64,000 nucleotides of DNA. It comes from Kriegella aquimaris. Lineage in GTDB: Bacteria; Bacteroidota; Bacteroidia; Flavobacteriales; Flavobacteriaceae. The notes below the pieces were generated by a model that was not told where the DNA came from, did no database searches, and saw only the letters and a program-made list of their open reading frames with translations. Shown in pieces: positions 1 through 64,000 of the stretch (position 1 is the stretch's first letter; every line of letters begins with the position of its first letter). The stretch spans positions 1-64,000 of the forward strand of contig NZ_FNGV01000003.1 in NCBI RefSeq assembly GCF_900103215.1, read 5' to 3'. Made by a program: the position numbers and the translations under genes.

Positions 1-85
1 GATCTTGATTTTGAGCAATAGAATCATGATGATAGCTAAAGAAAACTAGCAGCGTGAAATAGTAGATAACATTCTTTTTCATCAT
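1..85 (-). CDS. Exported protein, N-terminus only (runs off window)
   Basis: Reading the minus strand from an ATG at 85 (or the adjacent ATG at 82) gives about 28 residues that form a signal peptide: lysines, a hydrophobic stretch (YYFTLLVFF) and a probable cleavage after SIAQ. The frame stays open to the window edge, so only the export signal is visible and the mature protein is unknown. The start lies just upstream of the dispersed repeat at 109-169. Confidence 0.55.
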   Translation of the reverse strand, partial: MMKKNVIYYFTLLVFFSYHHDSIAQNQD

Positions 86-108
86 AAATTATATTACTTA
101 CAACAAGC

Positions 109-169
109 GTATATGATTATTGATTATATACTCACTGTACAACTAAGATAGCAAATGCTCGTAAATAAG
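109..169. repeat. Dispersed 61-bp repeat, copy 1
   Basis: This stretch aligns without gaps to 3776-3836 in the same orientation, with roughly 48 of 61 positions identical by hand count. The best-conserved parts are the opening GTATAT, the core ACAACTAAG and the closing TAAATAAG. Both copies lie just beyond the stop codon of a minus-strand gene. Function is unknown; it could be a mobile-cassette edge or a degenerate intergenic repeat. Confidence 0.6.
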
Positions 170-222
170 TCGCTTCTATTTAAGAGCGCAGATTTATACC
201 GCTGTTATTTAGTCTTTTAGTT

Positions 223-603
223 TCATTTTTGTGAAAGTGTTGAAAACAACCATTTGATTAATTTTAAAATAAGCAGAAGAATAGGATGAAATAGTATAAT
301 CAAGAAAACCATGGCAGACTCATTAGAACCTGGAATCTGCTTGACCTGAATTGTTATTTGAATTAAAATGCCGGTAAAAATGAGATATAATATAGAATAC
401 CCTAAAATTGAAAAAAAGTAACCCCACCCCGAATCCTTAAATAAAATAAGTATAGAACTGAAGATTATATAGCAACCAAAAACAATACCTCCAATGTTCC
501 ACAAACTTTCAGCTTGGTCTTTACCAAAAATCAAAAGCGACAAAACTGTCAAAAGAAAAAATGCAAATGTCAGGTATAGTGGTTTAGAAAGGTATGAGAA
601 CAT
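223..603 (-). CDS. Small integral membrane protein, hypothetical
   Basis: The 126-residue protein is almost entirely hydrophobic, with about four predicted membrane segments (near residues 8-25, 35-55, 62-85 and 97-118) separated by short polar loops, including one with KDSGWG. No family is recognised. It stands alone on the minus strand in a very AT-rich patch with other small hypothetical genes. The ATG at 603 is used because the first membrane segment follows directly. Length, continuous hydrophobicity and an orderly topology favour a real gene, but the function is unknown. Confidence 0.55.
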   Translation of the reverse strand: MFSYLSKPLYLTFAFFLLTVLSLLIFGKDQAESLWNIGGIVFGCYIIFSSILILFKDSGWGYFFSILGYSILYLIFTGILIQITIQVKQIPGSNESAMVFLIILFHPILLLILKLIKWLFSTLSQK

Positions 604-849
604 CTATATCTTGAATTATGTTTTAATCAAATAAGTGTAATCGTGTGAAACACATTTTTCATTGTACCTAAGTGTTTGTATATGGTTAGTTACGTGGTTC
701 AGCATCTAATTTAGCAAATACAAACCAAATAGAACTCCGAAGCTCCGAGGTTCTTAAGTAGGCTTACATTAGCAATAAATTTATACAGTGTTGGGCAATC
801 GTTTTTTGTTTTTGTAAAAATACTATCGTCCTTTTTTAATAAGATTATA

Positions 850-2247
850 TTAAAGCGGACAGAAAGAAACTAAAACAGATTGAATGATGAAAAGGATGAT
901 GAAAGGTAAAACCAAATAGCCCATAATATCACGTGCTTGTATTTTAATACCTTTTGCCATTATTGGCAATACAAGTAACAAGAAAAAAGGTTGTAACATA
1001 TTACTTGAGCTTTCTCCATACGCCACAGATAGAGAGGCTCTTGCAATCATTGCAGTAATTTCTTCTGCAGGTAATCCTACACCTATTTCTTTTACGGCAT
1101 TAATTATACTTGGACCAACCACGGCAAATTCACCTCCGGCAGATGGAATTGCAAAATTGGCAATGGCCCCGGTTAAATAAGCGAAAAAAGGATAAGAACT
1201 CACACTCGCTTGCGATGCTAATACTTGTCCAAGTTTTTCACCTAACCCTGTATATAACATAATACCCATAATACCTGCATAAAAAGGGTACTGAAATAAT
1301 ATTCCAGAAATATTACTACTTGCTCGTTTCATTGAAATAACATAACGCATTGGTGTTTTATGCAGCAATAAACCGAGAATAAGGAAAATGAAAATCATGA
1401 TATTAAGATTCAAATCAAATCCTTTAGTCATAAAATGATAAAATATATAAACGAAGCCCATTACAACCACGATCATCTGAAGGATCACACTATTATTCAA
1501 GTTGTCAGAATACGATTTAAATGGCAATCTTAAACTTAAAGCCTCTTCTTTTATAGTTTGAGTATTTGAGGTTTCTTTACCGATCATTAAATTTGTTATT
1601 TCTTTATTATCTGCATTCCTAGGTCGAAGAAAAAGTAAAATTAATGGCGTTACAATAAGCAGGGTAACAAGCATTGTAATATTTAAGATTGACCCCAAAG
1701 TATAAGAGGTTGGGATAACTTCGGCCAATACACCAGATTTGATCAAAAAATTATTTTCTGTATTTAAAAGTAAAGGAATCGAACTTGATAACCCTGAAAC
1801 CCAGCCACCACCTGAAATATAAACACACGCAGTCAAAAAAGGATAGTTAACCTTTTTAACTCGTAATGCCAACTCCCTTGCTAAAACACAGGTAATCACT
1901 ATCCATCCAAAACTTACAAGGGTTAATAATAAACCGATTAAAACAACTAAAAAATATACCTGTTTTGGAGAATTAATATGTCGAGCAACGGAATCGATTC
2001 CTCTTTTAATTATAGGCGACAATGCGATGCTGAATCCAGTAATAATAATTAAAACCATTTGCATCGCAAACCCTAATAAATCAAAAAATCCATCATACCA
2101 TGAGATAATGATTTTTATTGGTGAGGTGCCTAACCAAAGAAAAGCTCCAAGAGCGGTTATAAAAGTTAAGAGTATTGCAAAAACAAATGCATTTGGCATA
2201 TATTTTAAAAATAGATGCGTTAGGTTTTTACCTAGTTTTTCAATCAT
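850..2247 (-). CDS. Short-chain fatty acid transporter, AtoE family
   Basis: This 465-residue inner-membrane protein has the features of the AtoE/SCFA_trans family, which imports acetoacetate, butyrate and similar short acids. The N-terminus contains LFLKYMPNAFVFAILLT, followed by a glycine-rich loop (YISGGGWVSGLSSSIPLLL near residue 145), a second conserved stretch with FAIPSAGGEFAVVGPSI (near 365) and a late segment with SVAYGESSSNMLQPFF (near 410). About eleven to twelve membrane segments are visible and the length is normal for the family. It has no co-directional neighbour close by, so it is probably transcribed alone. Nothing links it to the polysaccharide locus further right. Confidence 0.88.
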   Translation of the reverse strand: MIEKLGKNLTHLFLKYMPNAFVFAILLTFITALGAFLWLGTSPIKIIISWYDGFFDLLGFAMQMVLIIITGFSIALSPIIKRGIDSVARHINSPKQVYFLVVLIGLLLTLVSFGWIVITCVLARELALRVKKVNYPFLTACVYISGGGWVSGLSSSIPLLLNTENNFLIKSGVLAEVIPTSYTLGSILNITMLVTLLIVTPLILLFLRPRNADNKEITNLMIGKETSNTQTIKEEALSLRLPFKSYSDNLNNSVILQMIVVVMGFVYIFYHFMTKGFDLNLNIMIFIFLILGLLLHKTPMRYVISMKRASSNISGILFQYPFYAGIMGIMLYTGLGEKLGQVLASQASVSSYPFFAYLTGAIANFAIPSAGGEFAVVGPSIINAVKEIGVGLPAEEITAMIARASLSVAYGESSSNMLQPFFLLLVLPIMAKGIKIQARDIMGYLVLPFIILFIIQSVLVSFCPL

Positions 2248-2396
2248 GTTTAACTTTTAAATGTTGCCCTACGGCTAAGCAATGATTTCGGCTTGGAAAA
2301 CCGGCAAGATTTTTCAAGTTTGAAATCAAGCTAGCTTAAAGTTAGTATTTTGTAAAATAGCAAAGAGGTAAAGCTGAATCATGAGCGTTTTTACCC

Positions 2397-2987
2397 TTAG
2401 TTTTTATTAATCATATTTTTAAAGCCTTCCATCAAATCCACTAGCCTTTGCATTTCCTCAAAACCTTGAGACTTTAGGGAAATATATATTTTAGGAGCGA
2501 AACTGCTATAAATTGTATATTTTTTATTTTGATGTAGTCTGAAGTGGTAAGTTTGACCCGCAGAAATAGCTAGCGGCAAGGTTGTATTTTCTTTATTCTC
2601 CAAATTTAGTTTGGCCTTATCGATTTTAAATTTTTCTTTGCTTATACAAGTATTTAAAAATTTCCAATACCGAGAATATTCATTTTTTTTTAATCTCCCT
2701 CTTTTTATTTTAGGCTTTAATTCGGATCCAACAGATTCAGAAACTTTATATAATTTTACCTGTCCATTATTCAGATAAACAATAAGATCAGAATCCAGTC
2801 CTTTTATCGGATAACTAGAATAACCAATTTGAATAATTAATGCATTTCGGTCTTTCAATTTCAGTATTTCAATATACTTGTTTTCCTCGGTGCTTTTTCC
2901 TTCAAATTTAATTTCCTTTATTTGAGAATTTTGAGAACAAATAATCATGGGACTGAAAATAAAGAAATATAATAAAAGTTTTTTCAT
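2397..2987 (-). CDS. Exported hypothetical protein
   Basis: The 196-residue protein begins with a clear signal peptide (MKKLLLYFFIFSPMIICSQ) and would be exported to the periplasm or envelope. The mature part is lysine-rich and predicted mainly beta in its first half, with a basic patch KPKIKRGRLKK near residue 93. No catalytic motif or family is recognised. It lies between the AtoE gene and a gene-poor stretch and has no operon partners. The well-formed signal peptide supports a real gene; the role is unknown. Confidence 0.55.
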   Translation of the reverse strand: MKKLLLYFFIFSPMIICSQNSQIKEIKFEGKSTEENKYIEILKLKDRNALIIQIGYSSYPIKGLDSDLIVYLNNGQVKLYKVSESVGSELKPKIKRGRLKKNEYSRYWKFLNTCISKEKFKIDKAKLNLENKENTTLPLAISAGQTYHFRLHQNKKYTIYSSFAPKIYISLKSQGFEEMQRLVDLMEGFKNMINKN

Positions 2988-3374
2988 ATAATTGGAAACT
3001 CCCGAGCTATGTGTAGTGCGGAGCAGAGAACCGCTAACAGTTCTGTCATTTCCAGTAGCAAAGGCTTTTTGTTTTTTCTTTTTCTGTCCAAATCGAACCC
3101 AAACGCTTCGGGACCTAAAATTTTATGTCTCTATAAATATACATAGACCTTGCCGGATAAGGCGCAAGTCTGGATTAATTATAGCCATCTTTGTTGCCAT
3201 TTCGTTGTTTTTTTACTCAATTTAGATTCAATTTATTCTTTTACAGATATCGATTGAGTTAGGCTGGTTCATTCTTCCATAAGGTTTTCAATTCCAATAG
3301 AGTAAGAGCTTGTATTTTATAATAAATCAATAAATTGCCTTTTAATTTGACAAAATCTTCAGTATATTCATTGT
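2988..3374. other. Gene-poor stretch with cassette-like motif
   Basis: No convincing gene is seen here. An open plus-strand frame at 2992-3225 has low-complexity, arginine- and phenylalanine-rich content and looks accidental. The segment 3179-3204 (TTATAGCC, then GTTGCCATTTCG) resembles 781-801 (TTATACAG, then GTTGGGCAATCG), and an imperfect hairpin CTTGCC/GGCGCAAG lies at 3149-3168. From memory, similar TTATA-N-GTTG ends occur beside short hypothetical gene cassettes in Flavobacteria; that is recognition, not a search result. Confidence 0.35.
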
Positions 3375-3533
3375 ATGGATTTACAAGAATTTATAAAAAA
3401 TACAAATGGTTTAAATATTGCTATGGCTTCAGTTATTGCAGTTGCTTTACTTTGGACTATTGTAGCTCACTTTAACAATAGAGGTAGGAACTTTCGAAGT
3501 AGTAGGAATAGAAGAGCAAGAAAACAGTTCTAG
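3375..3533 (+). CDS. 52-residue single-pass membrane protein, hypothetical
   Basis: An ATG at 3375 opens 52 codons ending at TAG 3531-3533. The product has a short polar N-terminus (MDLQEFIKNTNG), one hydrophobic helix (IAMASVIAVALLWTIVA, about residues 14-31) and a strongly basic tail (RGRNFRSSRNRRARKQF). That is the layout of a small inner-membrane protein with a cytoplasmic basic tail. It is the only plus-strand gene in this patch. No family is recognised and the call rests on the organised topology alone. Confidence 0.4.
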   Translation: MDLQEFIKNTNGLNIAMASVIAVALLWTIVAHFNNRGRNFRSSRNRRARKQF

Positions 3534-3648
3534 AAGGTTATACCTTGTCCTCTTGCGTACCGTTTTTTTCTATTCTGTGTGATAGAAAAGTCCCTATGGA
3601 TGTTTTTGCACATATCAAAAAAAAAATCGACTGTTGTGTTGTCAGTAT

Positions 3649-3783
3649 TTAATTCCGTCCAAGTGGGAAGTTATGCGTTTTGCTCTTCAAAATCCCTTTC
3701 CCCATTCTCATAGCCTCCATTTGTCCATCGGCTGATTCTGAAGGAAAGGTTTCCTTACAATGAATGGCAATAATTGTATATAA
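3649..3783 (-). pseudogene. Possible 3' remnant of a gene
   Basis: On the minus strand a frame is open from 3783 to a TAA at 3651-3649. It encodes about 44 residues including CKETFPSESADGQMEAM and ending KTHNFPLGRN. The balanced amino-acid content looks more like coding sequence than the surrounding AT-rich DNA. The frame is closed upstream by a TGA at 3786-3784 and has no start before internal methionines, so it would be the tail of a broken gene. Its upstream edge meets the 61-bp repeat. No family is recognised. Confidence 0.25.
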
Positions 3784-3836
3784 TCATTGATCATATACAC
3801 ACTATACAACTAAGGTAATATATCTTAATAAATAAG
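3776..3836. repeat. Dispersed 61-bp repeat, copy 2
   Basis: This is the partner of 109-169, same orientation, no gaps, about 79 percent identical by eye. It ends 15 bp before the stop codon of the HAD gene. Together the two copies bracket the AT-rich patch that carries the AtoE transporter and the small hypothetical genes. Confidence 0.6.
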
Positions 3837-3851
3837 AACCCTAACCATAGT

Positions 3852-4502
3852 TTACCCCAAGTTTTGTAGAAAAGTATCGGTAATTTCCGAATAGTCGTTA
3901 ATGATGCAATGGGCATCCGTTAATTTATTGCGGTTTTCGGTATTGGGTATGGCAATACATAGCATTCCGGCAGCGACTGCCGACCGTACCCCGTTTTCCG
4001 AATCTTCAATCACCACGCAGGCCTCGCATTTTACGCCCAGCTTTTCAGCGGTCAGTACATAAGGTTCCGGGTCTGGTTTGCCCCGCTTGACATCTTCAGA
4101 GCTCACTACCACCTGAAAACGATTTTCTAGTTGCAATTGGTCCACCACCGTTTGTACTTCTTTAATTGTAGAACTGGTCGTCAACGCCAAGGTATATTTT
4201 TGATACAGCCGTTCGATCAATGCAACCACCCCGGGATACACCTTTAAATTATCGGCGATAAGGGCTTGGTACAATACAGATTTATCGGCAATGAGCGAAG
4301 TTACGCTCTGATTTTTGAGCTGAAAGTCACGAATCAAATCAACAAAGGCGGCCGCATCTGTTCGGCCAAGACAATACTGGCGATAGATTTCGGGAGTAAT
4401 TTTCAACCCGACTTTTTTAAACGCTTTTTGGGTAGCCAGCTCATGCAGGTCTTCATCATCGGTGATGACGCCATTCATATCAAAAATTACGGTAGTTATC
4501 AT
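3852..4502 (-). CDS. HAD-superfamily phosphatase/phosphomutase, beta-PGM-like
   Basis: This 216-residue cytosolic protein is a HAD hydrolase of the beta-phosphoglucomutase-like group (subfamily IA cap). Visible motifs are the nucleophile motif FDMNGV (Asp8), motif II TTSST (109-112), motif III lysine in RGKPDPEPY (Lys142) and motif IV VIEDSENGV (Asp167). The second acid of motif I, normally Asp, is Asn10 here; in phosphatases and phosphomutases that Asp is the general acid/base, so turnover or substrate class may differ. It is the last gene of a minus-strand unit with an aldolase (36-bp gap) and a metallophosphoesterase, which suggests a sugar-phosphate or keto-acid substrate. Length is typical. 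Confidence 0.82.
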   Translation of the reverse strand: MITTVIFDMNGVITDDEDLHELATQKAFKKVGLKITPEIYRQYCLGRTDAAAFVDLIRDFQLKNQSVTSLIADKSVLYQALIADNLKVYPGVVALIERLYQKYTLALTTSSTIKEVQTVVDQLQLENRFQVVVSSEDVKRGKPDPEPYVLTAEKLGVKCEACVVIEDSENGVRSAVAAGMLCIAIPNTENRNKLTDAHCIINDYSEITDTFLQNLG

Positions 4503-4538
4503 GCTGGTAATTTAAAAAATCAATTCCACAAAGGCTTT

Positions 4539-5462
4539 TTAAGCTTTTGAATTATCATGTGCCAGTCTTTTTTCCAGTTGCAGCACATGCGCAATGTGCT
4601 TATCCGCTATTGCTTGGTGCAGTGTATCAAAGGGCAACGCGGGACTCCGCACATTCGGTGTCGGGTAAATACCTTGCCGGTACAACAACCGTTTAAAAAA
4701 ATGCACTGAAATGTCTAAATGTTGATTCGAAAATGCCAAAACGGGTAGTATTTGCAAAAACAAGTGTTCGGCCTCCTTCTGTTTCCCGGTCTCGAAAAGA
4801 CGGTAAATGGAAGTGTATATCAAATGCATTCCGGTCGGCATAAAGGCATGCACTCCCCTTTGAAGCCCTTCCATCATTTGTGAAACCGCCCACCCCCCAC
4901 TGATATGTAAGTTACCTTGGGTCAATTCCAAAATCCGGGAATATTTCACCCCCGCAGGAACGGTTTCAATTTTTAAGCAACGAAAAGCTTCAATGTTTTC
5001 AAAGAGGTCACAGATCAATTCGTCTTTGAGTCCATAACCCGAAGCATCCCAATCTTGCAGCATAATCATTTTGGGGTCGAGATCGGCCAATTCCATAAAG
5101 TGCTTCCGAAACTGAGCTTCGTTTTCAAAGGGAATTTGAAACAGCACATTGGTGCACCCCATATTCAGATACGCCTTTAACAACTTTTTACTCTTGTGCA
5201 GGTCCGTTTCCCCGGCACCTGCGATAACGGGTACGCGGCCACCCACCGTTTCCAAAACGGCTTCGACCATTTTTAAGCGCTCCTGCTCCGATAATTTATA
5301 GACTTCCGCGGCCATTGCAGGCACCAAGAAACCGGCAACGCCAGCTTTTAAGGCTTCGGCTACATTGCCGTTCAAGGCCTTTAAATCAATAGTATCCCCT
5401 TCTGTGAAAGGCGTATTCAATACCGTCACGATACCTTTAAGGGGATATAATTGTTTCTTCAT
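4539..5462 (-). CDS. DapA/NanA-fold class I aldolase, divergent
   Basis: The 307-residue cytosolic protein belongs to the dihydrodipicolinate synthase/N-acetylneuraminate lyase family, which uses a Schiff-base lysine to cleave or form 2-keto acids. Lys164 in FRCLKIETVP fits the Schiff-base position, and the strand IVTVLNTPF near residue 11 is the usual start of the barrel. The canonical GTTGE motif is AMAAEVYKLS here (residues 49-58), and the region that usually carries the catalytic Tyr (YNxP) reads MLQDWDASGYG (134-144). The substrate therefore cannot be taken as either classical one. It sits between a HAD phosphatase and a secreted metallophosphoesterase, 36 and 45 bp away, probably as one operon. 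Confidence 0.8.
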   Translation of the reverse strand: MKKQLYPLKGIVTVLNTPFTEGDTIDLKALNGNVAEALKAGVAGFLVPAMAAEVYKLSEQERLKMVEAVLETVGGRVPVIAGAGETDLHKSKKLLKAYLNMGCTNVLFQIPFENEAQFRKHFMELADLDPKMIMLQDWDASGYGLKDELICDLFENIEAFRCLKIETVPAGVKYSRILELTQGNLHISGGWAVSQMMEGLQRGVHAFMPTGMHLIYTSIYRLFETGKQKEAEHLFLQILPVLAFSNQHLDISVHFFKRLLYRQGIYPTPNVRSPALPFDTLHQAIADKHIAHVLQLEKRLAHDNSKA

Positions 5463-5507
5463 GTTATATTCTAAAATTGGCGGTTAAATCGGCAATTCTG
5501 TAGGAAC

Positions 5508-6659
5508 TTATTTGGTCTTTCTTCGTTTGACTTTTATAGTATCGAATTCGTTTCCATCAATATCGATGACATGCAACACCGCATCTTTTTCGTTGACCTC
5601 AATATTCATAAAATGCTCGATTTTCTTATAGCTTACCGTTTCGGGTTGTACGGCGTCGATATCGTACAACGGCGCCCCGGCTCCGGCAGAAGTAATAAAG
5701 TGAACGCCATTGTCCTTCGCATGGTGGTAATGATGGTCATGCCCATTTATAAAGGCTTGCACCCCGTGCCTTTTAAAAATATCGCCCCAAAATTCACGTA
5801 CCATTTTTGATTCCGCTACGCGGCTTTTCTTTACACTATACAGTGGCAAATGCTGAAAAATAAAAATAAACCCTGCCTGTCTGTTCAATTTCAACACCTC
5901 TTCAAGCCATTTTTTTTGGGTCTTCATATAATCAATTCCCGATTCGTGCCAATAGGCATCTTTCATTTCATCGGAGGTAAAAGCGGGAATGGTGGTGCGC
6001 AACCCTTCACTATCCAACACTACAAATAAAGCGTCCCCTACGGTAAAATAGTAATAGCGCTCGTTATTCGGCAAATCAAAAAAGTCATAATAATAGGGAG
6101 AATCCTTCTCATGGTTTCCCAACACGGGATAGTACGGTGTATTCCGCATAAAATCTTCATTGATTTCAAAAAAGGACTCCCAGTCCTTCATAGAAAGTCC
6201 ATTGGCAACCAAATCACCGGAATTCACAATAAACCTCGGATTGACCTTCTGTACTTGTTCTATAATTTTTTTATGGACATTATTTCTGCTACGGGTATCC
6301 CCAATCGCCACAAAATTAAAAGGAACACTCTTTTCCGGGTAGGTCGTTAGGGTGCCTTTGCCTTCATCCGTGCCATCATTGAGCACATCATAAGAATAGG
6401 TCGTATTGGGTTCCAAATTTGCCATATAAACCTTATGCTGCTTATAATCGCGAATGGTATCATTTTTTCCATTGCCATCGGTAACGATGACCTCGCCCTC
6501 AAGCGTAGACCAAGTGACCGCTGCATCTTCCATGCTCATCTGCTGGATATATGGGCCAAAGGCGATTTTTTGCTGTTCTTGTGCGCTCAATTTGAAAATG
6601 GATACCTGCACAAGAAAAATAATTACAATTAGTTGCTTCATTGGCTTACATTGTGACAT
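5508..6659 (-). CDS. Secreted metallophosphoesterase, purple acid phosphatase-like
   Basis: The protein has a signal peptide ending in LSAQ (about residue 27), a beta-sandwich resembling the N-terminal domain of purple acid phosphatases (30-110), then a calcineurin-like domain. Metal-binding motifs are GDTR (120-123), GDL (148-150), GNHE (181-184), FQH (His270) and GHDHH (306-310). It would hydrolyse phosphate esters in the periplasm or outside the cell. The first methionine is at 6659, but MKQL starting at 6641 begins directly at the signal peptide and is the likelier start. It is first in a minus-strand unit with an aldolase and a HAD phosphatase, and divergent from fucI. Confidence 0.85.
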   Translation of the reverse strand: MSQCKPMKQLIVIIFLVQVSIFKLSAQEQQKIAFGPYIQQMSMEDAAVTWSTLEGEVIVTDGNGKNDTIRDYKQHKVYMANLEPNTTYSYDVLNDGTDEGKGTLTTYPEKSVPFNFVAIGDTRSRNNVHKKIIEQVQKVNPRFIVNSGDLVANGLSMKDWESFFEINEDFMRNTPYYPVLGNHEKDSPYYYDFFDLPNNERYYYFTVGDALFVVLDSEGLRTTIPAFTSDEMKDAYWHESGIDYMKTQKKWLEEVLKLNRQAGFIFIFQHLPLYSVKKSRVAESKMVREFWGDIFKRHGVQAFINGHDHHYHHAKDNGVHFITSAGAGAPLYDIDAVQPETVSYKKIEHFMNIEVNEKDAVLHVIDIDGNEFDTIKVKRRKTK

Positions 6660-6980
6660 ATAAAAAAATTTAAGGGATGATTGAAAAAAGAAATAGAATG
6701 AAAAAAACAGTGTATTTCGATGGTTAAAAAGCGGTACTTGTCTGCGTAGATTACTTGGCTACGCCTGTATAAACAAATATATCTCTTTTTAAAAAAAACC
6801 GATTATAATATTTTGTTCAAAACCCATGGTATTTTGTCACACGATTTATTTATTTAGCTATATTTTCGTTATTTAAGTTAAAATTCCAATATATATTTCC
6901 TTTTAAAATGGGGAATTTATTAATGGAACAAAACGGAATCAACGCATAAAAACAATTCATAAAATTTAAACAGGAACAAA
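6660..6980. other. Divergent intergenic region upstream of fucI
   Basis: This 321-bp AT-rich region separates the minus-strand phosphoesterase operon from fucI. It contains long A tracts and two TTTG boxes (6812-6815, 6833-6836), the second of which may belong to a fucI promoter. No small gene or hairpin terminator was seen. Confidence 0.5.
6833..6866 (+). promoter_or_regulatory. Candidate fucI promoter
   Basis: TTTG at 6833-6836 is followed after 22 bp by TATATTTT at 6859-6866. This resembles the Bacteroidetes -33/-7 pattern TTTG/TAnnTTTG with one mismatch in the -7 box. It lies about 115 bp before the fucI start. Confidence 0.3.
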
Positions 6981-8768
6981 ATGGCAAACCGATTAATAGG
7001 TAGACTACCAAAAGTGGGAATTAGACCCGTAATTGACGGGCGTGAAAGAGGGGTTCGCGAATCGCTGGAATCACAATGCATGGAAATGGCTAAAAATGCC
7101 GCCAAGCTGATTGAAGAAAATTTAAGGTTTCCCAGTGGCGAAAAAGTGGAATGTGTTATCGCCGATACCAATATCGGAGGTGTTGCCGAAGCAGCATTAT
7201 GTGCCGATAAGTTTGAGCGCGAAGGCGTTACCGTCTCTTTGACCGTTACCCCCGCCTGGTGCTATGGCACTGAAGTGATGGATGCCGACCCTAATACGGT
7301 AAAGGCAATTTGGGGATTTAACGGTACCGAACGCCCTGGGGCCGTTTATCTTGCAGCAGCCTTGGCAGGATACGCCCAAAAAGGATTACCCGCATTCAGT
7401 ATTTACGGTCGTGAAGTACAAGATACTGGAGATACCGAAATTCATGACGATGTCAAAGAAAAAATTCTACGCTTTGTAAAGGCCGGTTTGGCGGTTGCCC
7501 AAATGAAAGGCAAATCATACCTGTCACTTGGTTATTCTTCCATGGGCATCGTAGGATCGATGGTCGATCAAAATTTCTTTCACGATTATTTGGGCATGCG
7601 TACCGAATTTGTAGATCAAACCGAGGTTACACGGAGAATCGAAGAGGAAATCTATGACAAAGAGGAGTACGAAAAAGCGTTGCAGTGGACGTATGAAAAT
7701 TGTAAAGAAGGAAAAGATTACAATATTGAAGCGCTAAAAGGAGACAAGAAACGGAAGGAATGGGAATGGGAAATTGTCGTTAAAATGACCTTGATCATCC
7801 GTGACCTTATGATCGGAAATCCAAAATTAAAGGAAATGGGGCATGGTGAAGAAGCTTTTGGAAGAAATGCCATAGCGGCAGGTTTTCAAGGCCAACGGCA
7901 ATGGACCGATCATATGCCGAACGGAGATTTTCCCGAAGCCATATTAAATTCCTCTTTCGATTGGAACGGAATACGTCAGGCCTTTATGGTCGCCACCGAA
8001 AATGATAGTCTGAACGGCGTCTCCATGCTTTTCGGACATTTGTTGACCAATACGGCCCAAATTTTCTCCGATGTGAGAACATACTGGAGTCCTGAATCAG
8101 TAAAACGAGTCACCGGAAAAGAGTTGACAGGAAAAGCAAAAGACGGTATTATCCATTTGATCAATTCAGGATCCACGACCTTGGATGCCACGGCCCAACA
8201 GCGAAATGAAGCGGGAGCGCCAGCAATGAAACCTTTTTGGGAAATTACCGAACAAGAAGCCAAAAAATGTTTGGATGCTACCCTATGGCCACAAGCGGTT
8301 AAAGAATATTTTAGAGGTGGCGGTTATTCTTCCCAATTCAAGACGGATGGGGAAATGCCCGTGACCATGTGCCGTATCAATTTGGTCAAAGGTGTCGGAC
8401 CGGTTTTACAAATAGCCGAAGGCTGGACCGTAGTTTTAGATGATGATGTGCACAAAACATTGGACGATAGAACCAACCCTACCTGGCCAACGACCTGGTT
8501 CGCACCCATTACTACCGGTAAAGGTGCTTTTAAAGATGTCTATACGGTAATGGCCAATTGGGGTGCCAATCACGGCGCCATAAGTTATGGTCATATTGGT
8601 GCCGATTTGATTTCCTTGGCTTCGATGCTACGAATACCGGTAAATATGCATAATGTAGCTGAAAGCGATGTTTTTAGACCCGCTTTATGGTCATCATTCG
8701 GTACAGACAAAGAAGGACAAGACTATAGAGCTTGCCAAGCTTATGGACCGCTATATGGGATAAAATAG
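6981..8768 (+). CDS. fucI: L-fucose isomerase
   Basis: The 595-residue protein matches L-fucose isomerase along its length (E. coli FucI is about 591 residues). It interconverts L-fucose and L-fuculose in the cytosol and often also handles D-arabinose. Recognisable segments are [20 protein letters not shown] near the start, [16 protein letters not shown] (182-197), [16 protein letters not shown] (301-316), [11 protein letters not shown] (320-330) and ATENDSLNG (338-346). Glu319 and Asp342 lie in the motifs that carry the Mn-binding acids, and [13 protein letters not shown] near the C-terminus carries the conserved histidines. No fuculokinase or fuculose-phosphate aldolase follows, so the remaining fucose steps must lie elsewhere or in unusual genes here. 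A terminator hairpin follows 79 bp after the stop. Confidence 0.96.
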
Positions 8769-9213
8769 TATACTTCCCATTCAGATTTTGAGGAGACCGT
8801 CTTATGCTTCAAAATGTGGTCACATAGCCTTTATTTAACATTAAAAACCACCGTCTAAAGACGGTGGTCATGTTTTAGGGCTTTGCCGTTTTTTATTGCA
8901 CGTCGCAAATTTTGAAACCGCTAAAATGACCGAGAAAGGCCTTTTTAGATATCACAATGAAAAGTAACTTCAAAAGTGGCATTTCATACCTATTTTTTAT
9001 AATAGCTTGAAATTATGGCAGTCTGCGTCAATTTATAACGTACAAAAGTCAAAAAGCTTGAATCAATTCAAGTTTTGAAAGTCTAAATTTAAATCGTTCA
9101 AACCCCTATTTCGTAAGGCAGCACCCAAACTTCAAAAAAATAGTGGGTTACCTACCGATATGATGCCGTTTAGAAACAGGGTATTGGTTATATTTTTCGG
9201 TAAATCGTAATAC
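8769..9213. other. Intergenic region after fucI
   Basis: This 445-bp stretch holds the hairpin at 8847-8868. The remainder shows no reading frame of quality, no repeat and no RNA-like structure that could be recognised. TTGGTTATATTTTT at about 9185-9198 could be a weak promoter for the next gene. Confidence 0.5.
8847..8868. terminator. Hairpin terminator after fucI
   Basis: A perfect 10-bp inverted repeat, ACCACCGTCT / AGACGGTGGT with a 2-nt centre (in practice a 9-bp stem with a 4-nt loop), is followed on the plus strand by CATGTTTT and preceded by five A residues. It could work in both directions and most plausibly ends fucI transcription. Confidence 0.7.
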
Positions 9214-10335
9214 ATGAATATGGAAAAAAAACTGAATTCCGACACCAAAGAGCGGTTGTTCTCTTTAGATACGCTACGTGGCTTTGATATGTTATGGATT
9301 ATAGGTGGGGGGTCGTTGCTGAGCGCACTTGCCAAGGCCACAGGATGGGGATGGGTCGAAGTGCTTGCGGAACAAATGCATCACGTGCCATGGGAAGGGT
9401 TTCGCTTCGAAGACCTAATATTTCCGCTGTTCATGTTTATATCTGGGGTAGCGATACCGTTTGCTCTGATCAGTAAATTGGAAAAAGGCGTAGGAAAACC
9501 GGAATTACTCAAGAAGGTTTTTAAAAGAATGGTCTTATTGGTCATTTTCGGACTCATTTATAACGGCGCTTTAAAGAATGGATTCTCAGATTTGCGCTAT
9601 TTAAGTGTATTGTCGCAAATCGGAATAGGGTATTTTTTTGCCTCGGTCATTGTTTTATATACCAAAAGCATCAAGGCGCGAATATTTTGGTTGATCGGCA
9701 TTATGGCCGGCATTACCATCTTACAACTTTTCACCCCTGTGCCAGGGTTTGGGGCAGGTGTAATCACTCCCGAAGGGAGCATCAATGCATGGATAGACCA
9801 GACATTTTTGCCCGGTAGATTGATTTATGATACCTATGATCCGGAAGGAATACTTTCTATTGTATCGGCCACGGTAATCACATTATTTGGGTCCTTCGCA
9901 GGCTTTATTCTTCGCGATAAAGCAACTTCACAGCAAAGAAAAGCCGGCGTACTGATTGGTATCGGCATTCCGCTCATAATTCTGGCCCTGTTACTTTCAC
10001 CCGTATATCCGATCATAAAGAATATTTGGACTGTTACATTTAATATGCTGACGGCGGGTATTAGTTTTATTCTGATGGCTTTGTTCTACTACGTTATCGA
10101 TGTACTCAAATGGCGCAATTGGACCTTCTTCTTCCGGGTGATTGGATTGAATTCCATAACCATATACATGGGAGTGAAAATCATCGATTTCTGGCATGCA
10201 TCCGAATTTTTGCTCGGCTTTGTGGCAAATCCCGCAGGAGACTATGGCGATGTTATATTTACTTTGGGGAAAATCACATTGGAATGGCTTTTCCTCTATT
10301 ATTTATACAAGAACAAAATCTTTTTAAGAGTATAA
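9214..10335 (+). CDS. DUF5009/HGSNAT-like membrane acyltransferase
   Basis: This 373-residue integral membrane protein matches the DUF5009/COG4299 group, related to heparan-alpha-glucosaminide N-acetyltransferase. Signature segments are LFSLDTLRGFDMLWII (residues 13-28) and HVPWEGFRFEDLIFP with FMFISGVA (about 53-75). About ten membrane helices follow. Eukaryotic relatives move acetyl groups across a membrane onto terminal glucosamine of glycans; bacterial members near polysaccharide loci may modify sugars, but activity is unproven. The start at 9214 (MNM) could equally be the second methionine, 6 bp on. It is followed after 154 bp by the FG-GAP lipoprotein. Confidence 0.85.
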   Translation: MNMEKKLNSDTKERLFSLDTLRGFDMLWIIGGGSLLSALAKATGWGWVEVLAEQMHHVPWEGFRFEDLIFPLFMFISGVAIPFALISKLEKGVGKPELLKKVFKRMVLLVIFGLIYNGALKNGFSDLRYLSVLSQIGIGYFFASVIVLYTKSIKARIFWLIGIMAGITILQLFTPVPGFGAGVITPEGSINAWIDQTFLPGRLIYDTYDPEGILSIVSATVITLFGSFAGFILRDKATSQQRKAGVLIGIGIPLIILALLLSPVYPIIKNIWTVTFNMLTAGISFILMALFYYVIDVLKWRNWTFFFRVIGLNSITIYMGVKIIDFWHASEFLLGFVANPAGDYGDVIFTLGKITLEWLFLYYLYKNKIFLRV

Positions 10336-10489
10336 TCGTTTCATCGGAATGGCGTATGAATCGGTCTTCTGCATGCACCGATAAAAGAAGACGACATTAT
10401 CGAGCTTACAGTGCTTATGCCCCGCTTTATGGGAATAATATAAAGGATTATACTTACGTTTGTAATCGGTAAGCGCGAAGTCCGGATTT

Positions 10490-12067
10490 ATGAAGAAACT
10501 TATTCCTTTATCGTTAGTGGTATGTCTACTTTTTTCATGTGTCGGAAAAAATGAATCAAAAAAGAATCCCACAGAAGACCTCCTAGTTTCAGGTCTTTCT
10601 GGCAAGCAATTAGCGGAAATACACTGCGCCCGATGTCATGCTTTTGTCCCTCCCTCCTACCTATCGAAAACTATGTGGGAAGCCGATGTGCTTCCGGCAA
10701 TGGGAAACCGATTGGGCATATATAATGGAAACAAGCAGCCCGATAGCATTTTTGGTCCACCGCCAAACAAGGCCGTTGTTCAAAATGCCAACATTTTTCC
10801 CGAAGAACCGCTTTTGGCGAAAGCTGATTGGATAAAGTTGATAGATTATTACGTAGCAAATGCTCCAGACTCGATCGGGACTCCGGTACATGATAAAAAA
10901 ATCAAAATCGGACTAAAATCCTTTGAGTATAAGGAGGCATTATATAACAATCGACCGCCACTTACTTCCTTGGTAAAAATTCTACCTGAAAATCGAGGTG
11001 TAATATTTGGTGATGGTAAAACCAGAAATAATATATTAACCTACCTCACCCCAGATCTCAAGCTTGATCACAGCGTGATGTTAGATGGCTCCCCTATCGA
11101 TTACCACGAAAAATCGGATACCCTATTTTTAACAACGATGGGGAGGAATTTATTTCCCAACGATTTGTCACACGGTATGGTTCGAAAACTAACTCCTAAC
11201 AAAGAAGAAAAAAAAGCGACGAATCAGCGCGTCATTATTCCTAATCTACAACGCCCAGTAGCCATGGCCTATGGCGATTTGGACAACGACGGTTTGGAAG
11301 ATATCGTTGCCTGTGAATATGGGGATTTAACGGGGAAATTGGTATGGTATAAAAATGAGGGGAATGATAGCTACACCGCGAACACGCTCAACAACAATCC
11401 CGGTGCGATTACCGCTATTATCAAAGACAACAACGATGATGGCCTGAATGACATTTTTGTGCTGATGGCACAGGGTAACGAAGGTATTTTCTACTATGAA
11501 AATCAAGGGAATGGTACCTTCAGAGAAAAACGGCTACTCTCGTTCCTACCACTTTACGGATCCCTGTATATGGAAATGGCCGATTTTAATGACGACGGAT
11601 TCGATGACATAGTTTATGTCTGTGGTGATAATGCGGATAAAACTCCAATTTTAAAAGATTACCATGGAGTCTATATTTTTCTTAATGACGGTAAGCTTAA
11701 TTTTGATCAGGCCTATTTTTATCAACAGAACGGTGCCTACAAAGCGATGCCCCGCGATTATGACCTCGATGGCGATTTAGATATAGCTGCGATTTCTTAT
11801 TTCCCCGATTATCTGAATTACCCCGAAGAAAGTTTTGTGTATTTGGAAAACAAGGGGGATCTAACTTTTGACGCCTTTTCATTTCCCGAAGCCACAAATG
11901 GAAGGTGGATCGTTATGGATGCCGAAGATATGGATGACGATGGCGATATTGATCTTGCACTCGGTTCCTTTGTTTCTTTTTTGGCAAAGGGGGATACCAC
12001 AGGATTAAGCAAGAGATGGTTGACAGAAAGTCCATCGGTGATTATTCTTGAAAACACTACGAAATAA
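10490..12067 (+). CDS. Lipoprotein with CxxCH haem motif and FG-GAP repeats
   Basis: The 525-residue protein has a lipoprotein signal (LLFSC, Cys17), then a c-type cytochrome-like segment with a CARCH haem-attachment motif (46-50). From about residue 260 to 490 there are five Asp-rich calcium-binding repeats of the FG-GAP/VCBS type (DNDGLEDI, DDGLNDI, DDGFDDI, LDGDLDI, DDGDIDL), which suggests a beta-propeller. The protein is probably anchored in the outer membrane or periplasm. A mono-haem site attached to a propeller suggests electron transfer linked to binding or oxidation of a sugar or other ligand. No other cytochrome or oxidase partner is visible nearby, and the function is not established. 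Confidence 0.8.
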   Translation: MKKLIPLSLVVCLLFSCVGKNESKKNPTEDLLVSGLSGKQLAEIHCARCHAFVPPSYLSKTMWEADVLPAMGNRLGIYNGNKQPDSIFGPPPNKAVVQNANIFPEEPLLAKADWIKLIDYYVANAPDSIGTPVHDKKIKIGLKSFEYKEALYNNRPPLTSLVKILPENRGVIFGDGKTRNNILTYLTPDLKLDHSVMLDGSPIDYHEKSDTLFLTTMGRNLFPNDLSHGMVRKLTPNKEEKKATNQRVIIPNLQRPVAMAYGDLDNDGLEDIVACEYGDLTGKLVWYKNEGNDSYTANTLNNNPGAITAIIKDNNDDGLNDIFVLMAQGNEGIFYYENQGNGTFREKRLLSFLPLYGSLYMEMADFNDDGFDDIVYVCGDNADKTPILKDYHGVYIFLNDGKLNFDQAYFYQQNGAYKAMPRDYDLDGDLDIAAISYFPDYLNYPEESFVYLENKGDLTFDAFSFPEATNGRWIVMDAEDMDDDGDIDLALGSFVSFLAKGDTTGLSKRWLTESPSVIILENTTK

Positions 12068-12177
12068 GGATAAATCACAACCTACTTAATACAAAAGCCA
12101 TTGCAGGAATTTAACTTCCCGGATTCCTCAATAATCCCAAAAATTTTTGAAAAGGTAATGCTTCTGTTTTGATTCTT

Positions 12178-13251
12178 TTATTGACGTACAAATTTGTCAT
12201 ATTCACCCTCTAACTGTGCTTTGCTCTTTTTACCATCCAAGACTTCAATCCTGTATGTAAAAGTAATTTCAGTATTCGGTTTGAGGGAAAAATTAAGTGG
12301 CTCTTCCTTACCATCGGTGAAGGCTTTAGGCCCCAACGGATTTGCAGCGAATAACCCGTACCCTCTGGCGTGCCAGTAAGTTGGATAGCCTACATTTTGA
12401 GGCTGATCCATAATCATCAACGTAACATCTTTTTTATCGATGGTGCCCGAAAGCGCCATCCATTTGGCCCTAGTTCCCCAAACATCGGTGCCCGTAACGC
12501 CCTCACTACTCAAGTACTGGCCACTAACCCCCGTGTTGTCGGTAACAGGGACATCTGTTTTATTACCATTTGCATCACTCAAGGTGACAGGGCCGTCGCT
12601 GGGGTGTTCCAATTCCCTAGCCGTTCGTATAGCGAACATTCCCTCTTTGGTATCATTGAACCAAACTGTTTCCTCAAGAGCCTTAAATGTTGTAATTCTA
12701 TCAATTATTCTTTTACCGTCCTCTGCATAGAAAATAAACTTGGTTTCCTCTTTCATCAAGATATTGTCGTCAGGTTTTAGCCAATTTGCGCTCACCACCA
12801 AGGTCGCACTTTCATTTCCATTTCGAAGGCTTACTATTTTATCGTGTCGAATAGTGCCCAGCTTTTCCTTAGGTGTTTTGATTTCATCGGAGTTGCCCCA
12901 ATAGTCCAGTCCGTTTACATCTCCATAGTTAAACCACGCCCCAATATGGTGCGGGTGGTCGGTTCTTTCATTGGGCCGGGTTGCAAGAGGATATCCGCGA
13001 GTGACCGCTTCCCCGTTTGCCGCAATAATCGGATATAGGGTTGTTTTTTTAAGAACGGAAATATCATCGGCATATAAATACGAGGTAAACAACTTTCCAT
13101 CTACAAGAACATCAACCTTTTTATCGGTTTCGTTATTCTCTAAAGTAATCTGGTTTTTTGTTATTTCCTCATTTTGGGCGATGTCTCTATTCTTTTCTTT
13201 ACAGGCACTGCTCAGTAGTATGAGTGCCAAAATTGTAGGTATAGTTCTCAT
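12178..13251 (-). CDS. DUF6807 (PmoA-like) lipoprotein
   Basis: The preferred start is the ATG at 13251 (MRTIPTILALILLSSAC) because it gives a compact lipoprotein signal with the lipobox Cys at residue 17; a frame extension to 13281 adds ten residues without a signal. The mature protein resembles the DUF6807 family, once annotated as PmoA-like. Visible segments are TRGYPLATRPNERTDHPHH with GAWFNYGDVNGLDYWG, and later MIMDQPQNVGYPTYWHARGYG. The paired histidines after NERTDHPHH look like a conserved site. Such genes recur beside Gfo/Idh/MocA genes in sugar-utilisation loci, as here with the next gene 147 bp upstream on the same strand. Enzymatic role unknown. Confidence 0.8.
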   Translation of the reverse strand: MRTIPTILALILLSSACKEKNRDIAQNEEITKNQITLENNETDKKVDVLVDGKLFTSYLYADDISVLKKTTLYPIIAANGEAVTRGYPLATRPNERTDHPHHIGAWFNYGDVNGLDYWGNSDEIKTPKEKLGTIRHDKIVSLRNGNESATLVVSANWLKPDDNILMKEETKFIFYAEDGKRIIDRITTFKALEETVWFNDTKEGMFAIRTARELEHPSDGPVTLSDANGNKTDVPVTDNTGVSGQYLSSEGVTGTDVWGTRAKWMALSGTIDKKDVTLMIMDQPQNVGYPTYWHARGYGLFAANPLGPKAFTDGKEEPLNFSLKPNTEITFTYRIEVLDGKKSKAQLEGEYDKFVRQ

Positions 13252-13398
13252 TTTATTACTAATTTTTGGGGAAAGGGGCATAGTAATCTATGCCCCTATT
13301 ATTTTAAAATGAATTTCCGCATCAATCGAATACCCAAACAGGGTTGTAGGATAACCGATTTCAAACGGGAAAATCAACTTCAAAAATTTTACTCAACA

Positions 13399-14883
13399 CT
13401 AAACGTTATCAGGAACAACATATCCTTTTCTATACTCCCTGGTCAACATTTTATTGGCTTCTTTATCTTTAATAAAAGATTCTTCTTTACCATCAATACG
13501 CAGTTCCCTACCCAATCGATACGAAACGTTGGCAATTAAAGGAAGCACACTCGACTTATGACCGGTTTCAATATCACAGGTCAATTCCGATTGGTCATTA
13601 TTACGAACCGCAGAGATAAAGTTAGAGAAAATGGCTTCTCCACCACCACCACCGGTCAAGTCCAATGGGTCGTACGAATCATCTTTTTCTCCTGAAGTCG
13701 GTCCTGCTTCATTGTTTCTTCCGAAAAAGGTCTGCCAGTTTCCACCAGCATCAATTTGCATCCAACCATCGGTACCCAATACAATTACCCCAATTTTCAC
13801 AGGAGCAGCCTTACTTGATGCCGATATTTTACCGCCACCTGTAATATTGATATCCGGTAAAAGCACTCCTTCAGGATTGGTGAATACACCTCTTGTTCCA
13901 AATTCTAAAATTTTTCCATCGGCATATTCAAAAAGTGAAGTTTGAGTATTCGGTGTATTCTGTGCAGATTTTTCACCAAAATATCCACCCATTGAATTAA
14001 CACGCATTGGTAATTCTTCTTTACCTAAAGCCCAACGTGCGACATCAAATTGGTGTGGTCCTTGATTACCTGTGTCACCATTGCCGTAATCCCAATTCCA
14101 ATGCCAGTTGTAATGAAACCTATTTCTGTTGAAAGGTCTTTCGGGGGCTGGCCCGATCCACATATCATAATGTACATTTTTAAGATAAGCCTCGGTATAT
14201 GCCGGTTCAAAACCACCAGATTCAACATTCATTTTAAATTGTTCGCCAGGTTTCATAGGCCCGTCAGGATACATTCCGATACTCGGTCTTGGTTTAAAAC
14301 AAAGGCCTCGAGTCATATAGACCTCACCTAATTTTCCGTCACGAATAAATTTGATAGCTCGCTGTGTATTTGCAATGGAACGGTTTTGAAAACCAACCTG
14401 AACCAAGACATTATATTTTCTTGCGGCTTCTATCATTTTTCTTCCCTCGAAGACATTGTGTGTAGATGGTTTTTCTACATAAACGTGTTTACCGGCTTGT
14501 GCACCCCAAATGGTAGAAAGTGCGTGCCAATGATTTGGTGCAGCTACAGAGACCGCATCTACTTCCTTATCGTCGAAAACACGTCTCATATCCCATTCGG
14601 TCTGCGGGCGATATCCAGCATATTTCTCAACCTGGTCCAATCGGTCTTTAAACTGGTTCTCATCGATGTCTACAAGGTATTTCAACCTGACATTCTTCAT
14701 TTTACCGAAGTTCTCGATATGGCTGCCCCCTCTTCCACGAATACCAATGATTCCCATCTGTATGGAATCGTTTGACCCAAGAATTCTTCCGTAAGAAAGT
14801 GCACTTGTCGATAGCATCGAAACTCCCGCTATTCCGGCAGAACCTTTTTTAATAAATTTTCTCCTTGTTATTCCTTTCTTCAT
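13399..14883 (-). CDS. Tat-exported Gfo/Idh/MocA oxidoreductase
   Basis: The 494-residue protein begins with a twin-arginine signal (ITRRKFIKKGSAG, residues 5-17), so it is exported folded, presumably with bound NAD(P). The Rossmann start MGIIGIRGRGG (43-53) and the motif VYVEKPS (134-140) mark the Gfo/Idh/MocA family; Lys138 is the usual catalytic-region lysine. A long C-terminal domain contains GNQGPHQFDVARWALG. Known periplasmic members either oxidise/reduce sugars with tightly held cofactor or, in GH109-type enzymes, hydrolyse glycosides by a transient oxidation. The companion is a DUF6807 lipoprotein. The substrate cannot be inferred. Confidence 0.88.
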   Translation of the reverse strand: MKKGITRRKFIKKGSAGIAGVSMLSTSALSYGRILGSNDSIQMGIIGIRGRGGSHIENFGKMKNVRLKYLVDIDENQFKDRLDQVEKYAGYRPQTEWDMRRVFDDKEVDAVSVAAPNHWHALSTIWGAQAGKHVYVEKPSTHNVFEGRKMIEAARKYNVLVQVGFQNRSIANTQRAIKFIRDGKLGEVYMTRGLCFKPRPSIGMYPDGPMKPGEQFKMNVESGGFEPAYTEAYLKNVHYDMWIGPAPERPFNRNRFHYNWHWNWDYGNGDTGNQGPHQFDVARWALGKEELPMRVNSMGGYFGEKSAQNTPNTQTSLFEYADGKILEFGTRGVFTNPEGVLLPDINITGGGKISASSKAAPVKIGVIVLGTDGWMQIDAGGNWQTFFGRNNEAGPTSGEKDDSYDPLDLTGGGGGEAIFSNFISAVRNNDQSELTCDIETGHKSSVLPLIANVSYRLGRELRIDGKEESFIKDKEANKMLTREYRKGYVVPDNV

Positions 14884-15001
14884 TTCTGAATAAATTTAGA
14901 TTTAATATAATTCGGTTTTATAATTCTATATTCTGACTTAAATTCAATAATGGATGCATATGCTGGAGTACCAGGTCCTTTGTAGTTTTAACATCGTTGA
15001 A

Positions 15002-15074
15002 ATATCTTGTAAACAACCCATAAGTTATACTAAACTGTCGTTTTCAAGTATGCTTTTTTTGATATCTTGTAAAC
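15002..15074. promoter_or_regulatory. Pair of 13-bp direct repeats, candidate operator
   Basis: ATATCTTGTAAAC occurs at 15002-15014 and again at 15062-15074, start to start exactly 60 bp. No third copy was noticed. Exact direct repeats at this spacing between divergent genes resemble binding sites for a regulator that binds two separated half-sites. The regulator is not identified. Confidence 0.45.
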
Positions 15075-15327
15075 TATATATCAACAATTTAACTCTGTAT
15101 TGGTTATGGAAAGATTCTTTATAGGCTTTAGCCCTTAACGCAACCTAACGTCGATGCCAAACAAAGAAATAGAAAATATGAACGGTATACTTCAATTATC
15201 TTGCTGAATTTGCATAAACATTTAACCTAAGATTGGTCGACCCAGGTTTCTTACAACTTCTTTTGCTATGGAGACTTTTTAGCCAACCAAGTGCTTTTCG
15301 AAACGGTATCGTCCCAAATTTCAAACT

Positions 15328-15348
15328 CCTATAAAAATAGGTTTTTTT
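15328..15348 (+). terminator. Short hairpin plus T-run in leader
   Basis: CCTAT-AAAA-ATAGG (15328-15341) is followed by seven T residues. It resembles a weak intrinsic terminator on the plus strand. No plus-strand gene lies upstream within the region, so it would end a small RNA or attenuate a leader transcript. The stem is only 5 bp and AT-rich. Confidence 0.3.
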
Positions 15349-15420
15349 CGTGAATTAAGAGAGTTAATATATAATGTAAAATGGACAAAATAGGGGAAGC
15401 AAACCACCAACCCGATGCTA

Positions 15421-15428
15421 TACATTTG
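15421..15428 (+). promoter_or_regulatory. Candidate -7 element of esterase operon
   Basis: TACATTTG is an exact match to the Bacteroidetes TAnnTTTG element, 97 bp before the esterase ATG. No clear TTTG box lies 17-23 bp upstream, so the promoter is only partly supported. Confidence 0.4.
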
Positions 15429-15524
15429 TTATAACATGCAATGCAACCATTTCAGATTAGATTTTATTTGAATTGATAGACTGACTTACCACAGCGAACA
15501 GGAACACCATAAAATTTGAATCAA

Positions 15525-16679
15525 ATGAAAAAAGTAGTACTGTTATTTTTCATCGCAATTACCGTAGCCGTGCAAGCTCAAAATGAAATGTTGTGCACAG
15601 GTAAATACTGGACCGAAGATGAGGCCAATCTGGTCATGAAGGATTTTGCTAAGGAATGGAGCGATCTGACATCTTGGGAAAGTCGTTCGGAAGTTATCCG
15701 TTCGGGTATTATCTCCGGCATGAAACTGGATCAAATGCCAAAAATTGAGGGCAATTTCAATCCGATAGTAGGTCGGAAACATTCTTTTGATGGTTATGTC
15801 GTTGAAAACATAGCGATTGAAAGTTTCCCTGGATTTTATATTACCGGAAATTTGTACAGCCCTGCTAACCCCGATATTAAAAATGCCGCTATTCTTTCGC
15901 CCCACGGTCATATGGCCGACAAAAGATTAAAAGAAGATGTTCAGGCGAGGTGCGCCACCTTGGCACGAATGGGCGCCATAGTATTTGCATATGATATGGT
16001 GGGCTACGCCGAAGCAACCCAGACAACCCACAAAATGCCCATTGCCCTATTGCTGCAAACATGGAACAGTAAAAGAGTCTTGGAATACCTGCTTTCCCGA
16101 CCAGATGTCGACTCGGAAAGAATCGGTATGACCGGAGGGTCTGGCGGAGGTACCCAAACATTTGTACTTACCGCCATTGACGACCGCATTAAGGTAGCCG
16201 TACCTACCGTTCAGGTTTCCGCCCATTTTTTTGGAGGATGTGTTTGCGAAAGCGGAATGCCCATACATAAAAGTGCCAGTCATCAAACCAATAATGTTGA
16301 GATTGCTGCCTTATGCGCCCCACGACCAATGCTACTAATTTCGAACGGGTCCGATTGGACGCGAAATACGCCGCGTGTTGAATATCCATATATTCAGAAA
16401 GTGTACGAACTCTATAATGCGGAACACAAAGTTGAAAATGTACACCTTCCTGCTGAAAAACATGATTATGGATACTCGAAACGTGCTGCCGCTTACATGT
16501 TTTTGGCCTATCACCTAAAATTGAAACTGGGCAATGTAACTATTACCGATGGGGTGCACGAAGATTTTGTTACCATTTTACCCGAAGATGATTTAAAAGT
16601 TTTCACGACTGCCAATCCCCGTCCTTCAAATGCTATTATCGGAGATGAAGCCATTATCGCTCATTTAAATTTAAAATAA
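15525..16679 (+). CDS. Secreted acetylxylan-esterase-like alpha/beta hydrolase
   Basis: The start is set at the ATG at 15525, because the signal peptide (MKKVVLLFFIAITVAVQAQ) begins there; an in-frame TTG at 15516 would only add three residues. The mature enzyme has an alpha/beta-hydrolase fold with nucleophile Ser206 in GGSGGGT, a probable acid Asp277 in SNGSDWTRNTP and His313 in EKHDYG. The segment GGCVCESGMPIH (238-249) is typical of the COG-level acetylxylan-esterase/dienelactone-hydrolase-like secreted group found in polysaccharide loci. It probably removes acetyl or other ester groups from a glycan. It leads a plus-strand unit with the epimerase (43-bp gap) and the sialidase-like gene. 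Confidence 0.83.
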   Translation: MKKVVLLFFIAITVAVQAQNEMLCTGKYWTEDEANLVMKDFAKEWSDLTSWESRSEVIRSGIISGMKLDQMPKIEGNFNPIVGRKHSFDGYVVENIAIESFPGFYITGNLYSPANPDIKNAAILSPHGHMADKRLKEDVQARCATLARMGAIVFAYDMVGYAEATQTTHKMPIALLLQTWNSKRVLEYLLSRPDVDSERIGMTGGSGGGTQTFVLTAIDDRIKVAVPTVQVSAHFFGGCVCESGMPIHKSASHQTNNVEIAALCAPRPMLLISNGSDWTRNTPRVEYPYIQKVYELYNAEHKVENVHLPAEKHDYGYSKRAAAYMFLAYHLKLKLGNVTITDGVHEDFVTILPEDDLKVFTTANPRPSNAIIGDEAIIAHLNLK

Positions 16680-16722
16680 GAATAAGTTGGCTCCCAAATT
16701 TACTAACAAAGTAGCTTAATAT

Positions 16723-17994
16723 ATGACCGATTACAAAGACAAAATTTTAAAGTTGAAAAATGAAGTACAGCAACATCTAACCGAAGAATTACTTCCCTTT
16801 TGGTTTGATCGCTGCAAAGATGATGTCAACGGCGGATTTATCACTCACTTTGATAAAGATGGAAACGATACGGGCGTCGATGAAAAATCGATGCTTGGTC
16901 AGGCACGTTGTATTTATAGTTTTGCTTCTGCTCACCGAGCAGGTTATGGAGATGGAAAATGTTTAGCATATGCCAAACACGGGGTCGATTTTGTAATCGA
17001 AAAAATGTGGGATGAAGAGCATGAAGGCTTTTTTTGGATGACCGATAGAAAAGGCAATGTGCTTATTGATGAAAAAATTATTTACGGTCACAGCTTTATC
17101 ATCTATGGTTTCTGCGAATACACCTTGGCATCGGGCGATCCGCGCGGACTTTATTACGCGGAAAAGTGTTTTGACCTGCTTCAAAAATACGGGGCCGATA
17201 CCATGTATGGTGGGTATTTTGAAATGTTTCAAAGGGATTGGACACTCAAAGGTCCGGGAGCTGCCGGGGGTGACAGAAAAACACTCGATGTACACATGCA
17301 CTTAATGGAAGCTTTCACTACCCTCTATGAATGTAGCGGCAAAGAAGTGCACAAGAGGAAGCTGTTGGAGATTATTGAAGTTTTGACAAAAAAAATAATC
17401 CACCCGAAATACTTGACAGGGGTCCCACAGTTTACTGCAGATTGGAAGGTAGCGCCACAAATCAAATTCGACATCATTTGGGGTTGGGACCGTTTTTCGG
17501 AAGATGGCATCAAATCTTCACCGGAAGATAATACGAGCTATGGCCACAATGTGGAGTTTGCCTGGCTGCTTATGCATGCAATTGAAATCGCCGACATTCC
17601 CTTTGAAAAATATAAGAAAATCATTCAAACCCAGTTCGATCATGCTTTGGCAGATGGTATCGATTGGGAATTCGGAGGTGTCTATGTCGAAGGTTCACAT
17701 GCAGGTGGTGTCACCGATCGTGAAAAGGAATTTTGGCAACAGGCCGAAATGCTCATCGCCTTGTTACAGGCGTGTATCGAGTACGGACCAGCCAAATATC
17801 TTCCCGTTTATGAAAATGTGCACCGGTTCGTATTCGACAAGATGATAGACCATAAAGTAGGGGAATGGATTCCGCTATTGACACGAAAAGGCGTACCTAT
17901 CTGGGGTCATATGAGCCACAACTGGAAGATAAATTACCATACGCTTCGCGCCTTGGTACAATCGATCGAGCGTATGAACAAACTGTTAGCTTAA
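16723..17994 (+). CDS. AGE-family sugar 2-epimerase
   Basis: This 423-residue cytosolic protein belongs to the N-acylglucosamine 2-epimerase superfamily, an (alpha/alpha)6 barrel that epimerises or isomerises sugars at C2. Conserved positions are LGQARCIY (58-65, Arg62), YGHSF (121-125), GHNVEFAWLL (274-283, His275) and WKINYHTLRA (401-410, His406); the two histidines correspond to the catalytic pair in cellobiose 2-epimerase and GlcNAc 2-epimerase. Length and motif spacing are closer to the cellobiose/mannose epimerase branch, but GlcNAc to ManNAc activity cannot be excluded. It lacks a signal peptide. It sits 43 bp after the esterase and 16 bp before the sialidase-like gene. Confidence 0.9.
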   Translation: MTDYKDKILKLKNEVQQHLTEELLPFWFDRCKDDVNGGFITHFDKDGNDTGVDEKSMLGQARCIYSFASAHRAGYGDGKCLAYAKHGVDFVIEKMWDEEHEGFFWMTDRKGNVLIDEKIIYGHSFIIYGFCEYTLASGDPRGLYYAEKCFDLLQKYGADTMYGGYFEMFQRDWTLKGPGAAGGDRKTLDVHMHLMEAFTTLYECSGKEVHKRKLLEIIEVLTKKIIHPKYLTGVPQFTADWKVAPQIKFDIIWGWDRFSEDGIKSSPEDNTSYGHNVEFAWLLMHAIEIADIPFEKYKKIIQTQFDHALADGIDWEFGGVYVEGSHAGGVTDREKEFWQQAEMLIALLQACIEYGPAKYLPVYENVHRFVFDKMIDHKVGEWIPLLTRKGVPIWGHMSHNWKINYHTLRALVQSIERMNKLLA

Positions 17995-18010
17995 ACTAAA
18001 AATTACCAAT

Positions 18011-19057
18011 ATGGCCTTAACGTATTTAAAAAAACATTTCCAAATTTTTGTCTTTCTTCTGCTACCGCTAATCGTTAGTGCGCAAAATACACCGGAGCAT
18101 GATGCCATTTTATCTGTAGAACGTATTTGGGACAGGGCGGCACATAACGCGTTTACCTCTTTGATCGATTTCAACGGCACCTTATACTCCGCTTTCAGGG
18201 AAAGTGATGGGCATGTATCCGACATTAATGGAAGTATTCGAGTAATCGCCTCTGAAGATGGTCAAAATTGGCATTCAGTGGCTCACCTTTTTGAACAAGG
18301 AATTGATTATAGGGATCCCCAATTATCGGTAACCCCAGACAATAGAATCATGCTTAATATTGGGGGATCTGTTTATACCGGTGGTAAATTAACATCAATG
18401 TCACCAAAGGTCAGTTTTAGCAATAACGAAGGAAAATCATTCTCCAAGGCCCAAAACATTATTTTGGACCCCGTTATAAAAACGGGAACGGACTGGCTCT
18501 GGAAAGCCACCTGGCACAAGGGCAAAGTATATGCGGGAGTTTACCAACCCAAAAAAGAAAAATCGGTACAATTGATGGTCAGTAATGATGGCATCAACTA
18601 TAAATTCATCACCACTTTCGATGTCATTGAAGGAAATGAAACTACACTTAGGTTCAATAAAAATGGTGAAATGATAGCTGTTGTTCGACGCGGTGGCCGT
18701 AATAACGGAGCCATCGGAGTAAGTGCCCCTCCTTATAAAAAATGGGAATGGAATGCCTTGGAAACACGCCTCGGGGGTCCTGACTTGATTATACTCGACA
18801 ATGATACCATGCTTTGTGCGACGCGGGAATATTTACCTTCAAAAGAGCAAACCATAATCTCAAGAGTAGAATTAAACGGCAAAACAACAAAACTGCTTAC
18901 GCTACCCAGCGCTGGAGATTGTAGCTATCCAGGATTCGTGATGCAAGATGGCACCTTATTAATGTCTTATTATTCATCACACGAAGAAAAGACAGCTATT
19001 TATCTCGCAAAAATGGCCTATTTACCGGCTATTTTCGAAAGCACAAAAAAACCTTGA
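18011..19057 (+). CDS. Secreted sialidase-fold protein
   Basis: The 348-residue protein has a signal peptide (MALTYLKKHFQIFVFLLLPL, cleavage after SAQ) and reads as a six-bladed sialidase-like propeller. Asp-box-like turns are visible as ASEDGQNWHS, SNNEGKSFS and VSNDGINYKF, and an arginine-rich segment MIAVVRRGGRNNGA lies near residue 220. The arginine triad and Tyr/Glu nucleophile pair of true sialidases could not be confirmed by eye, so it may be an exo-acting glycosidase of another specificity or a binding protein. It is last in the esterase-epimerase unit, 16 bp after the epimerase stop. Confidence 0.72.
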   Translation: MALTYLKKHFQIFVFLLLPLIVSAQNTPEHDAILSVERIWDRAAHNAFTSLIDFNGTLYSAFRESDGHVSDINGSIRVIASEDGQNWHSVAHLFEQGIDYRDPQLSVTPDNRIMLNIGGSVYTGGKLTSMSPKVSFSNNEGKSFSKAQNIILDPVIKTGTDWLWKATWHKGKVYAGVYQPKKEKSVQLMVSNDGINYKFITTFDVIEGNETTLRFNKNGEMIAVVRRGGRNNGAIGVSAPPYKKWEWNALETRLGGPDLIILDNDTMLCATREYLPSKEQTIISRVELNGKTTKLLTLPSAGDCSYPGFVMQDGTLLMSYYSSHEEKTAIYLAKMAYLPAIFESTKKP

Positions 19058-19127
19058 TAATAATAAGCACAGTTGAATTCGACCATGTCTCGGCTTGTAA
19101 CCAGTCGTTTATTATTTATGCATAGCT

Positions 19128-20069
19128 TCAATGGCTTTTTATAAATTCAAGAACTATTTTATTAAACCCTTCTGGATTTTGATGTTGTAAACCATGAGAG
19201 GCATTTGGAAGCTCTTTAAGTTCGCTATTTTGAATGCATTTATGAAGTTCATCACTGGTAAGTCTCAAACTTTTGGGCGAGTGCTCCCCTTTTATCAGTA
19301 GGGTTGAAATCTTCAATCCCTCAAAATCTTGGCACATTAGAGACTCAAAGAGATCGGCGCCTGACGCAATCGCCTTGATTTCGGTCGTATTTGCTAGCCA
19401 CATTGCTCTTTCATTTTGAGGTGATTTGTCAAAATATAGGCTGTCTCCCATCACCCCGCCAATAAATAATGCTACTGCCGCTTCCTCATTGTTTTCTCCA
19501 AATGCCTTTGCTGCGGGAATGACAACCTTATTCGCAAATTCTTCGTCCAATCCGGCCGCTTCCGGTAAGTTTTCTAACATGGAACTTACTGGGGGTTCGA
19601 GAAGAATCAGGCTTTTTACCAAATCAGGATTTTCTAGCGTTGCAACCAAAGAAGTAGACCCCCCGTACGAATGCCCTACAAGATGGACCGGCCCCAAATT
19701 CAATTTTTGTAAAATGTTTTGGAGGTCCTTCGCATGTGCTTTTACTGAATAATCATTTGAATCGCTTGTAGTTTGGTCATTCGGATAAGCATATCTACGG
19801 CTCAAGGCAATTACCCGATACTTTTCCGAGAACGCATCCATTTGGTTCTCCCACACTCTATAGTCGCTTATCGCGCCATGAACGAAGACTACAGGTTCTC
19901 CTTTACCGATATCGATGTAGCTGATTTTGTATCCATCAAGCTCCAAAGTTTTTAATTCTCTTTCAGATTTTTTGAGCGTGTTTACAGCTTCGGTATTTTG
20001 CTTGTTCTTACAACTAAAATTAGTGACAAGCAGGAAAATTAAGGAGGTAAAAAATATACTATTTTTCAT
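19128..20069 (-). CDS. Alpha/beta hydrolase lipoprotein
   Basis: The 313-residue protein has a lipoprotein signal (FLLVTNFSC, Cys20) followed by a classical alpha/beta-hydrolase domain. VVFVHGAISDYRVW (60-73) carries the oxyanion HG, GHSYGGS (132-138) carries nucleophile Ser134, and NASHGLQHQNPEGF near the C-terminus carries the histidine. It would be an envelope-anchored esterase or lipase-like enzyme of unknown substrate. It follows the next hydrolase gene by 63 bp on the same strand and faces the sialidase-like gene convergently. Confidence 0.83.
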   Translation of the reverse strand: MKNSIFFTSLIFLLVTNFSCKNKQNTEAVNTLKKSERELKTLELDGYKISYIDIGKGEPVVFVHGAISDYRVWENQMDAFSEKYRVIALSRRYAYPNDQTTSDSNDYSVKAHAKDLQNILQKLNLGPVHLVGHSYGGSTSLVATLENPDLVKSLILLEPPVSSMLENLPEAAGLDEEFANKVVIPAAKAFGENNEEAAVALFIGGVMGDSLYFDKSPQNERAMWLANTTEIKAIASGADLFESLMCQDFEGLKISTLLIKGEHSPKSLRLTSDELHKCIQNSELKELPNASHGLQHQNPEGFNKIVLEFIKSH

Positions 20070-20132
20070 TTCGCTGGTTTTTATTTACTACTATTAATTG
20101 GTTTTAAGATTGCTTAGATAGCTCCAGTGCAA

Positions 20133-20966
20133 TTAATCTCTCTTATCCCACTTTCCTGTTAAAAATTCAAGTGACACCCTTAAAAACTCAGGCTGAAAAT
20201 CGGGCTCTAAATGCGGCAAATGTCCGCCGTTAGGAACGATCCAAAGCCGACTGTTGGGAATGCCTCGGTGCATTTCCAAAGCATGTTGTATCGGAATGAC
20301 AAAATCATTATCTCCCAAGACAACCAACCACTTGGCCGTTATGGTATTTAACTTATCCGGAGTAAAAGAAGGTTCTCCTTCGGAAAGTTTTCGCATTTCC
20401 CAGAACGTCTTTACCAAATATTCCTGTTTTTCAGGATTTTGACCCCAGTTTATCGCCCACTCCCTAAACTGGTCCTTTCCTAATTTCGCAATCGCTTCCC
20501 TATTTTGTTTACTATAGTAGAGGTGACCCCCGACAGTAATCAACGATGTAAACCTATCGGGTTGCATTACGTTAAGATAAAGTACTGTGGAGCCCCCACT
20601 ACTCGCTCCAATTGCGTTTACTTTATCTAATTTTAATGAGTCCAACAATGCAAAAATCATCTTTGCATACTCCCCGTGTCTAAAAGCTGAATCATCTTTA
20701 TTATAAATATCAGAACGTCCATGTCCCATCATATCTACGGCAATGGTCCTAAACTGTTTGGAAAACGTTTCGATATAGGGTTCCCAGCAGTCTGCCGTAT
20801 TGAAAAAATTGTGCAGCAACAGCAGGGGTTCCCCGGTACCGGTATCCTCATAATAAATTTTGGTGTCGTTATAGTCAAAGAACTTGCCGTTAGGATTCAC
20901 TTTTACTTGCCCATATGTGGTAAAGCAGGCGATGAAAACCAAGATTGAAATTGCAAATTGTCTCAT
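20133..20966 (-). CDS. Secreted alpha/beta hydrolase
   Basis: The 277-residue protein begins with a signal peptide ending TTYGQ (residue 20). The alpha/beta-hydrolase features are LLLLHNFFNTADCWEP (48-63), DMMGHGRSD (78-86), the nucleophile motif GASSGG (Ser122), GDNDFVIP for the acid and GGHLPHLEP for the histidine. The oxyanion segment has HN rather than HG. It is followed by a second hydrolase of the same superfamily but low similarity, so the two form a small esterase pair. Substrate unknown; haloperoxidase/epoxide-hydrolase-like naming would be a guess. Confidence 0.83.
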   Translation of the reverse strand: MRQFAISILVFIACFTTYGQVKVNPNGKFFDYNDTKIYYEDTGTGEPLLLLHNFFNTADCWEPYIETFSKQFRTIAVDMMGHGRSDIYNKDDSAFRHGEYAKMIFALLDSLKLDKVNAIGASSGGSTVLYLNVMQPDRFTSLITVGGHLYYSKQNREAIAKLGKDQFREWAINWGQNPEKQEYLVKTFWEMRKLSEGEPSFTPDKLNTITAKWLVVLGDNDFVIPIQHALEMHRGIPNSRLWIVPNGGHLPHLEPDFQPEFLRVSLEFLTGKWDKRD

Positions 20967-21161
20967 ATTTTTATTTTTGATGTTGTGACTGCATTGGCAC
21001 TAACTCCTGAAAACCTTCAAATGACAATAACGAAATTGAAGGGAATGTTCCAAATTTTCCATATTATAAAAATAAAAGGATATAGAAACTCAAGATGTAA
21101 GTTTTGTTCCAAAAGCTGAAACAAATTAGACAACTAGCGATTTTAAAAGTAAATTTTGGAG

Positions 21162-22238
21162 TTAGTCAAATTTAGACTTGGCAATCAAAGTGGGAAGTAT
21201 ATCAAATCTGTTTCGAAATACCCTTGTAAAATAGGTGGGACTATTAAAACCCGAATCATACGCAACTTCTGAAACCGTCTTATCACCAGTTTTTAGGACT
21301 CTAGTCGCATGTACCAAACGTAATTCAGATAGTAATTTAGTAGGCGGCACTCCAAATAAAGAGGAAATTTTTCTATAGGCTTGGGACTTGCTAAGACCTA
21401 GTTGTCTGTTAAGTGCATCACTGTTAAAAGCGGAATTATTAAGGTTTCTTAGGAGTATTTTATCTAATTTTTGGATTTCGATGTATGAGCTTTGGTCAAT
21501 AACAGTAATTCCAGTTGTATCTAATTTGGAAATATCTTTACTTCTGAAAGCAGCGAGTTTTGTTTCCAAATCCATACACATTCCCAGTGGGAAACCAAGT
21601 CTGGCCATGACCGCTACTTTCGTGTTGGTTTCTTCGAACAAATCTGTGCTATGCTCGTCAACTGGTCGCCCAGTGGCCAAAGCAATACTATATATCATTT
21701 TACCCTCTAAAGTCTCGAAGTATTTGGCTATCTCCGTGGAACAAACTACTGCATCAGAAGCATCAACAAAAGAAGCCATGAACTTTTCGCTAGGAACCTT
21801 GACAACATTTCCCCGATACTTCTTAATGGAATCTGAAATCTTCGTGGCCATCAATGCTTTGATTTCCGTTAATTCCATGAAATCTACCAACATAATTGTC
21901 CGAAAGCCGCTATCTATTTCTCCTGATAAGGTCAAAGCCAAATCCTGTTCGTTTTGATCACCCTCCCCCATATATGGAATAAATTCATTCTGATGCGATA
22001 CCTCGATGACGTTGCATGCCCCAATGCCATGAGCCTCTTTATGACTCTCGACACATGCCTCTTTATTAGGACTTTCCATTAAACAAAAGGCGGTCTTATG
22101 ATGAAGATTCAGATAGTACCTCTTGTATATCAAGCCATGTTTATTTTGAACTGCGACATCCTTCAAATGTGCTCGATACATATCTTCTTCTGTAAAAGCT
22201 TCCGAATCGATTTTGTGAAAGTCCATAAACAATGGCAT
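21162..22238 (-). CDS. AraC-type regulator with DUF4242 and degenerate cyclase domain
   Basis: Three parts are visible in 358 residues. Residues 1-80 resemble DUF4242 (MDFHKI at the start, then FCLMESPNKEACVESHKEAHG with Cys/His positions that could bind metal). Residues 110-215 align by eye with class III nucleotide cyclases (TIMLVDFMELTE like the first metal-Asp motif, VVKVPSEKFMASF where a cyclase has a GDG turn, then ALATGRPVDEHSTDLFEETN). The second metal Asp is lost, so it is probably a ligand sensor rather than an enzyme. Residues 265-350 form an AraC helix-turn-helix (LNRQLGLSKSQAYRKISSLFG, then VSEVAYDSGFNSPTYFTRVFR). It is a cytosolic transcription factor, the only one recognised in the window. 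Confidence 0.8.
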   Translation of the reverse strand: MPLFMDFHKIDSEAFTEEDMYRAHLKDVAVQNKHGLIYKRYYLNLHHKTAFCLMESPNKEACVESHKEAHGIGACNVIEVSHQNEFIPYMGEGDQNEQDLALTLSGEIDSGFRTIMLVDFMELTEIKALMATKISDSIKKYRGNVVKVPSEKFMASFVDASDAVVCSTEIAKYFETLEGKMIYSIALATGRPVDEHSTDLFEETNTKVAVMARLGFPLGMCMDLETKLAAFRSKDISKLDTTGITVIDQSSYIEIQKLDKILLRNLNNSAFNSDALNRQLGLSKSQAYRKISSLFGVPPTKLLSELRLVHATRVLKTGDKTVSEVAYDSGFNSPTYFTRVFRNRFDILPTLIAKSKFD

Positions 22239-22738
22239 ACGCTATTAATTTAAGAAAGATTCATTTTAGATTTAAATAATAGTAAACCGGTAACCACTAA
22301 TATACGACTTTTGTCAAAGTATTTTTATTGAAAAAAAATGAGATTTTGATACGCTGGGTAAAAACGTAGAGTACTAGAAATCTCCTAAATAATCTTACCG
22401 AAAAGACATCTTTGATTTGATATAAATTGAACCAAAGAAGAGTACTTTAAAACGGCCCGTTTTATTGATTGGTCAAATTGCAAAGAAAACATATTGCTTT
22501 CCAGTTCCAATTGTCGCCCCTGCTGAATTCATTTAAGTATTCCTTTTGGTAGTTTCATTAATACATCTTTTACGAAACTAGTAGTATGGATATCAGACGC
22601 TAAAAAACGCTTTACAAAAGTCAACTTTTGTAAAGCGTTTGAATTTATTGAAGTCTTTTCAGGGGGATTAACAGTATTCCTAAAACCATTTCCGAAAGGC
22701 ATATGCATTAAACCCTGATGTTGCCATTTTCAGCTTAC
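22239..22738. other. 500-bp intergenic region
   Basis: This region lies between the AraC gene start and the 3' end of the minus-strand phosphoesterase operon. It holds a strong hairpin terminator (22605-22640) and a 15-bp palindrome AAAACGGCCCGTTTT at 22449-22463 that could be an operator for the AraC gene or another hairpin. No reading frame of quality was found. Confidence 0.5.
22605..22640 (-). terminator. Strong hairpin terminator of 29135-22739 operon
   Basis: Two perfect 17-bp arms, AAACGCTTTACAAAAGT and ACTTTTGTAAAGCGTTT, are separated by 2 nt. On the minus strand the hairpin is followed by a run of T residues (plus-strand A run at 22602-22607). It lies about 100 bp after the last stop codon of the minus-strand operon. 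Confidence 0.75.
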
Positions 22739-23815
22739 TTATCTAGAGGCATCAAAGGTAAAAGTATCCCAACTTTTTCCTTCGGTATCGATCATTTCGA
22801 AAGTAACTTTTTCTCCCTTAACCTTTACGGAAACAACAAAGTACATCGCTTCATTAAATCGTACTTCTTCCCCTTTTGAAGAATGAAATAAGAATTCTTC
22901 ATCATTTTCTACCGTTCGACCATAATACGCATCTCCGGGGATAGCATCGCCCGCTCTTTTCAGCTGATAAATATTCGCTCCTGCCCCAGCAGATACAATA
23001 TAATTAACGCCATCACGAATGGTTCTATAATATAAGTGATCATGGCCAGAAAACACAGCAGTAACATTATATTTACTAAACAATTCGGTAACCGGGGTGC
23101 TCTTTCCCTCTACATCGGAATAGCTCTTGTTTCCGACGGTATAGTAAGGTCGGTGTTTGAAAACAAATATCAATTTTCCCTTAGCATCTTTTAACTCATT
23201 TTCCAACCAATCCATTCGCTCCTTGCTTTCGGTAGCCTTGATCCAATCCATTGCAATAAACTTGGCATTCCCATAAGTAAAGCTGTACAAAGGATCTTTT
23301 AGACCAAAGAAATCACCGAAATTATGTACTCCCGAAACGTAATTGTCTTCAGAGGGTTGATCTTTCGGCCCTGAAACCTCATGATTGCCCAAAGTCGGCC
23401 AGGTGGGATATTTTCTGAAAAACCAACCCGATTCTTCATCCAATTTTTTATAAAGTTCTTGTCCAATTCCACCAGCTCCCTTATTAACAAAATCAGCCGT
23501 AGTAATAGAGAATTGTGGATTCAGCATATCGGCCCTCTTTAGCACGTCATGCATATGTATACTACCTTTTGAATCGCCAAATACCAAGAAATGCATTGGC
23601 TTTTTTAATTTTACCGTGCCGTCACTTTTCTTTACTTCATATTGCTCTTTAAGTTTTTCCATACCAGGCCTCGGGTCATAGGGCGCTTTATTGGTAATAC
23701 TACTTATCGTTGTACTTTCAACAGCACTGACTGATTGGTCTTGGGTGATTTTTGTTGATTCGCACGAATTCAAGGCCGTTAAAACGACAAATGCAACAAC
23801 TAATTTAAATTTCAT
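22739..23815 (-). CDS. Metallophosphoesterase lipoprotein
   Basis: The 358-residue protein has a lipoprotein signal (VLTALNSC, Cys18) and a calcineurin-like phosphoesterase domain. Metal-binding motifs read FGDSKG, TTADFV, GNHEVS, FKHRPYY and GHDHLYY. The second motif has AD where GD is usual, and the first has Lys after GDS where many have His or Arg, but the metal-binding Asp, Asn and His residues are present. It would act on phosphate esters at the envelope. It is last in the minus-strand operon, 30 bp after another phosphoesterase, and a terminator follows. Confidence 0.85.
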   Translation of the reverse strand: MKFKLVVAFVVLTALNSCESTKITQDQSVSAVESTTISSITNKAPYDPRPGMEKLKEQYEVKKSDGTVKLKKPMHFLVFGDSKGSIHMHDVLKRADMLNPQFSITTADFVNKGAGGIGQELYKKLDEESGWFFRKYPTWPTLGNHEVSGPKDQPSEDNYVSGVHNFGDFFGLKDPLYSFTYGNAKFIAMDWIKATESKERMDWLENELKDAKGKLIFVFKHRPYYTVGNKSYSDVEGKSTPVTELFSKYNVTAVFSGHDHLYYRTIRDGVNYIVSAGAGANIYQLKRAGDAIPGDAYYGRTVENDEEFLFHSSKGEEVRFNEAMYFVVSVKVKGEKVTFEMIDTEGKSWDTFTFDASR

Positions 23816-23845
23816 TTGGATATAATTAATTGATTAAATACTGAT

Positions 23846-24811
23846 TTATACTGTTTCTTTATTGCCCAATTTTAGGCGTTCATTTTCCCATCCATGGTCG
23901 ATATATTCCCACGAAAAGTCATCACCTGCTACCCTGATTTTCATAAAGCCTTCTTTGGTATTGTGTCTTCGGCCTTTCCAGCCATTTCCTGCAATAGAAC
24001 CTCCGGTAAGAAATTGGAACCTGTCATTTACAAATCCATATTCTTTCCAATGGATATGCCCCTGCAATACCAATTTTAAATTGTAACCTTCCAACATCTT
24101 AAAAACTTCAAAGCCGTTGCTTACCGTGCGGCTTCCTTCACTCCCATTTAACTGGGCATAGGTGCACATCATGGGAATATGGGTAGTTATTACTATGGGT
24201 GTTGACTTATCGACCGTGTTAAGATCTTCCGCCAACCACTGTAATTGCTCTTTATGAAAAGCACCTTTGTAACGCTTGTTCTCCGTTACATCCAACGAAT
24301 TCAAAGTGATAAAATGCCATCCCTTATGGTCAAACGAATAGTAGGTATCCCCGAAATGTCTTTCCCACATGCCATATTTGTAATCGGGGTGGTTTTCATC
24401 TTCTGGACTTTCTTCGTAAATACCGAACAGATCATGGTTTCCGATACAATTATAAACCGGCATTTCAAACCCCTTGCACATATCTTTGTACAAGTTAAAC
24501 AACGATTCACTCTTTTCATAATTACCCCGCATAACATCATAAACAAGGTCGCCTCCAGTGATTACAAAATCGGGGTTCAGCTCATTCACTTTATTTATGG
24601 CCATTTGAAAACCTTTTGGGGCATTCATCTCTGGTTTGATATGAATGTCGGTTAAAAAAGCAAACTCAAAAGCATTTTCGTTTGATTCTTCTTCGGATTT
24701 TTTTGCGGTTTGCTGACAAGAAATCGGCAAAAAGGGAACCGAGGCTACAGCTAACCCCGAGCGAAGCAAGAACTTTCTCCGATCCAAACTTTTGTCTTTA
24801 GTTTTTTTCAT
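23846..24811 (-). CDS. Tat-exported metallophosphoesterase
   Basis: This 321-residue protein starts with a twin-arginine signal (DRRKFLLRSGL, residues 10-20, then ISCQQ, which could also be a lipobox). The phosphoesterase motifs are canonical: FLTDIHI, GGDLVYD, CIGNHD, THIPMM and QGHIHW. Tat export fits a metalloenzyme that acquires metal before export. The gene lies 3 bp after the GH67/GH20-like gene and 30 bp before the second phosphoesterase, so translation is probably coupled. The pairing with a glycoside hydrolase suggests phosphorylated sugars among the substrates. Confidence 0.87.
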   Translation of the reverse strand: MKKTKDKSLDRRKFLLRSGLAVASVPFLPISCQQTAKKSEEESNENAFEFAFLTDIHIKPEMNAPKGFQMAINKVNELNPDFVITGGDLVYDVMRGNYEKSESLFNLYKDMCKGFEMPVYNCIGNHDLFGIYEESPEDENHPDYKYGMWERHFGDTYYSFDHKGWHFITLNSLDVTENKRYKGAFHKEQLQWLAEDLNTVDKSTPIVITTHIPMMCTYAQLNGSEGSRTVSNGFEVFKMLEGYNLKLVLQGHIHWKEYGFVNDRFQFLTGGSIAGNGWKGRRHNTKEGFMKIRVAGDDFSWEYIDHGWENERLKLGNKETV

Positions 24812-24814
24812 AAT

Positions 24815-27271
24815 CTATTGTTCTTTTTGTGTGATATCGTCCCTTATAATCCAAATCTCCGATACCTGAGACCCTCGTTCCCCTTCCCCACAAGTCCATT
24901 CTAATTTAAGATCACCATCTTTAATGGCATCTTCTGGAATTTTGAATTCATAAATAGGCTGAACTCCTGTCTTTATAAAATCATGTACTAGAATATCATC
25001 GGCGGTCATTTTAATTCGCGAACGGAAACGCCCGGTATATGCCACACGAATCTTGTAAGAACTTTTTGGATCTAAATTATTATAAACGATTTCGAGTGGT
25101 TGGTCATAAAGTGTTGTCACTTGATTCATCCACGCAAGTGGGGTAGATTGCCCCTCAAAACCCTTCGCCGTTACTTCATGAACCCACTCCTCCCCTTTCA
25201 GACCGACACCAAAACCAGTACGGGGCGATACTAAGTCTCCCGGGTCTAGTTCCCGCGAAACATGGGAAACTACCCGTTCCCAACTCCTAAGGGAACCAAA
25301 ATTGTCATAAAATCCACCAGGTCCTGGGTTGTTCCGCTCCAGCATTTTATCAATTTCTTCAAGGCGAACCTCTTCATTTTCTCTTTTTTCAATGCTGCCC
25401 AGTTGATCCAGGAGCCACATGGCATCATTTAACGGCACGTCAATATTATCTATAAAATTACCGCGCCCTGCCGCCGCAAAATGCTTCTCAATTGTTAATT
25501 GAGCCCCAATACTATTGAACAAGGCATCGGCCAGTTCGAGACAGCGTTCTTTCCATTGCACCATGACCGGTACTTCCCAGGCATTGGATAATGTTTCCCT
25601 TGCTTTTTTAATGGCAATTTTCGAACCTTCTTTTGATGCCAATATCAGCTGCTGACGGGCCATCTGCTCCAATTCGGTTTCATAGATCAATCTACGATAT
25701 TGATACGCATCGAAATAAGCCCTAATCAATCCCATCTGAAAACGAAAATTCAACAAAACTTCGGGGGTAGCTTTCTTTTCCAACTCTTGCCACTGTTGTA
25801 ATGTACGAACCACACTTTCATTAGTGAGCAAGGGCCCTTCCAAATTTTTCTCTAAAGCAATTAACCCTTGGGCTACCCCTTCGGTATATTCGTTGCCTAC
25901 AAAAAAGCGGGCATAATCTCGAAGCGCATCAATTACTGGCGAATTGGGGTCCCAATCTTGGGCGGTCCATATCATTTTGTTGACATCGTCGTTGGTACCT
26001 TCCGAATAGCTTATACTTCCTTGGGCATAATCGTCAATGGCATTATGTATCATCTTTTCATCGGTCGGGCGCGGATTTATACACTCGCGTCCCAAAGTTA
26101 TAGCATAGGCCAGATCCCATTTCGGAATTGGATATTGGCTGCTTAAACTATGTGTTATATCAGGATATCTTCTAATTGGGATTCCGGTATTAATTCGCTT
26201 TCTAATTTCTTGAATAGGAGTTTTGATCCAGGGGCCGAAAACAATACCCCCAAACCAAGAATATTCTTTATTGACATGGCCATAAAAAGCATCGAACCAT
26301 GCCTTGGTCGGCCTAAAAGCCTGTGGGGAAACCCAGATTTTCGCATTTGGATGGTATTTATTGAGAACTTCAGCCTCCTGCGCAAGCCAATTAAATAAGA
26401 CATCCGGTTCTAAATCCCCAGGATCACCACCTGGAACGAAAAGGGCATCTAAACGGGGTAATGCCTTAAAAATCTTGTGACGCTCTTCAATTTCAAGCTT
26501 TACGGAATCAGAATTCTCATAATCTTTCCCCAAATTGGGATACCACATCCAAACATCCATACCATAGCTGTCACAAATTTTGGACTGCTCTTCAATCATT
26601 TCAATCACTGGAACCTGCATATGAACACTAGTGAAATCATCATCGGTTCGGGGAGGCATAATCTCTATACTATTGGCCCCAAAAATGGCAAGGTCTCGAA
26701 TATAGCTGTCGAATTGACTAGCGGACCATGCATCGTAAGAATTGGTCTTGGGCCGATACCCCAATTGGTGCCCTCTAATCGGGTATTTGGGTGACGAGGA
26801 AATCTGAATATCCACTGGTACTAAAATCTCACCAGCACCCATTTCCATTTTACGCAACAAGTTTCCGATGCCATAAAGTACTCCCCTTGGATCATTTCCA
26901 ACAACCAAAACCGTTTTTGACTTCGGTAATACAGCAATTTTATATCCCTCCACCTGTGTTGCGGGCAATGTTTCTAAAACTTCCTGATATTCTTGGGGGA
27001 ATTTATCCAATTGTCCTTTTAAACCAATGACTATCGTGGGTTGAGACTCCGTTGGCCACTTCCTTTGTACCCGAAGTTGAATATGCGTTCTTTTAACAAC
27101 TTCCTCATGAAGCACCGATATCGATTTCAAAACAAGGGGGTTCTTTTTCTCAAAACAGACAATCTTTGATGTGCTCATATCCATTGTCTGAGAATTCATG
27201 GTATTTGGCATCATACCTCCCACCAAAATGCAGAACAGTATCAGACTAAAAAGGTTGGTTCTCTCACTCAT
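24815..27271 (-). CDS. Secreted GH67/GH20-superfamily-like glycoside hydrolase
   Basis: The 818-residue protein has a signal peptide (about 1-28), an N-terminal domain with VVGNDPRGVLYGIGNLLR (123-140) typical of the domain that precedes the barrel in GH67 and GH20-type enzymes, and then a probable TIM barrel. Conserved with its paralogue at 40929-43259 are RGHQLGYR (166-173), FVPGGDPGD (278-286), RYPDITH (368-374), GRE..NPRP (394-402) and SYSEGTNDDVNK (421-432). The acids in GGDPGD are plausible catalytic or substrate-binding residues. A helical domain and a C-terminal beta domain follow. Overlap with neighbours is minimal (3-bp gap to the phosphoesterase). Exact CAZy family could not be assigned. 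Confidence 0.72.
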   Translation of the reverse strand: MSERTNLFSLILFCILVGGMMPNTMNSQTMDMSTSKIVCFEKKNPLVLKSISVLHEEVVKRTHIQLRVQRKWPTESQPTIVIGLKGQLDKFPQEYQEVLETLPATQVEGYKIAVLPKSKTVLVVGNDPRGVLYGIGNLLRKMEMGAGEILVPVDIQISSSPKYPIRGHQLGYRPKTNSYDAWSASQFDSYIRDLAIFGANSIEIMPPRTDDDFTSVHMQVPVIEMIEEQSKICDSYGMDVWMWYPNLGKDYENSDSVKLEIEERHKIFKALPRLDALFVPGGDPGDLEPDVLFNWLAQEAEVLNKYHPNAKIWVSPQAFRPTKAWFDAFYGHVNKEYSWFGGIVFGPWIKTPIQEIRKRINTGIPIRRYPDITHSLSSQYPIPKWDLAYAITLGRECINPRPTDEKMIHNAIDDYAQGSISYSEGTNDDVNKMIWTAQDWDPNSPVIDALRDYARFFVGNEYTEGVAQGLIALEKNLEGPLLTNESVVRTLQQWQELEKKATPEVLLNFRFQMGLIRAYFDAYQYRRLIYETELEQMARQQLILASKEGSKIAIKKARETLSNAWEVPVMVQWKERCLELADALFNSIGAQLTIEKHFAAAGRGNFIDNIDVPLNDAMWLLDQLGSIEKRENEEVRLEEIDKMLERNNPGPGGFYDNFGSLRSWERVVSHVSRELDPGDLVSPRTGFGVGLKGEEWVHEVTAKGFEGQSTPLAWMNQVTTLYDQPLEIVYNNLDPKSSYKIRVAYTGRFRSRIKMTADDILVHDFIKTGVQPIYEFKIPEDAIKDGDLKLEWTCGEGERGSQVSEIWIIRDDITQKEQ

Positions 27272-27314
27272 AAATGAAAAAAAATATTTTCGTCAAACAT
27301 CTTGTAATGGTTGT

Positions 27315-28127
27315 TTAAATGGTCAAATCAGAGTGATCGGCCGGTTTTCTATAATCTCCGACGCTGCTCTTTATCGTATTCATATCCTCTTTCAATTTCT
27401 GGGCAAAAAGGAACATATCGGAACTGTGCAATACAATATTCGCGCCTTCCTGCATCCATTTCACCTGTCGGTCAGGATTGGATGGAAAATGTATTCCAGC
27501 AGCTAAGCCTTTACTTCTTGCCTTGCGAATAATTTCTTTTACCGCTCTCTCAAAGTCGGGATGCTCGTATTGCTCTGGTAGTCCCATATTGATTGAAAGG
27601 TCATGCGGCCCAATAATGACACCATCTAAACCAGGGACATTCATTAAGACATCAAGATTAGCAATGGCAACGGTGCTTTCTATGTTTATCAAACACAAGC
27701 TACCTTCATTATATGTATTGAGGTAAGCACTAAGTTCAGGTTCCAATTCTTCAGTACCACTCAGTATATTCTGTAATCGTGCTCCCTTTAATGGTCGGTA
27801 TTTAGTAGCTCCAACCAAGTCCTTTACTTGTTCTTCTTCCTCGATGTAAGGCCCGAGTACCCCAACGGCGCCAGCATCTTTGGCCATACAGGCCAAATAA
27901 GGATTTGGACTAGGTATTCGAACTATCGGCGAAATGCCCATCGCCGCATAAACTTGACAAAGAAAGGTCAGTTCCGTTCTATCCATAGGAATGTGTTCCG
28001 TATCGATAAAGACAAAATCTAGCCCTGCCCCCTTTACCGCTTTTGACCAAATGGGTGAAGTAGACAATATACAGGTACCATATATATTTTCATTTTTCCT
28101 TAATTTCTGAAGTATCGTATCTGCCAT
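27315..28127 (-). CDS. HpcH/HpaI-family class II aldolase
   Basis: The 270-residue cytosolic protein belongs to the HpcH/HpaI aldolase family, which cleaves 2-keto-3-deoxy (or 4-hydroxy-2-keto) acids to pyruvate and an aldehyde using a divalent metal. Conserved elements are FVFIDTEHIPMDR (38-50, His45), Arg70 in IVRIPSP, metal acids Glu150 (INIES) and Asp176 (GPHDLS). Members such as 2-keto-3-deoxy-rhamnonate aldolase work in deoxysugar catabolism. It is followed by the secreted GH gene and preceded (42-bp gap) by a 2-hydroxyacid dehydrogenase, which could process the aldehyde or keto-acid product. Precise substrate unknown. Confidence 0.87.
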   Translation of the reverse strand: MADTILQKLRKNENIYGTCILSTSPIWSKAVKGAGLDFVFIDTEHIPMDRTELTFLCQVYAAMGISPIVRIPSPNPYLACMAKDAGAVGVLGPYIEEEEQVKDLVGATKYRPLKGARLQNILSGTEELEPELSAYLNTYNEGSLCLINIESTVAIANLDVLMNVPGLDGVIIGPHDLSINMGLPEQYEHPDFERAVKEIIRKARSKGLAAGIHFPSNPDRQVKWMQEGANIVLHSSDMFLFAQKLKEDMNTIKSSVGDYRKPADHSDLTI

Positions 28128-28169
28128 TTATCTGATTTTCGAAAAGGTTAGGGACGCACATTGCCACAG

Positions 28170-29135
28170 CTAAGCATTCACTACATTTATTGGGGCATTG
28201 TTCAAAAAAGCTTCAAGATTCTCAATGGCGGTGCCCATCAATCTGGCCCTTGATTCTTTAGGTGCCCACGCGATATGGGGCGTAATTATGCAATTATCAG
28301 CATTTAATAACACATTATTCTTATCAATAGGTTCTCTTGATGCGACATCGATGGCCGCGTAAGCTACTTTTCCCGTATCCAATGCAGCTTTCAAATCTTT
28401 CTCGACTACAAGTTGTCCCCTAGAAGTATTTATGACCATCACCCCATCTTTCATTTTAGAGATGTTTTGGGTATTGATAATACCTTTGGTCTCCTCTGTC
28501 AATGGGCAGTGAAGACTTATCACATCGGATACTGCGAGCAGCTCGTCTAATTCTGTGTATCGCATTGTGGAAGTTTCTAGTTCTGGTTTGCTGCGACTAC
28601 CCGAAGCTAAAATGGTCATCCCGAAAGCTTCGGCCAGTTTAGCCGTAGCTTGACCGATGCTTCCAAAGCCTATAATTCCCAAAGTTTTGCCCGCTAACTC
28701 GATTAACGGAAAGTTCCAAAAACAAAAATCCTTGCTTGTCGCCCATTCACCTCGTTTTACGGCACGATTGTGTTCGCCGACATGATGGCACATTTCAAGC
28801 AGTAGCGCCATGGTCATTTGGGCAACGGCGGTCGTACCGTAAGTTGGAACGTTGGTGACGACGATACCCAAATCTTGGGCCGCCTGTACATCGACGACGT
28901 TAAAACCAGTGGCCAATACTCCTATATATTTTACCGATGGAGTCTCTCTAAGCACTTCTTTGGGTAAAGGTGTCTTGTTCGTAAATATAATTTCGGCATC
29001 GGCTATGGCCTCAATAATTTTTTCATTGGTATATTCAGTTCTATCATAAACTGTAAAATCTCCTAAACTTTCCAATTTTCCCCAACTCAAATCTCCCGGG
29101 TTGAGGGTAAATCCGTCAAGAACTACTATTTTCAT
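28170..29135 (-). CDS. D-2-hydroxyacid dehydrogenase (NAD-dependent)
   Basis: This 321-residue cytosolic enzyme has the NAD-binding motif GFGSIGQ (156-162) and the catalytic set Arg239 (NTSRGQLV), Glu268 (ASREP) and His287 (ITPHIAW) of the D-2-hydroxyacid dehydrogenase family. The sequence resembles glycerate/hydroxypyruvate dehydrogenases. It is the first gene of a minus-strand operon with an HpcH aldolase, a secreted glycoside hydrolase and two phosphoesterases, so it likely reduces a keto acid formed from the released sugar. A TAnnTTTG promoter element lies at 29204-29211. Confidence 0.9.
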   Translation of the reverse strand: MKIVVLDGFTLNPGDLSWGKLESLGDFTVYDRTEYTNEKIIEAIADAEIIFTNKTPLPKEVLRETPSVKYIGVLATGFNVVDVQAAQDLGIVVTNVPTYGTTAVAQMTMALLLEMCHHVGEHNRAVKRGEWATSKDFCFWNFPLIELAGKTLGIIGFGSIGQATAKLAEAFGMTILASGSRSKPELETSTMRYTELDELLAVSDVISLHCPLTEETKGIINTQNISKMKDGVMVINTSRGQLVVEKDLKAALDTGKVAYAAIDVASREPIDKNNVLLNADNCIITPHIAWAPKESRARLMGTAIENLEAFLNNAPINVVNA

Positions 29136-29203
29136 TTTTATTTAATTTTTTCACTAGCGTTTCGAATATGCTATCAAAACTGTTTCATTAAAAGGGCTCT
29201 TTA

Positions 29204-29211
29204 CAAATATA
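29204..29211 (-). promoter_or_regulatory. -7 element of dehydrogenase-aldolase operon
   Basis: On the minus strand this reads TATATTTG, an exact TAnnTTTG match, 68 bp before the dehydrogenase start. No TTTG box was seen at the expected distance upstream. Confidence 0.42.
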
Positions 29212-29270
29212 GGGTTTAAGACATTCCTTTTGTTTCCGCTATTTTATCTCATTTACATGATATATTAACT

Positions 29271-29299
29271 TTTGAATTTAGAAGACTAGTATATATTTG
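29271..29299 (+). promoter_or_regulatory. Promoter of GH92 gene
   Basis: TTTG at 29271-29274 and TATATTTG at 29292-29299, with 17 bp between them, match both boxes of the Bacteroidetes promoter. The ATG follows 85 bp downstream, leaving room for an AT-rich leader. Confidence 0.55.
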
Positions 29300-29384
29300 T
29301 AATCCAAGGCAATATTCTTTAACATTTAGAAAATGTCAAAAGTTAACAAAGCTTACCATATTTGAAAACAATAAATAAAAATCC

Positions 29385-31757
29385 ATGAAATATTCCCTTA
29401 AACCAATTTACACATTGACCTTGATTTTGGTTGTTGTTTTTTATCAAATCGGTTATTCCCAGACCAAAGAACCGGTTGACTATGTCGACCCTTTTATTGG
29501 TACTGATTTTTTCGGACATACCTTTCCAGGGGCTTCACTTCCCAATGCATTGGTGCATTTGAGTCCTGATATTAATACCGAAGGTTGGACTTATTGTGCG
29601 GGTTACATTTATTCTGAAAGCTCCCTTATGGGCTTCAGCCATACGCATTGGAGCGGGGTCGGCATGGTCAATGGAGGTGAGATTTTGTTGATGCCCACCA
29701 CTAGTACCAAATTACATATAGCACCAGGTTCTTTGGAAAATCCTGATGCGGGATACCGTTCTCGGTTCGACCATGAAGATGAGAAAGCTTCTCCTGGTTA
29801 CTATTCCGTAAAACTTAAGGATTATGATGTTACAGCAGAGTTAACGGCAACACAAAGAGCCGGATTTCATCGCTATACTTTTCCAAAATCGATGAATTCG
29901 CGTATTATTTTGGATGTAGGGCATCAAATTGGCGATATGACCAAAGGTGAATTTTCTGAACTAAAAATAATTGACAATAATCGGATTGAAGGTGCAAAAG
30001 CCGCAGGACTTGGAAAAGTCTATTTCGTAGCCGAATTCAGTAAGCCTTTTCTATATTACGGCACCTTTGATGCCAGTTATAAAACTCCTGAATCCGATGG
30101 TAGCATTTTTCCCTACAAGAATGCCGAAGTTGGTGATAAAATCGGAGCCTTTGTACAATACCACACAGAGGAAAACGAACAAGTGTTGGTCAAGGTCGGT
30201 ATTTCGTATACCAGTATCGAGGGAGCTCGAAAAAATCTACACCAAGAAATACCGGATTGGGATTTTGACAACGTAAAGGAAAATGCAAAGAAAATCTGGA
30301 ACAAGGAACTTTCTAAAATAACGGTCAACGATGCCACCGAAGATCAAAAACAAATATTTACTACGGCCCTTTACCGGTCGCTTCTCTCGCAGTATATCTC
30401 GCAAGACGTCGATGGCAAATATTTCGGTTCTGACGGAAAAGTACATGAAGCGAATGGTTTTGATTTCTATGGTTCATTTTCTTGTTGGGATACCTATAGA
30501 ACGCAACACCCGTTGATGACGCTGATTTCACCCGAACATGTCAACGATTATATTAAATCGATTGCTGCCAAGGTGGAAAACTACGGCTGGTTACCTGCAC
30601 AGCATTTTCTAAATGTCTACGGTGAATCAATGGTCGGTGACCACTTGATACCGGTTATAGTAGATGCATATATGAAGGGCTATCGTGATTTCGACATTAA
30701 CCTTTTATACAAAGCCATGCGAAAAAAGGCATTGGAACTTCCCAAAGACCCCATTCCGCACGAAGCGGGCAGATCGGGCTTAACATCCTATCTTGAAAAG
30801 GGATATGCCCCTATCGACAAAGTTACCGAGGCCGTACCGAATACCCTTGAGTTGGCATACGATGATTGGTGTATCGCCCAATTGGCTAAAGAACTGGGGA
30901 AGACCAAAGACTACGAACTATTTACCAAACGGGCGTACAATTACAAAAACGTATGGGATTCTAAAACCCAGTTCATGAGACCAAAAAAATATGACGGTCA
31001 ATTTTTACCTGAACTCGGTGATAACGAACAAGAAATCGTCAAAGTGGGAGACCACAGCTATTACAAGTATTTTGATCCCCTATTGGTAGGGCGCCGCCCC
31101 AATCGTCACTATACCGAATCAAACGCTTGGCAGTATGTTTGGTCGGTACAACACGACCCCCAGGGGCTCATCGATCTCTTCGGTAGCAAAAAACAATTTA
31201 TTGACAAACTCGATACTTTTTTCGAAATGAGTCCAGTAATATCTCCCCCAAAATATGTGGGTGTAGTCGGTACCATAGGCCAATATGTGCAAGGTAACCA
31301 ACCGTCCCATCACGTAGCCTACCTATATAACTATGCGGGCCAACCCTGGAAAACACAGTTTAGGGCTAGGCAGGTCGCTGAGGAAATGTACAGAATAGGC
31401 CCGGGAGGACTCCCTGGCAATGATGATATGGGCTCCCTCTCTTCATGGTATATATTGAGTTCAATGGGAATTTATCCCATGGCACCAGGAAGTACGACTT
31501 ATACCATTGGCAGTCCACTTTTCGGAGAAATAACGCTAAAACTTGAAAAAAATAAAACGTTTACTATTCGTGCGGTTAATAATTCAAAGGAAAACAAATA
31601 CATTCAATCGGCAACACTGAACGGAAAAACTTTCAACAGGACTTGGATAACCCATGAGGAAATCACCAAAGGAGGTACTTTGCAATTTAAAATGGGTCCT
31701 CGACCAAATACGAAATGGGGAGTTTCCAATGTGCCACCTTCCCTAACAGAAAAATAA
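29385..31757 (+). CDS. GH92 exo-alpha-mannosidase
   Basis: The 790-residue protein has a signal peptide ending GYSQ and matches glycoside hydrolase family 92, calcium-dependent exo-alpha-mannosidases. Signature segments are VDPFIGTDFFGHTFPGAS (34-51), MGFSHTHWSGVG (82-93), ESNAWQYVWSVQHDPQGL (about 578) and GLPGNDDMGSLSSWYILS (about 674), the last carrying the conserved acids. Length is standard. It would trim mannose-containing glycans in the periplasm or at the surface. It has its own promoter, divergent from the dehydrogenase operon, and precedes two propeller proteins on the same strand. Confidence 0.95.
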   Translation: MKYSLKPIYTLTLILVVVFYQIGYSQTKEPVDYVDPFIGTDFFGHTFPGASLPNALVHLSPDINTEGWTYCAGYIYSESSLMGFSHTHWSGVGMVNGGEILLMPTTSTKLHIAPGSLENPDAGYRSRFDHEDEKASPGYYSVKLKDYDVTAELTATQRAGFHRYTFPKSMNSRIILDVGHQIGDMTKGEFSELKIIDNNRIEGAKAAGLGKVYFVAEFSKPFLYYGTFDASYKTPESDGSIFPYKNAEVGDKIGAFVQYHTEENEQVLVKVGISYTSIEGARKNLHQEIPDWDFDNVKENAKKIWNKELSKITVNDATEDQKQIFTTALYRSLLSQYISQDVDGKYFGSDGKVHEANGFDFYGSFSCWDTYRTQHPLMTLISPEHVNDYIKSIAAKVENYGWLPAQHFLNVYGESMVGDHLIPVIVDAYMKGYRDFDINLLYKAMRKKALELPKDPIPHEAGRSGLTSYLEKGYAPIDKVTEAVPNTLELAYDDWCIAQLAKELGKTKDYELFTKRAYNYKNVWDSKTQFMRPKKYDGQFLPELGDNEQEIVKVGDHSYYKYFDPLLVGRRPNRHYTESNAWQYVWSVQHDPQGLIDLFGSKKQFIDKLDTFFEMSPVISPPKYVGVVGTIGQYVQGNQPSHHVAYLYNYAGQPWKTQFRARQVAEEMYRIGPGGLPGNDDMGSLSSWYILSSMGIYPMAPGSTTYTIGSPLFGEITLKLEKNKTFTIRAVNNSKENKYIQSATLNGKTFNRTWITHEEITKGGTLQFKMGPRPNTKWGVSNVPPSLTEK

Positions 31758-31956
31758 CATATTTCAATTATTCTAACACTTTATTGTACAATTATGCCAT
31801 CGGAGCATTTTTTGGGTAAAATACCGTGCAAACCATATAATATATAGGAAGTGAAAAAAGTCAAAAAAAGGTTAATTTGTAAAAGGGGTTTTTAGGCTAT
31901 GTTCTTGAAATGGTTTATTCAACTCATCATCAAACCATCTAAATTTTGACGATTCT

Positions 31957-34191
31957 ATGAGAAAAGTAAATCAGTATTACATTTGGGTAATTTCATTGCT
32001 AGTTTTATCGTGTGGCAGTCCTAAAAATGAAAAAGAAGTCGTTTCTGCAATGCCCGTTTATAAAGATGTACCCTATATACAAAATTATAGTATAAAGTAT
32101 AATGCTCAAGATATGGAACTTTCTGAAGTCCATATGGATAGAAATGGCGTTATTCAGGTACTCTCCTCCAAAGGTGTGCTACGCACCCATGACGGCCAAT
32201 TTTTATACCCAGGTATATTGATGAAAGACAAAACTTATCGGCCGATTACGGATAAAAACATAAGTGGCTTTACCTTGTACCAAAATCAATTTGTTTATTT
32301 AGATGACAAAGCCGTTTTAAGCAATGCTTGGGCAGGTAGTCTTTATCTTTCCCATGACCTCCCCGAAGCTAAAATTTTAGCAGCAGGTGATGATTTCGAT
32401 TTCTTGATCAGTGATGGTAAGGCCTTACAATTCCTCTCAAAGGATAAAGCACCTTGGAAAGAAGAAATCGATGATCAGGTATTGGAAATAAAGTACAATT
32501 CCGCAAAAAAGACATTTTGGATTTTGGGAACACAAAGCATTTCGAGCTTTGACGCTACTACCAACACCTTAAAGACAACACAACAAGAGCAGAATTTAAC
32601 CTCTTTTGCCCTAATTGACGACAAATTGATTGTTGGCACATCAGATGGCTATTTTGAAATAGATTCTAGAACTAGCAAGAAAATTGGGGAAACTCAAAAG
32701 AAACTACCTGCCAACGAAATAACATCGATTGCGGCCATAGATGGTCAACTTTGGTTCGGTTCTTCCGAGGGCGCCTTCAAAATGCGCGATGATGGTAAAT
32801 TCGATTACTACTACGGAAAACGTTGGTTACCCGGCAACGTCGTAAAGCATATTTCACAAGGAACAAATGGGTCCGTTTTGGTATTAACAGATGCCGGTCT
32901 CGGCCAAATCGTATTCGAAGAAATGACTCTTTTTGATAAGGCTCAATACTATGAATCACAAGTAAGAAACCGACATATTCGTCTAGGGTTCAATGCTAAT
33001 TTAGTCGATTTAGACCATGGAAATATTGATTCGGGTCGACTTTCAGATTCCGATAATGATGGCTTATGGACAACCATGTACCTTGCAGCAGAAGTTTTTC
33101 GTTATTCGGTTACCAAATCGGCAGTTGCCCTCCAAAACTGTCGTGAAGCAATGGATGCCATGGAAAGGTTGTTCAGTATAAATCCCGTACCGGGGTTTCC
33201 CTCCCGTTCCTTCGAGCGTAGTGGTTATATTGAGAAATTGCACGACCCAGACAGGTGGCAACACTCCAACGATCCCGAGTGGGATTGGAAATCGACTACC
33301 AGTAGCGATGAGGCCATCGGTCATATTTTTGCTTATGGCGTTATGGCTGAATTGATGGATAATGATCTAAAAGATCGCGCAATAACCCTAATCGATACCT
33401 TGATGAGCCATGTGGTCCGCAATGATTTATATATGGTCGATTTTGATGGAAAACCCACTACTTGGGGCAAATGGAACCCTGAATATGTAAATGCGAGACC
33501 AAAAATGGTGGGCGATCGAAAAATTAACTCTTCCAATATTATTGGCATGTTACAAACAGCCTATCATTTCACAGGAAAGGAAAAGTATAAAGAAAAGGCC
33601 TTCGACCTGATGGATAACCATGGCTATCTCGAAAACCTCATGTGGCCGATGAAAGATGTAGCTCCCGCCCCAGACGATGCAGACGATTGGAGCAAGATGC
33701 TATCTGAATCGTGGAACCATTCCGATGATGAAATGTATTTTGTAGGATATTGGGGATTATACAGATATGCTTTTAACGACACCCTTAAAACAAAATTTAA
33801 AGAATCCATTCTCGATCATTGGGAAATTGAACGACCTGAAAAAGAAGGTGCTTGGAACATTATGACGGCATTGACCGGTACTTCGGAATTTGATCTTGGG
33901 GAGGCCGTATGGTACCTCAAAGAACATCCTTTAGATATGGTTTCATGGGATATTAAGAACAGCCACCGAAAAGACCTAGAATTCATTGCTCCCAACTTTA
34001 GGGAACAAACCACTAAAGAAGTACTTCCTCCCGACGAAAGAAGGGTACAGCGTCATAATGGCAATATGTTTCAGTTGGATAAAATTGGAAATGATGGCGG
34101 TGAAGAATTTTCGGCCGGCGATATTTGGCTTCTCCCCTATTGGATGGGCCGCTACTTAGGTGTCATCAGTGAACCCCAACCATTGAAGTAA
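31957..34191 (+). CDS. Lipoprotein: propeller plus alpha/alpha-barrel, family unknown (paralogue A)
   Basis: The 744-residue protein has a lipobox (LLVLSC, Cys19). Residues about 45-320 are repetitive beta strands with turns such as GQLWFGSSEG and GSVLVLTDAGLGQI, like the two-component regulator propeller repeat. Residues about 340-740 are helical, with features shared with 34239-36368 and 44008-45231: a DNDG..TTMYLAAEVFRY helix, PGFPSRSF (412-419), TTSSDEAIGH (447-456), VDFDGKPTTWGKWNPEY (494-510) and a final WLLPYWMGRYLGVI. The helical part looks like an (alpha/alpha)6 toroid, common in glycoside hydrolases and polysaccharide lyases. Function is not known; a surface glycan-degrading role is inferred from location and fold. 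Confidence 0.65.
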   Translation: MRKVNQYYIWVISLLVLSCGSPKNEKEVVSAMPVYKDVPYIQNYSIKYNAQDMELSEVHMDRNGVIQVLSSKGVLRTHDGQFLYPGILMKDKTYRPITDKNISGFTLYQNQFVYLDDKAVLSNAWAGSLYLSHDLPEAKILAAGDDFDFLISDGKALQFLSKDKAPWKEEIDDQVLEIKYNSAKKTFWILGTQSISSFDATTNTLKTTQQEQNLTSFALIDDKLIVGTSDGYFEIDSRTSKKIGETQKKLPANEITSIAAIDGQLWFGSSEGAFKMRDDGKFDYYYGKRWLPGNVVKHISQGTNGSVLVLTDAGLGQIVFEEMTLFDKAQYYESQVRNRHIRLGFNANLVDLDHGNIDSGRLSDSDNDGLWTTMYLAAEVFRYSVTKSAVALQNCREAMDAMERLFSINPVPGFPSRSFERSGYIEKLHDPDRWQHSNDPEWDWKSTTSSDEAIGHIFAYGVMAELMDNDLKDRAITLIDTLMSHVVRNDLYMVDFDGKPTTWGKWNPEYVNARPKMVGDRKINSSNIIGMLQTAYHFTGKEKYKEKAFDLMDNHGYLENLMWPMKDVAPAPDDADDWSKMLSESWNHSDDEMYFVGYWGLYRYAFNDTLKTKFKESILDHWEIERPEKEGAWNIMTALTGTSEFDLGEAVWYLKEHPLDMVSWDIKNSHRKDLEFIAPNFREQTTKEVLPPDERRVQRHNGNMFQLDKIGNDGGEEFSAGDIWLLPYWMGRYLGVISEPQPLK

Positions 34192-34238
34192 CCGTCACAG
34201 ATTTCCTTAAAGAAAGTAACCATTCAATTCGATACCCT

Positions 34239-36368
34239 ATGCGAGCCCTTTTACTGATTTTAATAGCGTTTTTACAATACTCTTTTATATCTACCGGGGA
34301 AAAAGACAAGTTCCGACAAGATGTTTCGGTAATTCATAGTAGTGACCAGGGGCTCCCTCAAGGCGCCATTGATAGAATACAACTTTCTAACAATGTACCG
34401 TTGGCAACTGCCTCTGGAAAGGCCTACCAATGGAACGGAAAGCAATGGGCACAGTCAAAAAATTCCTCAAATCTACCGTCAGTATCTCAATTCAAAAAGT
34501 TGCCTGAAGGTGCTGGAAAAGTGCTCTCCGAAGTAACCTTTAAAGACAAAATCTATATTGGTTGTGAAAACGGTCTGTACGTCAAAGACAAAAAAAGCAA
34601 ATGGAAGCAGGTATTACCTTTTGATGAAAATTATAGTTGGGCGTTAAAAAAAGTCGCCGCCCTAGTGGTAGATTCAAGCGGTAATCTATGGTTTGGGTCT
34701 AAAGAAGGTATCGGAAAAAACAGTAATGGAACCTGGCAGCTATACACCGGTAAAGAAGGCGTACCCTACACCAAGTTTACCTGTGCTTCAGCAGGACCTG
34801 GAGGTGAGGTGTGGTTCGGCACCGAAAATGGGGCAATAAGGGCTGAGAATGATTATTTCTACTATCGTTCTACACGGCGTTGGCTACCTGACAACCGCGT
34901 AAACGATATCGCTATAGACAAAGATGGTTCCGCTTGGATAGCAACGGATAAAGGCATTGGTCAAATTCTCTCAAAAGAAATGACCTATGAGGAAAAGGCA
35001 GCCTATTTTACCCAACAGACCGAAGAAAGACATAATAGAATGGGGTTCATTTGTCAGAATCAGCTTAGTGAGCAATTTAATATAGATAGCTATGAACTAG
35101 CGATTTCTGACAACGACGGGCAATACACCTCAATGTACGGGGCCGCCCAAGCTTTTCGATATGCTATCACAGGAGATAGGGAAGCCAAAGAAATTGCCGA
35201 TAGAAGTTTTAAGGCCGTGAAATGGTTGGTCGATATTACTCCAGAACCAGGTTTTCCTGCCCGTGTTATCATTCCTGTTGATTGGCATGAACCGGTAAAT
35301 GAACAATACAGCAAGGAGTACAATAAAAGAAACCAAAAAAATGACCCGTTCTGGAAAGACATCTATCCCCGATTTCCGTTGAGCGAAGACGGTAAATACC
35401 GATGGAAATGTGATACCAGCTCCGACGAATTGGCGGGGCATTACTTCTATTATGGCGTCTATTACGACCTTGTCGCTGAAACCGAAGAAGAGAAAAAAGC
35501 GGTTAAGCAGGTAGTAGCAGATGTTACCGACCATCTCATTCGCCATAGTTTCAAATTGGTCGACTACGATGGTAAACCCACACGTTGGGGCAGTTTTGAC
35601 CCCGACTACTTTAACTCCATTTGGGGTTGGGATCAGCGCGGTCTGAATTCGATGATGATGCTCTCCTTTCTTAATGTAGCCAGCCATGTTACCGAAGATC
35701 CAAAATATGACGAAGTAGCCAAAATGCTTCGCGACGAGGAAAATTACCATATCAATGCCATGCATCCCAAAGAATTTTTCCCTCCTGAGAATGTTGTGCC
35801 GTGGGACAACAATCTAGGATTAATGAGTTTTTACGGGCTTATCAACTATGAAAAAGATCCCGAGCTCCTCATGATGTATCGTCTTTCCTTGGAATATGCC
35901 TGGTTAAATATCAGTAAACAAAAGAATGCTTTCTGGGATGGCCTTTACGGAGCACTAGCGAATACCTTTACCAAGAAAGTAAACGAAGGCTATTTTAATA
36001 CCAGTGAACTGTTCAAAGAGAATCCGTTGTTTGCCCAATCGGTTATTGATCGCTACGGAAAAAGCAGTCTTGATACGAAATATATTAAGGAAACCTTACA
36101 GCGTATCCCCCTGGACCTTATCGGATACGAAGTGGACAATACCCATCGTCTTGACGTGATTTTCGACCCAACGCCAGCGCAAGAGGCTGATATGGGGTGG
36201 CGTGTAGATACCTATGCCCTTCCTATCGATGAACGCGGGCATGTTCGCTTGGATAGAGATGCCTTTGACCTGCACGATTCAGAAGGAAACGGCTATTCGG
36301 AACACGAAGGTACTTTCTATCTTTTACCCTATTACTTCGCTAAATATCATAATTTAATTCCTCATTAG
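34239..36368 (+). CDS. Exported propeller plus alpha/alpha-barrel, family unknown (paralogue B)
   Basis: This 709-residue protein has a short N-terminal hydrophobic signal (MRALLLILIAFLQYSFIS). Residues about 30-245 form propeller repeats (NLWFGSKEG, EVWFGTENG, SAWIATDKGIGQI). From about 265 a helical domain matches the neighbour: DNDGQYTSMYGAAQAFRY (291-308), PEPGFPARV (335-343), CDTSSDELAGH (391-401), VDYDGKPTRWGSFDPDY (441-457) and FYLLPYYFAKYHNLI at the end. A WGWDQRGLNSMMML helix lies just after the motif. The gene starts 47 bp after paralogue A, so they are one operon created by tandem duplication. A shared terminator lies downstream. Confidence 0.65.
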   Translation: MRALLLILIAFLQYSFISTGEKDKFRQDVSVIHSSDQGLPQGAIDRIQLSNNVPLATASGKAYQWNGKQWAQSKNSSNLPSVSQFKKLPEGAGKVLSEVTFKDKIYIGCENGLYVKDKKSKWKQVLPFDENYSWALKKVAALVVDSSGNLWFGSKEGIGKNSNGTWQLYTGKEGVPYTKFTCASAGPGGEVWFGTENGAIRAENDYFYYRSTRRWLPDNRVNDIAIDKDGSAWIATDKGIGQILSKEMTYEEKAAYFTQQTEERHNRMGFICQNQLSEQFNIDSYELAISDNDGQYTSMYGAAQAFRYAITGDREAKEIADRSFKAVKWLVDITPEPGFPARVIIPVDWHEPVNEQYSKEYNKRNQKNDPFWKDIYPRFPLSEDGKYRWKCDTSSDELAGHYFYYGVYYDLVAETEEEKKAVKQVVADVTDHLIRHSFKLVDYDGKPTRWGSFDPDYFNSIWGWDQRGLNSMMMLSFLNVASHVTEDPKYDEVAKMLRDEENYHINAMHPKEFFPPENVVPWDNNLGLMSFYGLINYEKDPELLMMYRLSLEYAWLNISKQKNAFWDGLYGALANTFTKKVNEGYFNTSELFKENPLFAQSVIDRYGKSSLDTKYIKETLQRIPLDLIGYEVDNTHRLDVIFDPTPAQEADMGWRVDTYALPIDERGHVRLDRDAFDLHDSEGNGYSEHEGTFYLLPYYFAKYHNLIPH

Positions 36369-36391
36369 AACATAGCGGAAATATAAATAAT

Positions 36392-36436
36392 AGCGCCCGT
36401 CCATTTCTACTTTCAATATAGAAATGGACAGGCGCT
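36392..36436. terminator. Bidirectional terminator
   Basis: An 18-bp stem with a single mismatch (AGCGCCCGTCCATTTCTA against TAGAAATGGACAGGCGCT) has a 9-nt loop. It lies between the convergent paralogue B gene and the FucP-type permease gene, and serves both. Confidence 0.75.
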
Positions 36437-36458
36437 TACTTATTGTTGAACATAAGGT

Positions 36459-37691
36459 TTAAATGTTGGCTTCAACTTGAGCCAATTCATTAGCTCCGGG
36501 CTTATACCCATTTACCGCATAGTAAATGATAAATGCGTAGCATAAAAGCGGTAAAATATAAGACAAATGAAGCCCGATTGCCGGCATATCGGCCAAAACT
36601 CCTTGCAGCAACGGCAATATAGCTCCACCAACGGGCGCCATAACCAAAATACCGGCCGCTTTGTTCGTATATTTTCCTAGACCGTTAACAGCTAAGGTAA
36701 ATATGTTGGACCACATTATTGAGTTAAACAGACCAACGGCCAACATCGCCCACATGGCCACATAACCATTTGTGAGGATGGTTACAGCTAGCAATAATAC
36801 AGAAGCCAAAGCCGAAGTGAACAATACTTTTTGGGAACTGGCCTTTTGTAAAATGGCAGATCCCAGAAAACGACCTATCATCAATCCGGCCCAGTAAATT
36901 GGAATATACGTAGCGGCTTTTTTCTCGGCGAAACCAGCAATATTAGCCTCTCCTAAAAAGTTTACTATAAAACTACCAATGGCCACTTCGGCGCCAACAT
37001 AAAGCATCAAGGCAATGGCCCCCAATCGCAATTGTCGAAATTTCAACACATTTCCCTTCACCTTTACCCCATCGGTTTCCAACACCTTCGGTAGTTTTAA
37101 GAAATAGAAAATAACGGCGATTGAAAAGGCGAAAATCGCCAAACCTATATAGGGTATTTCCACAGCGGCCGCAGCCTCTTGCGGCGTATTGTAATGCCCC
37201 AATATCAAAAAGCCACCGGCCAAGGGGGCCAGCGTCGTTGCCAAAGAATTGATACCCTGTGCCAAATTCAAACGACTAGAAGCGGTTTCTGGTTTACCTA
37301 ATATAATTACATAGGGATTGGCCACTACTTGCAGAATTACGCTACCCGTAGCCATTGTAAACAATCCGAATAAAAACAACGGATACGAGACGGACCAAGA
37401 TGCAGGCAAAAATATGAGTGCCCCCAAACCGATTGTAATCAATCCGGCAGAGATACCCTTTTTATATCCGATACGTTCAACCAGTAAACTCGCCGGAACC
37501 GCCATTAAGAAATACGCTCCAAAGAAACAGAACTGTATCAGCATTGTCTCTGTGTAGTTCATCTCGAACAAACCTTTGAAGTGCGGAATCAAAATATCGT
37601 TCAGTGAGACGATTGCCCCCCAAATAAAGAATAGTGAGGTCATTAGGGCAAAAGCACCCCTGAAATTCTTGGTTTGTGTTGCGTTTTTCAA
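36459..37691 (-). CDS. FucP-type sugar:H+ symporter (MFS)
   Basis: This 410-residue inner-membrane protein has twelve predicted helices and the FucP-group signature FFIWGAIVSLNDILIPHFK (residues 21-39), plus VVANPYVIILG and RLNLAQGINSLATTLAPLAGG in the middle. Members carry L-fucose, but related proteins carry other sugars including glucose, galactose or N-acetylglucosamine, so specificity is open; the L-fucose isomerase 28 kb away makes fucose reasonable. It is last in the minus-strand operon beginning near 45231. Confidence 0.85.
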   Translation of the reverse strand: MKNATQTKNFRGAFALMTSLFFIWGAIVSLNDILIPHFKGLFEMNYTETMLIQFCFFGAYFLMAVPASLLVERIGYKKGISAGLITIGLGALIFLPASWSVSYPLFLFGLFTMATGSVILQVVANPYVIILGKPETASSRLNLAQGINSLATTLAPLAGGFLILGHYNTPQEAAAAVEIPYIGLAIFAFSIAVIFYFLKLPKVLETDGVKVKGNVLKFRQLRLGAIALMLYVGAEVAIGSFIVNFLGEANIAGFAEKKAATYIPIYWAGLMIGRFLGSAILQKASSQKVLFTSALASVLLLAVTILTNGYVAMWAMLAVGLFNSIMWSNIFTLAVNGLGKYTNKAAGILVMAPVGGAILPLLQGVLADMPAIGLHLSYILPLLCYAFIIYYAVNGYKPGANELAQVEANI

Positions 37692-37738
37692 TAGTATAGA
37701 TTTAAATTATTAGTATTTACTCGCTTTATTAATTCACT

Positions 37739-39118
37739 TTACAAGCTAAGAACATCATGGAGCTCTAAGATGAATATTTGCTTATATTCATTATTCTCTT
37801 CCCCGTTAATTATTCGCGATGCTGTTGCATTGGGTAGGTCCACATTGTAAGCTAAGCTTTTTCCATCGGGAGATACAACCAAAGCTTCGCGGTTCAAATC
37901 ATCGGGAGTCAACAAAATCGACTTTCCGAAATCGGCAGAACTACCAATATAACTGGCGTAAACTTTTCCACCGCTAATTGAAAATAACCATTCGTCGGAA
38001 GGATGCCAACGAACGTTGCTGGCATCGGTGGCATAGTCAGTTACCTGCATCGGTCTTTTCTTCATATCATCTGACCTATCCGATCCGTCAACATGAATTA
38101 TAAAAACTTGTGATATGCCCTTTTCATCTTTTGATAAATAAGCAATCTGTTTGCCCGAATAGGATCCTCGTACAATACCTTCATCGCTTGTACTATGGGT
38201 CAATCTTCTTATTTCGACACCCTTTGGAGGATTTGGATAAGTATTGGCATCACCGGAATAAGCCGACGTAATTTCTACGGAGCCAGGTATTTCAGCAATG
38301 AAAAGTGAAGTTTTATAATCAACCCCGTTTTCGGCGCGTACTTTTCCAATAAAGGCACGTTTTGAACCCATAGAATCAACCCAAGAATCACCGTAGGCCT
38401 TTTCAATTTCCCCTGGTTTTGATTCCCCTTTTTTGACAGGTTTCACCAATACCGCAAAATAATGGCTGAATCCTTCCGGAGCACTATTACTAGCTTCCAT
38501 ATAACCTATGGTACGATCATAATCTTGCTGTAAAAAGTCGTCATAGGTAAAACCGATGCGTTCCCCATTTCTAGAATATTCATGTCGATGCGTACCACCT
38601 CGCTGTGCTCCCGGAGTTGTTGGCCTATCGGTAGCCACATCCCTTAAATCGGCAATTGAAAACTCTCCATTTCCGTCGGCGCTGACGATTGCCCCATTTC
38701 TGTTTCTTATATCATAATATCCCCTTTCATCAACTTCTTCCAATAAAGGACCATGAATAAAAACCACTTTGTTTTCCGTAGGATGGTAAGAAACCGCGGC
38801 AACACCAGGCGCCGCATTTTCTCCCGAAATGGATTCTGGTTGCCATAGCACCGTTTCCTCCCCCGTTGCAATGGCTACTTTTTCTACAGACTTGCTGTTG
38901 GCTAAATTAGTATTGAACACCATGTAACGCGTATCGTAACACAAAAAGCGTCCATCTGGGGAAAAATTATCATTGTTATCCAAAGCATGGGTCTTTGCAT
39001 TGAAGGTAATTTGTTTTTCGGTCATTATATCGTTTTTAGACGCTACTTGTTCTTTACAACTTATCATGCAAGAAAATACCATGATTAATATGAAACCCGG
39101 AATTTTTAAAGTGCGCAT
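37739..39118 (-). CDS. DUF3748-like (TolB-type propeller) lipoprotein
   Basis: The 459-residue protein has a lipobox (VFSCMISC, Cys21) and WD40/TolB-like beta-propeller repeats such as NFSPDGRFLCYDTRYM (51-66), SYHPTENKVVFIHGP and RWHPSDEWLFSISG. The arrangement resembles the DUF3748/YidR family. The mid-protein segment TTPGAQRGGTHRHEYSRNGE is rich in conserved-looking polar residues. It could bind sugar or stabilise envelope enzymes; no catalytic residues are known. It lies between the SIS-domain gene (54 bp) and the permease gene (47 bp) in the same operon. Confidence 0.68.
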   Translation of the reverse strand: MRTLKIPGFILIMVFSCMISCKEQVASKNDIMTEKQITFNAKTHALDNNDNFSPDGRFLCYDTRYMVFNTNLANSKSVEKVAIATGEETVLWQPESISGENAAPGVAAVSYHPTENKVVFIHGPLLEEVDERGYYDIRNRNGAIVSADGNGEFSIADLRDVATDRPTTPGAQRGGTHRHEYSRNGERIGFTYDDFLQQDYDRTIGYMEASNSAPEGFSHYFAVLVKPVKKGESKPGEIEKAYGDSWVDSMGSKRAFIGKVRAENGVDYKTSLFIAEIPGSVEITSAYSGDANTYPNPPKGVEIRRLTHSTSDEGIVRGSYSGKQIAYLSKDEKGISQVFIIHVDGSDRSDDMKKRPMQVTDYATDASNVRWHPSDEWLFSISGGKVYASYIGSSADFGKSILLTPDDLNREALVVSPDGKSLAYNVDLPNATASRIINGEENNEYKQIFILELHDVLSL

Positions 39119-39172
39119 TTGTTAAGTTTTTTCTTTAATAGGTATCAGATAAAGTACATATTTTTCAGTATT

Positions 39173-39832
39173 TCAGAAAAAAGTCTCTTCGACCATAATG
39201 CAAAGAGCATGGTATATCGGCAAATGGTATTCTTGAACAGCTGCGGTACTGGTCGCGGGGACACATATTGCCACATCGCATAACGATTTGATCTTGCCTC
39301 CCGATTCCCCAAGCAACCCAATTACCTTTATACCCAAAGCTTTTGCCGTAATACAGGCATCTAAGACATTGACAGAATTCCCAGAAGTACTAATGGCCAA
39401 TAAAACGTCATTCTTTCGACCATAGCCCAACACTTGTTGCGCAAAAATAAAATCACCGCCGATATCATTTGAAATCGCGGAAATCAAACCGCCATGGGCA
39501 TTCAATGAGATTGCCGCCAATCCTCTTTCTAATTTCGAAGCAAGTATCGCCCCCCTTTCTCCTGAACTTTCAAGAAGATTTTTTTCAAATTCAGCGGTAA
39601 CTGGGCGTTTTTTAGAAAAGCTTTTCATCAACTCGCCCACAATATGATCCGAATCGGAAGCACTGCCACCATTACCACAGACCAACAACTTACCTTCGTT
39701 TTGATAGCATTCAACCAATACTTCACCTGCATTTCTTACAGATTCTTTACAAGTTTCAAGTGGTGGATACCTTTGTATTAAATTTTGGACTATATCTTCT
39801 AAGTTCATATTTACTTTCTCATCTTTCACCAT
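39173..39832 (-). CDS. SIS-domain phosphosugar isomerase, GmhA-like
   Basis: This 219-residue cytosolic protein has the SIS fold of sedoheptulose-7-phosphate isomerase (GmhA) and DiaA-like proteins. Visible motifs are VCGNGGSASDSDHIVGEL (48-65), SNDIGGDFIFAQQV, LLAISTSGNS (phosphate loop) and VQEYHLPIYHALC. The start could be the first methionine or MNLEDIV eight codons later. Next to a ROK kinase it probably isomerises a sugar phosphate made by that kinase, a pairing that would serve aldose-ketose or deoxy/heptose-type sugars. Standalone length fits GmhA (about 190-220). Confidence 0.85.
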   Translation of the reverse strand: MVKDEKVNMNLEDIVQNLIQRYPPLETCKESVRNAGEVLVECYQNEGKLLVCGNGGSASDSDHIVGELMKSFSKKRPVTAEFEKNLLESSGERGAILASKLERGLAAISLNAHGGLISAISNDIGGDFIFAQQVLGYGRKNDVLLAISTSGNSVNVLDACITAKALGIKVIGLLGESGGKIKSLCDVAICVPATSTAAVQEYHLPIYHALCIMVEETFF

Positions 39833-39874
39833 AAGGCTGTTCTTGTTGTTTTTTAATTGTACGCTATTTTTTAT

Positions 39875-40900
39875 TTATTGCATGGCTACACCCAACGCTG
39901 CATAATCACCAATTTTATCACCTAATTTGGCCGGCAAAATACGACACACTTCAAGCGCTTCGGGAATGGCTTCTTTTTTAAGCACCTCATAGACCAATGG
40001 TTTTAATAAGGCTTCGTTTCTGGCGTAAATGCTGCCGATGACAATGCATTCGGGATTCAAAGTATCGATAAGTATGGCCAATGCCTTTCCGAGATATTCA
40101 GCAGAAATTTTTACAATTTCCAGAGCCACCTGATCGCCTTGAAGGGCAGCTGTAAATACAGCTTTGGCCGTGATGGCATCGACATCTTCCACTGTTGGAC
40201 AAAACCCAACAACTATCTTGTTTTTAAGTTTATGTTCGACAGTACTTTTGGCTAGTTTGGCAATGCCTCCCCCACTGCAAAATCCTTCAAACGATCCTGC
40301 TTTTCCAAAACCTATGGGTCCATCATCGGCCAAACGAAGATGCCCTACTTCTCCCCCAAGGTCATTGGTTCCTGAGTATATTTTTCCATTCAGGATGAGT
40401 CCAGCTCCCATTCCTGTTCCAAAAGTCAAAAAAATCATATTCTCAGTGCCTACTCCGGCACCCATCATCCACTCGGCCAAGGCACAGGCATTGGCATCAT
40501 TTTGTATAGCTACCGCTATTCCGAATTCTTTCTCTAGGATTTCTACTATTGGAATATCATCCCAACCTGGTAAATTTGGTGGTGATTTTATCAATCCTAG
40601 TTTTGAATCAAGCGGACCACCACAGCTTATTCCAATTTTTACCAATTTTTCACGATCATATTTTTCAAAAAGTTGATGAATATGCTGCTTAAATTCATTT
40701 AAGATAATTGTCGGGCCCCGCTCCACTTTAGTTTCAAAAAAAACCTTCTCATAGATGTTGAAATCGTCATCACCCAAAACTACGGCGCATTTGGTACCCC
40801 CAATATCTAAACCTACATAAAAGGCTGAAGGTTGTTTAGAATGGTTCTGTTTTTTCATTATTTGTTCCGTATTCTTTTCTTTAAACAAATGGGATGTCAT
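39875..40900 (-). CDS. ROK-family sugar kinase, zinc motif absent
   Basis: The protein belongs to the ROK family (glucokinase, ManNAc kinase and similar). The ATP-binding motif VGLDIGGTKCAVVLG, the catalytic Asp in QNDANACALAEW, FGTGMGAGLIL and GGEVGHLRL are present. The usual zinc-binding CxCGxxGCxE is absent: the following segment reads GPIGFGKAGSFEGFCSGGG. The annotated start is the first ATG, but MKKQNHS (start 40858) is more natural because the extra 14 residues look like leader. It phosphorylates an imported sugar in the cytosol; the SIS isomerase gene follows after 42 bp. Confidence 0.87.
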   Translation of the reverse strand: MTSHLFKEKNTEQIMKKQNHSKQPSAFYVGLDIGGTKCAVVLGDDDFNIYEKVFFETKVERGPTIILNEFKQHIHQLFEKYDREKLVKIGISCGGPLDSKLGLIKSPPNLPGWDDIPIVEILEKEFGIAVAIQNDANACALAEWMMGAGVGTENMIFLTFGTGMGAGLILNGKIYSGTNDLGGEVGHLRLADDGPIGFGKAGSFEGFCSGGGIAKLAKSTVEHKLKNKIVVGFCPTVEDVDAITAKAVFTAALQGDQVALEIVKISAEYLGKALAILIDTLNPECIVIGSIYARNEALLKPLVYEVLKKEAIPEALEVCRILPAKLGDKIGDYAALGVAMQ

Positions 40901-40928
40901 GCTTGATCAAAAATAGAAAACCCCCTCC

Positions 40929-43259
40929 CTATTGTTTTAATATCCACACATCGGTAACCCGTGATTGTTTTCTCCAATTCAAATGTTCTTCATCTGGTTT
41001 ATCAAAAGTGATCTCTAATTTTCCATCTTGAATAAGGTTTTTTGGAAGTGGAAATTCCTTAAATTGTTCAAATCCTTTTTCATATTTAGTAGGCTTCAAT
41101 CGTTGACCATTAGCCCGCAAAAGCGCCTCTCCATATCCTGAAACACGAATAAGATAATTTGCATCGGCATCAAGTTCATCATATGACAACGTAGGGGTGA
41201 ATTGAAACAACTGCGTAGATAGCCGTTTTCTGCTTACTCCGTCATTTTCCCATAAATAATCAATGGCATCATCTGTTTCCGAGGTCACATGTTTGGCATC
41301 TGCACTCGAAATATTATCATAAAAACTTCCTTCACCAGGAAACTCATACGTTCTAATAAATTCGAGTCTCTCCAATTTTTCATTTTCGGTAGAGAGCTTT
41401 TTGACCTTTTCAAATTCATCTTCTAGCCACCACCTATTATTCAAGGGATAATCTATAAAATCTAGAATGGCACCACGTTCCGCACTTTTGGCCTGGTATT
41501 TTGACACACTTGTCTGCGCCCCAATAGAGTGAAAGAGAGCCTCGGCATATTCGAAAACTTTCTGTTTTAAATTTTGGGCGACCAATTCGGTATCGGCTTT
41601 TTCTAAATAAACGCGTGCCTCATTTACAGCTTCCTCCGCCCCTAATGTATCGGCATTCGCAAGTATATCGTAGGCTTTCGATTCGAGACCCTTTTCATAG
41701 GTAAGCCTTTCTTTGATATAAGCGTCGTAATACGCTCGCATAACCAATTGTTGCCACCTCCAATTATCGGTCAACTCCGGGTGTTGGGCTTCCATCTCTT
41801 GCCAAAGGGCCAAAGTTTCTGTTATAACTTTATTACCTAAAGCGGGGCCCACCCAATTTTGTTCCAAAGCAAAAATTCCTTCCACGGATTTTTTAGCAAC
41901 TTTTGGTCCGAAGAAAAACTGGCAGTATTCAAAAATAATATCGTGTACATCTTGTTTGGAATCCCAGCCCAATTGGCTCCAAACCACTTTATTTACATCA
42001 TCATGAGAACCGTCGGAATAGGTAATAAAACCATCCGTATAACCAATATCTTTATTAAACAGCTTGGTATATTGAAGCGGTTGCGGATTACATGGTTCAC
42101 GCCCCAAGGTCAATGCAAATGCCTGATCCCATCGCTCTACAGGATAGTGACACCGTACGGTATGGGTGATATCGGGATAAAAGCGGTGTAAATACTTTTC
42201 AGGCAAAAGTTCCCGTTCTAAATCGATGGGTGGACTGCTTGGCCCGTAAACAAGCCCTTTAAGCCAATCTGGATTATTAGCTTTCAGATAGTCGAAAAAA
42301 TAAGTCACTTTCTCTTCATTGAACCCCTGCAAGGATACCCATATTCCTGCATCGGGATGATATTTTTTTAGTACTACCGACAAATCTTTGAGGTAAGGTA
42401 TCAATTTGGAGGGATGATTTTCGCCCGGATCACCCCCAGGAACAAACACACCATCCAATCTTGGGCATCGGGCATAGAAAGCCTCTTGTTCTTTCAAACC
42501 TTCTTGATGTGCGTTGGGGACGTTTAAATCATGCGGAGCGGGGGTCCACACCCAATAATCGGCATCATACTTTTCACATATTTCACTCAAACGCACTTCC
42601 ATTTCTTGTGGGTTCACTTTAAAATGAACGCTGGAAGAAGACTCTTGAAAAGGGATGTTTTCAAAACTATTGGCACCAAAAAGTACTTGTTCACGAAAAT
42701 GTTGATCGAATTGTTCGACTGTCCAAGCATCCCACGAATTCGCCGTATTGCGATACCCAAATTGATGTCCACGCAACGGATATTCGGGAGCTGAAGTTAT
42801 ATCTAAGTTATTGGCAATCTTAATGTGTCCCAATTCCATTTGAGCAATTCGTAACAGTTTACCAATGCCGTAGAGCACCCCTCGGGCGTCCGCGCCAATA
42901 ATCCATAAAATATCCTTTTTTCCATCTTTTTGATGAACTATGCGATAGCCTTCCTTTTTTATGTGTTTTTTATCGGCATCTTTTGCATAAGGTACCTTTT
43001 CTCCAAAGACATCGGCCTCACCTTGTAAGACCAGGGCTATTGTCGTGTTGGAGCCCCAGCCATTTGATTTCTCCAGTTCAATGGTCGTACGTCTTTCTAT
43101 TTCCTCTGCCAACACATTCCCTGCAGTTTCATGCATGGGACTTTTAATTTCCTTGGAAACCAAAATTGTTGCCTTAGACAGATCTAAACTATCGTTCACT
43201 TGATGCGTACACGAGAAGTTCAAGCCCAATAGCAGTAAAAATAATATTACTTTTGACAT
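40929..43259 (-). CDS. GH67/GH20-superfamily-like glycoside hydrolase lipoprotein
   Basis: The start is placed at the ATG at 43259, since MSKVILFLLLLGLNFSC from there gives a lipoprotein signal (Cys17) and removes a 26-bp overlap with the next gene. The protein (776 residues) is a clear paralogue of 24815-27271: ARGVLYGIGKLLR, RGHQFGYRNTANSWDAW, PRLDGVFVPGGDPGE, RFYPDITH, GREPCNPQP and SYSDGSHDDVNK occur in the same order. The position after GGDPG is Glu here and Asp in the paralogue. It is probably tethered in the outer membrane or periplasm. Family membership is by superfamily resemblance only. Confidence 0.72.
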   Translation of the reverse strand: MSKVILFLLLLGLNFSCTHQVNDSLDLSKATILVSKEIKSPMHETAGNVLAEEIERRTTIELEKSNGWGSNTTIALVLQGEADVFGEKVPYAKDADKKHIKKEGYRIVHQKDGKKDILWIIGADARGVLYGIGKLLRIAQMELGHIKIANNLDITSAPEYPLRGHQFGYRNTANSWDAWTVEQFDQHFREQVLFGANSFENIPFQESSSSVHFKVNPQEMEVRLSEICEKYDADYWVWTPAPHDLNVPNAHQEGLKEQEAFYARCPRLDGVFVPGGDPGENHPSKLIPYLKDLSVVLKKYHPDAGIWVSLQGFNEEKVTYFFDYLKANNPDWLKGLVYGPSSPPIDLERELLPEKYLHRFYPDITHTVRCHYPVERWDQAFALTLGREPCNPQPLQYTKLFNKDIGYTDGFITYSDGSHDDVNKVVWSQLGWDSKQDVHDIIFEYCQFFFGPKVAKKSVEGIFALEQNWVGPALGNKVITETLALWQEMEAQHPELTDNWRWQQLVMRAYYDAYIKERLTYEKGLESKAYDILANADTLGAEEAVNEARVYLEKADTELVAQNLKQKVFEYAEALFHSIGAQTSVSKYQAKSAERGAILDFIDYPLNNRWWLEDEFEKVKKLSTENEKLERLEFIRTYEFPGEGSFYDNISSADAKHVTSETDDAIDYLWENDGVSRKRLSTQLFQFTPTLSYDELDADANYLIRVSGYGEALLRANGQRLKPTKYEKGFEQFKEFPLPKNLIQDGKLEITFDKPDEEHLNWRKQSRVTDVWILKQ

Positions 43260-43290
43260 TGCTTTTTTATTTATTTCGAATTCTCGGTTG

Positions 43291-43992
43291 CTACTTCTGT
43301 TCAATATCCAATACACATCTAAACCCTACAGGGTAATTACTAATCTTTTCAGGTAACAAATAGTACCGCTGCGAGGTACGAATAAACGAATGGTTATTGA
43401 AATTAGAGCCCCCGCGCATTACTTTATACTTTTCCCCATATTGCTCCATAGGAGTTTTATTGCCAGGATAGGGTTTGTACCAATCGGCTGTCCACTCCCA
43501 AACTCCCCCAGCCATATCAAAACAACCGTACGGACTTGCGGGTTTGGCAATTGAAGTACCCCTCGTACTTTTTTGGTCCCAAACAACATAGGTATTATCA
43601 TAGGTATTTCCCCAAGGAAATACGCGGCCATCAATACCCCTTGCTGCTTTTTCCCACTCTTTTTCAGTAGGCAAACGCTTTCCGGCCCATTTGGCATAGG
43701 CATCGGCCTGAGACCACGTAACGATGGCCGCATTATCTTTTTTTGAGGCAGGAAATTTAAAACTGGAATCAAATTTGGCAAACTCCGTATTGCTTATCTC
43801 ATACTTATCTATAAAAAAAGCTTTTGTATATGCTATTTGTTTGGGCTTCTCATCATGGTCGCCATACTTACTGCCCATAATGAACCCACCTTCCGCAACC
43901 AAAACCATACCTTCGGGCGGCTCATTCAAGTCTTGTGAAAAATTTGGCGAAGTACCAATTAAAATAATAAGCGCTGTATAAAATATTTTCAT
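43291..43992 (-). CDS. Exported SUMF1/FGE-sulfatase-domain protein
   Basis: The 233-residue protein begins with a signal peptide (about residues 1-19) and has the formylglycine-generating-enzyme-like (SUMF1) fold: GFIMGSKYGDHDEKP, FFIDKYEISNTEFAKF, AGKRLPTEKEWEKAARG, FPWGN, GVWEWTADWY and MRGGSNFNN in order. The cysteines expected in an active formylglycine-generating enzyme are not visible in the usual positions near the C-terminus (TSQRYYLLPEKISNYPVGFRC). No sulfatase is present nearby. It is more likely a non-catalytic SUMF1-domain protein, of a type often found in glycan loci. It lies between the second GH gene and paralogue C in the operon. Confidence 0.83.
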   Translation of the reverse strand: MKIFYTALIILIGTSPNFSQDLNEPPEGMVLVAEGGFIMGSKYGDHDEKPKQIAYTKAFFIDKYEISNTEFAKFDSSFKFPASKKDNAAIVTWSQADAYAKWAGKRLPTEKEWEKAARGIDGRVFPWGNTYDNTYVVWDQKSTRGTSIAKPASPYGCFDMAGGVWEWTADWYKPYPGNKTPMEQYGEKYKVMRGGSNFNNHSFIRTSQRYYLLPEKISNYPVGFRCVLDIEQK

Positions 43993-44007
43993 TCTTACGA
44001 TTTCAAT

Positions 44008-45231
44008 TTACCATTTTTCATCTATAATGCCGTAATATCTACCGAACCAATAGTTACGGATCATGGCCGCCGCCGTACCTTCTTCTTCTGATGTTATTTT
44101 TTTAAAACTTCCGTCTTTCTGAGGAATATTGAACTCCTTTTTACGACGTTCGAAGCCCCACATGTCTTTAATAGCCTGCTTTTTATCCTCCGTCATAATA
44201 TCTTCATCCGTGAGTACTTGATAAACCATAACAAACCAGATTGTACTTTCCCAGGTGAACTCGATGTCTTTCCAATCGTACCAATGTCTGTTCAAATTCA
44301 TGCGGTACTTGTTCAGTAAATTGGGGTCATCTTCATACCGCATCAACATATATAGCGAGCGTGCGGCATGATAGTCGTCACCGACATTTCTCCACTCTTC
44401 AGGAAATAGAATTTTAGAATTGATTTGATGATCATCATACTGATAACGGTCAATAAGCATATGGTAAGCAGCGTTAAAACGTTCTTTACCCGTTATACGA
44501 TGGGTCACTTTGAGTGCCGCCAACATTTCTAAAGAATTGAGCTGTTGGTGTGGAAGGTCGGGACAAAAATTACCCCATAGTGTCATTTTGCCATCTAAAT
44601 CGGTAAGTTTGAAATTATTGTCTATAACCCGCCCAATAAAACGATCCAATAAACCAGCGGCCTTTTTTTTGTATTCGGCGTCGGCACAGATTTCCCAAAA
44701 GGTTCCTACGCCGTAAAAAATTGAAGTGAATTTATCCGCACTTAAATCACCCAGCCATCGGTACCCGGGCATTGATGTAGATCCGTGCCACTCATGGTAC
44801 CACATTACCTCTTCATGCCATAAAGGTTCATCTGTTTTATTAAAACTACGTGCAACGAGACCACTGACCCCGGTAACTTTTTCCAATTTTAATATCGCCT
44901 CGAAAATCTGGTTGGCTATTTCTCTATCTTTATTGTCTTTTGTAAGCGCGTATTTATGGGAATAGGCAGCCAACATTTCGGATGTAGGATCTAAACAGTC
45001 AGCTTGAGAACCGACAATGGGCCTATCAAGACCTGCTGGAGGAAAGATAACATGTTGCATAATGGCACCTTCGTTCCAATGATTACCCAACATCAATCTA
45101 TCGAATAGGGCTACTTTTTTATGTAGTGGATCGGTTTTGCTTGGAAATTCATTCACTTTTTGGGCCCATATCTGTAAAGTGACAAATACGAAACAAAGGA
45201 ATATTAAACTAAGCCGTAATTTATTATGCAT
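44008..45231 (-). CDS. Exported alpha/alpha-barrel protein, family unknown (paralogue C)
   Basis: The start is set at the ATG at 45231 because the signal peptide (MHNKLRLSLIFLCFVFVTL, cleavage after WAQ) begins there; an upstream frame extension adds 16 residues. The 407-residue protein is helical throughout and lacks a propeller. It shares with paralogues A and B the segments SGLVARSFN, LGDLSADKFTS and TDLDGKMTLWGNFCPD (210-225), then LNSLEMLAALKVTHRITGKERF and a closing RNYWFGRYYGII. The middle motif replaces DGKPTxWG by DGKMTLWG. It is the first gene of the minus-strand operon with SUMF1, GH, ROK and SIS genes. A glycan-cleaving role is inferred. Confidence 0.68.
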   Translation of the reverse strand: MHNKLRLSLIFLCFVFVTLQIWAQKVNEFPSKTDPLHKKVALFDRLMLGNHWNEGAIMQHVIFPPAGLDRPIVGSQADCLDPTSEMLAAYSHKYALTKDNKDREIANQIFEAILKLEKVTGVSGLVARSFNKTDEPLWHEEVMWYHEWHGSTSMPGYRWLGDLSADKFTSIFYGVGTFWEICADAEYKKKAAGLLDRFIGRVIDNNFKLTDLDGKMTLWGNFCPDLPHQQLNSLEMLAALKVTHRITGKERFNAAYHMLIDRYQYDDHQINSKILFPEEWRNVGDDYHAARSLYMLMRYEDDPNLLNKYRMNLNRHWYDWKDIEFTWESTIWFVMVYQVLTDEDIMTEDKKQAIKDMWGFERRKKEFNIPQKDGSFKKITSEEEGTAAAMIRNYWFGRYYGIIDEKW

Positions 45232-45323
45232 ATTTAAAACTTTATTCCTTGACCACTTCTTGCAATGCCTAATATACATGAACTCCCAAAGGAGTAACTA
45301 AAACTTGTGTTTGCTACAAAGAA

Positions 45324-45349
45324 AATTACCTGGGTTTCCCCAGGTAATT
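45324..45349 (-). terminator. Terminator of first susCD operon
   Basis: A perfect 11-bp stem, AATTACCTGGG / CCCAGGTAATT with loop TTTC, lies 68 bp beyond the SusD stop on the minus strand. The minus-strand continuation is rich in T. Confidence 0.7.
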
Positions 45350-45416
45350 CACAACTAATTAACTCAAATAACGATATGTAAAACAATAAAACTCACTCTC
45401 TTAAAAAGGTATAACA

Positions 45417-47105
45417 CTACCATGGGGTAGCCACGCCTTGCACAATCCATGGTCTAGCATAAGGGCTGTCATTCGGATCAGTCGTACTGTATGCGGTTCC
45501 TTCCAATGAAGATGCCGCAGTAGTATAATTGGCGGTATTTGTATTGATTTCATCATCTGGATAGATAAATCTTAATGGCATAACATCTTCTCTTGCAAAA
45601 GGACCTGCGCTTAAATTAGGTAGCCCGGTTCTTCTCCAATCCATATAAGCTTCATCTCCGTTGAACATATTAGCAATCCACTTTTGCTCCATTACCTGTT
45701 CTAATGTACCGCCAAAAGCAACTCCCGCATTCATAATATAATCAGAATAGGTATCGCCAAGACCCCAAACCTCTAGGGAGGCCTTTACACCTTCCAAGTA
45801 ATTCCCTTCAGCATCAGAACCCCAGCCTCTTATTGCCGCTTCCGCTTTTAAGAAAGATAATTCTGCATAAGAAAACAATCTAGCTTTTAAAAGGTTTCCA
45901 CCGTCATCTTTCTGGTTGAAAACTTCATTCATTCTAGACACGTAAGCATTTGTACCACCTCTTGAACCTTCTGAATTTAAGTTGTACTCATAGGGGTCGA
46001 CAGCACTTACGGCTACAGGCAATCCAACATAAACACTACTGGTGTCTATTAGTTTTTTACCTGCCTCTAAATCGGCGGCATATGTTGCTTGGGAGTATAT
46101 CGCATAATCATTAGCGTCTAAAGTTTCTTCGTTGATATAACGAATACCATCTTCTTCAGCCATATCACCACCTCCGGGTACTTCTGCCGCAGGTACTACT
46201 TTAGTTGGTGTGACTACAGGCGCAAACCAAATCGAAATTCTTGGGTCGTCTAGCTCTTTCAACTTATCTGTTAAGGTTGTACAAGGCTTAACTCTATAAA
46301 AATCAGAAGCCGATCCAAACTGACCACTACTTGGCCAAGATTGACTATCAATACCGCCAATATAACTTAGCACTAGTTCATCATCGATTTCACTAATTAA
46401 TGGCTTATTAAGTGTACTTGTTACGCCAGCTTGAGCGAAAGCAGGTAATTTTTCAGATAAGCGCATATAGTAACGCAAGGCCAAAGAATTGGCTAATTTT
46501 TGCCACTTTGAAGCGTCGCCACCGTAAAATACATCTTGATCCTCTACTATACCTTCATAATTTGCTGCACCTAAAAGACTTGAAGCCGCCTCTAAGTCTG
46601 CAATAATGCCTTTATAAACAGTTTCTTGAGAATCATATACCGGTCGTTCATCTTCAAAATTGGCACCTAGTAATGCATTGGAATAGGGTATGTCACCATA
46701 ATAATCGGTCAAATTACCGAACAACATTGATTTTAATATTAAAGTAACACCTTCATGAAAAGGTAACCCAAGTTCTACTGCTCTCTCGTAGGCTACTTTA
46801 TTGGTGCGCAACAATCCGTAATTTGAATTCCAAATAGAACCCGTTTCCCAATCGTAACGATTGTTTGACCAAGAATCTTTCTGTATAAACTGCGATGCAG
46901 CTCCGGTATCGCCAGAATAACCTCTACTTGTTGTACTTGTTGCTAAGCCGGTCATTACCGAACTGATCAATAAATTGGGATCAACCACACTGGACTCTAC
47001 CCCATTTGGGTTCTCATTTATTTCTACAAGCCCATCATCGCAAGAAACTATAGTCAACAATGGAACAAATAGAAATAGTATTGCTATGTTTTTAACTAAT
47101 TTCAT
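45417..47105 (-). CDS. SusD/RagB outer-membrane lipoprotein (pair 1)
   Basis: The 562-residue protein has a lipobox (LLTIVSC, Cys22) and resembles the SusD-like_2 (PF12771-type) family that caps a SusC porin and binds glycan at the cell surface. Visible segments are VDPNLLISSVMTGLA (41-55), FGNLTDYYGDIPYSNALLG and KWQKLANSLALRYYMRLSEK. The C-terminal segment TGLPNLSAGPFAREDVMPLRFIYP is typical of the group. It lies 21 bp after its SusC partner on the same strand. Specificity cannot be read. Confidence 0.93.
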   Translation of the reverse strand: MKLVKNIAILFLFVPLLTIVSCDDGLVEINENPNGVESSVVDPNLLISSVMTGLATSTTSRGYSGDTGAASQFIQKDSWSNNRYDWETGSIWNSNYGLLRTNKVAYERAVELGLPFHEGVTLILKSMLFGNLTDYYGDIPYSNALLGANFEDERPVYDSQETVYKGIIADLEAASSLLGAANYEGIVEDQDVFYGGDASKWQKLANSLALRYYMRLSEKLPAFAQAGVTSTLNKPLISEIDDELVLSYIGGIDSQSWPSSGQFGSASDFYRVKPCTTLTDKLKELDDPRISIWFAPVVTPTKVVPAAEVPGGGDMAEEDGIRYINEETLDANDYAIYSQATYAADLEAGKKLIDTSSVYVGLPVAVSAVDPYEYNLNSEGSRGGTNAYVSRMNEVFNQKDDGGNLLKARLFSYAELSFLKAEAAIRGWGSDAEGNYLEGVKASLEVWGLGDTYSDYIMNAGVAFGGTLEQVMEQKWIANMFNGDEAYMDWRRTGLPNLSAGPFAREDVMPLRFIYPDDEINTNTANYTTAASSLEGTAYSTTDPNDSPYARPWIVQGVATPW

Positions 47106-47126
47106 ATCCTTATTTTTTTATTTTAA

Positions 47127-50100
47127 TTAGAAACTTGCGTTTAATTTAATACCTACTGGTATCGACCAAGGCTGAATATTATACCGTTCAACACCTTGTG
47201 ATAGATTACCTTGAGAATATTGGAAAGCAGATTCTGGATCAATGTTGATACCCGCTTTGGTCCATAATATGATATTACGACTGAACAACGAAAGAGATAA
47301 ATTCCGCATTGCTAATTTCTCAGCTATCTTATTAGAGAACGTATACCCAATTGAAATCTGTCTTAATTTCACATAATCAGCATCAAAGGTTGCTGCTCTC
47401 GTAAAATCCCATGCATAGTTATCACCATAGGTATGATATTGCGTGCCGGGACCGCCAATATTTTCTTGTTCAGCTACAAAGTTGCCATCATCGTCATAAG
47501 AACCAATAACCCCAGGCAAGAACACACCATCATTCAAACCATCCACCGGAAATCCACCATATTCAGCAGTTGGTCCACCAACTAAAGGGTAGAAATCACC
47601 ATCTGGAGACAAGAATACATCTGCATTTTCTTTAATATACGTTGGAATGTCACCAACATCGCTAAGATCATAAACTTTATCCAGCCATCTTGTGGTTTGT
47701 AAATCTGATTCGCCATATCGGTGTGTTTGGGAAACGAACTGTCCACCTTTTCTCCAGTCGAAGTTCATTGACAAATTCCAGTTTTTATACTGAATAGAAG
47801 TTTGAAGTCCTACTTTAAAATCGGGGTTATAGTTTCCAATTACCGCAGCAGCCCTATTGCCATCTTCGTCAGATAATGTTCTATCGCTATTCTCCCAACC
47901 TTCATCATCTAATAAAGGCCATCCGAAATAAGGTGAGTTTTCATCTTCTACGCGTACAAAGTCTGCATCGACAATCTGCCCAATTTCTTCACCTACCCAA
48001 GTATACGCACCACCTCTTGCTTGACTCCAAAAGTTTACGTAATCGGTGCCTTCGGCTAATTCGGTAATAATCGTTTTATTCGTAGTGTACGTCAAATTCA
48101 CATTCCAACGTAAATCTTCACTATCTATCAATACACCCCCCAAACTAGCTTCAAAACCTTTACTGTTCAAGTTACCTGCGTTAAACAGTTTACTTGTCGC
48201 ACCAGAAGATATCGGAAGTGATTTTTGGAATATTTGATTTTCGTTATCAGACTCGTAATAGGTAAAATCCATAGTCAAGCGATTCTTGAAAAGCGATAAA
48301 TCAACACCATATTCTGTTGAAGTGTTAAGTTCTGCTTTAATTTCATCGTTTTTTAATGCAGAGCTTACAGCCAATTGAGATGCTGTACCCCAATCACCCA
48401 AATTGCTTAAAATAGCATACAAATTGTGTGGACCGGTATCATTACCTGCCGCTGCCCAACCAACACGTAACTTAAATAAAGACACATTGCTACCCATGTC
48501 AAATATATTGTTCACCAAAATACTTGAAGAAATAGAAGGATATAAGAAACTGTTTTCGGTTTCCGGTAATGTACTCGACCAATCGTTTCTAAGGGTGGCA
48601 TCTACATACACCATGTCTTTATAGCTAATATTACCTAAGGCATACAAGCTATTTACACGCTTTTTTGATTGTGTTTCATTATAATCAATGTTGTCAGCTG
48701 CAATATTCGATAATAGGAATAAGTTCGGTATAATCAAACCTGAACCCCCATTTTTTGTCTGGGTGGATACGAAACTATTATTTACATTTCTTACGTTACC
48801 ACCAGCAGATAAATTAAAATCAAAATTTTCACTCAATTTATCGGTATATGATAGTAAAAAATCAGCATTGCTTTCAACACCATTAAGGTTTTGTAAGCCA
48901 TAGGCACCATTTATTTCTCTACTAAAACCGCTCGATATTTTTGTTTCCCTTTCTTCATGAGAATCATTATATGCATAACGTACCATTAAAGAAAGTTTAT
49001 CGGTAAATTTATAATCTGCTTGAATATTACCCATCAGTCTTTTTCTCTCAAAACCATTATTTATTTCATAGGCCATGAAATAAGGGTTGTTATATTCAAA
49101 GTCAGATGGACTATCACCGAAATTATAGGGTGCATTCTGAGTTTGACCTTCTACTAACCAATAATCTCGCATATCGCGAATATCAATATGTGGGTTAATA
49201 TCATATACTGCCTGTAACGGATTTGCGTTTCTTTCTGTTGTCGATGGTCTGTTATCTGCTCCTGAAATAGAGTATTTTAAACTTGCCGTTAATTTCAATT
49301 TATTATTGACATCAAAGCTGCTATTGATACCAAAGTTATTTCGGTGTAAATCAGAATTTGGTATAAAACCTTCGTGTCTCATATTGGTATACGACATACG
49401 ATAGTTCATTCGATCGGTATTATTCTCTACTGCGATTGTGTTGGTCAACGTATAGGCAGATTCAAAGAAATTTTTAGCATTGTTCGCACCTCTAGAAGTT
49501 AAGGGTGTGGCAACCCCAACACCGCTTGCTATTTCTGCATCTGTATACGGCCATTGAATAGCACTTAAACCTTTATCCAATTCTGGTCCTACCCACCCAG
49601 ATGAAGTCTCATCGATTTGAGAAGTAGTAGGATCTGGGCGACTACCGTTTGCAAAAAGATTACTCTTTTCAAAAAATTTATTAGGTGTTTCATATACATT
49701 ACTAGAACTAAATGAAATACCTAAGCCTTTGCTTTTTTTACCTGATTTTGTAGTTATCATGATTACACCATTGGCACCTCTAGAACCATATAATGCCGCT
49801 GCACTAGGTCCTTTTAAAACAGAGACATTCGCAATATCATCTGGGTTTATATCGCCTATACCGCCACCATAATCGACAGCAATACCGCTACCCATGCTAC
49901 CGATATTGGTAAGACCACTTGAAAGTGGCACCCCATCAATAACATATAACGGTTGGTTGTCGGTAGTCAACGACGAAGCACCACGAAGTATTACACTTAC
50001 TGTAGAACCTGCACCACCTGTTGAATTGATCTGAACCCCTGAAACTCTACCGTTTAAGGCATTTAGAGCATTCTCTTGGGTTACGGTGGTTATGTCATCA

Positions 50101-50492
50101 CCATCAACTTCAGCAACCGAATACCCAAGTGACTTCTTTTCCCTAGAAATACCAAGGGCGGTAACAACTACTTCATCTAATGTCTCTGCCGACGCCGCCA
50201 AGGCAACATCGATAGTAGACCGGTTGCCCACAACCACTTCTTGCGTAGTCATCCCTATATAAGAGAACACAAGTACGGCATCATTGCCAGGTACTTCAAT
50301 GCTGTAATTTCCATCAAAATCTGTAGATACCCCAGTGATAGTTCCTTTCAGCACTACCGAAACCCCGGGTAACAATTCTCCATCAACGCTGCTGACGACT
50401 CCTGTAACCTCTTGTTGTGCATGTGCAATACCGCAAAACATGCCTAACAAAAGAAACGCCAACCATTGTAAGTTTCTTTTTTTCATAGTCAA
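47127..50492 (-). CDS. SusC TonB-dependent outer-membrane transporter (pair 1)
   Basis: This 1121-residue protein has a signal peptide ending AHAQQ, a carboxypeptidase-regulatory-like (CarboxypepD_reg) domain (VTGVVSSVDGELLPGVSVVLKG), the connecting DEVVVTALG motif, a plug domain (VQINSTGGAGSTVSVILRG, DNQPLYVIDGVPL) and a long barrel to the C-terminus. It uses TonB/ExbBD energy to import oligosaccharide delivered by SusD. The start may be the second methionine, two codons later (MKKRNLQ). It is preceded by a TAAATTTG -7 element and a long conserved upstream region also found before the second susC. Confidence 0.95.
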   Translation of the reverse strand: MTMKKRNLQWLAFLLLGMFCGIAHAQQEVTGVVSSVDGELLPGVSVVLKGTITGVSTDFDGNYSIEVPGNDAVLVFSYIGMTTQEVVVGNRSTIDVALAASAETLDEVVVTALGISREKKSLGYSVAEVDGDDITTVTQENALNALNGRVSGVQINSTGGAGSTVSVILRGASSLTTDNQPLYVIDGVPLSSGLTNIGSMGSGIAVDYGGGIGDINPDDIANVSVLKGPSAAALYGSRGANGVIMITTKSGKKSKGLGISFSSSNVYETPNKFFEKSNLFANGSRPDPTTSQIDETSSGWVGPELDKGLSAIQWPYTDAEIASGVGVATPLTSRGANNAKNFFESAYTLTNTIAVENNTDRMNYRMSYTNMRHEGFIPNSDLHRNNFGINSSFDVNNKLKLTASLKYSISGADNRPSTTERNANPLQAVYDINPHIDIRDMRDYWLVEGQTQNAPYNFGDSPSDFEYNNPYFMAYEINNGFERKRLMGNIQADYKFTDKLSLMVRYAYNDSHEERETKISSGFSREINGAYGLQNLNGVESNADFLLSYTDKLSENFDFNLSAGGNVRNVNNSFVSTQTKNGGSGLIIPNLFLLSNIAADNIDYNETQSKKRVNSLYALGNISYKDMVYVDATLRNDWSSTLPETENSFLYPSISSSILVNNIFDMGSNVSLFKLRVGWAAAGNDTGPHNLYAILSNLGDWGTASQLAVSSALKNDEIKAELNTSTEYGVDLSLFKNRLTMDFTYYESDNENQIFQKSLPISSGATSKLFNAGNLNSKGFEASLGGVLIDSEDLRWNVNLTYTTNKTIITELAEGTDYVNFWSQARGGAYTWVGEEIGQIVDADFVRVEDENSPYFGWPLLDDEGWENSDRTLSDEDGNRAAAVIGNYNPDFKVGLQTSIQYKNWNLSMNFDWRKGGQFVSQTHRYGESDLQTTRWLDKVYDLSDVGDIPTYIKENADVFLSPDGDFYPLVGGPTAEYGGFPVDGLNDGVFLPGVIGSYDDDGNFVAEQENIGGPGTQYHTYGDNYAWDFTRAATFDADYVKLRQISIGYTFSNKIAEKLAMRNLSLSLFSRNIILWTKAGINIDPESAFQYSQGNLSQGVERYNIQPWSIPVGIKLNASF

Positions 50493-50532
50493 TCAATTAA
50501 AATAAATATTCAGTTTAGTTTTAATAATGAAA

Positions 50533-50540
50533 CAAATTTA
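50533..50540 (-). promoter_or_regulatory. -7 element of susC pair 1
   Basis: The minus strand reads TAAATTTG, an exact TAnnTTTG match, 41 bp before the susC start. A TTTTAA lies 22 bp further upstream (plus-strand TTAAAA at 50555-50560), at the same spacing as before the second susC. Confidence 0.5.
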
Positions 50541-50633
50541 TTCTAAAAATTGTGTTAAAACATATAGTATCATATTATATTCATGTGATATTTTGACCAT
50601 TTTGACTTTTATTTGGATATATATTTAATGTAA

Positions 50634-50657
50634 GGTCAATATTGCATTAGTATAGAT
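50634..50657. promoter_or_regulatory. Shared upstream motif, susC pair 1
   Basis: This 24-bp element matches 19 of 24 positions at 56114-56137. In both places it begins exactly 101 bp from the -7 element. It starts GGTCAATATT and ends GTATAGAT. It is a candidate operator for the regulator of both susCD operons. Confidence 0.5.
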
Positions 50658-50914
50658 CATGAATCCGATAAAGAAAAAACTTACTATAAAAGTAATTATC
50701 ACACTGTAAAAAGCACTTCTTAGTAAGAAAAGCCATGCCACATAATGAAATATTTAAAATCCACAACACTTATCCCCTTTAATTAATATTCGCATTCGAA
50801 ACACCAACCTTTTCCAAGTCTAAGAAAATCATACCTCAAAACCGGACTATCTTTCTACCGGTAAATTTCTCAACTGAACTATAAAAGAAGTGTGTATCAA
50901 TAGGATATAAAAAA

Positions 50915-50946
50915 TCCAGGTCTATATGAGAACATACGGACCTGGA
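50915..50946 (-). terminator. Terminator of second susCD operon
   Basis: An 8-bp stem TCCAGGTC / GACCTGGA with a 16-nt loop lies 30 bp beyond the SusD stop. On the minus strand it is followed by TTTTTTATAT. Confidence 0.65.
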
Positions 50947-50975
50947 AAAACTAAACTAAATGAAAACTTTCTAAA

Positions 50976-52709
50976 CTACTGCAATAACCACATTAAAGAC
51001 CATTGATCATTGACTGCGGGTTGCAATCGACTAGTCGCCTCCGTTAGGTTATCTTCATTAAAGGGATCCGACAAGATTTGTCTTTTAGGTATATCTTGAC
51101 CGTTTGCGCCTTCGATAACATTCTTTTCCAATTCTGGCAAGCCTGTTCTTCGCCAGTCAAACCAGGCCTCAGAGGTTAACCACCCTGCAATCCACTTTTG
51201 ATGTATTATAGGTTCCATTTTATTTGTTGCATTGGTGTAAATTGATTGGGCATTTGCAATATAAGCGGCCTTATCAAAAGTCTCTAAAGAATTGCTGCCC
51301 TCATCGTATACTGCCGAGCTGGCACCGTCAACAATTTGCCAACGTTCAAAAGATCTTTCAATTCCATTTGTATAGTAGTCCAAAGCGTTACCACCAATCC
51401 AACCTCGTTCGCTGGCTTCAGCTAAAATAAATTGGGTTTCCTCACTACTCATAAACAAAGCAGCAGCCAGTTCATTTGCGTTCTCGGAATATATATTACT
51501 CAGATAAGAGATATGTGGATTAGATGAATCTCCCAAATATATATCTGGATCCAATGCTGTAATATCGGAACGGACATCGGTTACAGTATTCCCCATGTTA
51601 TAATCATTGGGTGCGCTAAGCGCAACTCCAAGTCCAACGAACAACGAAGTATTCACATCATTAGTCAAATCTGCATCCGAATTTCTACCAGCAATATCTA
51701 CCGTAGTATATCGCCTTACCCTGCCATCGACCAACTCTGTACCGTCAGTGGCGCCAGGAAAAATTTGAACATCTACCGGTTTTATCCAAGTAGTTAATCT
51801 TGGGTCTTTTAACGCAATAAGATCTTTAACAATAGTAGCGGAAGGTTTTCTTCGATAGAATTCTGATCGAAAAGTATACGAAAGTGGCCCACCTGGAAAG
51901 CTGTTGTCCGAAGCGGAACCTATCCATTTAACCGCAGCATTATCTGCAACGTCCGTCATAATAGGGTTTTCAGTTGGATTGCCAGCAATAGCAGCTATCT
52001 CCGCCGAAGGATCCAATCCTGAAAGTGTCTTTTCCGATAAACGCATGGAAAACCTCAAACGCAGTGAATTGGCAAACTTTCGCCACTTGGTGGCATCACC
52101 TTGATAAAGCACGTCTGCACTTGACACGGCACCAATAGTACCAACACCTTTTAGCATATCATTCGCTGTTCTAAGGTCTGACAGTATGCCCACAAAAATA
52201 TCTTCTTGCGCATCGTATTTCGGTACAAAGGCATCACCTCTCTCTTCGCCATTTATAGCTTCCGAGTATGGGATATCACCAAATGTTGAAGTCAAAAAAC
52301 CATAAGTGTACGACTTCATAATAAGGGATACCGCCTGATAGAACTGTTTTTCATCACCTTCTTTCTCCGTTTCCGCACGGTCATAAATATATTTGCTATT
52401 GGTTAAGATGGGATAGAAAGAATTAAAATTTTTAGTGTCCCATACAAAATAGAAACTATAGAAGTCAACATTATCGCGTTGAAGGTATTGACTACCAGCA
52501 CTTACCTCTCTCGCTTTGTAATTGGTTTCAGCTTCATTTTTAGCTGTAGAAGTTAGTATATCAGTAAGAACAAAACTAATGTCTATCTTATCTTCTGGAA
52601 GCGTATTGGAGCTAACATTGGTCTCGTCCAGAGATTTACTACAAGAGAACACGGTAAGCATACTCATTGATAGTACGGACCATCTTAAAGTTTTATATAT
52701 CTTTTTCAT
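50976..52709 (-). CDS. SusD/RagB outer-membrane lipoprotein (pair 2)
   Basis: The 577-residue protein has a lipobox (SMLTVFSC, Cys23) and the SusD-like_2 family features FLTSTFGDIPYSEAINGEE, KWRKFANSLRLRFSMRLSEK and MEPIIHQKWIAGWLTSEAW. It is clearly homologous to the first SusD but only moderately similar in sequence, so the two pairs probably bind different parts of the same or related glycans. It starts 10 bp after its SusC partner; the two are co-transcribed. Confidence 0.93.
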   Translation of the reverse strand: MKKIYKTLRWSVLSMSMLTVFSCSKSLDETNVSSNTLPEDKIDISFVLTDILTSTAKNEAETNYKAREVSAGSQYLQRDNVDFYSFYFVWDTKNFNSFYPILTNSKYIYDRAETEKEGDEKQFYQAVSLIMKSYTYGFLTSTFGDIPYSEAINGEERGDAFVPKYDAQEDIFVGILSDLRTANDMLKGVGTIGAVSSADVLYQGDATKWRKFANSLRLRFSMRLSEKTLSGLDPSAEIAAIAGNPTENPIMTDVADNAAVKWIGSASDNSFPGGPLSYTFRSEFYRRKPSATIVKDLIALKDPRLTTWIKPVDVQIFPGATDGTELVDGRVRRYTTVDIAGRNSDADLTNDVNTSLFVGLGVALSAPNDYNMGNTVTDVRSDITALDPDIYLGDSSNPHISYLSNIYSENANELAAALFMSSEETQFILAEASERGWIGGNALDYYTNGIERSFERWQIVDGASSAVYDEGSNSLETFDKAAYIANAQSIYTNATNKMEPIIHQKWIAGWLTSEAWFDWRRTGLPELEKNVIEGANGQDIPKRQILSDPFNEDNLTEATSRLQPAVNDQWSLMWLLQ

Positions 52710-52719
52710 TTTTATCTAT

Positions 52720-55700
52720 TTAAAATGTCAAATTAATTGTAAATCCTACGGGAGCAACCCATGGGAGCGCGTTCCATTTTTCTTTTCCTATATCGTAAGA
52801 ACCGTTATTTTGATAATAGGCAAGTTCAGGATCTATGCCAATATCAGCGGCATTCCATAACATAATATTCTTTGTAAATACAGAGAATGAAACCCTTTGT
52901 GCCGAAATTCTTGAGGCAAACTTCTCGGGCATGTCATAGGTGAGCGTAATATTCCTTAACTTAACAAAAGAGAGGTCATACATAAAGGAAGATCCTACAT
53001 CCCATAATCCACCGCCCGGTTCCACTACTTTATAAGCATCGAACAAAACGGTTCCAGGACCACCAAAGTTCTCGGTATAAGTACCATCGCCATTATCTAC
53101 TACCCCAGGCCAGAATGAGCCATTGTTAAATCCATTGTACTCGAAACCACCAGTTTGGGCATCTCTACCTCCCACCCAAACATTATCGGCTTGATATACG
53201 GCAGGGTTCGACTTAATTTCGTTCGCAAGCGCGGTTCTATCGCCGTTAAAAGAATTAGAACCCAAAACCCCACTAAAAGTTCCGGCATCACCTTGCCATT
53301 TGTCAACCCAACCCGAACGTGCTGTTCTTTTCATGGTTTCGGAGTAGAAATTACCACCTTGTCGCCAATCAATATTAGCTGCCAATGTGAAATTCTTGTA
53401 CTTTACAGAAGTGTTGAATCCCATGGTAAAGTCATTCGTGCTCTTGCCCACCTTTGGTTTAAGTGCGTTGTCTTTTTGAAATGTCAACCCTCCATTATTA
53501 TTAAGTATGGGCCAGCCCTCGTATTCGCCTGATTCGACTCTTAACACGCTGGTTGAATAAAGGTCGCCAATAACACCGCCAACAAAGGTCTGTTGTGTCA
53601 AGCTTCCCGCATTACCTACACCAATTCTATCAATACCTTCTACTAATTCTACTAATCTACTTTCCTCTTTGGTAAAATTAACACCCAAATTCCATTCTAA
53701 ATTTGCTGTTCGCACAGGCACCGTGTTCAAAGCCAATTCTATTCCAGTGTTTTGAACATTTCCCGCATTGATTGTTGCACTACTGAAACCAGACATTGGC
53801 GATGTTGTTACCCCAATAATTTGGTTCCTATTTTGTGTTCTGTACCAAGTTCCTTCGAATCCAAATCGATTATTAAAGAAACCTAAGTCGGCACCAACTT
53901 CATAAGAAGTCGCTATTTCTGGCTTTAGCGCAGTGTTCGGTAAACTTCCTGGTACGGAGTATTGAATGGAGTTACCCCAAAAAGTTTGATCTAATACTGG
54001 ATTTATTGTATACGGATCGGTATCCTTTCCAACTTCTGCCCAACCCGTTCTCAGTTTGACCAAGGATACCCAACTCGGCATCTGAGTCATTTCTGAAACT
54101 AAAATACTTAGCGAGGCCGATGGATAGAAATAAGATCTATTTTCTTTTGGCAGTGTACTCGACCAATCGTTACGTGCGGTCAAATCTAAGTAAATCATTT
54201 CCCGGAAACTTAGGGACGCCAAGCCGTACAGACTGTAAATTTCCTTTTCGAATACGCCTGAGTTATAACCAAGACCTGGCCGGGCTACATTGGACAGGGT
54301 ATATAAGCCCGGTAATGTAAGAACATCACCACCTCCATAAAGGCTTGTATTTCTGCTATTCAAATAGTTTCCACCAACAGAAGGGGTAATTCTAAAGTCC
54401 CCCACTTTTTTATCATAAGAGAATAGGAAATCTACATTGGCCTCTCTTTCATCGAGCTTCGTTTGTTCGTATGCCCCAAATGGTTTTACGGCAGAACTAC
54501 CAAATCCGTCATAGGACCAAGGATAAATTGATTCAATCTTCTCATTATTAGCACTATAAGATACGCGTCCCATGGCAGTTAGCCCAGGCAAAAGATCAAT
54601 ATCTAATCGAATATTACCAAAGCCACGGATTTGATCTAAGGTTCTGTCTCTTTCATAGGCAGAGAACCAAGGATTATTAGGAAGAGCTCCAGCTCTTCTT
54701 TGTTGCGAACCCTCTACTTCCCAATAATCTTTAAGGTCATTAATATTCACATGCGGTGGGTTAGCGAAAATATCCATATATATATCATCACTTCCGTTGT
54801 TCGTTAATGGTAAATTATCTGATGTAGGTTTAGAAATAGTAATATTGGTAGTAAGTTTTACCTTGTCAGTTATCTTATAGCTTGTCGCCAACGAAAATCC
54901 AAGTCTTTTCAACTCCATTCCAGGCGTAATTCCTTCACTTTTCATGTGGTTAATGGACAGATTAAAACTGCCACGGTCATAATTTCCACTTACACTGGCA
55001 TCAGTCTGTGTCGTTAGCCCTGTTTTAAAGAAATCTTGTAAACTATTACCATACATTACCAAAGGTCGGGCTTGCCCATCGGTATTCCATTGCACTGCTT
55101 CAACACCTGCTCTTGCGCCATACCAATACTGCCAAGATGATTCGTTAAACTGACCCTTTTGGCCAGTGGTGAACTCATTTTGCAGTTCAAAATAATTATA
55201 GGGTACACTAAGCGTAGTACTCTGTGTGAATGAAACGCCGATACCCTTTTTTGCACCCTCACCAGACTTAGTCGTGATAAGAATTACCCCGTTACCAGCT
55301 CTTGAACCATACAGGGCAGCAGCGCTCGCGCCTTTTAGCACCGAAATACTGGCTACATCCAAAGAGCTTATATCAGCCATCGCGTCGGTATTGCCCACAG
55401 GAGAACCATCAATAACGAGCAGAGGCTCGTTGTTGCTGGTCAGAGAGGTCTGACCTCTAATAATCACATTCATTTTAGCATTAATGTCACCCCCCATTTC
55501 GTTTATTTGTACACCAGACATTTTACCGGAAAGCCCGCTCAATACATTCGTATTGGGCTGCTGATTTAATGCTTCAGCTTCTACTACCGCTACGGAATAG
55601 CCCAAAGCCTTTTTTTCTCTTTTCATACCAAGAGCGGTCACAACAACTTCGTCCATTTGCTGAGCGGAAAGATCCATAGCCACGGTCAGAGAAGTGCTAT

Positions 55701-55962
55701 TGCCGACAACGATTTCTTTTGTCTCCATTCCTATATAGGAAAAAACAAGAATAGATTCTTTACTCGGTACCTCTATGGCAAAATTTCCATCAAAATCAGA
55801 TACAACGCCCTTAGAGGTACCCTTAATAATGATGTTCGCTCCCGGGAGCGGTTCCTGTAAATCGTCAAGCACAACGCCTGTGACATTTACTTGCGCCAAA
55901 GCGCTGCTGGTGCACATTACTATTAACATTAGCGTTAATAATTGTAAATATTTCTTTTTCAT
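52720..55962 (-). CDS. SusC TonB-dependent outer-membrane transporter (pair 2)
   Basis: This 1080-residue protein has a signal peptide ending ALAQ, the CarboxypepD_reg domain (VTGVVLDDLQEPLPGANIIIKG), DEVVVTALG, a plug with VQINEMGGDINAKMNVIIRG and NEPLLVIDGSPVG, and a barrel ending in WVAPVGFTINLTF. It imports oligosaccharide delivered by SusD pair 2. The gene is divergent from the symporter operon; 553 bp separate them. Its control region matches that of the first susC. Confidence 0.95.
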   Translation of the reverse strand: MKKKYLQLLTLMLIVMCTSSALAQVNVTGVVLDDLQEPLPGANIIIKGTSKGVVSDFDGNFAIEVPSKESILVFSYIGMETKEIVVGNSTSLTVAMDLSAQQMDEVVVTALGMKREKKALGYSVAVVEAEALNQQPNTNVLSGLSGKMSGVQINEMGGDINAKMNVIIRGQTSLTSNNEPLLVIDGSPVGNTDAMADISSLDVASISVLKGASAAALYGSRAGNGVILITTKSGEGAKKGIGVSFTQSTTLSVPYNYFELQNEFTTGQKGQFNESSWQYWYGARAGVEAVQWNTDGQARPLVMYGNSLQDFFKTGLTTQTDASVSGNYDRGSFNLSINHMKSEGITPGMELKRLGFSLATSYKITDKVKLTTNITISKPTSDNLPLTNNGSDDIYMDIFANPPHVNINDLKDYWEVEGSQQRRAGALPNNPWFSAYERDRTLDQIRGFGNIRLDIDLLPGLTAMGRVSYSANNEKIESIYPWSYDGFGSSAVKPFGAYEQTKLDEREANVDFLFSYDKKVGDFRITPSVGGNYLNSRNTSLYGGGDVLTLPGLYTLSNVARPGLGYNSGVFEKEIYSLYGLASLSFREMIYLDLTARNDWSSTLPKENRSYFYPSASLSILVSEMTQMPSWVSLVKLRTGWAEVGKDTDPYTINPVLDQTFWGNSIQYSVPGSLPNTALKPEIATSYEVGADLGFFNNRFGFEGTWYRTQNRNQIIGVTTSPMSGFSSATINAGNVQNTGIELALNTVPVRTANLEWNLGVNFTKEESRLVELVEGIDRIGVGNAGSLTQQTFVGGVIGDLYSTSVLRVESGEYEGWPILNNNGGLTFQKDNALKPKVGKSTNDFTMGFNTSVKYKNFTLAANIDWRQGGNFYSETMKRTARSGWVDKWQGDAGTFSGVLGSNSFNGDRTALANEIKSNPAVYQADNVWVGGRDAQTGGFEYNGFNNGSFWPGVVDNGDGTYTENFGGPGTVLFDAYKVVEPGGGLWDVGSSFMYDLSFVKLRNITLTYDMPEKFASRISAQRVSFSVFTKNIMLWNAADIGIDPELAYYQNNGSYDIGKEKWNALPWVAPVGFTINLTF

Positions 55963-56012
55963 ATTACTGAAATAAATAATTAAGTGTTAGAATTCCGTAC
56001 AATTTTACCCTA

Positions 56013-56020
56013 CAAACATA
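56013..56020 (-). promoter_or_regulatory. -7 element of susC pair 2
   Basis: The minus strand reads TATGTTTG, an exact TAnnTTTG match, 51 bp before the susC start. TTAAAA at 56035-56040 lies at the same spacing as in the first susC region. Confidence 0.5.
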
Positions 56021-56113
56021 TTCCAAATATTTTCTTAAAATACACGATATTATATTAGATATTTATGATATTTTATCTTTTTTAAGGCTTTAATTAACAA
56101 TAACATAACCAAA

Positions 56114-56137
56114 GGTTAATATTTCGTTGGTATTGAT
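56114..56137. promoter_or_regulatory. Shared upstream motif, susC pair 2
   Basis: This 24-bp element starts GGTTAATATT and ends GTATTGAT, and matches 50634-50657 at 19 of 24 positions. It begins exactly 101 bp from the -7 element. It is also 379 bp upstream of the divergent symporter start, so a bound regulator could control both directions. Confidence 0.5.
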
Positions 56138-56515
56138 AATATTCCATAAACAGCAAAATTTGTCAGTATGAAGGTGGTGTAATCTCTTTCATCCCACTCC
56201 ATTAAATTTAGGAGAAGCAGCAATTCTTACAAGCGAGGAACAATTGAAAGAAGCGTAAAGAAAAAGGATGGAGAGAATTAAAAATAATCAGACTTATCAG
56301 CAGTACCACCAAAATATCCCCCTTAGGTCAAGTGTTAGGCCTTATCCGAATTAATAGTTGAATTCACTCAAAACTATAAACATTTTAACTCAATTAGTGG
56401 TGTATCGACAAAAAAAGCTGCACATAGGTTGATATACCGTGCAAATAAAATAAGATATAACAAATCACTTCATTCTAATTCAAGTTAATTTGTATATCAT
56501 TTATAATCAAAAAAG

Positions 56516-58021
56516 ATGTTAGCAGGAATCGATTATTTTATTGTCATAGCCTATATCGTCGGAATGCTCCTATTGGGCCTCTACTTCAAAAAATTTGTTA
56601 ATAGTTCTGAAGATTATTTTCTGGGAGGCAGAAGTTTGCCGTTTTGGGCAATAGGTATGTCTATTGTAGTTTCTGATATTGGCGCATTGGACTTTGTTGG
56701 TGTATCTGGCCAGGCCTATAGATATGGTATTTCAGTAGGTAATTTTGATTGGGTGGGTTCGGTACCGGCAATGCTTTTAGCGGCGTTTATATTTATACCT
56801 TACTTCTGGCGTGGTGGCATGTATACCATACCTGAATATTTGGGCAGACGTTATAACAAGTCGGTACGTACTATAGCATCAGCTACTTGGATCTTATTCT
56901 TTGCACTAGATTTAGGCGTTTTGTTTTGGGCAAGCGCTGTTCTTCTTAATGTATTAATGGGTTGGCCAATTTGGATTTCTATTATGTCTACTGCAGGTGT
57001 GGTAGGCTTATATACTTATTTCGGCGGAATTACAGCAGTAATCATGACAGACGTAGTACAAATGGTTATCATGTTTATTGGTGGTTTTGCGCTGGTCTAT
57101 CTTAGCCTTGACGCCGTTGGCGGATGGGAAAATATGGTGGCTAAAATTGGTACAATGGGACCTGAATATCAAAGTCATTTTGATATTATTCAACCTGTTG
57201 GCACCAAGTCGCCTTTTCCCTGGACCGGTATTTTATTTGGACTTACATTTGTTATGTCAAATGCATATATGATTGGAAACCAATCAATTGTACAGCGTTG
57301 TTTAACTGCTAAAAATGAATGGCACGCTAAAGCAAGTATGGTTTTCGGATCTGCGTTGAAAATGTTTATTCCTATTCTTGTGTTGTTTCCTGGTTTAATG
57401 GCAGTTGTAGTACACCCAGACTTAGCAGATGGGGATCAAGCATTGCCTATGATGATTAAAACTATATTGCCACCAGGTTTGGTTGGTCTAATGTTCGCCG
57501 CATTTTTTGCTGGCTTGATGTCAAGCGTAGATTCGCTTTTAAATTCTACTGCTACCCTATTTACAAAAGATATTTATGAACCCTTCATCAAAAATGATGC
57601 AGATGACAAGCATTATTTAAAAGTAGGTCAAATAACAACTTTAGTTTTGTTGGTTATAGGAGTAGCAACAGCGCCAATAAGCAGTGATTTTCCTGGTATC
57701 TATGTTGCGATACAAACCTTTATGTCATATTTTCAAGGACCAATCTTTTCAATACTATTGCTTGGTATTTTCTGGAAACGTACTACACAATGGGGTGGAC
57801 TTTCAGCTCTAGTTATCGGAATTGGTTTCGCAGTTTTTCTTAATGTATTTAAAGCTGATTACTTTACGATAGAAGATCCGTTTTTATACATTTCTTGGTG
57901 GTCGTTCGTGTTAGGTTTTATAGTTAATATCACGGTAAGTTTATTGACCAAGAAACACTCAGATGCTGAACTGGAAGGTTTAGTTTTCAGTTCAAAAATT
58001 ATAACTAAAAATAAAAGCTAA
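56516..58021 (+). CDS. Sodium:solute symporter (SSS family)
   Basis: The 501-residue inner-membrane protein has about 13 helices and SSS-family segments: DYFLGGRSLPFWAIGMSI (38-55), GMYTIPEYLGRRYNKS (about 100), TYFGGITAVIMTDVVQMVIM and AAFFAGLMSSVDSLLNSTATLFTKDIY (conserved late segment). SGLT-type members carry sugars, others sialic acids, inositol or amino acids. It leads the plus-strand operon with small membrane proteins, a GH2 enzyme and sugar-modifying genes, so it likely imports a di- or monosaccharide, perhaps with an amino group. The next gene starts 4 bp after the stop. Confidence 0.92.
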   Translation: MLAGIDYFIVIAYIVGMLLLGLYFKKFVNSSEDYFLGGRSLPFWAIGMSIVVSDIGALDFVGVSGQAYRYGISVGNFDWVGSVPAMLLAAFIFIPYFWRGGMYTIPEYLGRRYNKSVRTIASATWILFFALDLGVLFWASAVLLNVLMGWPIWISIMSTAGVVGLYTYFGGITAVIMTDVVQMVIMFIGGFALVYLSLDAVGGWENMVAKIGTMGPEYQSHFDIIQPVGTKSPFPWTGILFGLTFVMSNAYMIGNQSIVQRCLTAKNEWHAKASMVFGSALKMFIPILVLFPGLMAVVVHPDLADGDQALPMMIKTILPPGLVGLMFAAFFAGLMSSVDSLLNSTATLFTKDIYEPFIKNDADDKHYLKVGQITTLVLLVIGVATAPISSDFPGIYVAIQTFMSYFQGPIFSILLLGIFWKRTTQWGGLSALVIGIGFAVFLNVFKADYFTIEDPFLYISWWSFVLGFIVNITVSLLTKKHSDAELEGLVFSSKIITKNKS

Positions 58022-58025
58022 GATT

Positions 58026-58241
58026 ATGTTGAATTTTGATTGGCTTTCAGGAGTTTCACCTGAAACAGCAAAAATGATATTTTTCGGACTCTATATTCTC
58101 ATTGGTTTATTGGTGCTGAGTTTGCCTAATGAATATATTTGGGTAGGCATTAAAAAAGAAGACCGTCATTGGTATAACAATCTAAAAATTTGGTCAGTGA
58201 CAGTATTGAGTATTTTGGCAACTGTTTATTATCAGTTTTAA
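58026..58241 (+). CDS. 71-residue membrane protein linked to symporter
   Basis: The protein has two hydrophobic helices (about residues 15-32 and 53-69) separated by a charged loop (GIKKEDRHWYNNLK). It starts 4 bp after the symporter stop, so translation is coupled. No family is recognised. The position suggests a small accessory subunit of the symporter; this is inference from order and topology only. Confidence 0.7.
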   Translation: MLNFDWLSGVSPETAKMIFFGLYILIGLLVLSLPNEYIWVGIKKEDRHWYNNLKIWSVTVLSILATVYYQF

Positions 58242-58294
58242 GGAGAATAGAATTATTCCCGTATAGGACTTAGTGAAGTAAAAGCATAAATATT

Positions 58295-58528
58295 ATGGAC
58301 GAATTAGAGCGGCTTTCAATAATTAAATCGGCACAAATAAATCAAGCGTTAGGAGTATTTATATTCATTTTTGGCATAATTATCACTTTCGCTATGAGCT
58401 ATACGGAGACTTTTGTGCAGCAAATGACTGACTTGGTCGCCGGTTTGGTTTTGATTACGATAGGCGGTGGAATGATATGGAAGTCAAAAAGAACCATTCG
58501 AAAATTTAAGAAGACCAACGATAAATAA
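58295..58528 (+). CDS. 77-residue membrane protein
   Basis: The protein starts with an acidic helix (MDELERLSIIKSAQINQ), has two hydrophobic helices (about 18-36 and 46-62) and a basic tail (KSKRTIRKFKKTNDK), consistent with a hairpin in the inner membrane. It lies 53 bp after the previous small gene and 11 bp before the GH2 gene. No family is recognised. It may assist the symporter; the role is unknown. Confidence 0.6.
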   Translation: MDELERLSIIKSAQINQALGVFIFIFGIIITFAMSYTETFVQQMTDLVAGLVLITIGGGMIWKSKRTIRKFKKTNDK

Positions 58529-58539
58529 GTAGTGTGTAG

Positions 58540-61137
58540 ATGGAGTGTCTGAAAATCGAATTACGCGAGAATTGGAAAATTCAATCGTCTAAGCATGTTT
58601 CCCAAACCGGAAAAATGCTTTCAAAAGAATCCTCGCTTGCCGAAGATTGGCTACCCGCCCAAGTCCCTTCTACCGTTTTGGGTACTTTGGTTGCCAACCA
58701 AATATATAAAGATCCCTATTTTGGTGAGAATCTTAAAAATATACCAACTGAACCATTTGAAATTCCATGGTGGTACACAACCTCCTTTCAAATTAACGAG
58801 AAACAGGCAGCTCTTAATGCCTGCTTGAATTTTGATGGCATAAATTACAAGGCAAATGTTTGGTTGAACGGAAAACAAATTGCCGACTCCAAAGCTATAA
58901 ATGGCGCATTTCGTATTACTTCGTTCGATGCAAGCACCGCTATTATTGCGGGTAAAAATGTATTGGCCATAGAGATTATTCCACCAAAACCAGGAGATTT
59001 TAGCACTGGTTTCGTCGACTGGAACCCGGCACCACCTGATGGCAATATGGGTATATTCAGGCCCGTAACGCTCCATTTATATGAAGGCGTTTTAATAAAG
59101 AATCCCTTTGTGCAATCAAAGGTAGACTTGAAAAATCTGAATAGAGCGGCTTTAACTGTTTCCGCAGAATTACAAAATACTACCGGGGCACCTATTTCCG
59201 GCATTTTGGTCGGTCAAATAGAGAATATACAGTTTCAACAAAAAGTGACCATCGCCGCAAATTCCTCAGGGTTCTTTAAGTATAATCCTATTGAATATCC
59301 ACAATTGAACCTAGACAATCCTAGACTTTGGTGGCCCGTTCATTTAGGGAATCCGGATTTGTACAAATTAGAAATACATTTTATTGTGAATGAAGCGGTA
59401 TCCGATACCACTGAAATCAAGTTCGGTATTCGTGAAGTAGAAGATTATTGGTTAAACGATATACATCGTGGCTATAAAATCAATGGCAAAAAAGTATTGA
59501 TTAAAGGTGGCGGTTGGACCGATGACCTTTTCTTAATGGATACGGATGAAAATATCGAGGCACAGGTAAAGTACGTCAAGCAAATGAATTTGAATACCAT
59601 TCGTTTAGAGGGCTTCTGGGGCAAAGATCATAAACTCTATGACCTTTGTGACGAGCATGGTATTTTACTTATGGTCGGATGGAGTTGTCACTGGGAACAT
59701 GAAATTCATATGGGCGTGCCGGTAAACGAACGCTTTGGAGGGGTTTATAAACCCGAAGACATTGATCATGTGGCCCAAGCTTGGGAAGATCAGTTGATTT
59801 GGTTGCGTAACCACCCAAGCATCTTTGTATGGACAGTCGCCAGTGACAAAGTACCCATTACCGAATTGGAGCAGAAATACATTGAAACCTTCATGAAATA
59901 TGACCCTACCCGCCCCTATTTAAATTCTACAGGTGGTGTAGGAAGTGATCAGCATGTCATTGGTAGTGAAGATGTTATCAGTGAAATAAGCGGCTCATCA
60001 GGTGTAAAGATGTTAGGGCCATACGCCTATACGGCACCGGTGTATTGGTTCACCGACACTAATTTTGGCGGAGCATACGGTTTCAACACGGAAACGGGCC
60101 CGGGTGCCCAAGTACCCCAATTGGAAAGTTTAAAGAAATTTATTCCCGAAGACAAACTCTGGCCGATAAGTGATGTTTGGAATTATCATTGTGGCCGCTA
60201 CGAGTTTGCCGACCTGAGTCGTTTTATTACGGCCATAAATGAGCGTTATGGCATTCCAAAAAATATTGAGGGGTTCGATAAGATGGCCCAGGCCATGAAT
60301 TATGAATTGATGCGCCCCATGTTCGAGGCTTTTCAAGTTCATAAAGATCGGTCAACGGGTATAATCCAATGGATGTTGAACGCGGCATGGCCCAAAATGT
60401 ATTGGCAACTCTATGATTACTATCTTATGCCTACGGGGGCTTTCTATGCGACACAAAAAGCTTGTTCTCCCTTACACCTTGTATATAATTATGGGGACCA
60501 TAAAATATATGTAATAAACGATCACGCAGATACTGTTGAAAATTTACGGGCTCAAATCCGTATTTATGATATTGATTCACAACTGTATTTAGACAAAACC
60601 ATTAAATTTGAAGTATCAGCAGATGCATCCCATCCTATATTTGAAATTACAGGCATTGAGAATCTTTCTACTACCTATTTTGTCGACCTGCGATTATTTG
60701 ACGAGACGAATAAAGAAATCGATACCAATTTTTATTGGTTGTCGACCAAAGAAGAGGTGTTAGACTATGAAGCAGACTTAGGAGAATTTGCCTTTCATAC
60801 ACCGAGTAAAACCTATGCCGATTTTTCATTGTTAAATACCTTGGAAAAAGTCGATATCGGGGTAGATTACAATTTTGAAGAAATTGAGGACCAACAGCAA
60901 ATTACGGTAACCCTGTCAAATTCAAGTAATGTAATTGCTTTTTTAATCAACCTCAAACTTGTTGACAATGATACCGGGGAACCTATCTTGCCCGTTTTTT
61001 GGGAAGATAATTTTATTAGTCTACTACCAGGAGAACAAAGAACATTACAAGCAACGTTTAAGTACAACGCCAATGCCAACCTAATAGTCGAGGCTTGGAA
61101 TTCAAATAATACAACCTATGGAAAAATTAGCGATTAA
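58540..61137 (+). CDS. GH2 exo-beta-glucosaminidase/mannosidase-like enzyme
   Basis: This 865-residue protein has the multi-domain GH2 build: sugar-binding jelly roll (about 1-190), Ig-like domain, TIM barrel (about 310-600) and C-terminal Ig-like domains. The acid/base position reads WTVASDKVP with Asp436, and the nucleophile lies in GFNTETGPG (Glu518). An Asp acid/base and FNTET-type nucleophile are the marks of the exo-beta-D-glucosaminidase subgroup (CsxA-like) rather than beta-galactosidase or mannosidase with NE. There is no signal peptide, so it probably works in the cytosol on an imported disaccharide. The stop overlaps the next gene by 20 bp, so they are co-translated. Confidence 0.85.
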   Translation: MECLKIELRENWKIQSSKHVSQTGKMLSKESSLAEDWLPAQVPSTVLGTLVANQIYKDPYFGENLKNIPTEPFEIPWWYTTSFQINEKQAALNACLNFDGINYKANVWLNGKQIADSKAINGAFRITSFDASTAIIAGKNVLAIEIIPPKPGDFSTGFVDWNPAPPDGNMGIFRPVTLHLYEGVLIKNPFVQSKVDLKNLNRAALTVSAELQNTTGAPISGILVGQIENIQFQQKVTIAANSSGFFKYNPIEYPQLNLDNPRLWWPVHLGNPDLYKLEIHFIVNEAVSDTTEIKFGIREVEDYWLNDIHRGYKINGKKVLIKGGGWTDDLFLMDTDENIEAQVKYVKQMNLNTIRLEGFWGKDHKLYDLCDEHGILLMVGWSCHWEHEIHMGVPVNERFGGVYKPEDIDHVAQAWEDQLIWLRNHPSIFVWTVASDKVPITELEQKYIETFMKYDPTRPYLNSTGGVGSDQHVIGSEDVISEISGSSGVKMLGPYAYTAPVYWFTDTNFGGAYGFNTETGPGAQVPQLESLKKFIPEDKLWPISDVWNYHCGRYEFADLSRFITAINERYGIPKNIEGFDKMAQAMNYELMRPMFEAFQVHKDRSTGIIQWMLNAAWPKMYWQLYDYYLMPTGAFYATQKACSPLHLVYNYGDHKIYVINDHADTVENLRAQIRIYDIDSQLYLDKTIKFEVSADASHPIFEITGIENLSTTYFVDLRLFDETNKEIDTNFYWLSTKEEVLDYEADLGEFAFHTPSKTYADFSLLNTLEKVDIGVDYNFEEIEDQQQITVTLSNSSNVIAFLINLKLVDNDTGEPILPVFWEDNFISLLPGEQRTLQATFKYNANANLIVEAWNSNNTTYGKISD

Positions 61138-62398
61138 AGGCGGGAAGCCCTGTCGTGATACCAACTCTAACCCATGGCCAAAATGGCCGGTTTGGGGCAA
61201 AGAAGAAGAAGTTGCCCTTATTGAAGTACTCAATAGTGGGGTTTGGTCGTATAACGGACCAAAAGAGATGGAATTCAACCAACTATTTGCAGAATTCACC
61301 GGTACCAAATTTTCTATTTGTACCGTAAATGGCACAATTACAATGCAACTTGCGTTAGAGGCCTTGGGTATTGGAGTTGGTGATGAGGTTATAGTGCCAG
61401 GTATTACTTGGCAAGCTACAGCGGCAACCGTAATTGATGTAAATGCAACTCCGATTCTAGTTGATGTTCTTGAAGACACCTGGTGTATTGATCCGGTTGC
61501 CATAGAAAAAGCAATTACGCCTAAAACCAAAGCAATTATTCCGGTGCACTTGTATGGTGCATTTGCTGATATGGACGCTATTATGGAAATTGCTAAAAAG
61601 CACAACCTATATGTAATTGAAGATTGTGCCCATAAACATGGCGGTGAATGGAAAGGTAAAAAAGCAGGTAGCATAGGTGATGTTGGCAGTTTTAGTTTTC
61701 AATTGTCAAAACATCTAACGGCAGGCGAAGGTGGATCCATGACAACGGATGATGCTGACTTAGCTGAAAAATTGGATGCCCTAAGAAATGTTGGCCGTAG
61801 ACCCGAAGGTGATTCCCTGATAGGAGCCGATAAAGGGATAGGAGATTATGGTGATGATGGTAATTTTATTCAGTCCGGCAACTTTCGGATTACGGAATTT
61901 CAAGCGGCTATGCTGATTGAAGGCTTAAAAAGATTGCCAGAACAAAATGCCAATAGAGATGCAAACGGTGCTTATTTAAATACCTTATTAAAAGAATTGC
62001 CAGGAGTAACTCCTTTAAAAAGAGATGACCGGGAAACGAAAAAGGCATATTTTAATTTTGCGTTTCGGTATGATCAAAGTAAATTTAATAATTTACCTAT
62101 TGACAAATTTAGAGCTGCATTAGAAGCTGAATTGGGCATAATAGTAGACGCATGTTATGAGCCGTTAAATAATTGTTCGCTTTATGTGCCGCACACTAAA
62201 CCAGCACGGCACAAACTAAATGAAAGTTATTGGGCAGCAATAGATCCCAAACGTTTTTCACTACCTGTTAGTGAACGCATTTTTGAAAAAGAGTCAGTTT
62301 GTTTACACCACAAAATTCTTATGGGTACTAAAGCAGATATGGACTTGATTGCGAGGGCCATTCAAAAAGTATACGATAACGCCGAATCTCTTTTTTAA
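61118..62398 (+). CDS. DegT/DnrJ/EryC1/StrS PLP aminotransferase
   Basis: The 426-residue protein is a sugar aminotransferase of the DegT/StrS (AHBA synthase/NtdA) type. PLP-linking Lys198 is in SFQLSKHLTAGEGG; IEDCAHKHGGEWKGKK (168-182) carries the cofactor Asp, and PVHLYGAFADMDAI is conserved. Members transfer an amino group between glutamate/glutamine and a keto-sugar or keto-cyclitol; the reaction is reversible in principle. The start lies 20 bp inside the GH2 gene. Together with the next gene, a Gfo/Idh dehydrogenase, it resembles NtdA/NtdC of kanosamine synthesis, but in a catabolic setting beside an exo-glucosaminidase. Confidence 0.9.
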   Translation: MEKLAIKGGKPCRDTNSNPWPKWPVWGKEEEVALIEVLNSGVWSYNGPKEMEFNQLFAEFTGTKFSICTVNGTITMQLALEALGIGVGDEVIVPGITWQATAATVIDVNATPILVDVLEDTWCIDPVAIEKAITPKTKAIIPVHLYGAFADMDAIMEIAKKHNLYVIEDCAHKHGGEWKGKKAGSIGDVGSFSFQLSKHLTAGEGGSMTTDDADLAEKLDALRNVGRRPEGDSLIGADKGIGDYGDDGNFIQSGNFRITEFQAAMLIEGLKRLPEQNANRDANGAYLNTLLKELPGVTPLKRDDRETKKAYFNFAFRYDQSKFNNLPIDKFRAALEAELGIIVDACYEPLNNCSLYVPHTKPARHKLNESYWAAIDPKRFSLPVSERIFEKESVCLHHKILMGTKADMDLIARAIQKVYDNAESLF

Positions 62399-62422
62399 AG
62401 CCAGTTTTAACAAGAACACCCT

Positions 62423-63430
62423 ATGAATACCATTAAAATAGCGCTAATCGGAGTCGGGTACATTGCAGACTATCATGCTCGTGGATTACAAACCATTCCG
62501 AATGTGGAAATTGTTTGTGTAGTTTCCAAACGTATCGAAAGTGCCAAAAAATTTGCTGCTAAATATGATATTAAAGAAGCTTATACAGATATTCAGAAAG
62601 TAATCGATAATGGCGAAATTGATGGGGTCATTATCAGTACGCCCAATCAATTTCATGCACCTTACGCTATTTCATTTTTAGAAAGTGGTAAGGACGTTTT
62701 TCTTGAGAAACCCATGGGAATGAACCCTGAAGAGGGCCGACAAATTGATGCCGCGGCCAAGGCAAATAACCGATTGGTCATGGTCGGCCACATGTGGCGT
62801 TTTGATATCGATACTAATTATATCAAAGATGCCATCGATGCCGGGAAGCTGGGGAGAATTTTTAAGACGAAAGGCTACGGTATTCATGAAAATTGGGGGC
62901 CAGAAGGTTGGTTTACCAAGAAAGAGTTGGCCGGTGGCGGTGCCCTCGCAGATATGGGCGTTCATGCCATAGATACTGTAAGATACCTTATTGGTGACCC
63001 GAAACCCGTTAAGGTTTATGCTAGAATTTCAACGGAATTCGGCGATTACGATGTCGATGACACCGGCATTATTATAATTACATGGGACAATGAAGTAGAA
63101 AGCATTATTGAAAGTGGTTGGTGGCATCCACATATGGATGGACCTGAAGCGAGTACGGGGCTTTTCGGAACCAAAGGCTATGCAAGTTTATTTCCGACCT
63201 TATTGAAGCTAACGACAGGCGTAGAATCTTCCGAAGAGATTGTCCCTGACCTACCCAAGCGGGAAGACCATTGTGCCCAAATAATATATACCAAACAAAT
63301 GGAACATTTTGTAGACTGCATCAAAAGTCGAACTCCCCCCATACCTGGTATATTGGAAGGACAAATTGTATTGGATATCGTAAATGCAGCATATAAATCT
63401 TCCGAAACGGGAGAAGCTGTTAACCTTTGA
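62423..63430 (+). CDS. Gfo/Idh/MocA sugar dehydrogenase (cytosolic)
   Basis: This 335-residue protein has the Rossmann start IALIGVGYIADYHARGL (6-22), the EKPMG motif (95-99) and the catalytic-region DMGVHAID (177-184) with His181, as in inositol and glucose-6-phosphate 3-dehydrogenases. It would oxidise or reduce a sugar (or sugar phosphate) at a ring carbon, giving the keto group that the neighbouring aminotransferase needs or makes. It lies 24 bp after the aminotransferase and 4 bp before the ROK gene. It has no signal, in contrast to the Tat-exported Gfo/Idh protein at 13399. Confidence 0.9.
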   Translation: MNTIKIALIGVGYIADYHARGLQTIPNVEIVCVVSKRIESAKKFAAKYDIKEAYTDIQKVIDNGEIDGVIISTPNQFHAPYAISFLESGKDVFLEKPMGMNPEEGRQIDAAAKANNRLVMVGHMWRFDIDTNYIKDAIDAGKLGRIFKTKGYGIHENWGPEGWFTKKELAGGGALADMGVHAIDTVRYLIGDPKPVKVYARISTEFGDYDVDDTGIIIITWDNEVESIIESGWWHPHMDGPEASTGLFGTKGYASLFPTLLKLTTGVESSEEIVPDLPKREDHCAQIIYTKQMEHFVDCIKSRTPPIPGILEGQIVLDIVNAAYKSSETGEAVNL

Positions 63431-63434
63431 GCTA

Positions 63435-64000
63435 ATGACAATCAATAAAAATTTAAAATATGCCGTAGGCGTTGATTTAGGAGGCACCTTCGTAAAGGTT
63501 GCCTTGATATCAGAACTTGGTGACATCCTTTTTAAAAACATGCTACCTATAGGTAGTGATGCCAATAAGCAGATTATTTTAGACACTATTGAAAAAATTA
63601 TTCTGATTACTATTGACCAAGCCATTGAAAACGACTTAAAAGTTATCGGCATTGGCATAGGAACCCCGGGAATCATCTATAATGGGGTACTCTACGGAGG
63701 TGCAGACAACCTTAATGGGTGGGAGAATATCGACCTTGCCAATTATTATTCAAAAATTTTCAATCTTCCCGTTCAGGTAGATAATGATGCAAATCTGATG
63801 GGATTGGGTGAATTCTATTATGGCGCGGCAAAAGGCTGTACAGATGCCGTTTGCCTAACGGTTGGCACTGGTATCGGAGGTGCCATCATTGCAAATGGAG
63901 CCTTGTATGGAGGGTTTAAGAATAGAGGTACGGAATTAGGCCATATCGTTGTGGAACACAACGGGCCAAACTGCAATTGCGGAGGAAAAGGATGCTTGGA
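63435..64000 (+). CDS. ROK-family protein, truncated by window end
   Basis: The ATG at 63435 opens a frame that runs past the window edge (188 complete codons). AVGVDLGGTFVKVALI is the ATP-binding motif, VDNDANLMGLGE carries the catalytic Asp, and GTELGHIVVEHNGPNCNCGGKGC carries the standard ROK zinc motif, unlike the ROK gene at 39875. No N-terminal helix-turn-helix is present, so it is a kinase-type ROK. It starts 4 bp after the dehydrogenase stop and would phosphorylate the sugar released in this operon. Confidence 0.88.
   Translation, partial: MTINKNLKYAVGVDLGGTFVKVALISELGDILFKNMLPIGSDANKQIILDTIEKIILITIDQAIENDLKVIGIGIGTPGIIYNGVLYGGADNLNGWENIDLANYYSKIFNLPVQVDNDANLMGLGEFYYGAAKGCTDAVCLTVGTGIGGAIIANGALYGGFKNRGTELGHIVVEHNGPNCNCGGKGCL

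Follow-up and report, generated by a model that had tools for sequence, protein, structure and literature searches.

We analyzed a 64,000-nucleotide stretch of the genome of the marine bacterium Kriegella aquimaris (the window) and observed three related genes – o1, o2, and o3 – that lie among genes for glycan uptake and breakdown. The relevant features are organized as follows.

4539: DHDPS gene
27315-29135, beside the GH92 gene: HpcH-type aldolase and 2-hydroxyacid dehydrogenase
29385..31757, plus strand: GH92-family enzyme, directly upstream of o1 (PF07971, E 1.5e-177; TIGR01180, 672 bits)
31957..34191, plus strand: o1, a 744 aa ORF with a lipoprotein-type signal, a beta-propeller (aa ~40-323), and a canonical alpha/alpha barrel (aa 325-744)
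32929..34188, plus strand: barrel domain of o1, from BLASTP and profile matches
34239..36368, plus strand: o2, a 709 aa ORF with a signal peptide, a Reg_prop propeller, and a canonical barrel (aa 244-709)
34968..36365, plus strand: barrel domain of o2, from BLASTP and profile matches
36459..37691, minus strand: MFS sugar transporter, gluP/fucP/NagP-like (TIGR01272, E 2.1e-90, above cut-off)
37739..39118, minus strand: DUF3748/TolB-like protein, a recurrent neighbor of the family (PF12566, E 5.9e-21)
39173..39832, minus strand: SIS-domain sugar-phosphate isomerase-like protein (PF13580, E 1.3e-20)
39875..40900, minus strand: ROK sugar kinase (PF00480, E 1.3e-57)
40929..43316, minus strand: glycosidase-like protein with a GH20b/GH67N N-terminal domain (PF02838, E 2.9e-6; PF03648, E 3.1e-5)
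43291..43992, minus strand: FGE-sulfatase-domain protein with a signal-like N-terminus, adjoining o3 (PF03781, E 2.2e-43)
44008..45231, minus strand: o3, a signal peptide and barrel without a propeller, from a divergent clade
45417..50492, minus strand: SusD-like and SusC-like glycan uptake pair (PF12771, E 1.8e-76; PF07715, PF13715)

Pairwise BLASTP relates o1 and o2 (30% over 554, E 4e-64), o1 and o3 (25% over 381, E 6e-20), and o2 and o3 (29% over 319, E 8e-30). At the sequence level, similarity this far above chance indicates that the three proteins share one helical domain. They fall into separate, old subfamilies and are thus not recent copies of one another; two further family copies are encoded elsewhere in the K. 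aquimaris genome, and Maribacter aquimaris carries an 84% identical copy of o1. The three ORFs were present where an earlier note on this DNA had placed them. The full open frame around o3 spans 44008-45279 on the minus strand (423 aa), and the note's start at 45231 is the better one, as it yields a signal-peptide-like N-terminus and a 407 aa product equal in length to an 84% identical copy in genome G011. The note was silent on the strand of o3. Its claims that the proteins are exported and sit in a polysaccharide locus beside GH92 and GH67/20-like genes agree with the signal sequences on family proteins and with the neighbors at 29385 and 40929. Taken as a whole, its observation is confirmed and its interpretation is partly supported.

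The barrels had been described as belonging to no named enzyme family, and this held within the libraries searched. No Pfam-A family corresponds to the barrel of the three window proteins or of 87 aligned barrel rows, no NCBIfam family matches it, and PDB sequences gave no match to o1 or o3 singly or to the 87-row profile – which, followed to E 10, found nothing but a designed helical pore at E 7.8. Twelve Pfam families touched any of the 87 members at E ≤0.1, none of them PF03663 (GH76), PF07470 (GH88/GH105), or PF07221 (AGE). Eight of the 87 rows showed a faint, below-cut-off signal for PF07944 (GH127 beta-L-arabinofuranosidases), with E 0.02 at best, and profile comparison gave no significant match (hhalign 11.7%). 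The HMM search against Pfam that the note had proposed as a check returned no strong match of the barrels to a characterized family. Relatives are encoded in at least 552 genome stretches bearing many bacterial phylum labels (one gene may yield two stretches), from which 80 loci were kept. The family is thus broadly spread, yet apparently uncatalogued in Pfam, NCBIfam, and PDB sequences.

It is nevertheless conceivable, though unlikely, that CAZy already holds this family, either as a recent creation or as one without a Pfam model – a question whose odds are separate from those of the reaction and not additive with them. According to PMC12102758, the year 2025 saw further (alpha/alpha)6 families introduced, GH192-GH194 among them, and the beta-1,2-glucanase families GH144, 162, 189, and 192-194 have clan-conserved Glu, Tyr, and Phe. 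The PDB search argues against CAZy membership, as does the literature search: among the matches listed, titles and abstract openings described no propeller-(alpha/alpha)6 glycosidase.

The predicted structure of o3 (AlphaFold2; pLDDT 86, pTM 0.87) agrees with the alpha/alpha barrel that had been proposed from the letters alone. Twelve helices alternate between inner and outer positions (36-50, 80-97, 100-118, 165-181, 185-204, 230-247, 250-263, 283-299, 303-320, 328-341, 348-355, and 388-399), with two additional short helices at 17-20 and 265-271, and (alpha/alpha)6 enzymes are among the structural matches; structure prediction, also suggested as a check in the note, thus found this fold present in o3. 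The separately folded barrel is that of o3 alone, the atypical member. The fold-search matches of the o1 model (pLDDT 89.3, pTM 0.89) were filled by propellers, so that the barrel matches given here are those of o3. The top match of the o3 model is 7tem_B (Z 18.7, rmsd 4.0, 300 aligned), tied with cellobiose 2-epimerases (18.6) and the GH76 enzyme BT2949 (17.9), so that the modeled barrel resembles many (alpha/alpha)6 enzymes with none standing out.

The barrels could instead be GlcNAc-2-epimerase-type epimerases or isomerases that alter sugars released in the periplasm, which we regard as very improbable. The GlcNAc/cellobiose 2-epimerase family (PF07221) shares the barrel fold with o3, and its cellobiose 2-epimerases take Foldseek ranks 1-3 (Z up to 18.6), but GH76 and other hydrolases give nearly equal Z. 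AGE enzymes have two catalytic histidines on later inner helices, a feature missing from this family, in which H456 on inner helix 2 is the sole histidine conserved at ≥90% (85 canonical rows, o1 numbering). Comparing ten AGE proteins with the family gave a profile probability of 4%, a weak exclusion given that GH88 and AGE, established families of the same fold, also score only 4.1% against each other.

GH76 endo-alpha-1,6-mannanases, which act on alpha-mannose glycans, provide another comparison. GH76 enzymes such as BT2949 (PDB 4v1s/4v1r) share the (alpha/alpha)6 barrel of the o3 model, and among the Foldseek matches listed they reach the top TM-scores (TMq 0.54-0.55 and TMt 0.60), with Z of 17.7-17.9. 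Both families have a link to alpha-mannose and an adjacent acid pair. In six GH76 proteins the pair is DD, within residues 109-142; in o1 it is D451-E452, 126 residues into the barrel. The profiles align with 40% hhalign probability over 95 columns only, apparently offset from the acid pair by spacing. Unlike GH76, the family has DE rather than DD, an attached propeller, and different other pocket residues, and it lacks a Pfam GH76 match. GH88/GH105 unsaturated uronyl hydrolases (PF07470; 3wiw at Foldseek rank 41) likewise share the (alpha/alpha)6 fold with o3 and carry acidic residues where inner helices begin. Here hhalign gave 1.6% for GH88 and 12.5% for GH105, compared to 96% between GH88 and GH105 themselves – low scores that, by the same GH88-AGE yardstick, exclude weakly.

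We next consider the conserved residues that could form a pocket. The principal motifs lie at the following positions.

33301..33312, plus strand: o1 SSDE motif, S449-E452, at the start of inner helix 2 (model helix 450-466)
33445..33468, plus strand: o1 DGKPTTWG signature, D497-G504, in the loop before inner helix 3
35418..35429, plus strand: o2 SSDE motif, S394-E397
35568..35591, plus strand: o2 DGKPTRWG signature, D444-G451
44731..44742, minus strand: o3 SADK in place of SSDE, with D166 kept and E replaced by K
44572..44595, minus strand: o3 DGKMTLWG signature, D213-G220

The shared motifs occur in the order that had been reported, although o3 follows it only partly, without DNDG and with SADK for SSDE. 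Most full-length rows are ~25-31% identical to o1, yet across the 85 canonical rows the residues of the pocket are nearly unchanged. Both sets of acids named earlier as the best catalytic candidates were considered. The SSDE acids proved a strong choice (D in 85/85 and E in 84/85 canonical rows), and D451/E452 of o1 are the best catalytic candidates on conservation. The D-x-D-G acids, at 0.91 and 0.92, are among the less conserved and rank below R342, D368, H456, R671, and D673 (0.98-1.00). In these rows a single face of the barrel, defined broadly, carries all 14 near-invariant D/E/H/R positions; they include R342, D366, D368, R417, D451-E452, H456, D590, R671, and D673, while K328 lies off it. 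Polar positions are enriched on this odd-to-even face (256/413 positions) at conservation of ≥90% (25/30, Fisher p 0.011) and ≥95% (20/22, p 0.003), where the face is defined broadly enough to cover 62% of the domain and positions are not independent. Both o1 and o2 retain the complete canonical set – R342, DNDG, R417, SSDExxGH, NxxRxD, and the propeller end – which makes them canonical members and probable catalysts.

The same pocket could serve a different chemistry. If o1 and o2 were (alpha/alpha) polysaccharide lyases (the type that includes PL8/12/15/17/21/35/39) cleaving next to uronic acid, N367 would neutralize the carboxylate, H456 or Y728 would act as base/acid, and the arginines would bind the acidic chain; we consider both this activity and this scheme rather unlikely. 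N367, R417, H456, and Y728 are near-invariant and would suit such chemistry, and PMC12088678 describes PL35 and related toroid-fold lyases as employing Asn, Tyr, and His. Neighboring genes may fit as well: the aldolase and dehydrogenase genes beside GH92, the DHDPS gene at 4539, and the DHDPS, SSF, and GFO/IDH genes found alongside relatives of o1-o3 at L048, L050, and L052. However, many of the lyases tabulated in PMC12088678 place the catalytic His in a beta-sheet domain beyond the toroid and, unlike PL35/PL15/PL17, the family has no C-terminal beta-sheet domain after the barrel and gave no sequence match to these lyases. The many near-invariant acids (D366, D368, D451, E452, D590, D673) fit a hydrolase better, and the sole lyase-family signal is a match to Hepar_II_III_N that two of the 87 rows gave, with E 0.019 at best.

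Propellers accompany nearly all of these barrels. PF07494 (Reg_prop) is above cut-off in o2 (E 1.5e-10) and below it in o1 (E 0.0029), where residues ~40-323 of the model match beta-propellers by structure comparison; the earlier account of two propeller-fused copies and one stand-alone barrel thus stands, by Pfam for o2 and by model for o1. Propeller sequence precedes the barrel in the same frame in 89 of 92 cases checked, the exceptions being an o3 orthologue, L074 (at a contig end), and L088 (propeller in an adjoining frame). The accompanying statement that the barrel functions whether or not a propeller is attached is not supported, as most of the canonical residues are gone from the stand-alone o3.

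The leading Foldseek matches of the o1 model are the Reg_prop propellers of the hybrid two-component sensors BT4673 and BT4663 (3ott, E 5e-12; 4a2l, E 2e-11), with 4a2l at Z 24.6 and many other propellers similar. This likeness, together with an o3 clade that shed most of its pocket and is still conserved, could suggest that the whole family is non-catalytic, comprising secreted glycan-binding or chaperone-like propeller-barrel proteins. We think this decidedly unlikely: the pocket is almost unchanged across many phyla in the 85 canonical rows despite their low identity, and acids and a histidine at helix starts point to catalysis over binding alone. Unlike the hybrid sensors, the family has about one propeller, fused to a barrel, and no kinase.

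The divergence of o3 is shared by its clade. Relative to the canonical set, o3 keeps R128 (= R417), has N53, CLDPTS, SADK, and Ile for His, and lacks the NxxRxD loop; DNDG, the SSDE glutamate, the His, one Arg, and the NxxRxD loop are lost in all four clade members. A propeller is also absent from these four members, in which the best propeller-profile match is E 0.17 within the first 60 residues. Against M. aquimaris, o3 has an omega of 0.048 over 407 codons, indicating that the clade is under purifying selection despite its residue losses. An FGE-like gene adjoins o3 in 4/4 examined genomes with o3. Judging from these sequences, o3 is probably a repurposed paralogue that has lost most shared active-site residues. 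Its new function would be linked to the neighboring FGE-domain protein and might consist of an altered activity or of binding glycans.

Genomic context points to a possible substrate. Both in the window and at L055, L056, L060, L063, and L064, family members have GH92 relatives nearby, and GH38 relatives stand near them at L063 (Pfam) and at L064 and L130 (BLASTP only), an alpha-mannosidase association that amounts to a handful of Bacteroidota loci. Against a wider link, the commonest family among 109 neighbors scanned in other phyla was sulfatase, in just six. We marginally favor an explanation in which o1 and o2 are glycoside hydrolases that share with GH92 a glycan substrate containing alpha-mannose, with o3 the repurposed paralogue. 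The three would belong to a single family of carbohydrate-active proteins that are secreted and built on an (alpha/alpha)6 barrel. In o1 and o2 this barrel follows an N-terminal beta-propeller, and the loops before its inner helices would form the conserved pocket. The adjacent D451/E452, partnered by D368, D497, or D590, would act as acid/base, and R342, R417, H456, and R671 would bind a polar or anionic part of the substrate. Both enzymes would act in the periplasm or at the cell surface, alongside GH92 and the GH20/67-like enzyme.

More broadly, chances seem even that these proteins define a new, widespread, propeller-capped (alpha/alpha)6 glycan-cleaving family with its own constellation (R, DNDG, R, SSDExxGH, DxDGKPTxWG, D, NxxRxD, Y), outside the catalogued families tested. 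In this reading, a single clade within Bacteroidia gave up its propeller along with most of these residues, and purifying selection maintained it as the partner of an FGE-domain protein. A family with no name in the libraries searched but with this spread, a confident fold, and a near-invariant pocket may represent an environmental-glycan reaction missed by annotation. With two intact members and a natural pocket knock-out, the locus offers a compact test system, and o3, in which propeller and pocket are missing together, provides a way to ask whether the propeller helps build the active site. Among other neighbors, the DUF3748/TolB-like group is present at 11 of 88 loci, of which four are near-duplicates from Arenibacter.

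The window carries three genes with a common alpha/alpha-barrel domain, o1, o2 and o3, of which o1 and o2 join the barrel to a propeller and o3 encodes the barrel alone:

31957-34191, plus strand: o1, open frame, 744 aa
34239-36368, plus strand: o2, open frame, 709 aa
44008-45279, minus strand: o3, open frame, with 45231 the likelier start

Read off the sequence, o1 opens with a lipoprotein-type signal (LLVLSC), and signal-peptide-like stretches stand at the N-termini of o2 and o3. In pairwise BLASTP the three proteins match one another along their helical part (o1/o2, E 4e-64; o1/o3, E 6e-20; o2/o3, E 8e-30). The three paralogues described in the earlier note are thus real open frames with related barrels, o3 lying on the minus strand. 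Two further copies are present in the same genome, on contig C36. A second locus of this genome, on that contig (L048, 2331-13804), holds two canonical members (members outside the o3 clade) together with DHDPS, SSF symporter, GFO/IDH dehydrogenase, FG-GAP protein and GDPD genes, and the arrangement at another locus, L050, resembles it.

AlphaFold2, run on an 87-row alignment, gave an o3 model with twelve long alternating helices (pLDDT 86, pTM 0.87). At E 0.001 or lower, Foldseek matched this model to 24 PDB chains, with cellobiose 2-epimerases and GH76 leading and the highest TM-scores going to the GH76 protein BT2949 (0.54-0.60). VIA-align gave Z 18.7 for 7tem_B (rmsd 4.0, 300 aligned), up to 18.6 for cellobiose 2-epimerases, up to 17.9 for GH76, and about 17-16 for GH9, GH52, GH125, invertases and others. 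These helices and matches bear out the (alpha/alpha)6-type barrel proposed from the sequence; since no single family stands out, they place the domain in the (alpha/alpha)6 superfamily and not in a named family. An epimerase would fit the cellobiose 2-epimerase matches, which share these lists with several glycoside hydrolase families, and we regard it as very improbable. PL families were absent among the 50 VIA-align rows; absences from fold lists were given no weight. A lyase is an unlikely reading. In the full o1 model (pLDDT 89.3, pTM 0.89), residues from about 40 to 323 form a propeller, and the barrel comes after it. Fold searches with o1 were filled by propellers, prominent in Foldseek being those of the hybrid sensors BT4673 and BT4663, which resemble the N-terminal propeller of o1.

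Family libraries provided no name for the barrel. Pfam-A returned propeller models in o1 and o2, a stray sub-threshold AAA_24 in o2, and no match in o3; the sole NCBIfam match was a sub-threshold propeller (PorZ) in o2. A Pfam scan of 87 barrel domains at E up to 0.1 touched 12 scattered families, the commonest being GH127 (8 of 87, best E 0.02). Among PDB sequences, phmmer with o3 found no match up to E 10, the only match of o1 fell in its propeller and none in its barrel, and an 87-row barrel profile retrieved only a designed pore (E 7.8). The statement that the barrel belongs to no named family therefore stands for Pfam-A, NCBIfam and PDB sequences, and none of the open-access titles and abstract starts listed describes the family. 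That CAZy already has the family, a question apart from the reaction, seems doubtful. GH195, from a diatom-mannan locus that contains GH92, was considered as a counterpart and dropped, being distantly GH99-related according to its authors (PMC13063451).

Profile comparison with hhalign, using target alignments of 6 to 16 proteins each, scored the family at 1.6% against GH88, 12.5% against GH105, 4% against AGE and 11.7% against GH127, with a partial match to GH76 at 40%. Controls among the known families were mixed, being high for GH88/GH105 (96.2%), GH105/GH127 (94.6%), GH76/GH88 (97.5%), GH76/GH105 (96.5%), GH76/AGE (92%) and GH76/GH127 (78%), and lower for GH105/AGE (58%), AGE/GH127 (31%) and GH88/AGE (4.1%). 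The comparison of o3 with the canonical profile scored 100%, and four reversed-sequence controls scored 0.2% or less. Because known families score from 4.1 to 97.5% among themselves, a low score is a weak sign that two families are distinct; the low scores here are no more than suggestive at the level of sequence profiles of a family set apart from GH88, GH105, AGE and GH127. Membership in GH88/GH105, AGE or GH127 was considered but set aside, with no Pfam match over cut-off and hhalign scores of 1.6 to 12.5%.

Scanning one genome per species with a degenerate peptide gave at least 589 matching stretches, at least 552 of which encode a relative by tblastn; one gene can yield two stretches, so these counts are of stretches and not of relatives, and the best 80 loci were kept. 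Record titles among the matches listed include Bacteroidota, Planctomycetota, Verrucomicrobiota, Acidobacteriota, Hydrogenedentota, Armatimonadota, Poribacteria, Calditrichota, Omnitrophota, Clostridia, Actinomycetota, Nitrospiraceae, Myxococcales and others, though single labels, such as the archaeal one of locus L093, may be binning errors because many records are MAGs. The family is present in 7 of 395 genomes of an even phylum sample, that of Kriegella aquimaris included, and is thus broad but sparse. No relatives were found in the virus contigs scanned, nor any match on plasmids by tblastn with one actinobacterial member. From loci L056-L135 we kept the 92 barrel stretches that cover 380 profile positions or more, which excluded smaller fragments in L066, L082, L087 and L094. 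Eight of the 92 (L074 and near-duplicate Arenibacter and Zobellia sequences) were not taken into the barrel alignment, and 12 of 60 stretches were omitted from the alignment of full-length members. A tree of 93 domains, built by a quick method with SH-aLRT support only, places o1 and o2 in separate, well supported subfamilies and sets off a four-row o3 clade on a branch 2.8 changes per site long, indicating that the three window genes are old paralogues.

Conservation was counted over 85 canonical rows of 87, the two o3-clade rows being left out. Strongly conserved (o1 numbering) are R342, D366, N367, D368, G369, R417, W444, S449, S450, D451, E452, H456, D497, T501, W503, D590, N668, R671, D673 and Y728. 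In the o1 model, each of the 14 D, E, H or R residues with at least 90% conservation sits either in a loop that precedes an inner helix or at the start of such a helix. Polar residues fall on that face in 25 of 30 cases at 90% conservation (p 0.011) and 20 of 22 at 95% (p 0.003), values that give modest support because the face is broadly defined (256 of 413 positions); those off it at 90% are K328, Y383, T386, Y728 and Y733. The earlier note had named the acids of the SSDE and DxDG motifs as catalytic candidates. The former hold up well, with D451 in 85 of 85 rows and E452 in 84 of 85; the DxDG acids are less conserved (91-92%), the second position being Asn or Thr in some members, and DNDG could, judging by its sequence, be a metal site. 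A non-catalytic family would have to accommodate these near-invariant acids and is unlikely.

We lean slightly towards o1 and o2 being glycoside hydrolases. As such, they would cut a glycosidic bond through D451, E452 and a third acid, the arginines may grip a charged group, and the propeller might close or orient the cleft.

The pocket is altered in o3. All four members of the o3 clade, o3 itself and the orthologues from Maribacter aquimaris and genomes G011 and G353, carry CLDPTS in place of DNDG, SADK or SSDK in place of SSDE, Ile for the conserved His and Asn for R342, and they lack the NxxRxD loop. Retained in o3 are D166 (= D451), R128 (= R417), D213, T217, W219, D285 and Y394. The clade is under strong purifying selection, as measured for the one pair of six with computable dS: o3 and its Maribacter aquimaris orthologue, over 407 codons, give dN 0.045, dS 0.924 and omega 0.048. 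Searches over 395 genomes each found no o3-type barrels in further genomes. A gene with an FGE-sulfatase domain adjoins o3 in all four genomes (43291-45231 in the window, and loci L049, L056 and L246), and in L246 (19.9 kb) this pair was all that we recognised of the window locus. In Zobellia amurskyensis (L060) both genes are absent from the corresponding place, where SusD follows the GH67N-like gene. Together with the FGE-domain protein encoded next to it, o3 may serve an altered function or act in binding.

In 89 of the 92 barrels, propeller sequence precedes the barrel in frame, and every match reaches the last blades. The propeller profile was made from 50 rows of the full-length alignment, so that 48 of the 89 positives are its own makers; 16 members whose N-terminal parts are short, and which did not contribute to the profile, all retain the propeller's end. 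The three exceptions among the 92 are the Maribacter aquimaris o3 orthologue, L074, truncated where its contig begins, and L088:9992, where the propeller lies in the adjoining frame (E 6e-35). This last case, two overlapping frames at 9079-11389, may reflect a genuine frameshift, a gene split in two or a sequencing error in the MAG. Within the o3 clade, the propeller profile gave nothing below E 0.17. The sole stand-alone clade found is therefore the one with the altered pocket, and the earlier suggestion that the barrel works with or without the propeller does not follow.

The locus comprises GH92, o1 and o2 on the plus strand, and SusC, SusD, o3, FGE, GH20/67-like, ROK, SIS, DUF3748 and MFS genes on the minus strand. 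Its layout is kept in Maribacter aquimaris and partly in Zobellia amurskyensis and G011. Relatives of GH92 or GH38 are found repeatedly close to genes of the o1 or o2 type (L055, L056, L060, L063, L064 and L130, the last by BLASTP only), which favours a mannose-containing substrate in Bacteroidota; GH92 might complete the work on o1 and o2 products. For Bacteroidota loci, 97 of 109 neighbours were scanned, the omissions being three Arenibacter loci and two very long proteins; for other loci the scan covered 109 of 247, hand-picked by size and nearness. In both sets sulfatase led, or shared the lead, among neighbour families (6 of 97 and 6 of 109, raw counts); BNR proteins, DUF3748, SSF and DHDPS also recurred in small numbers. 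We draw no substrate from this census because counts are small and raw, without a base rate, and Arenibacter loci are near-duplicates. Inositol-phosphoceramide glycans, supported solely by gene names, are not claimed as substrate.

Several other genes were noted. The group of the DUF3748/TolB-like protein at 37739-39118 occurs in 11 of 88 loci near the family. A ceramidase-like protein in L093 (7885-9171; PF04734, E 2.3e-9, over cut-off) belongs to a group also found near family members in L055, L062, L095, L106, L110 and L121 (7 of 88 loci). The large proteins at 24815-27271 and 40929-43316 have GH67N-like N-terminal domains (one also GH20b), no Pfam match elsewhere, and are possibly another unnamed glycosidase family. 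Beside GH92, and divergently oriented, an HpcH/HpaI-type aldolase and a D-2-hydroxyacid dehydrogenase (27315-29135) hint at keto-deoxy sugar acid breakdown. Pfam gave no match at E 0.001 for a 348 aa protein (18011-19057) that follows a GlcNAc 2-epimerase-like gene, and the AraC-type regulator at 21162-22238 matches an SCO4226-like nickel-responsive domain in its N-terminal part.
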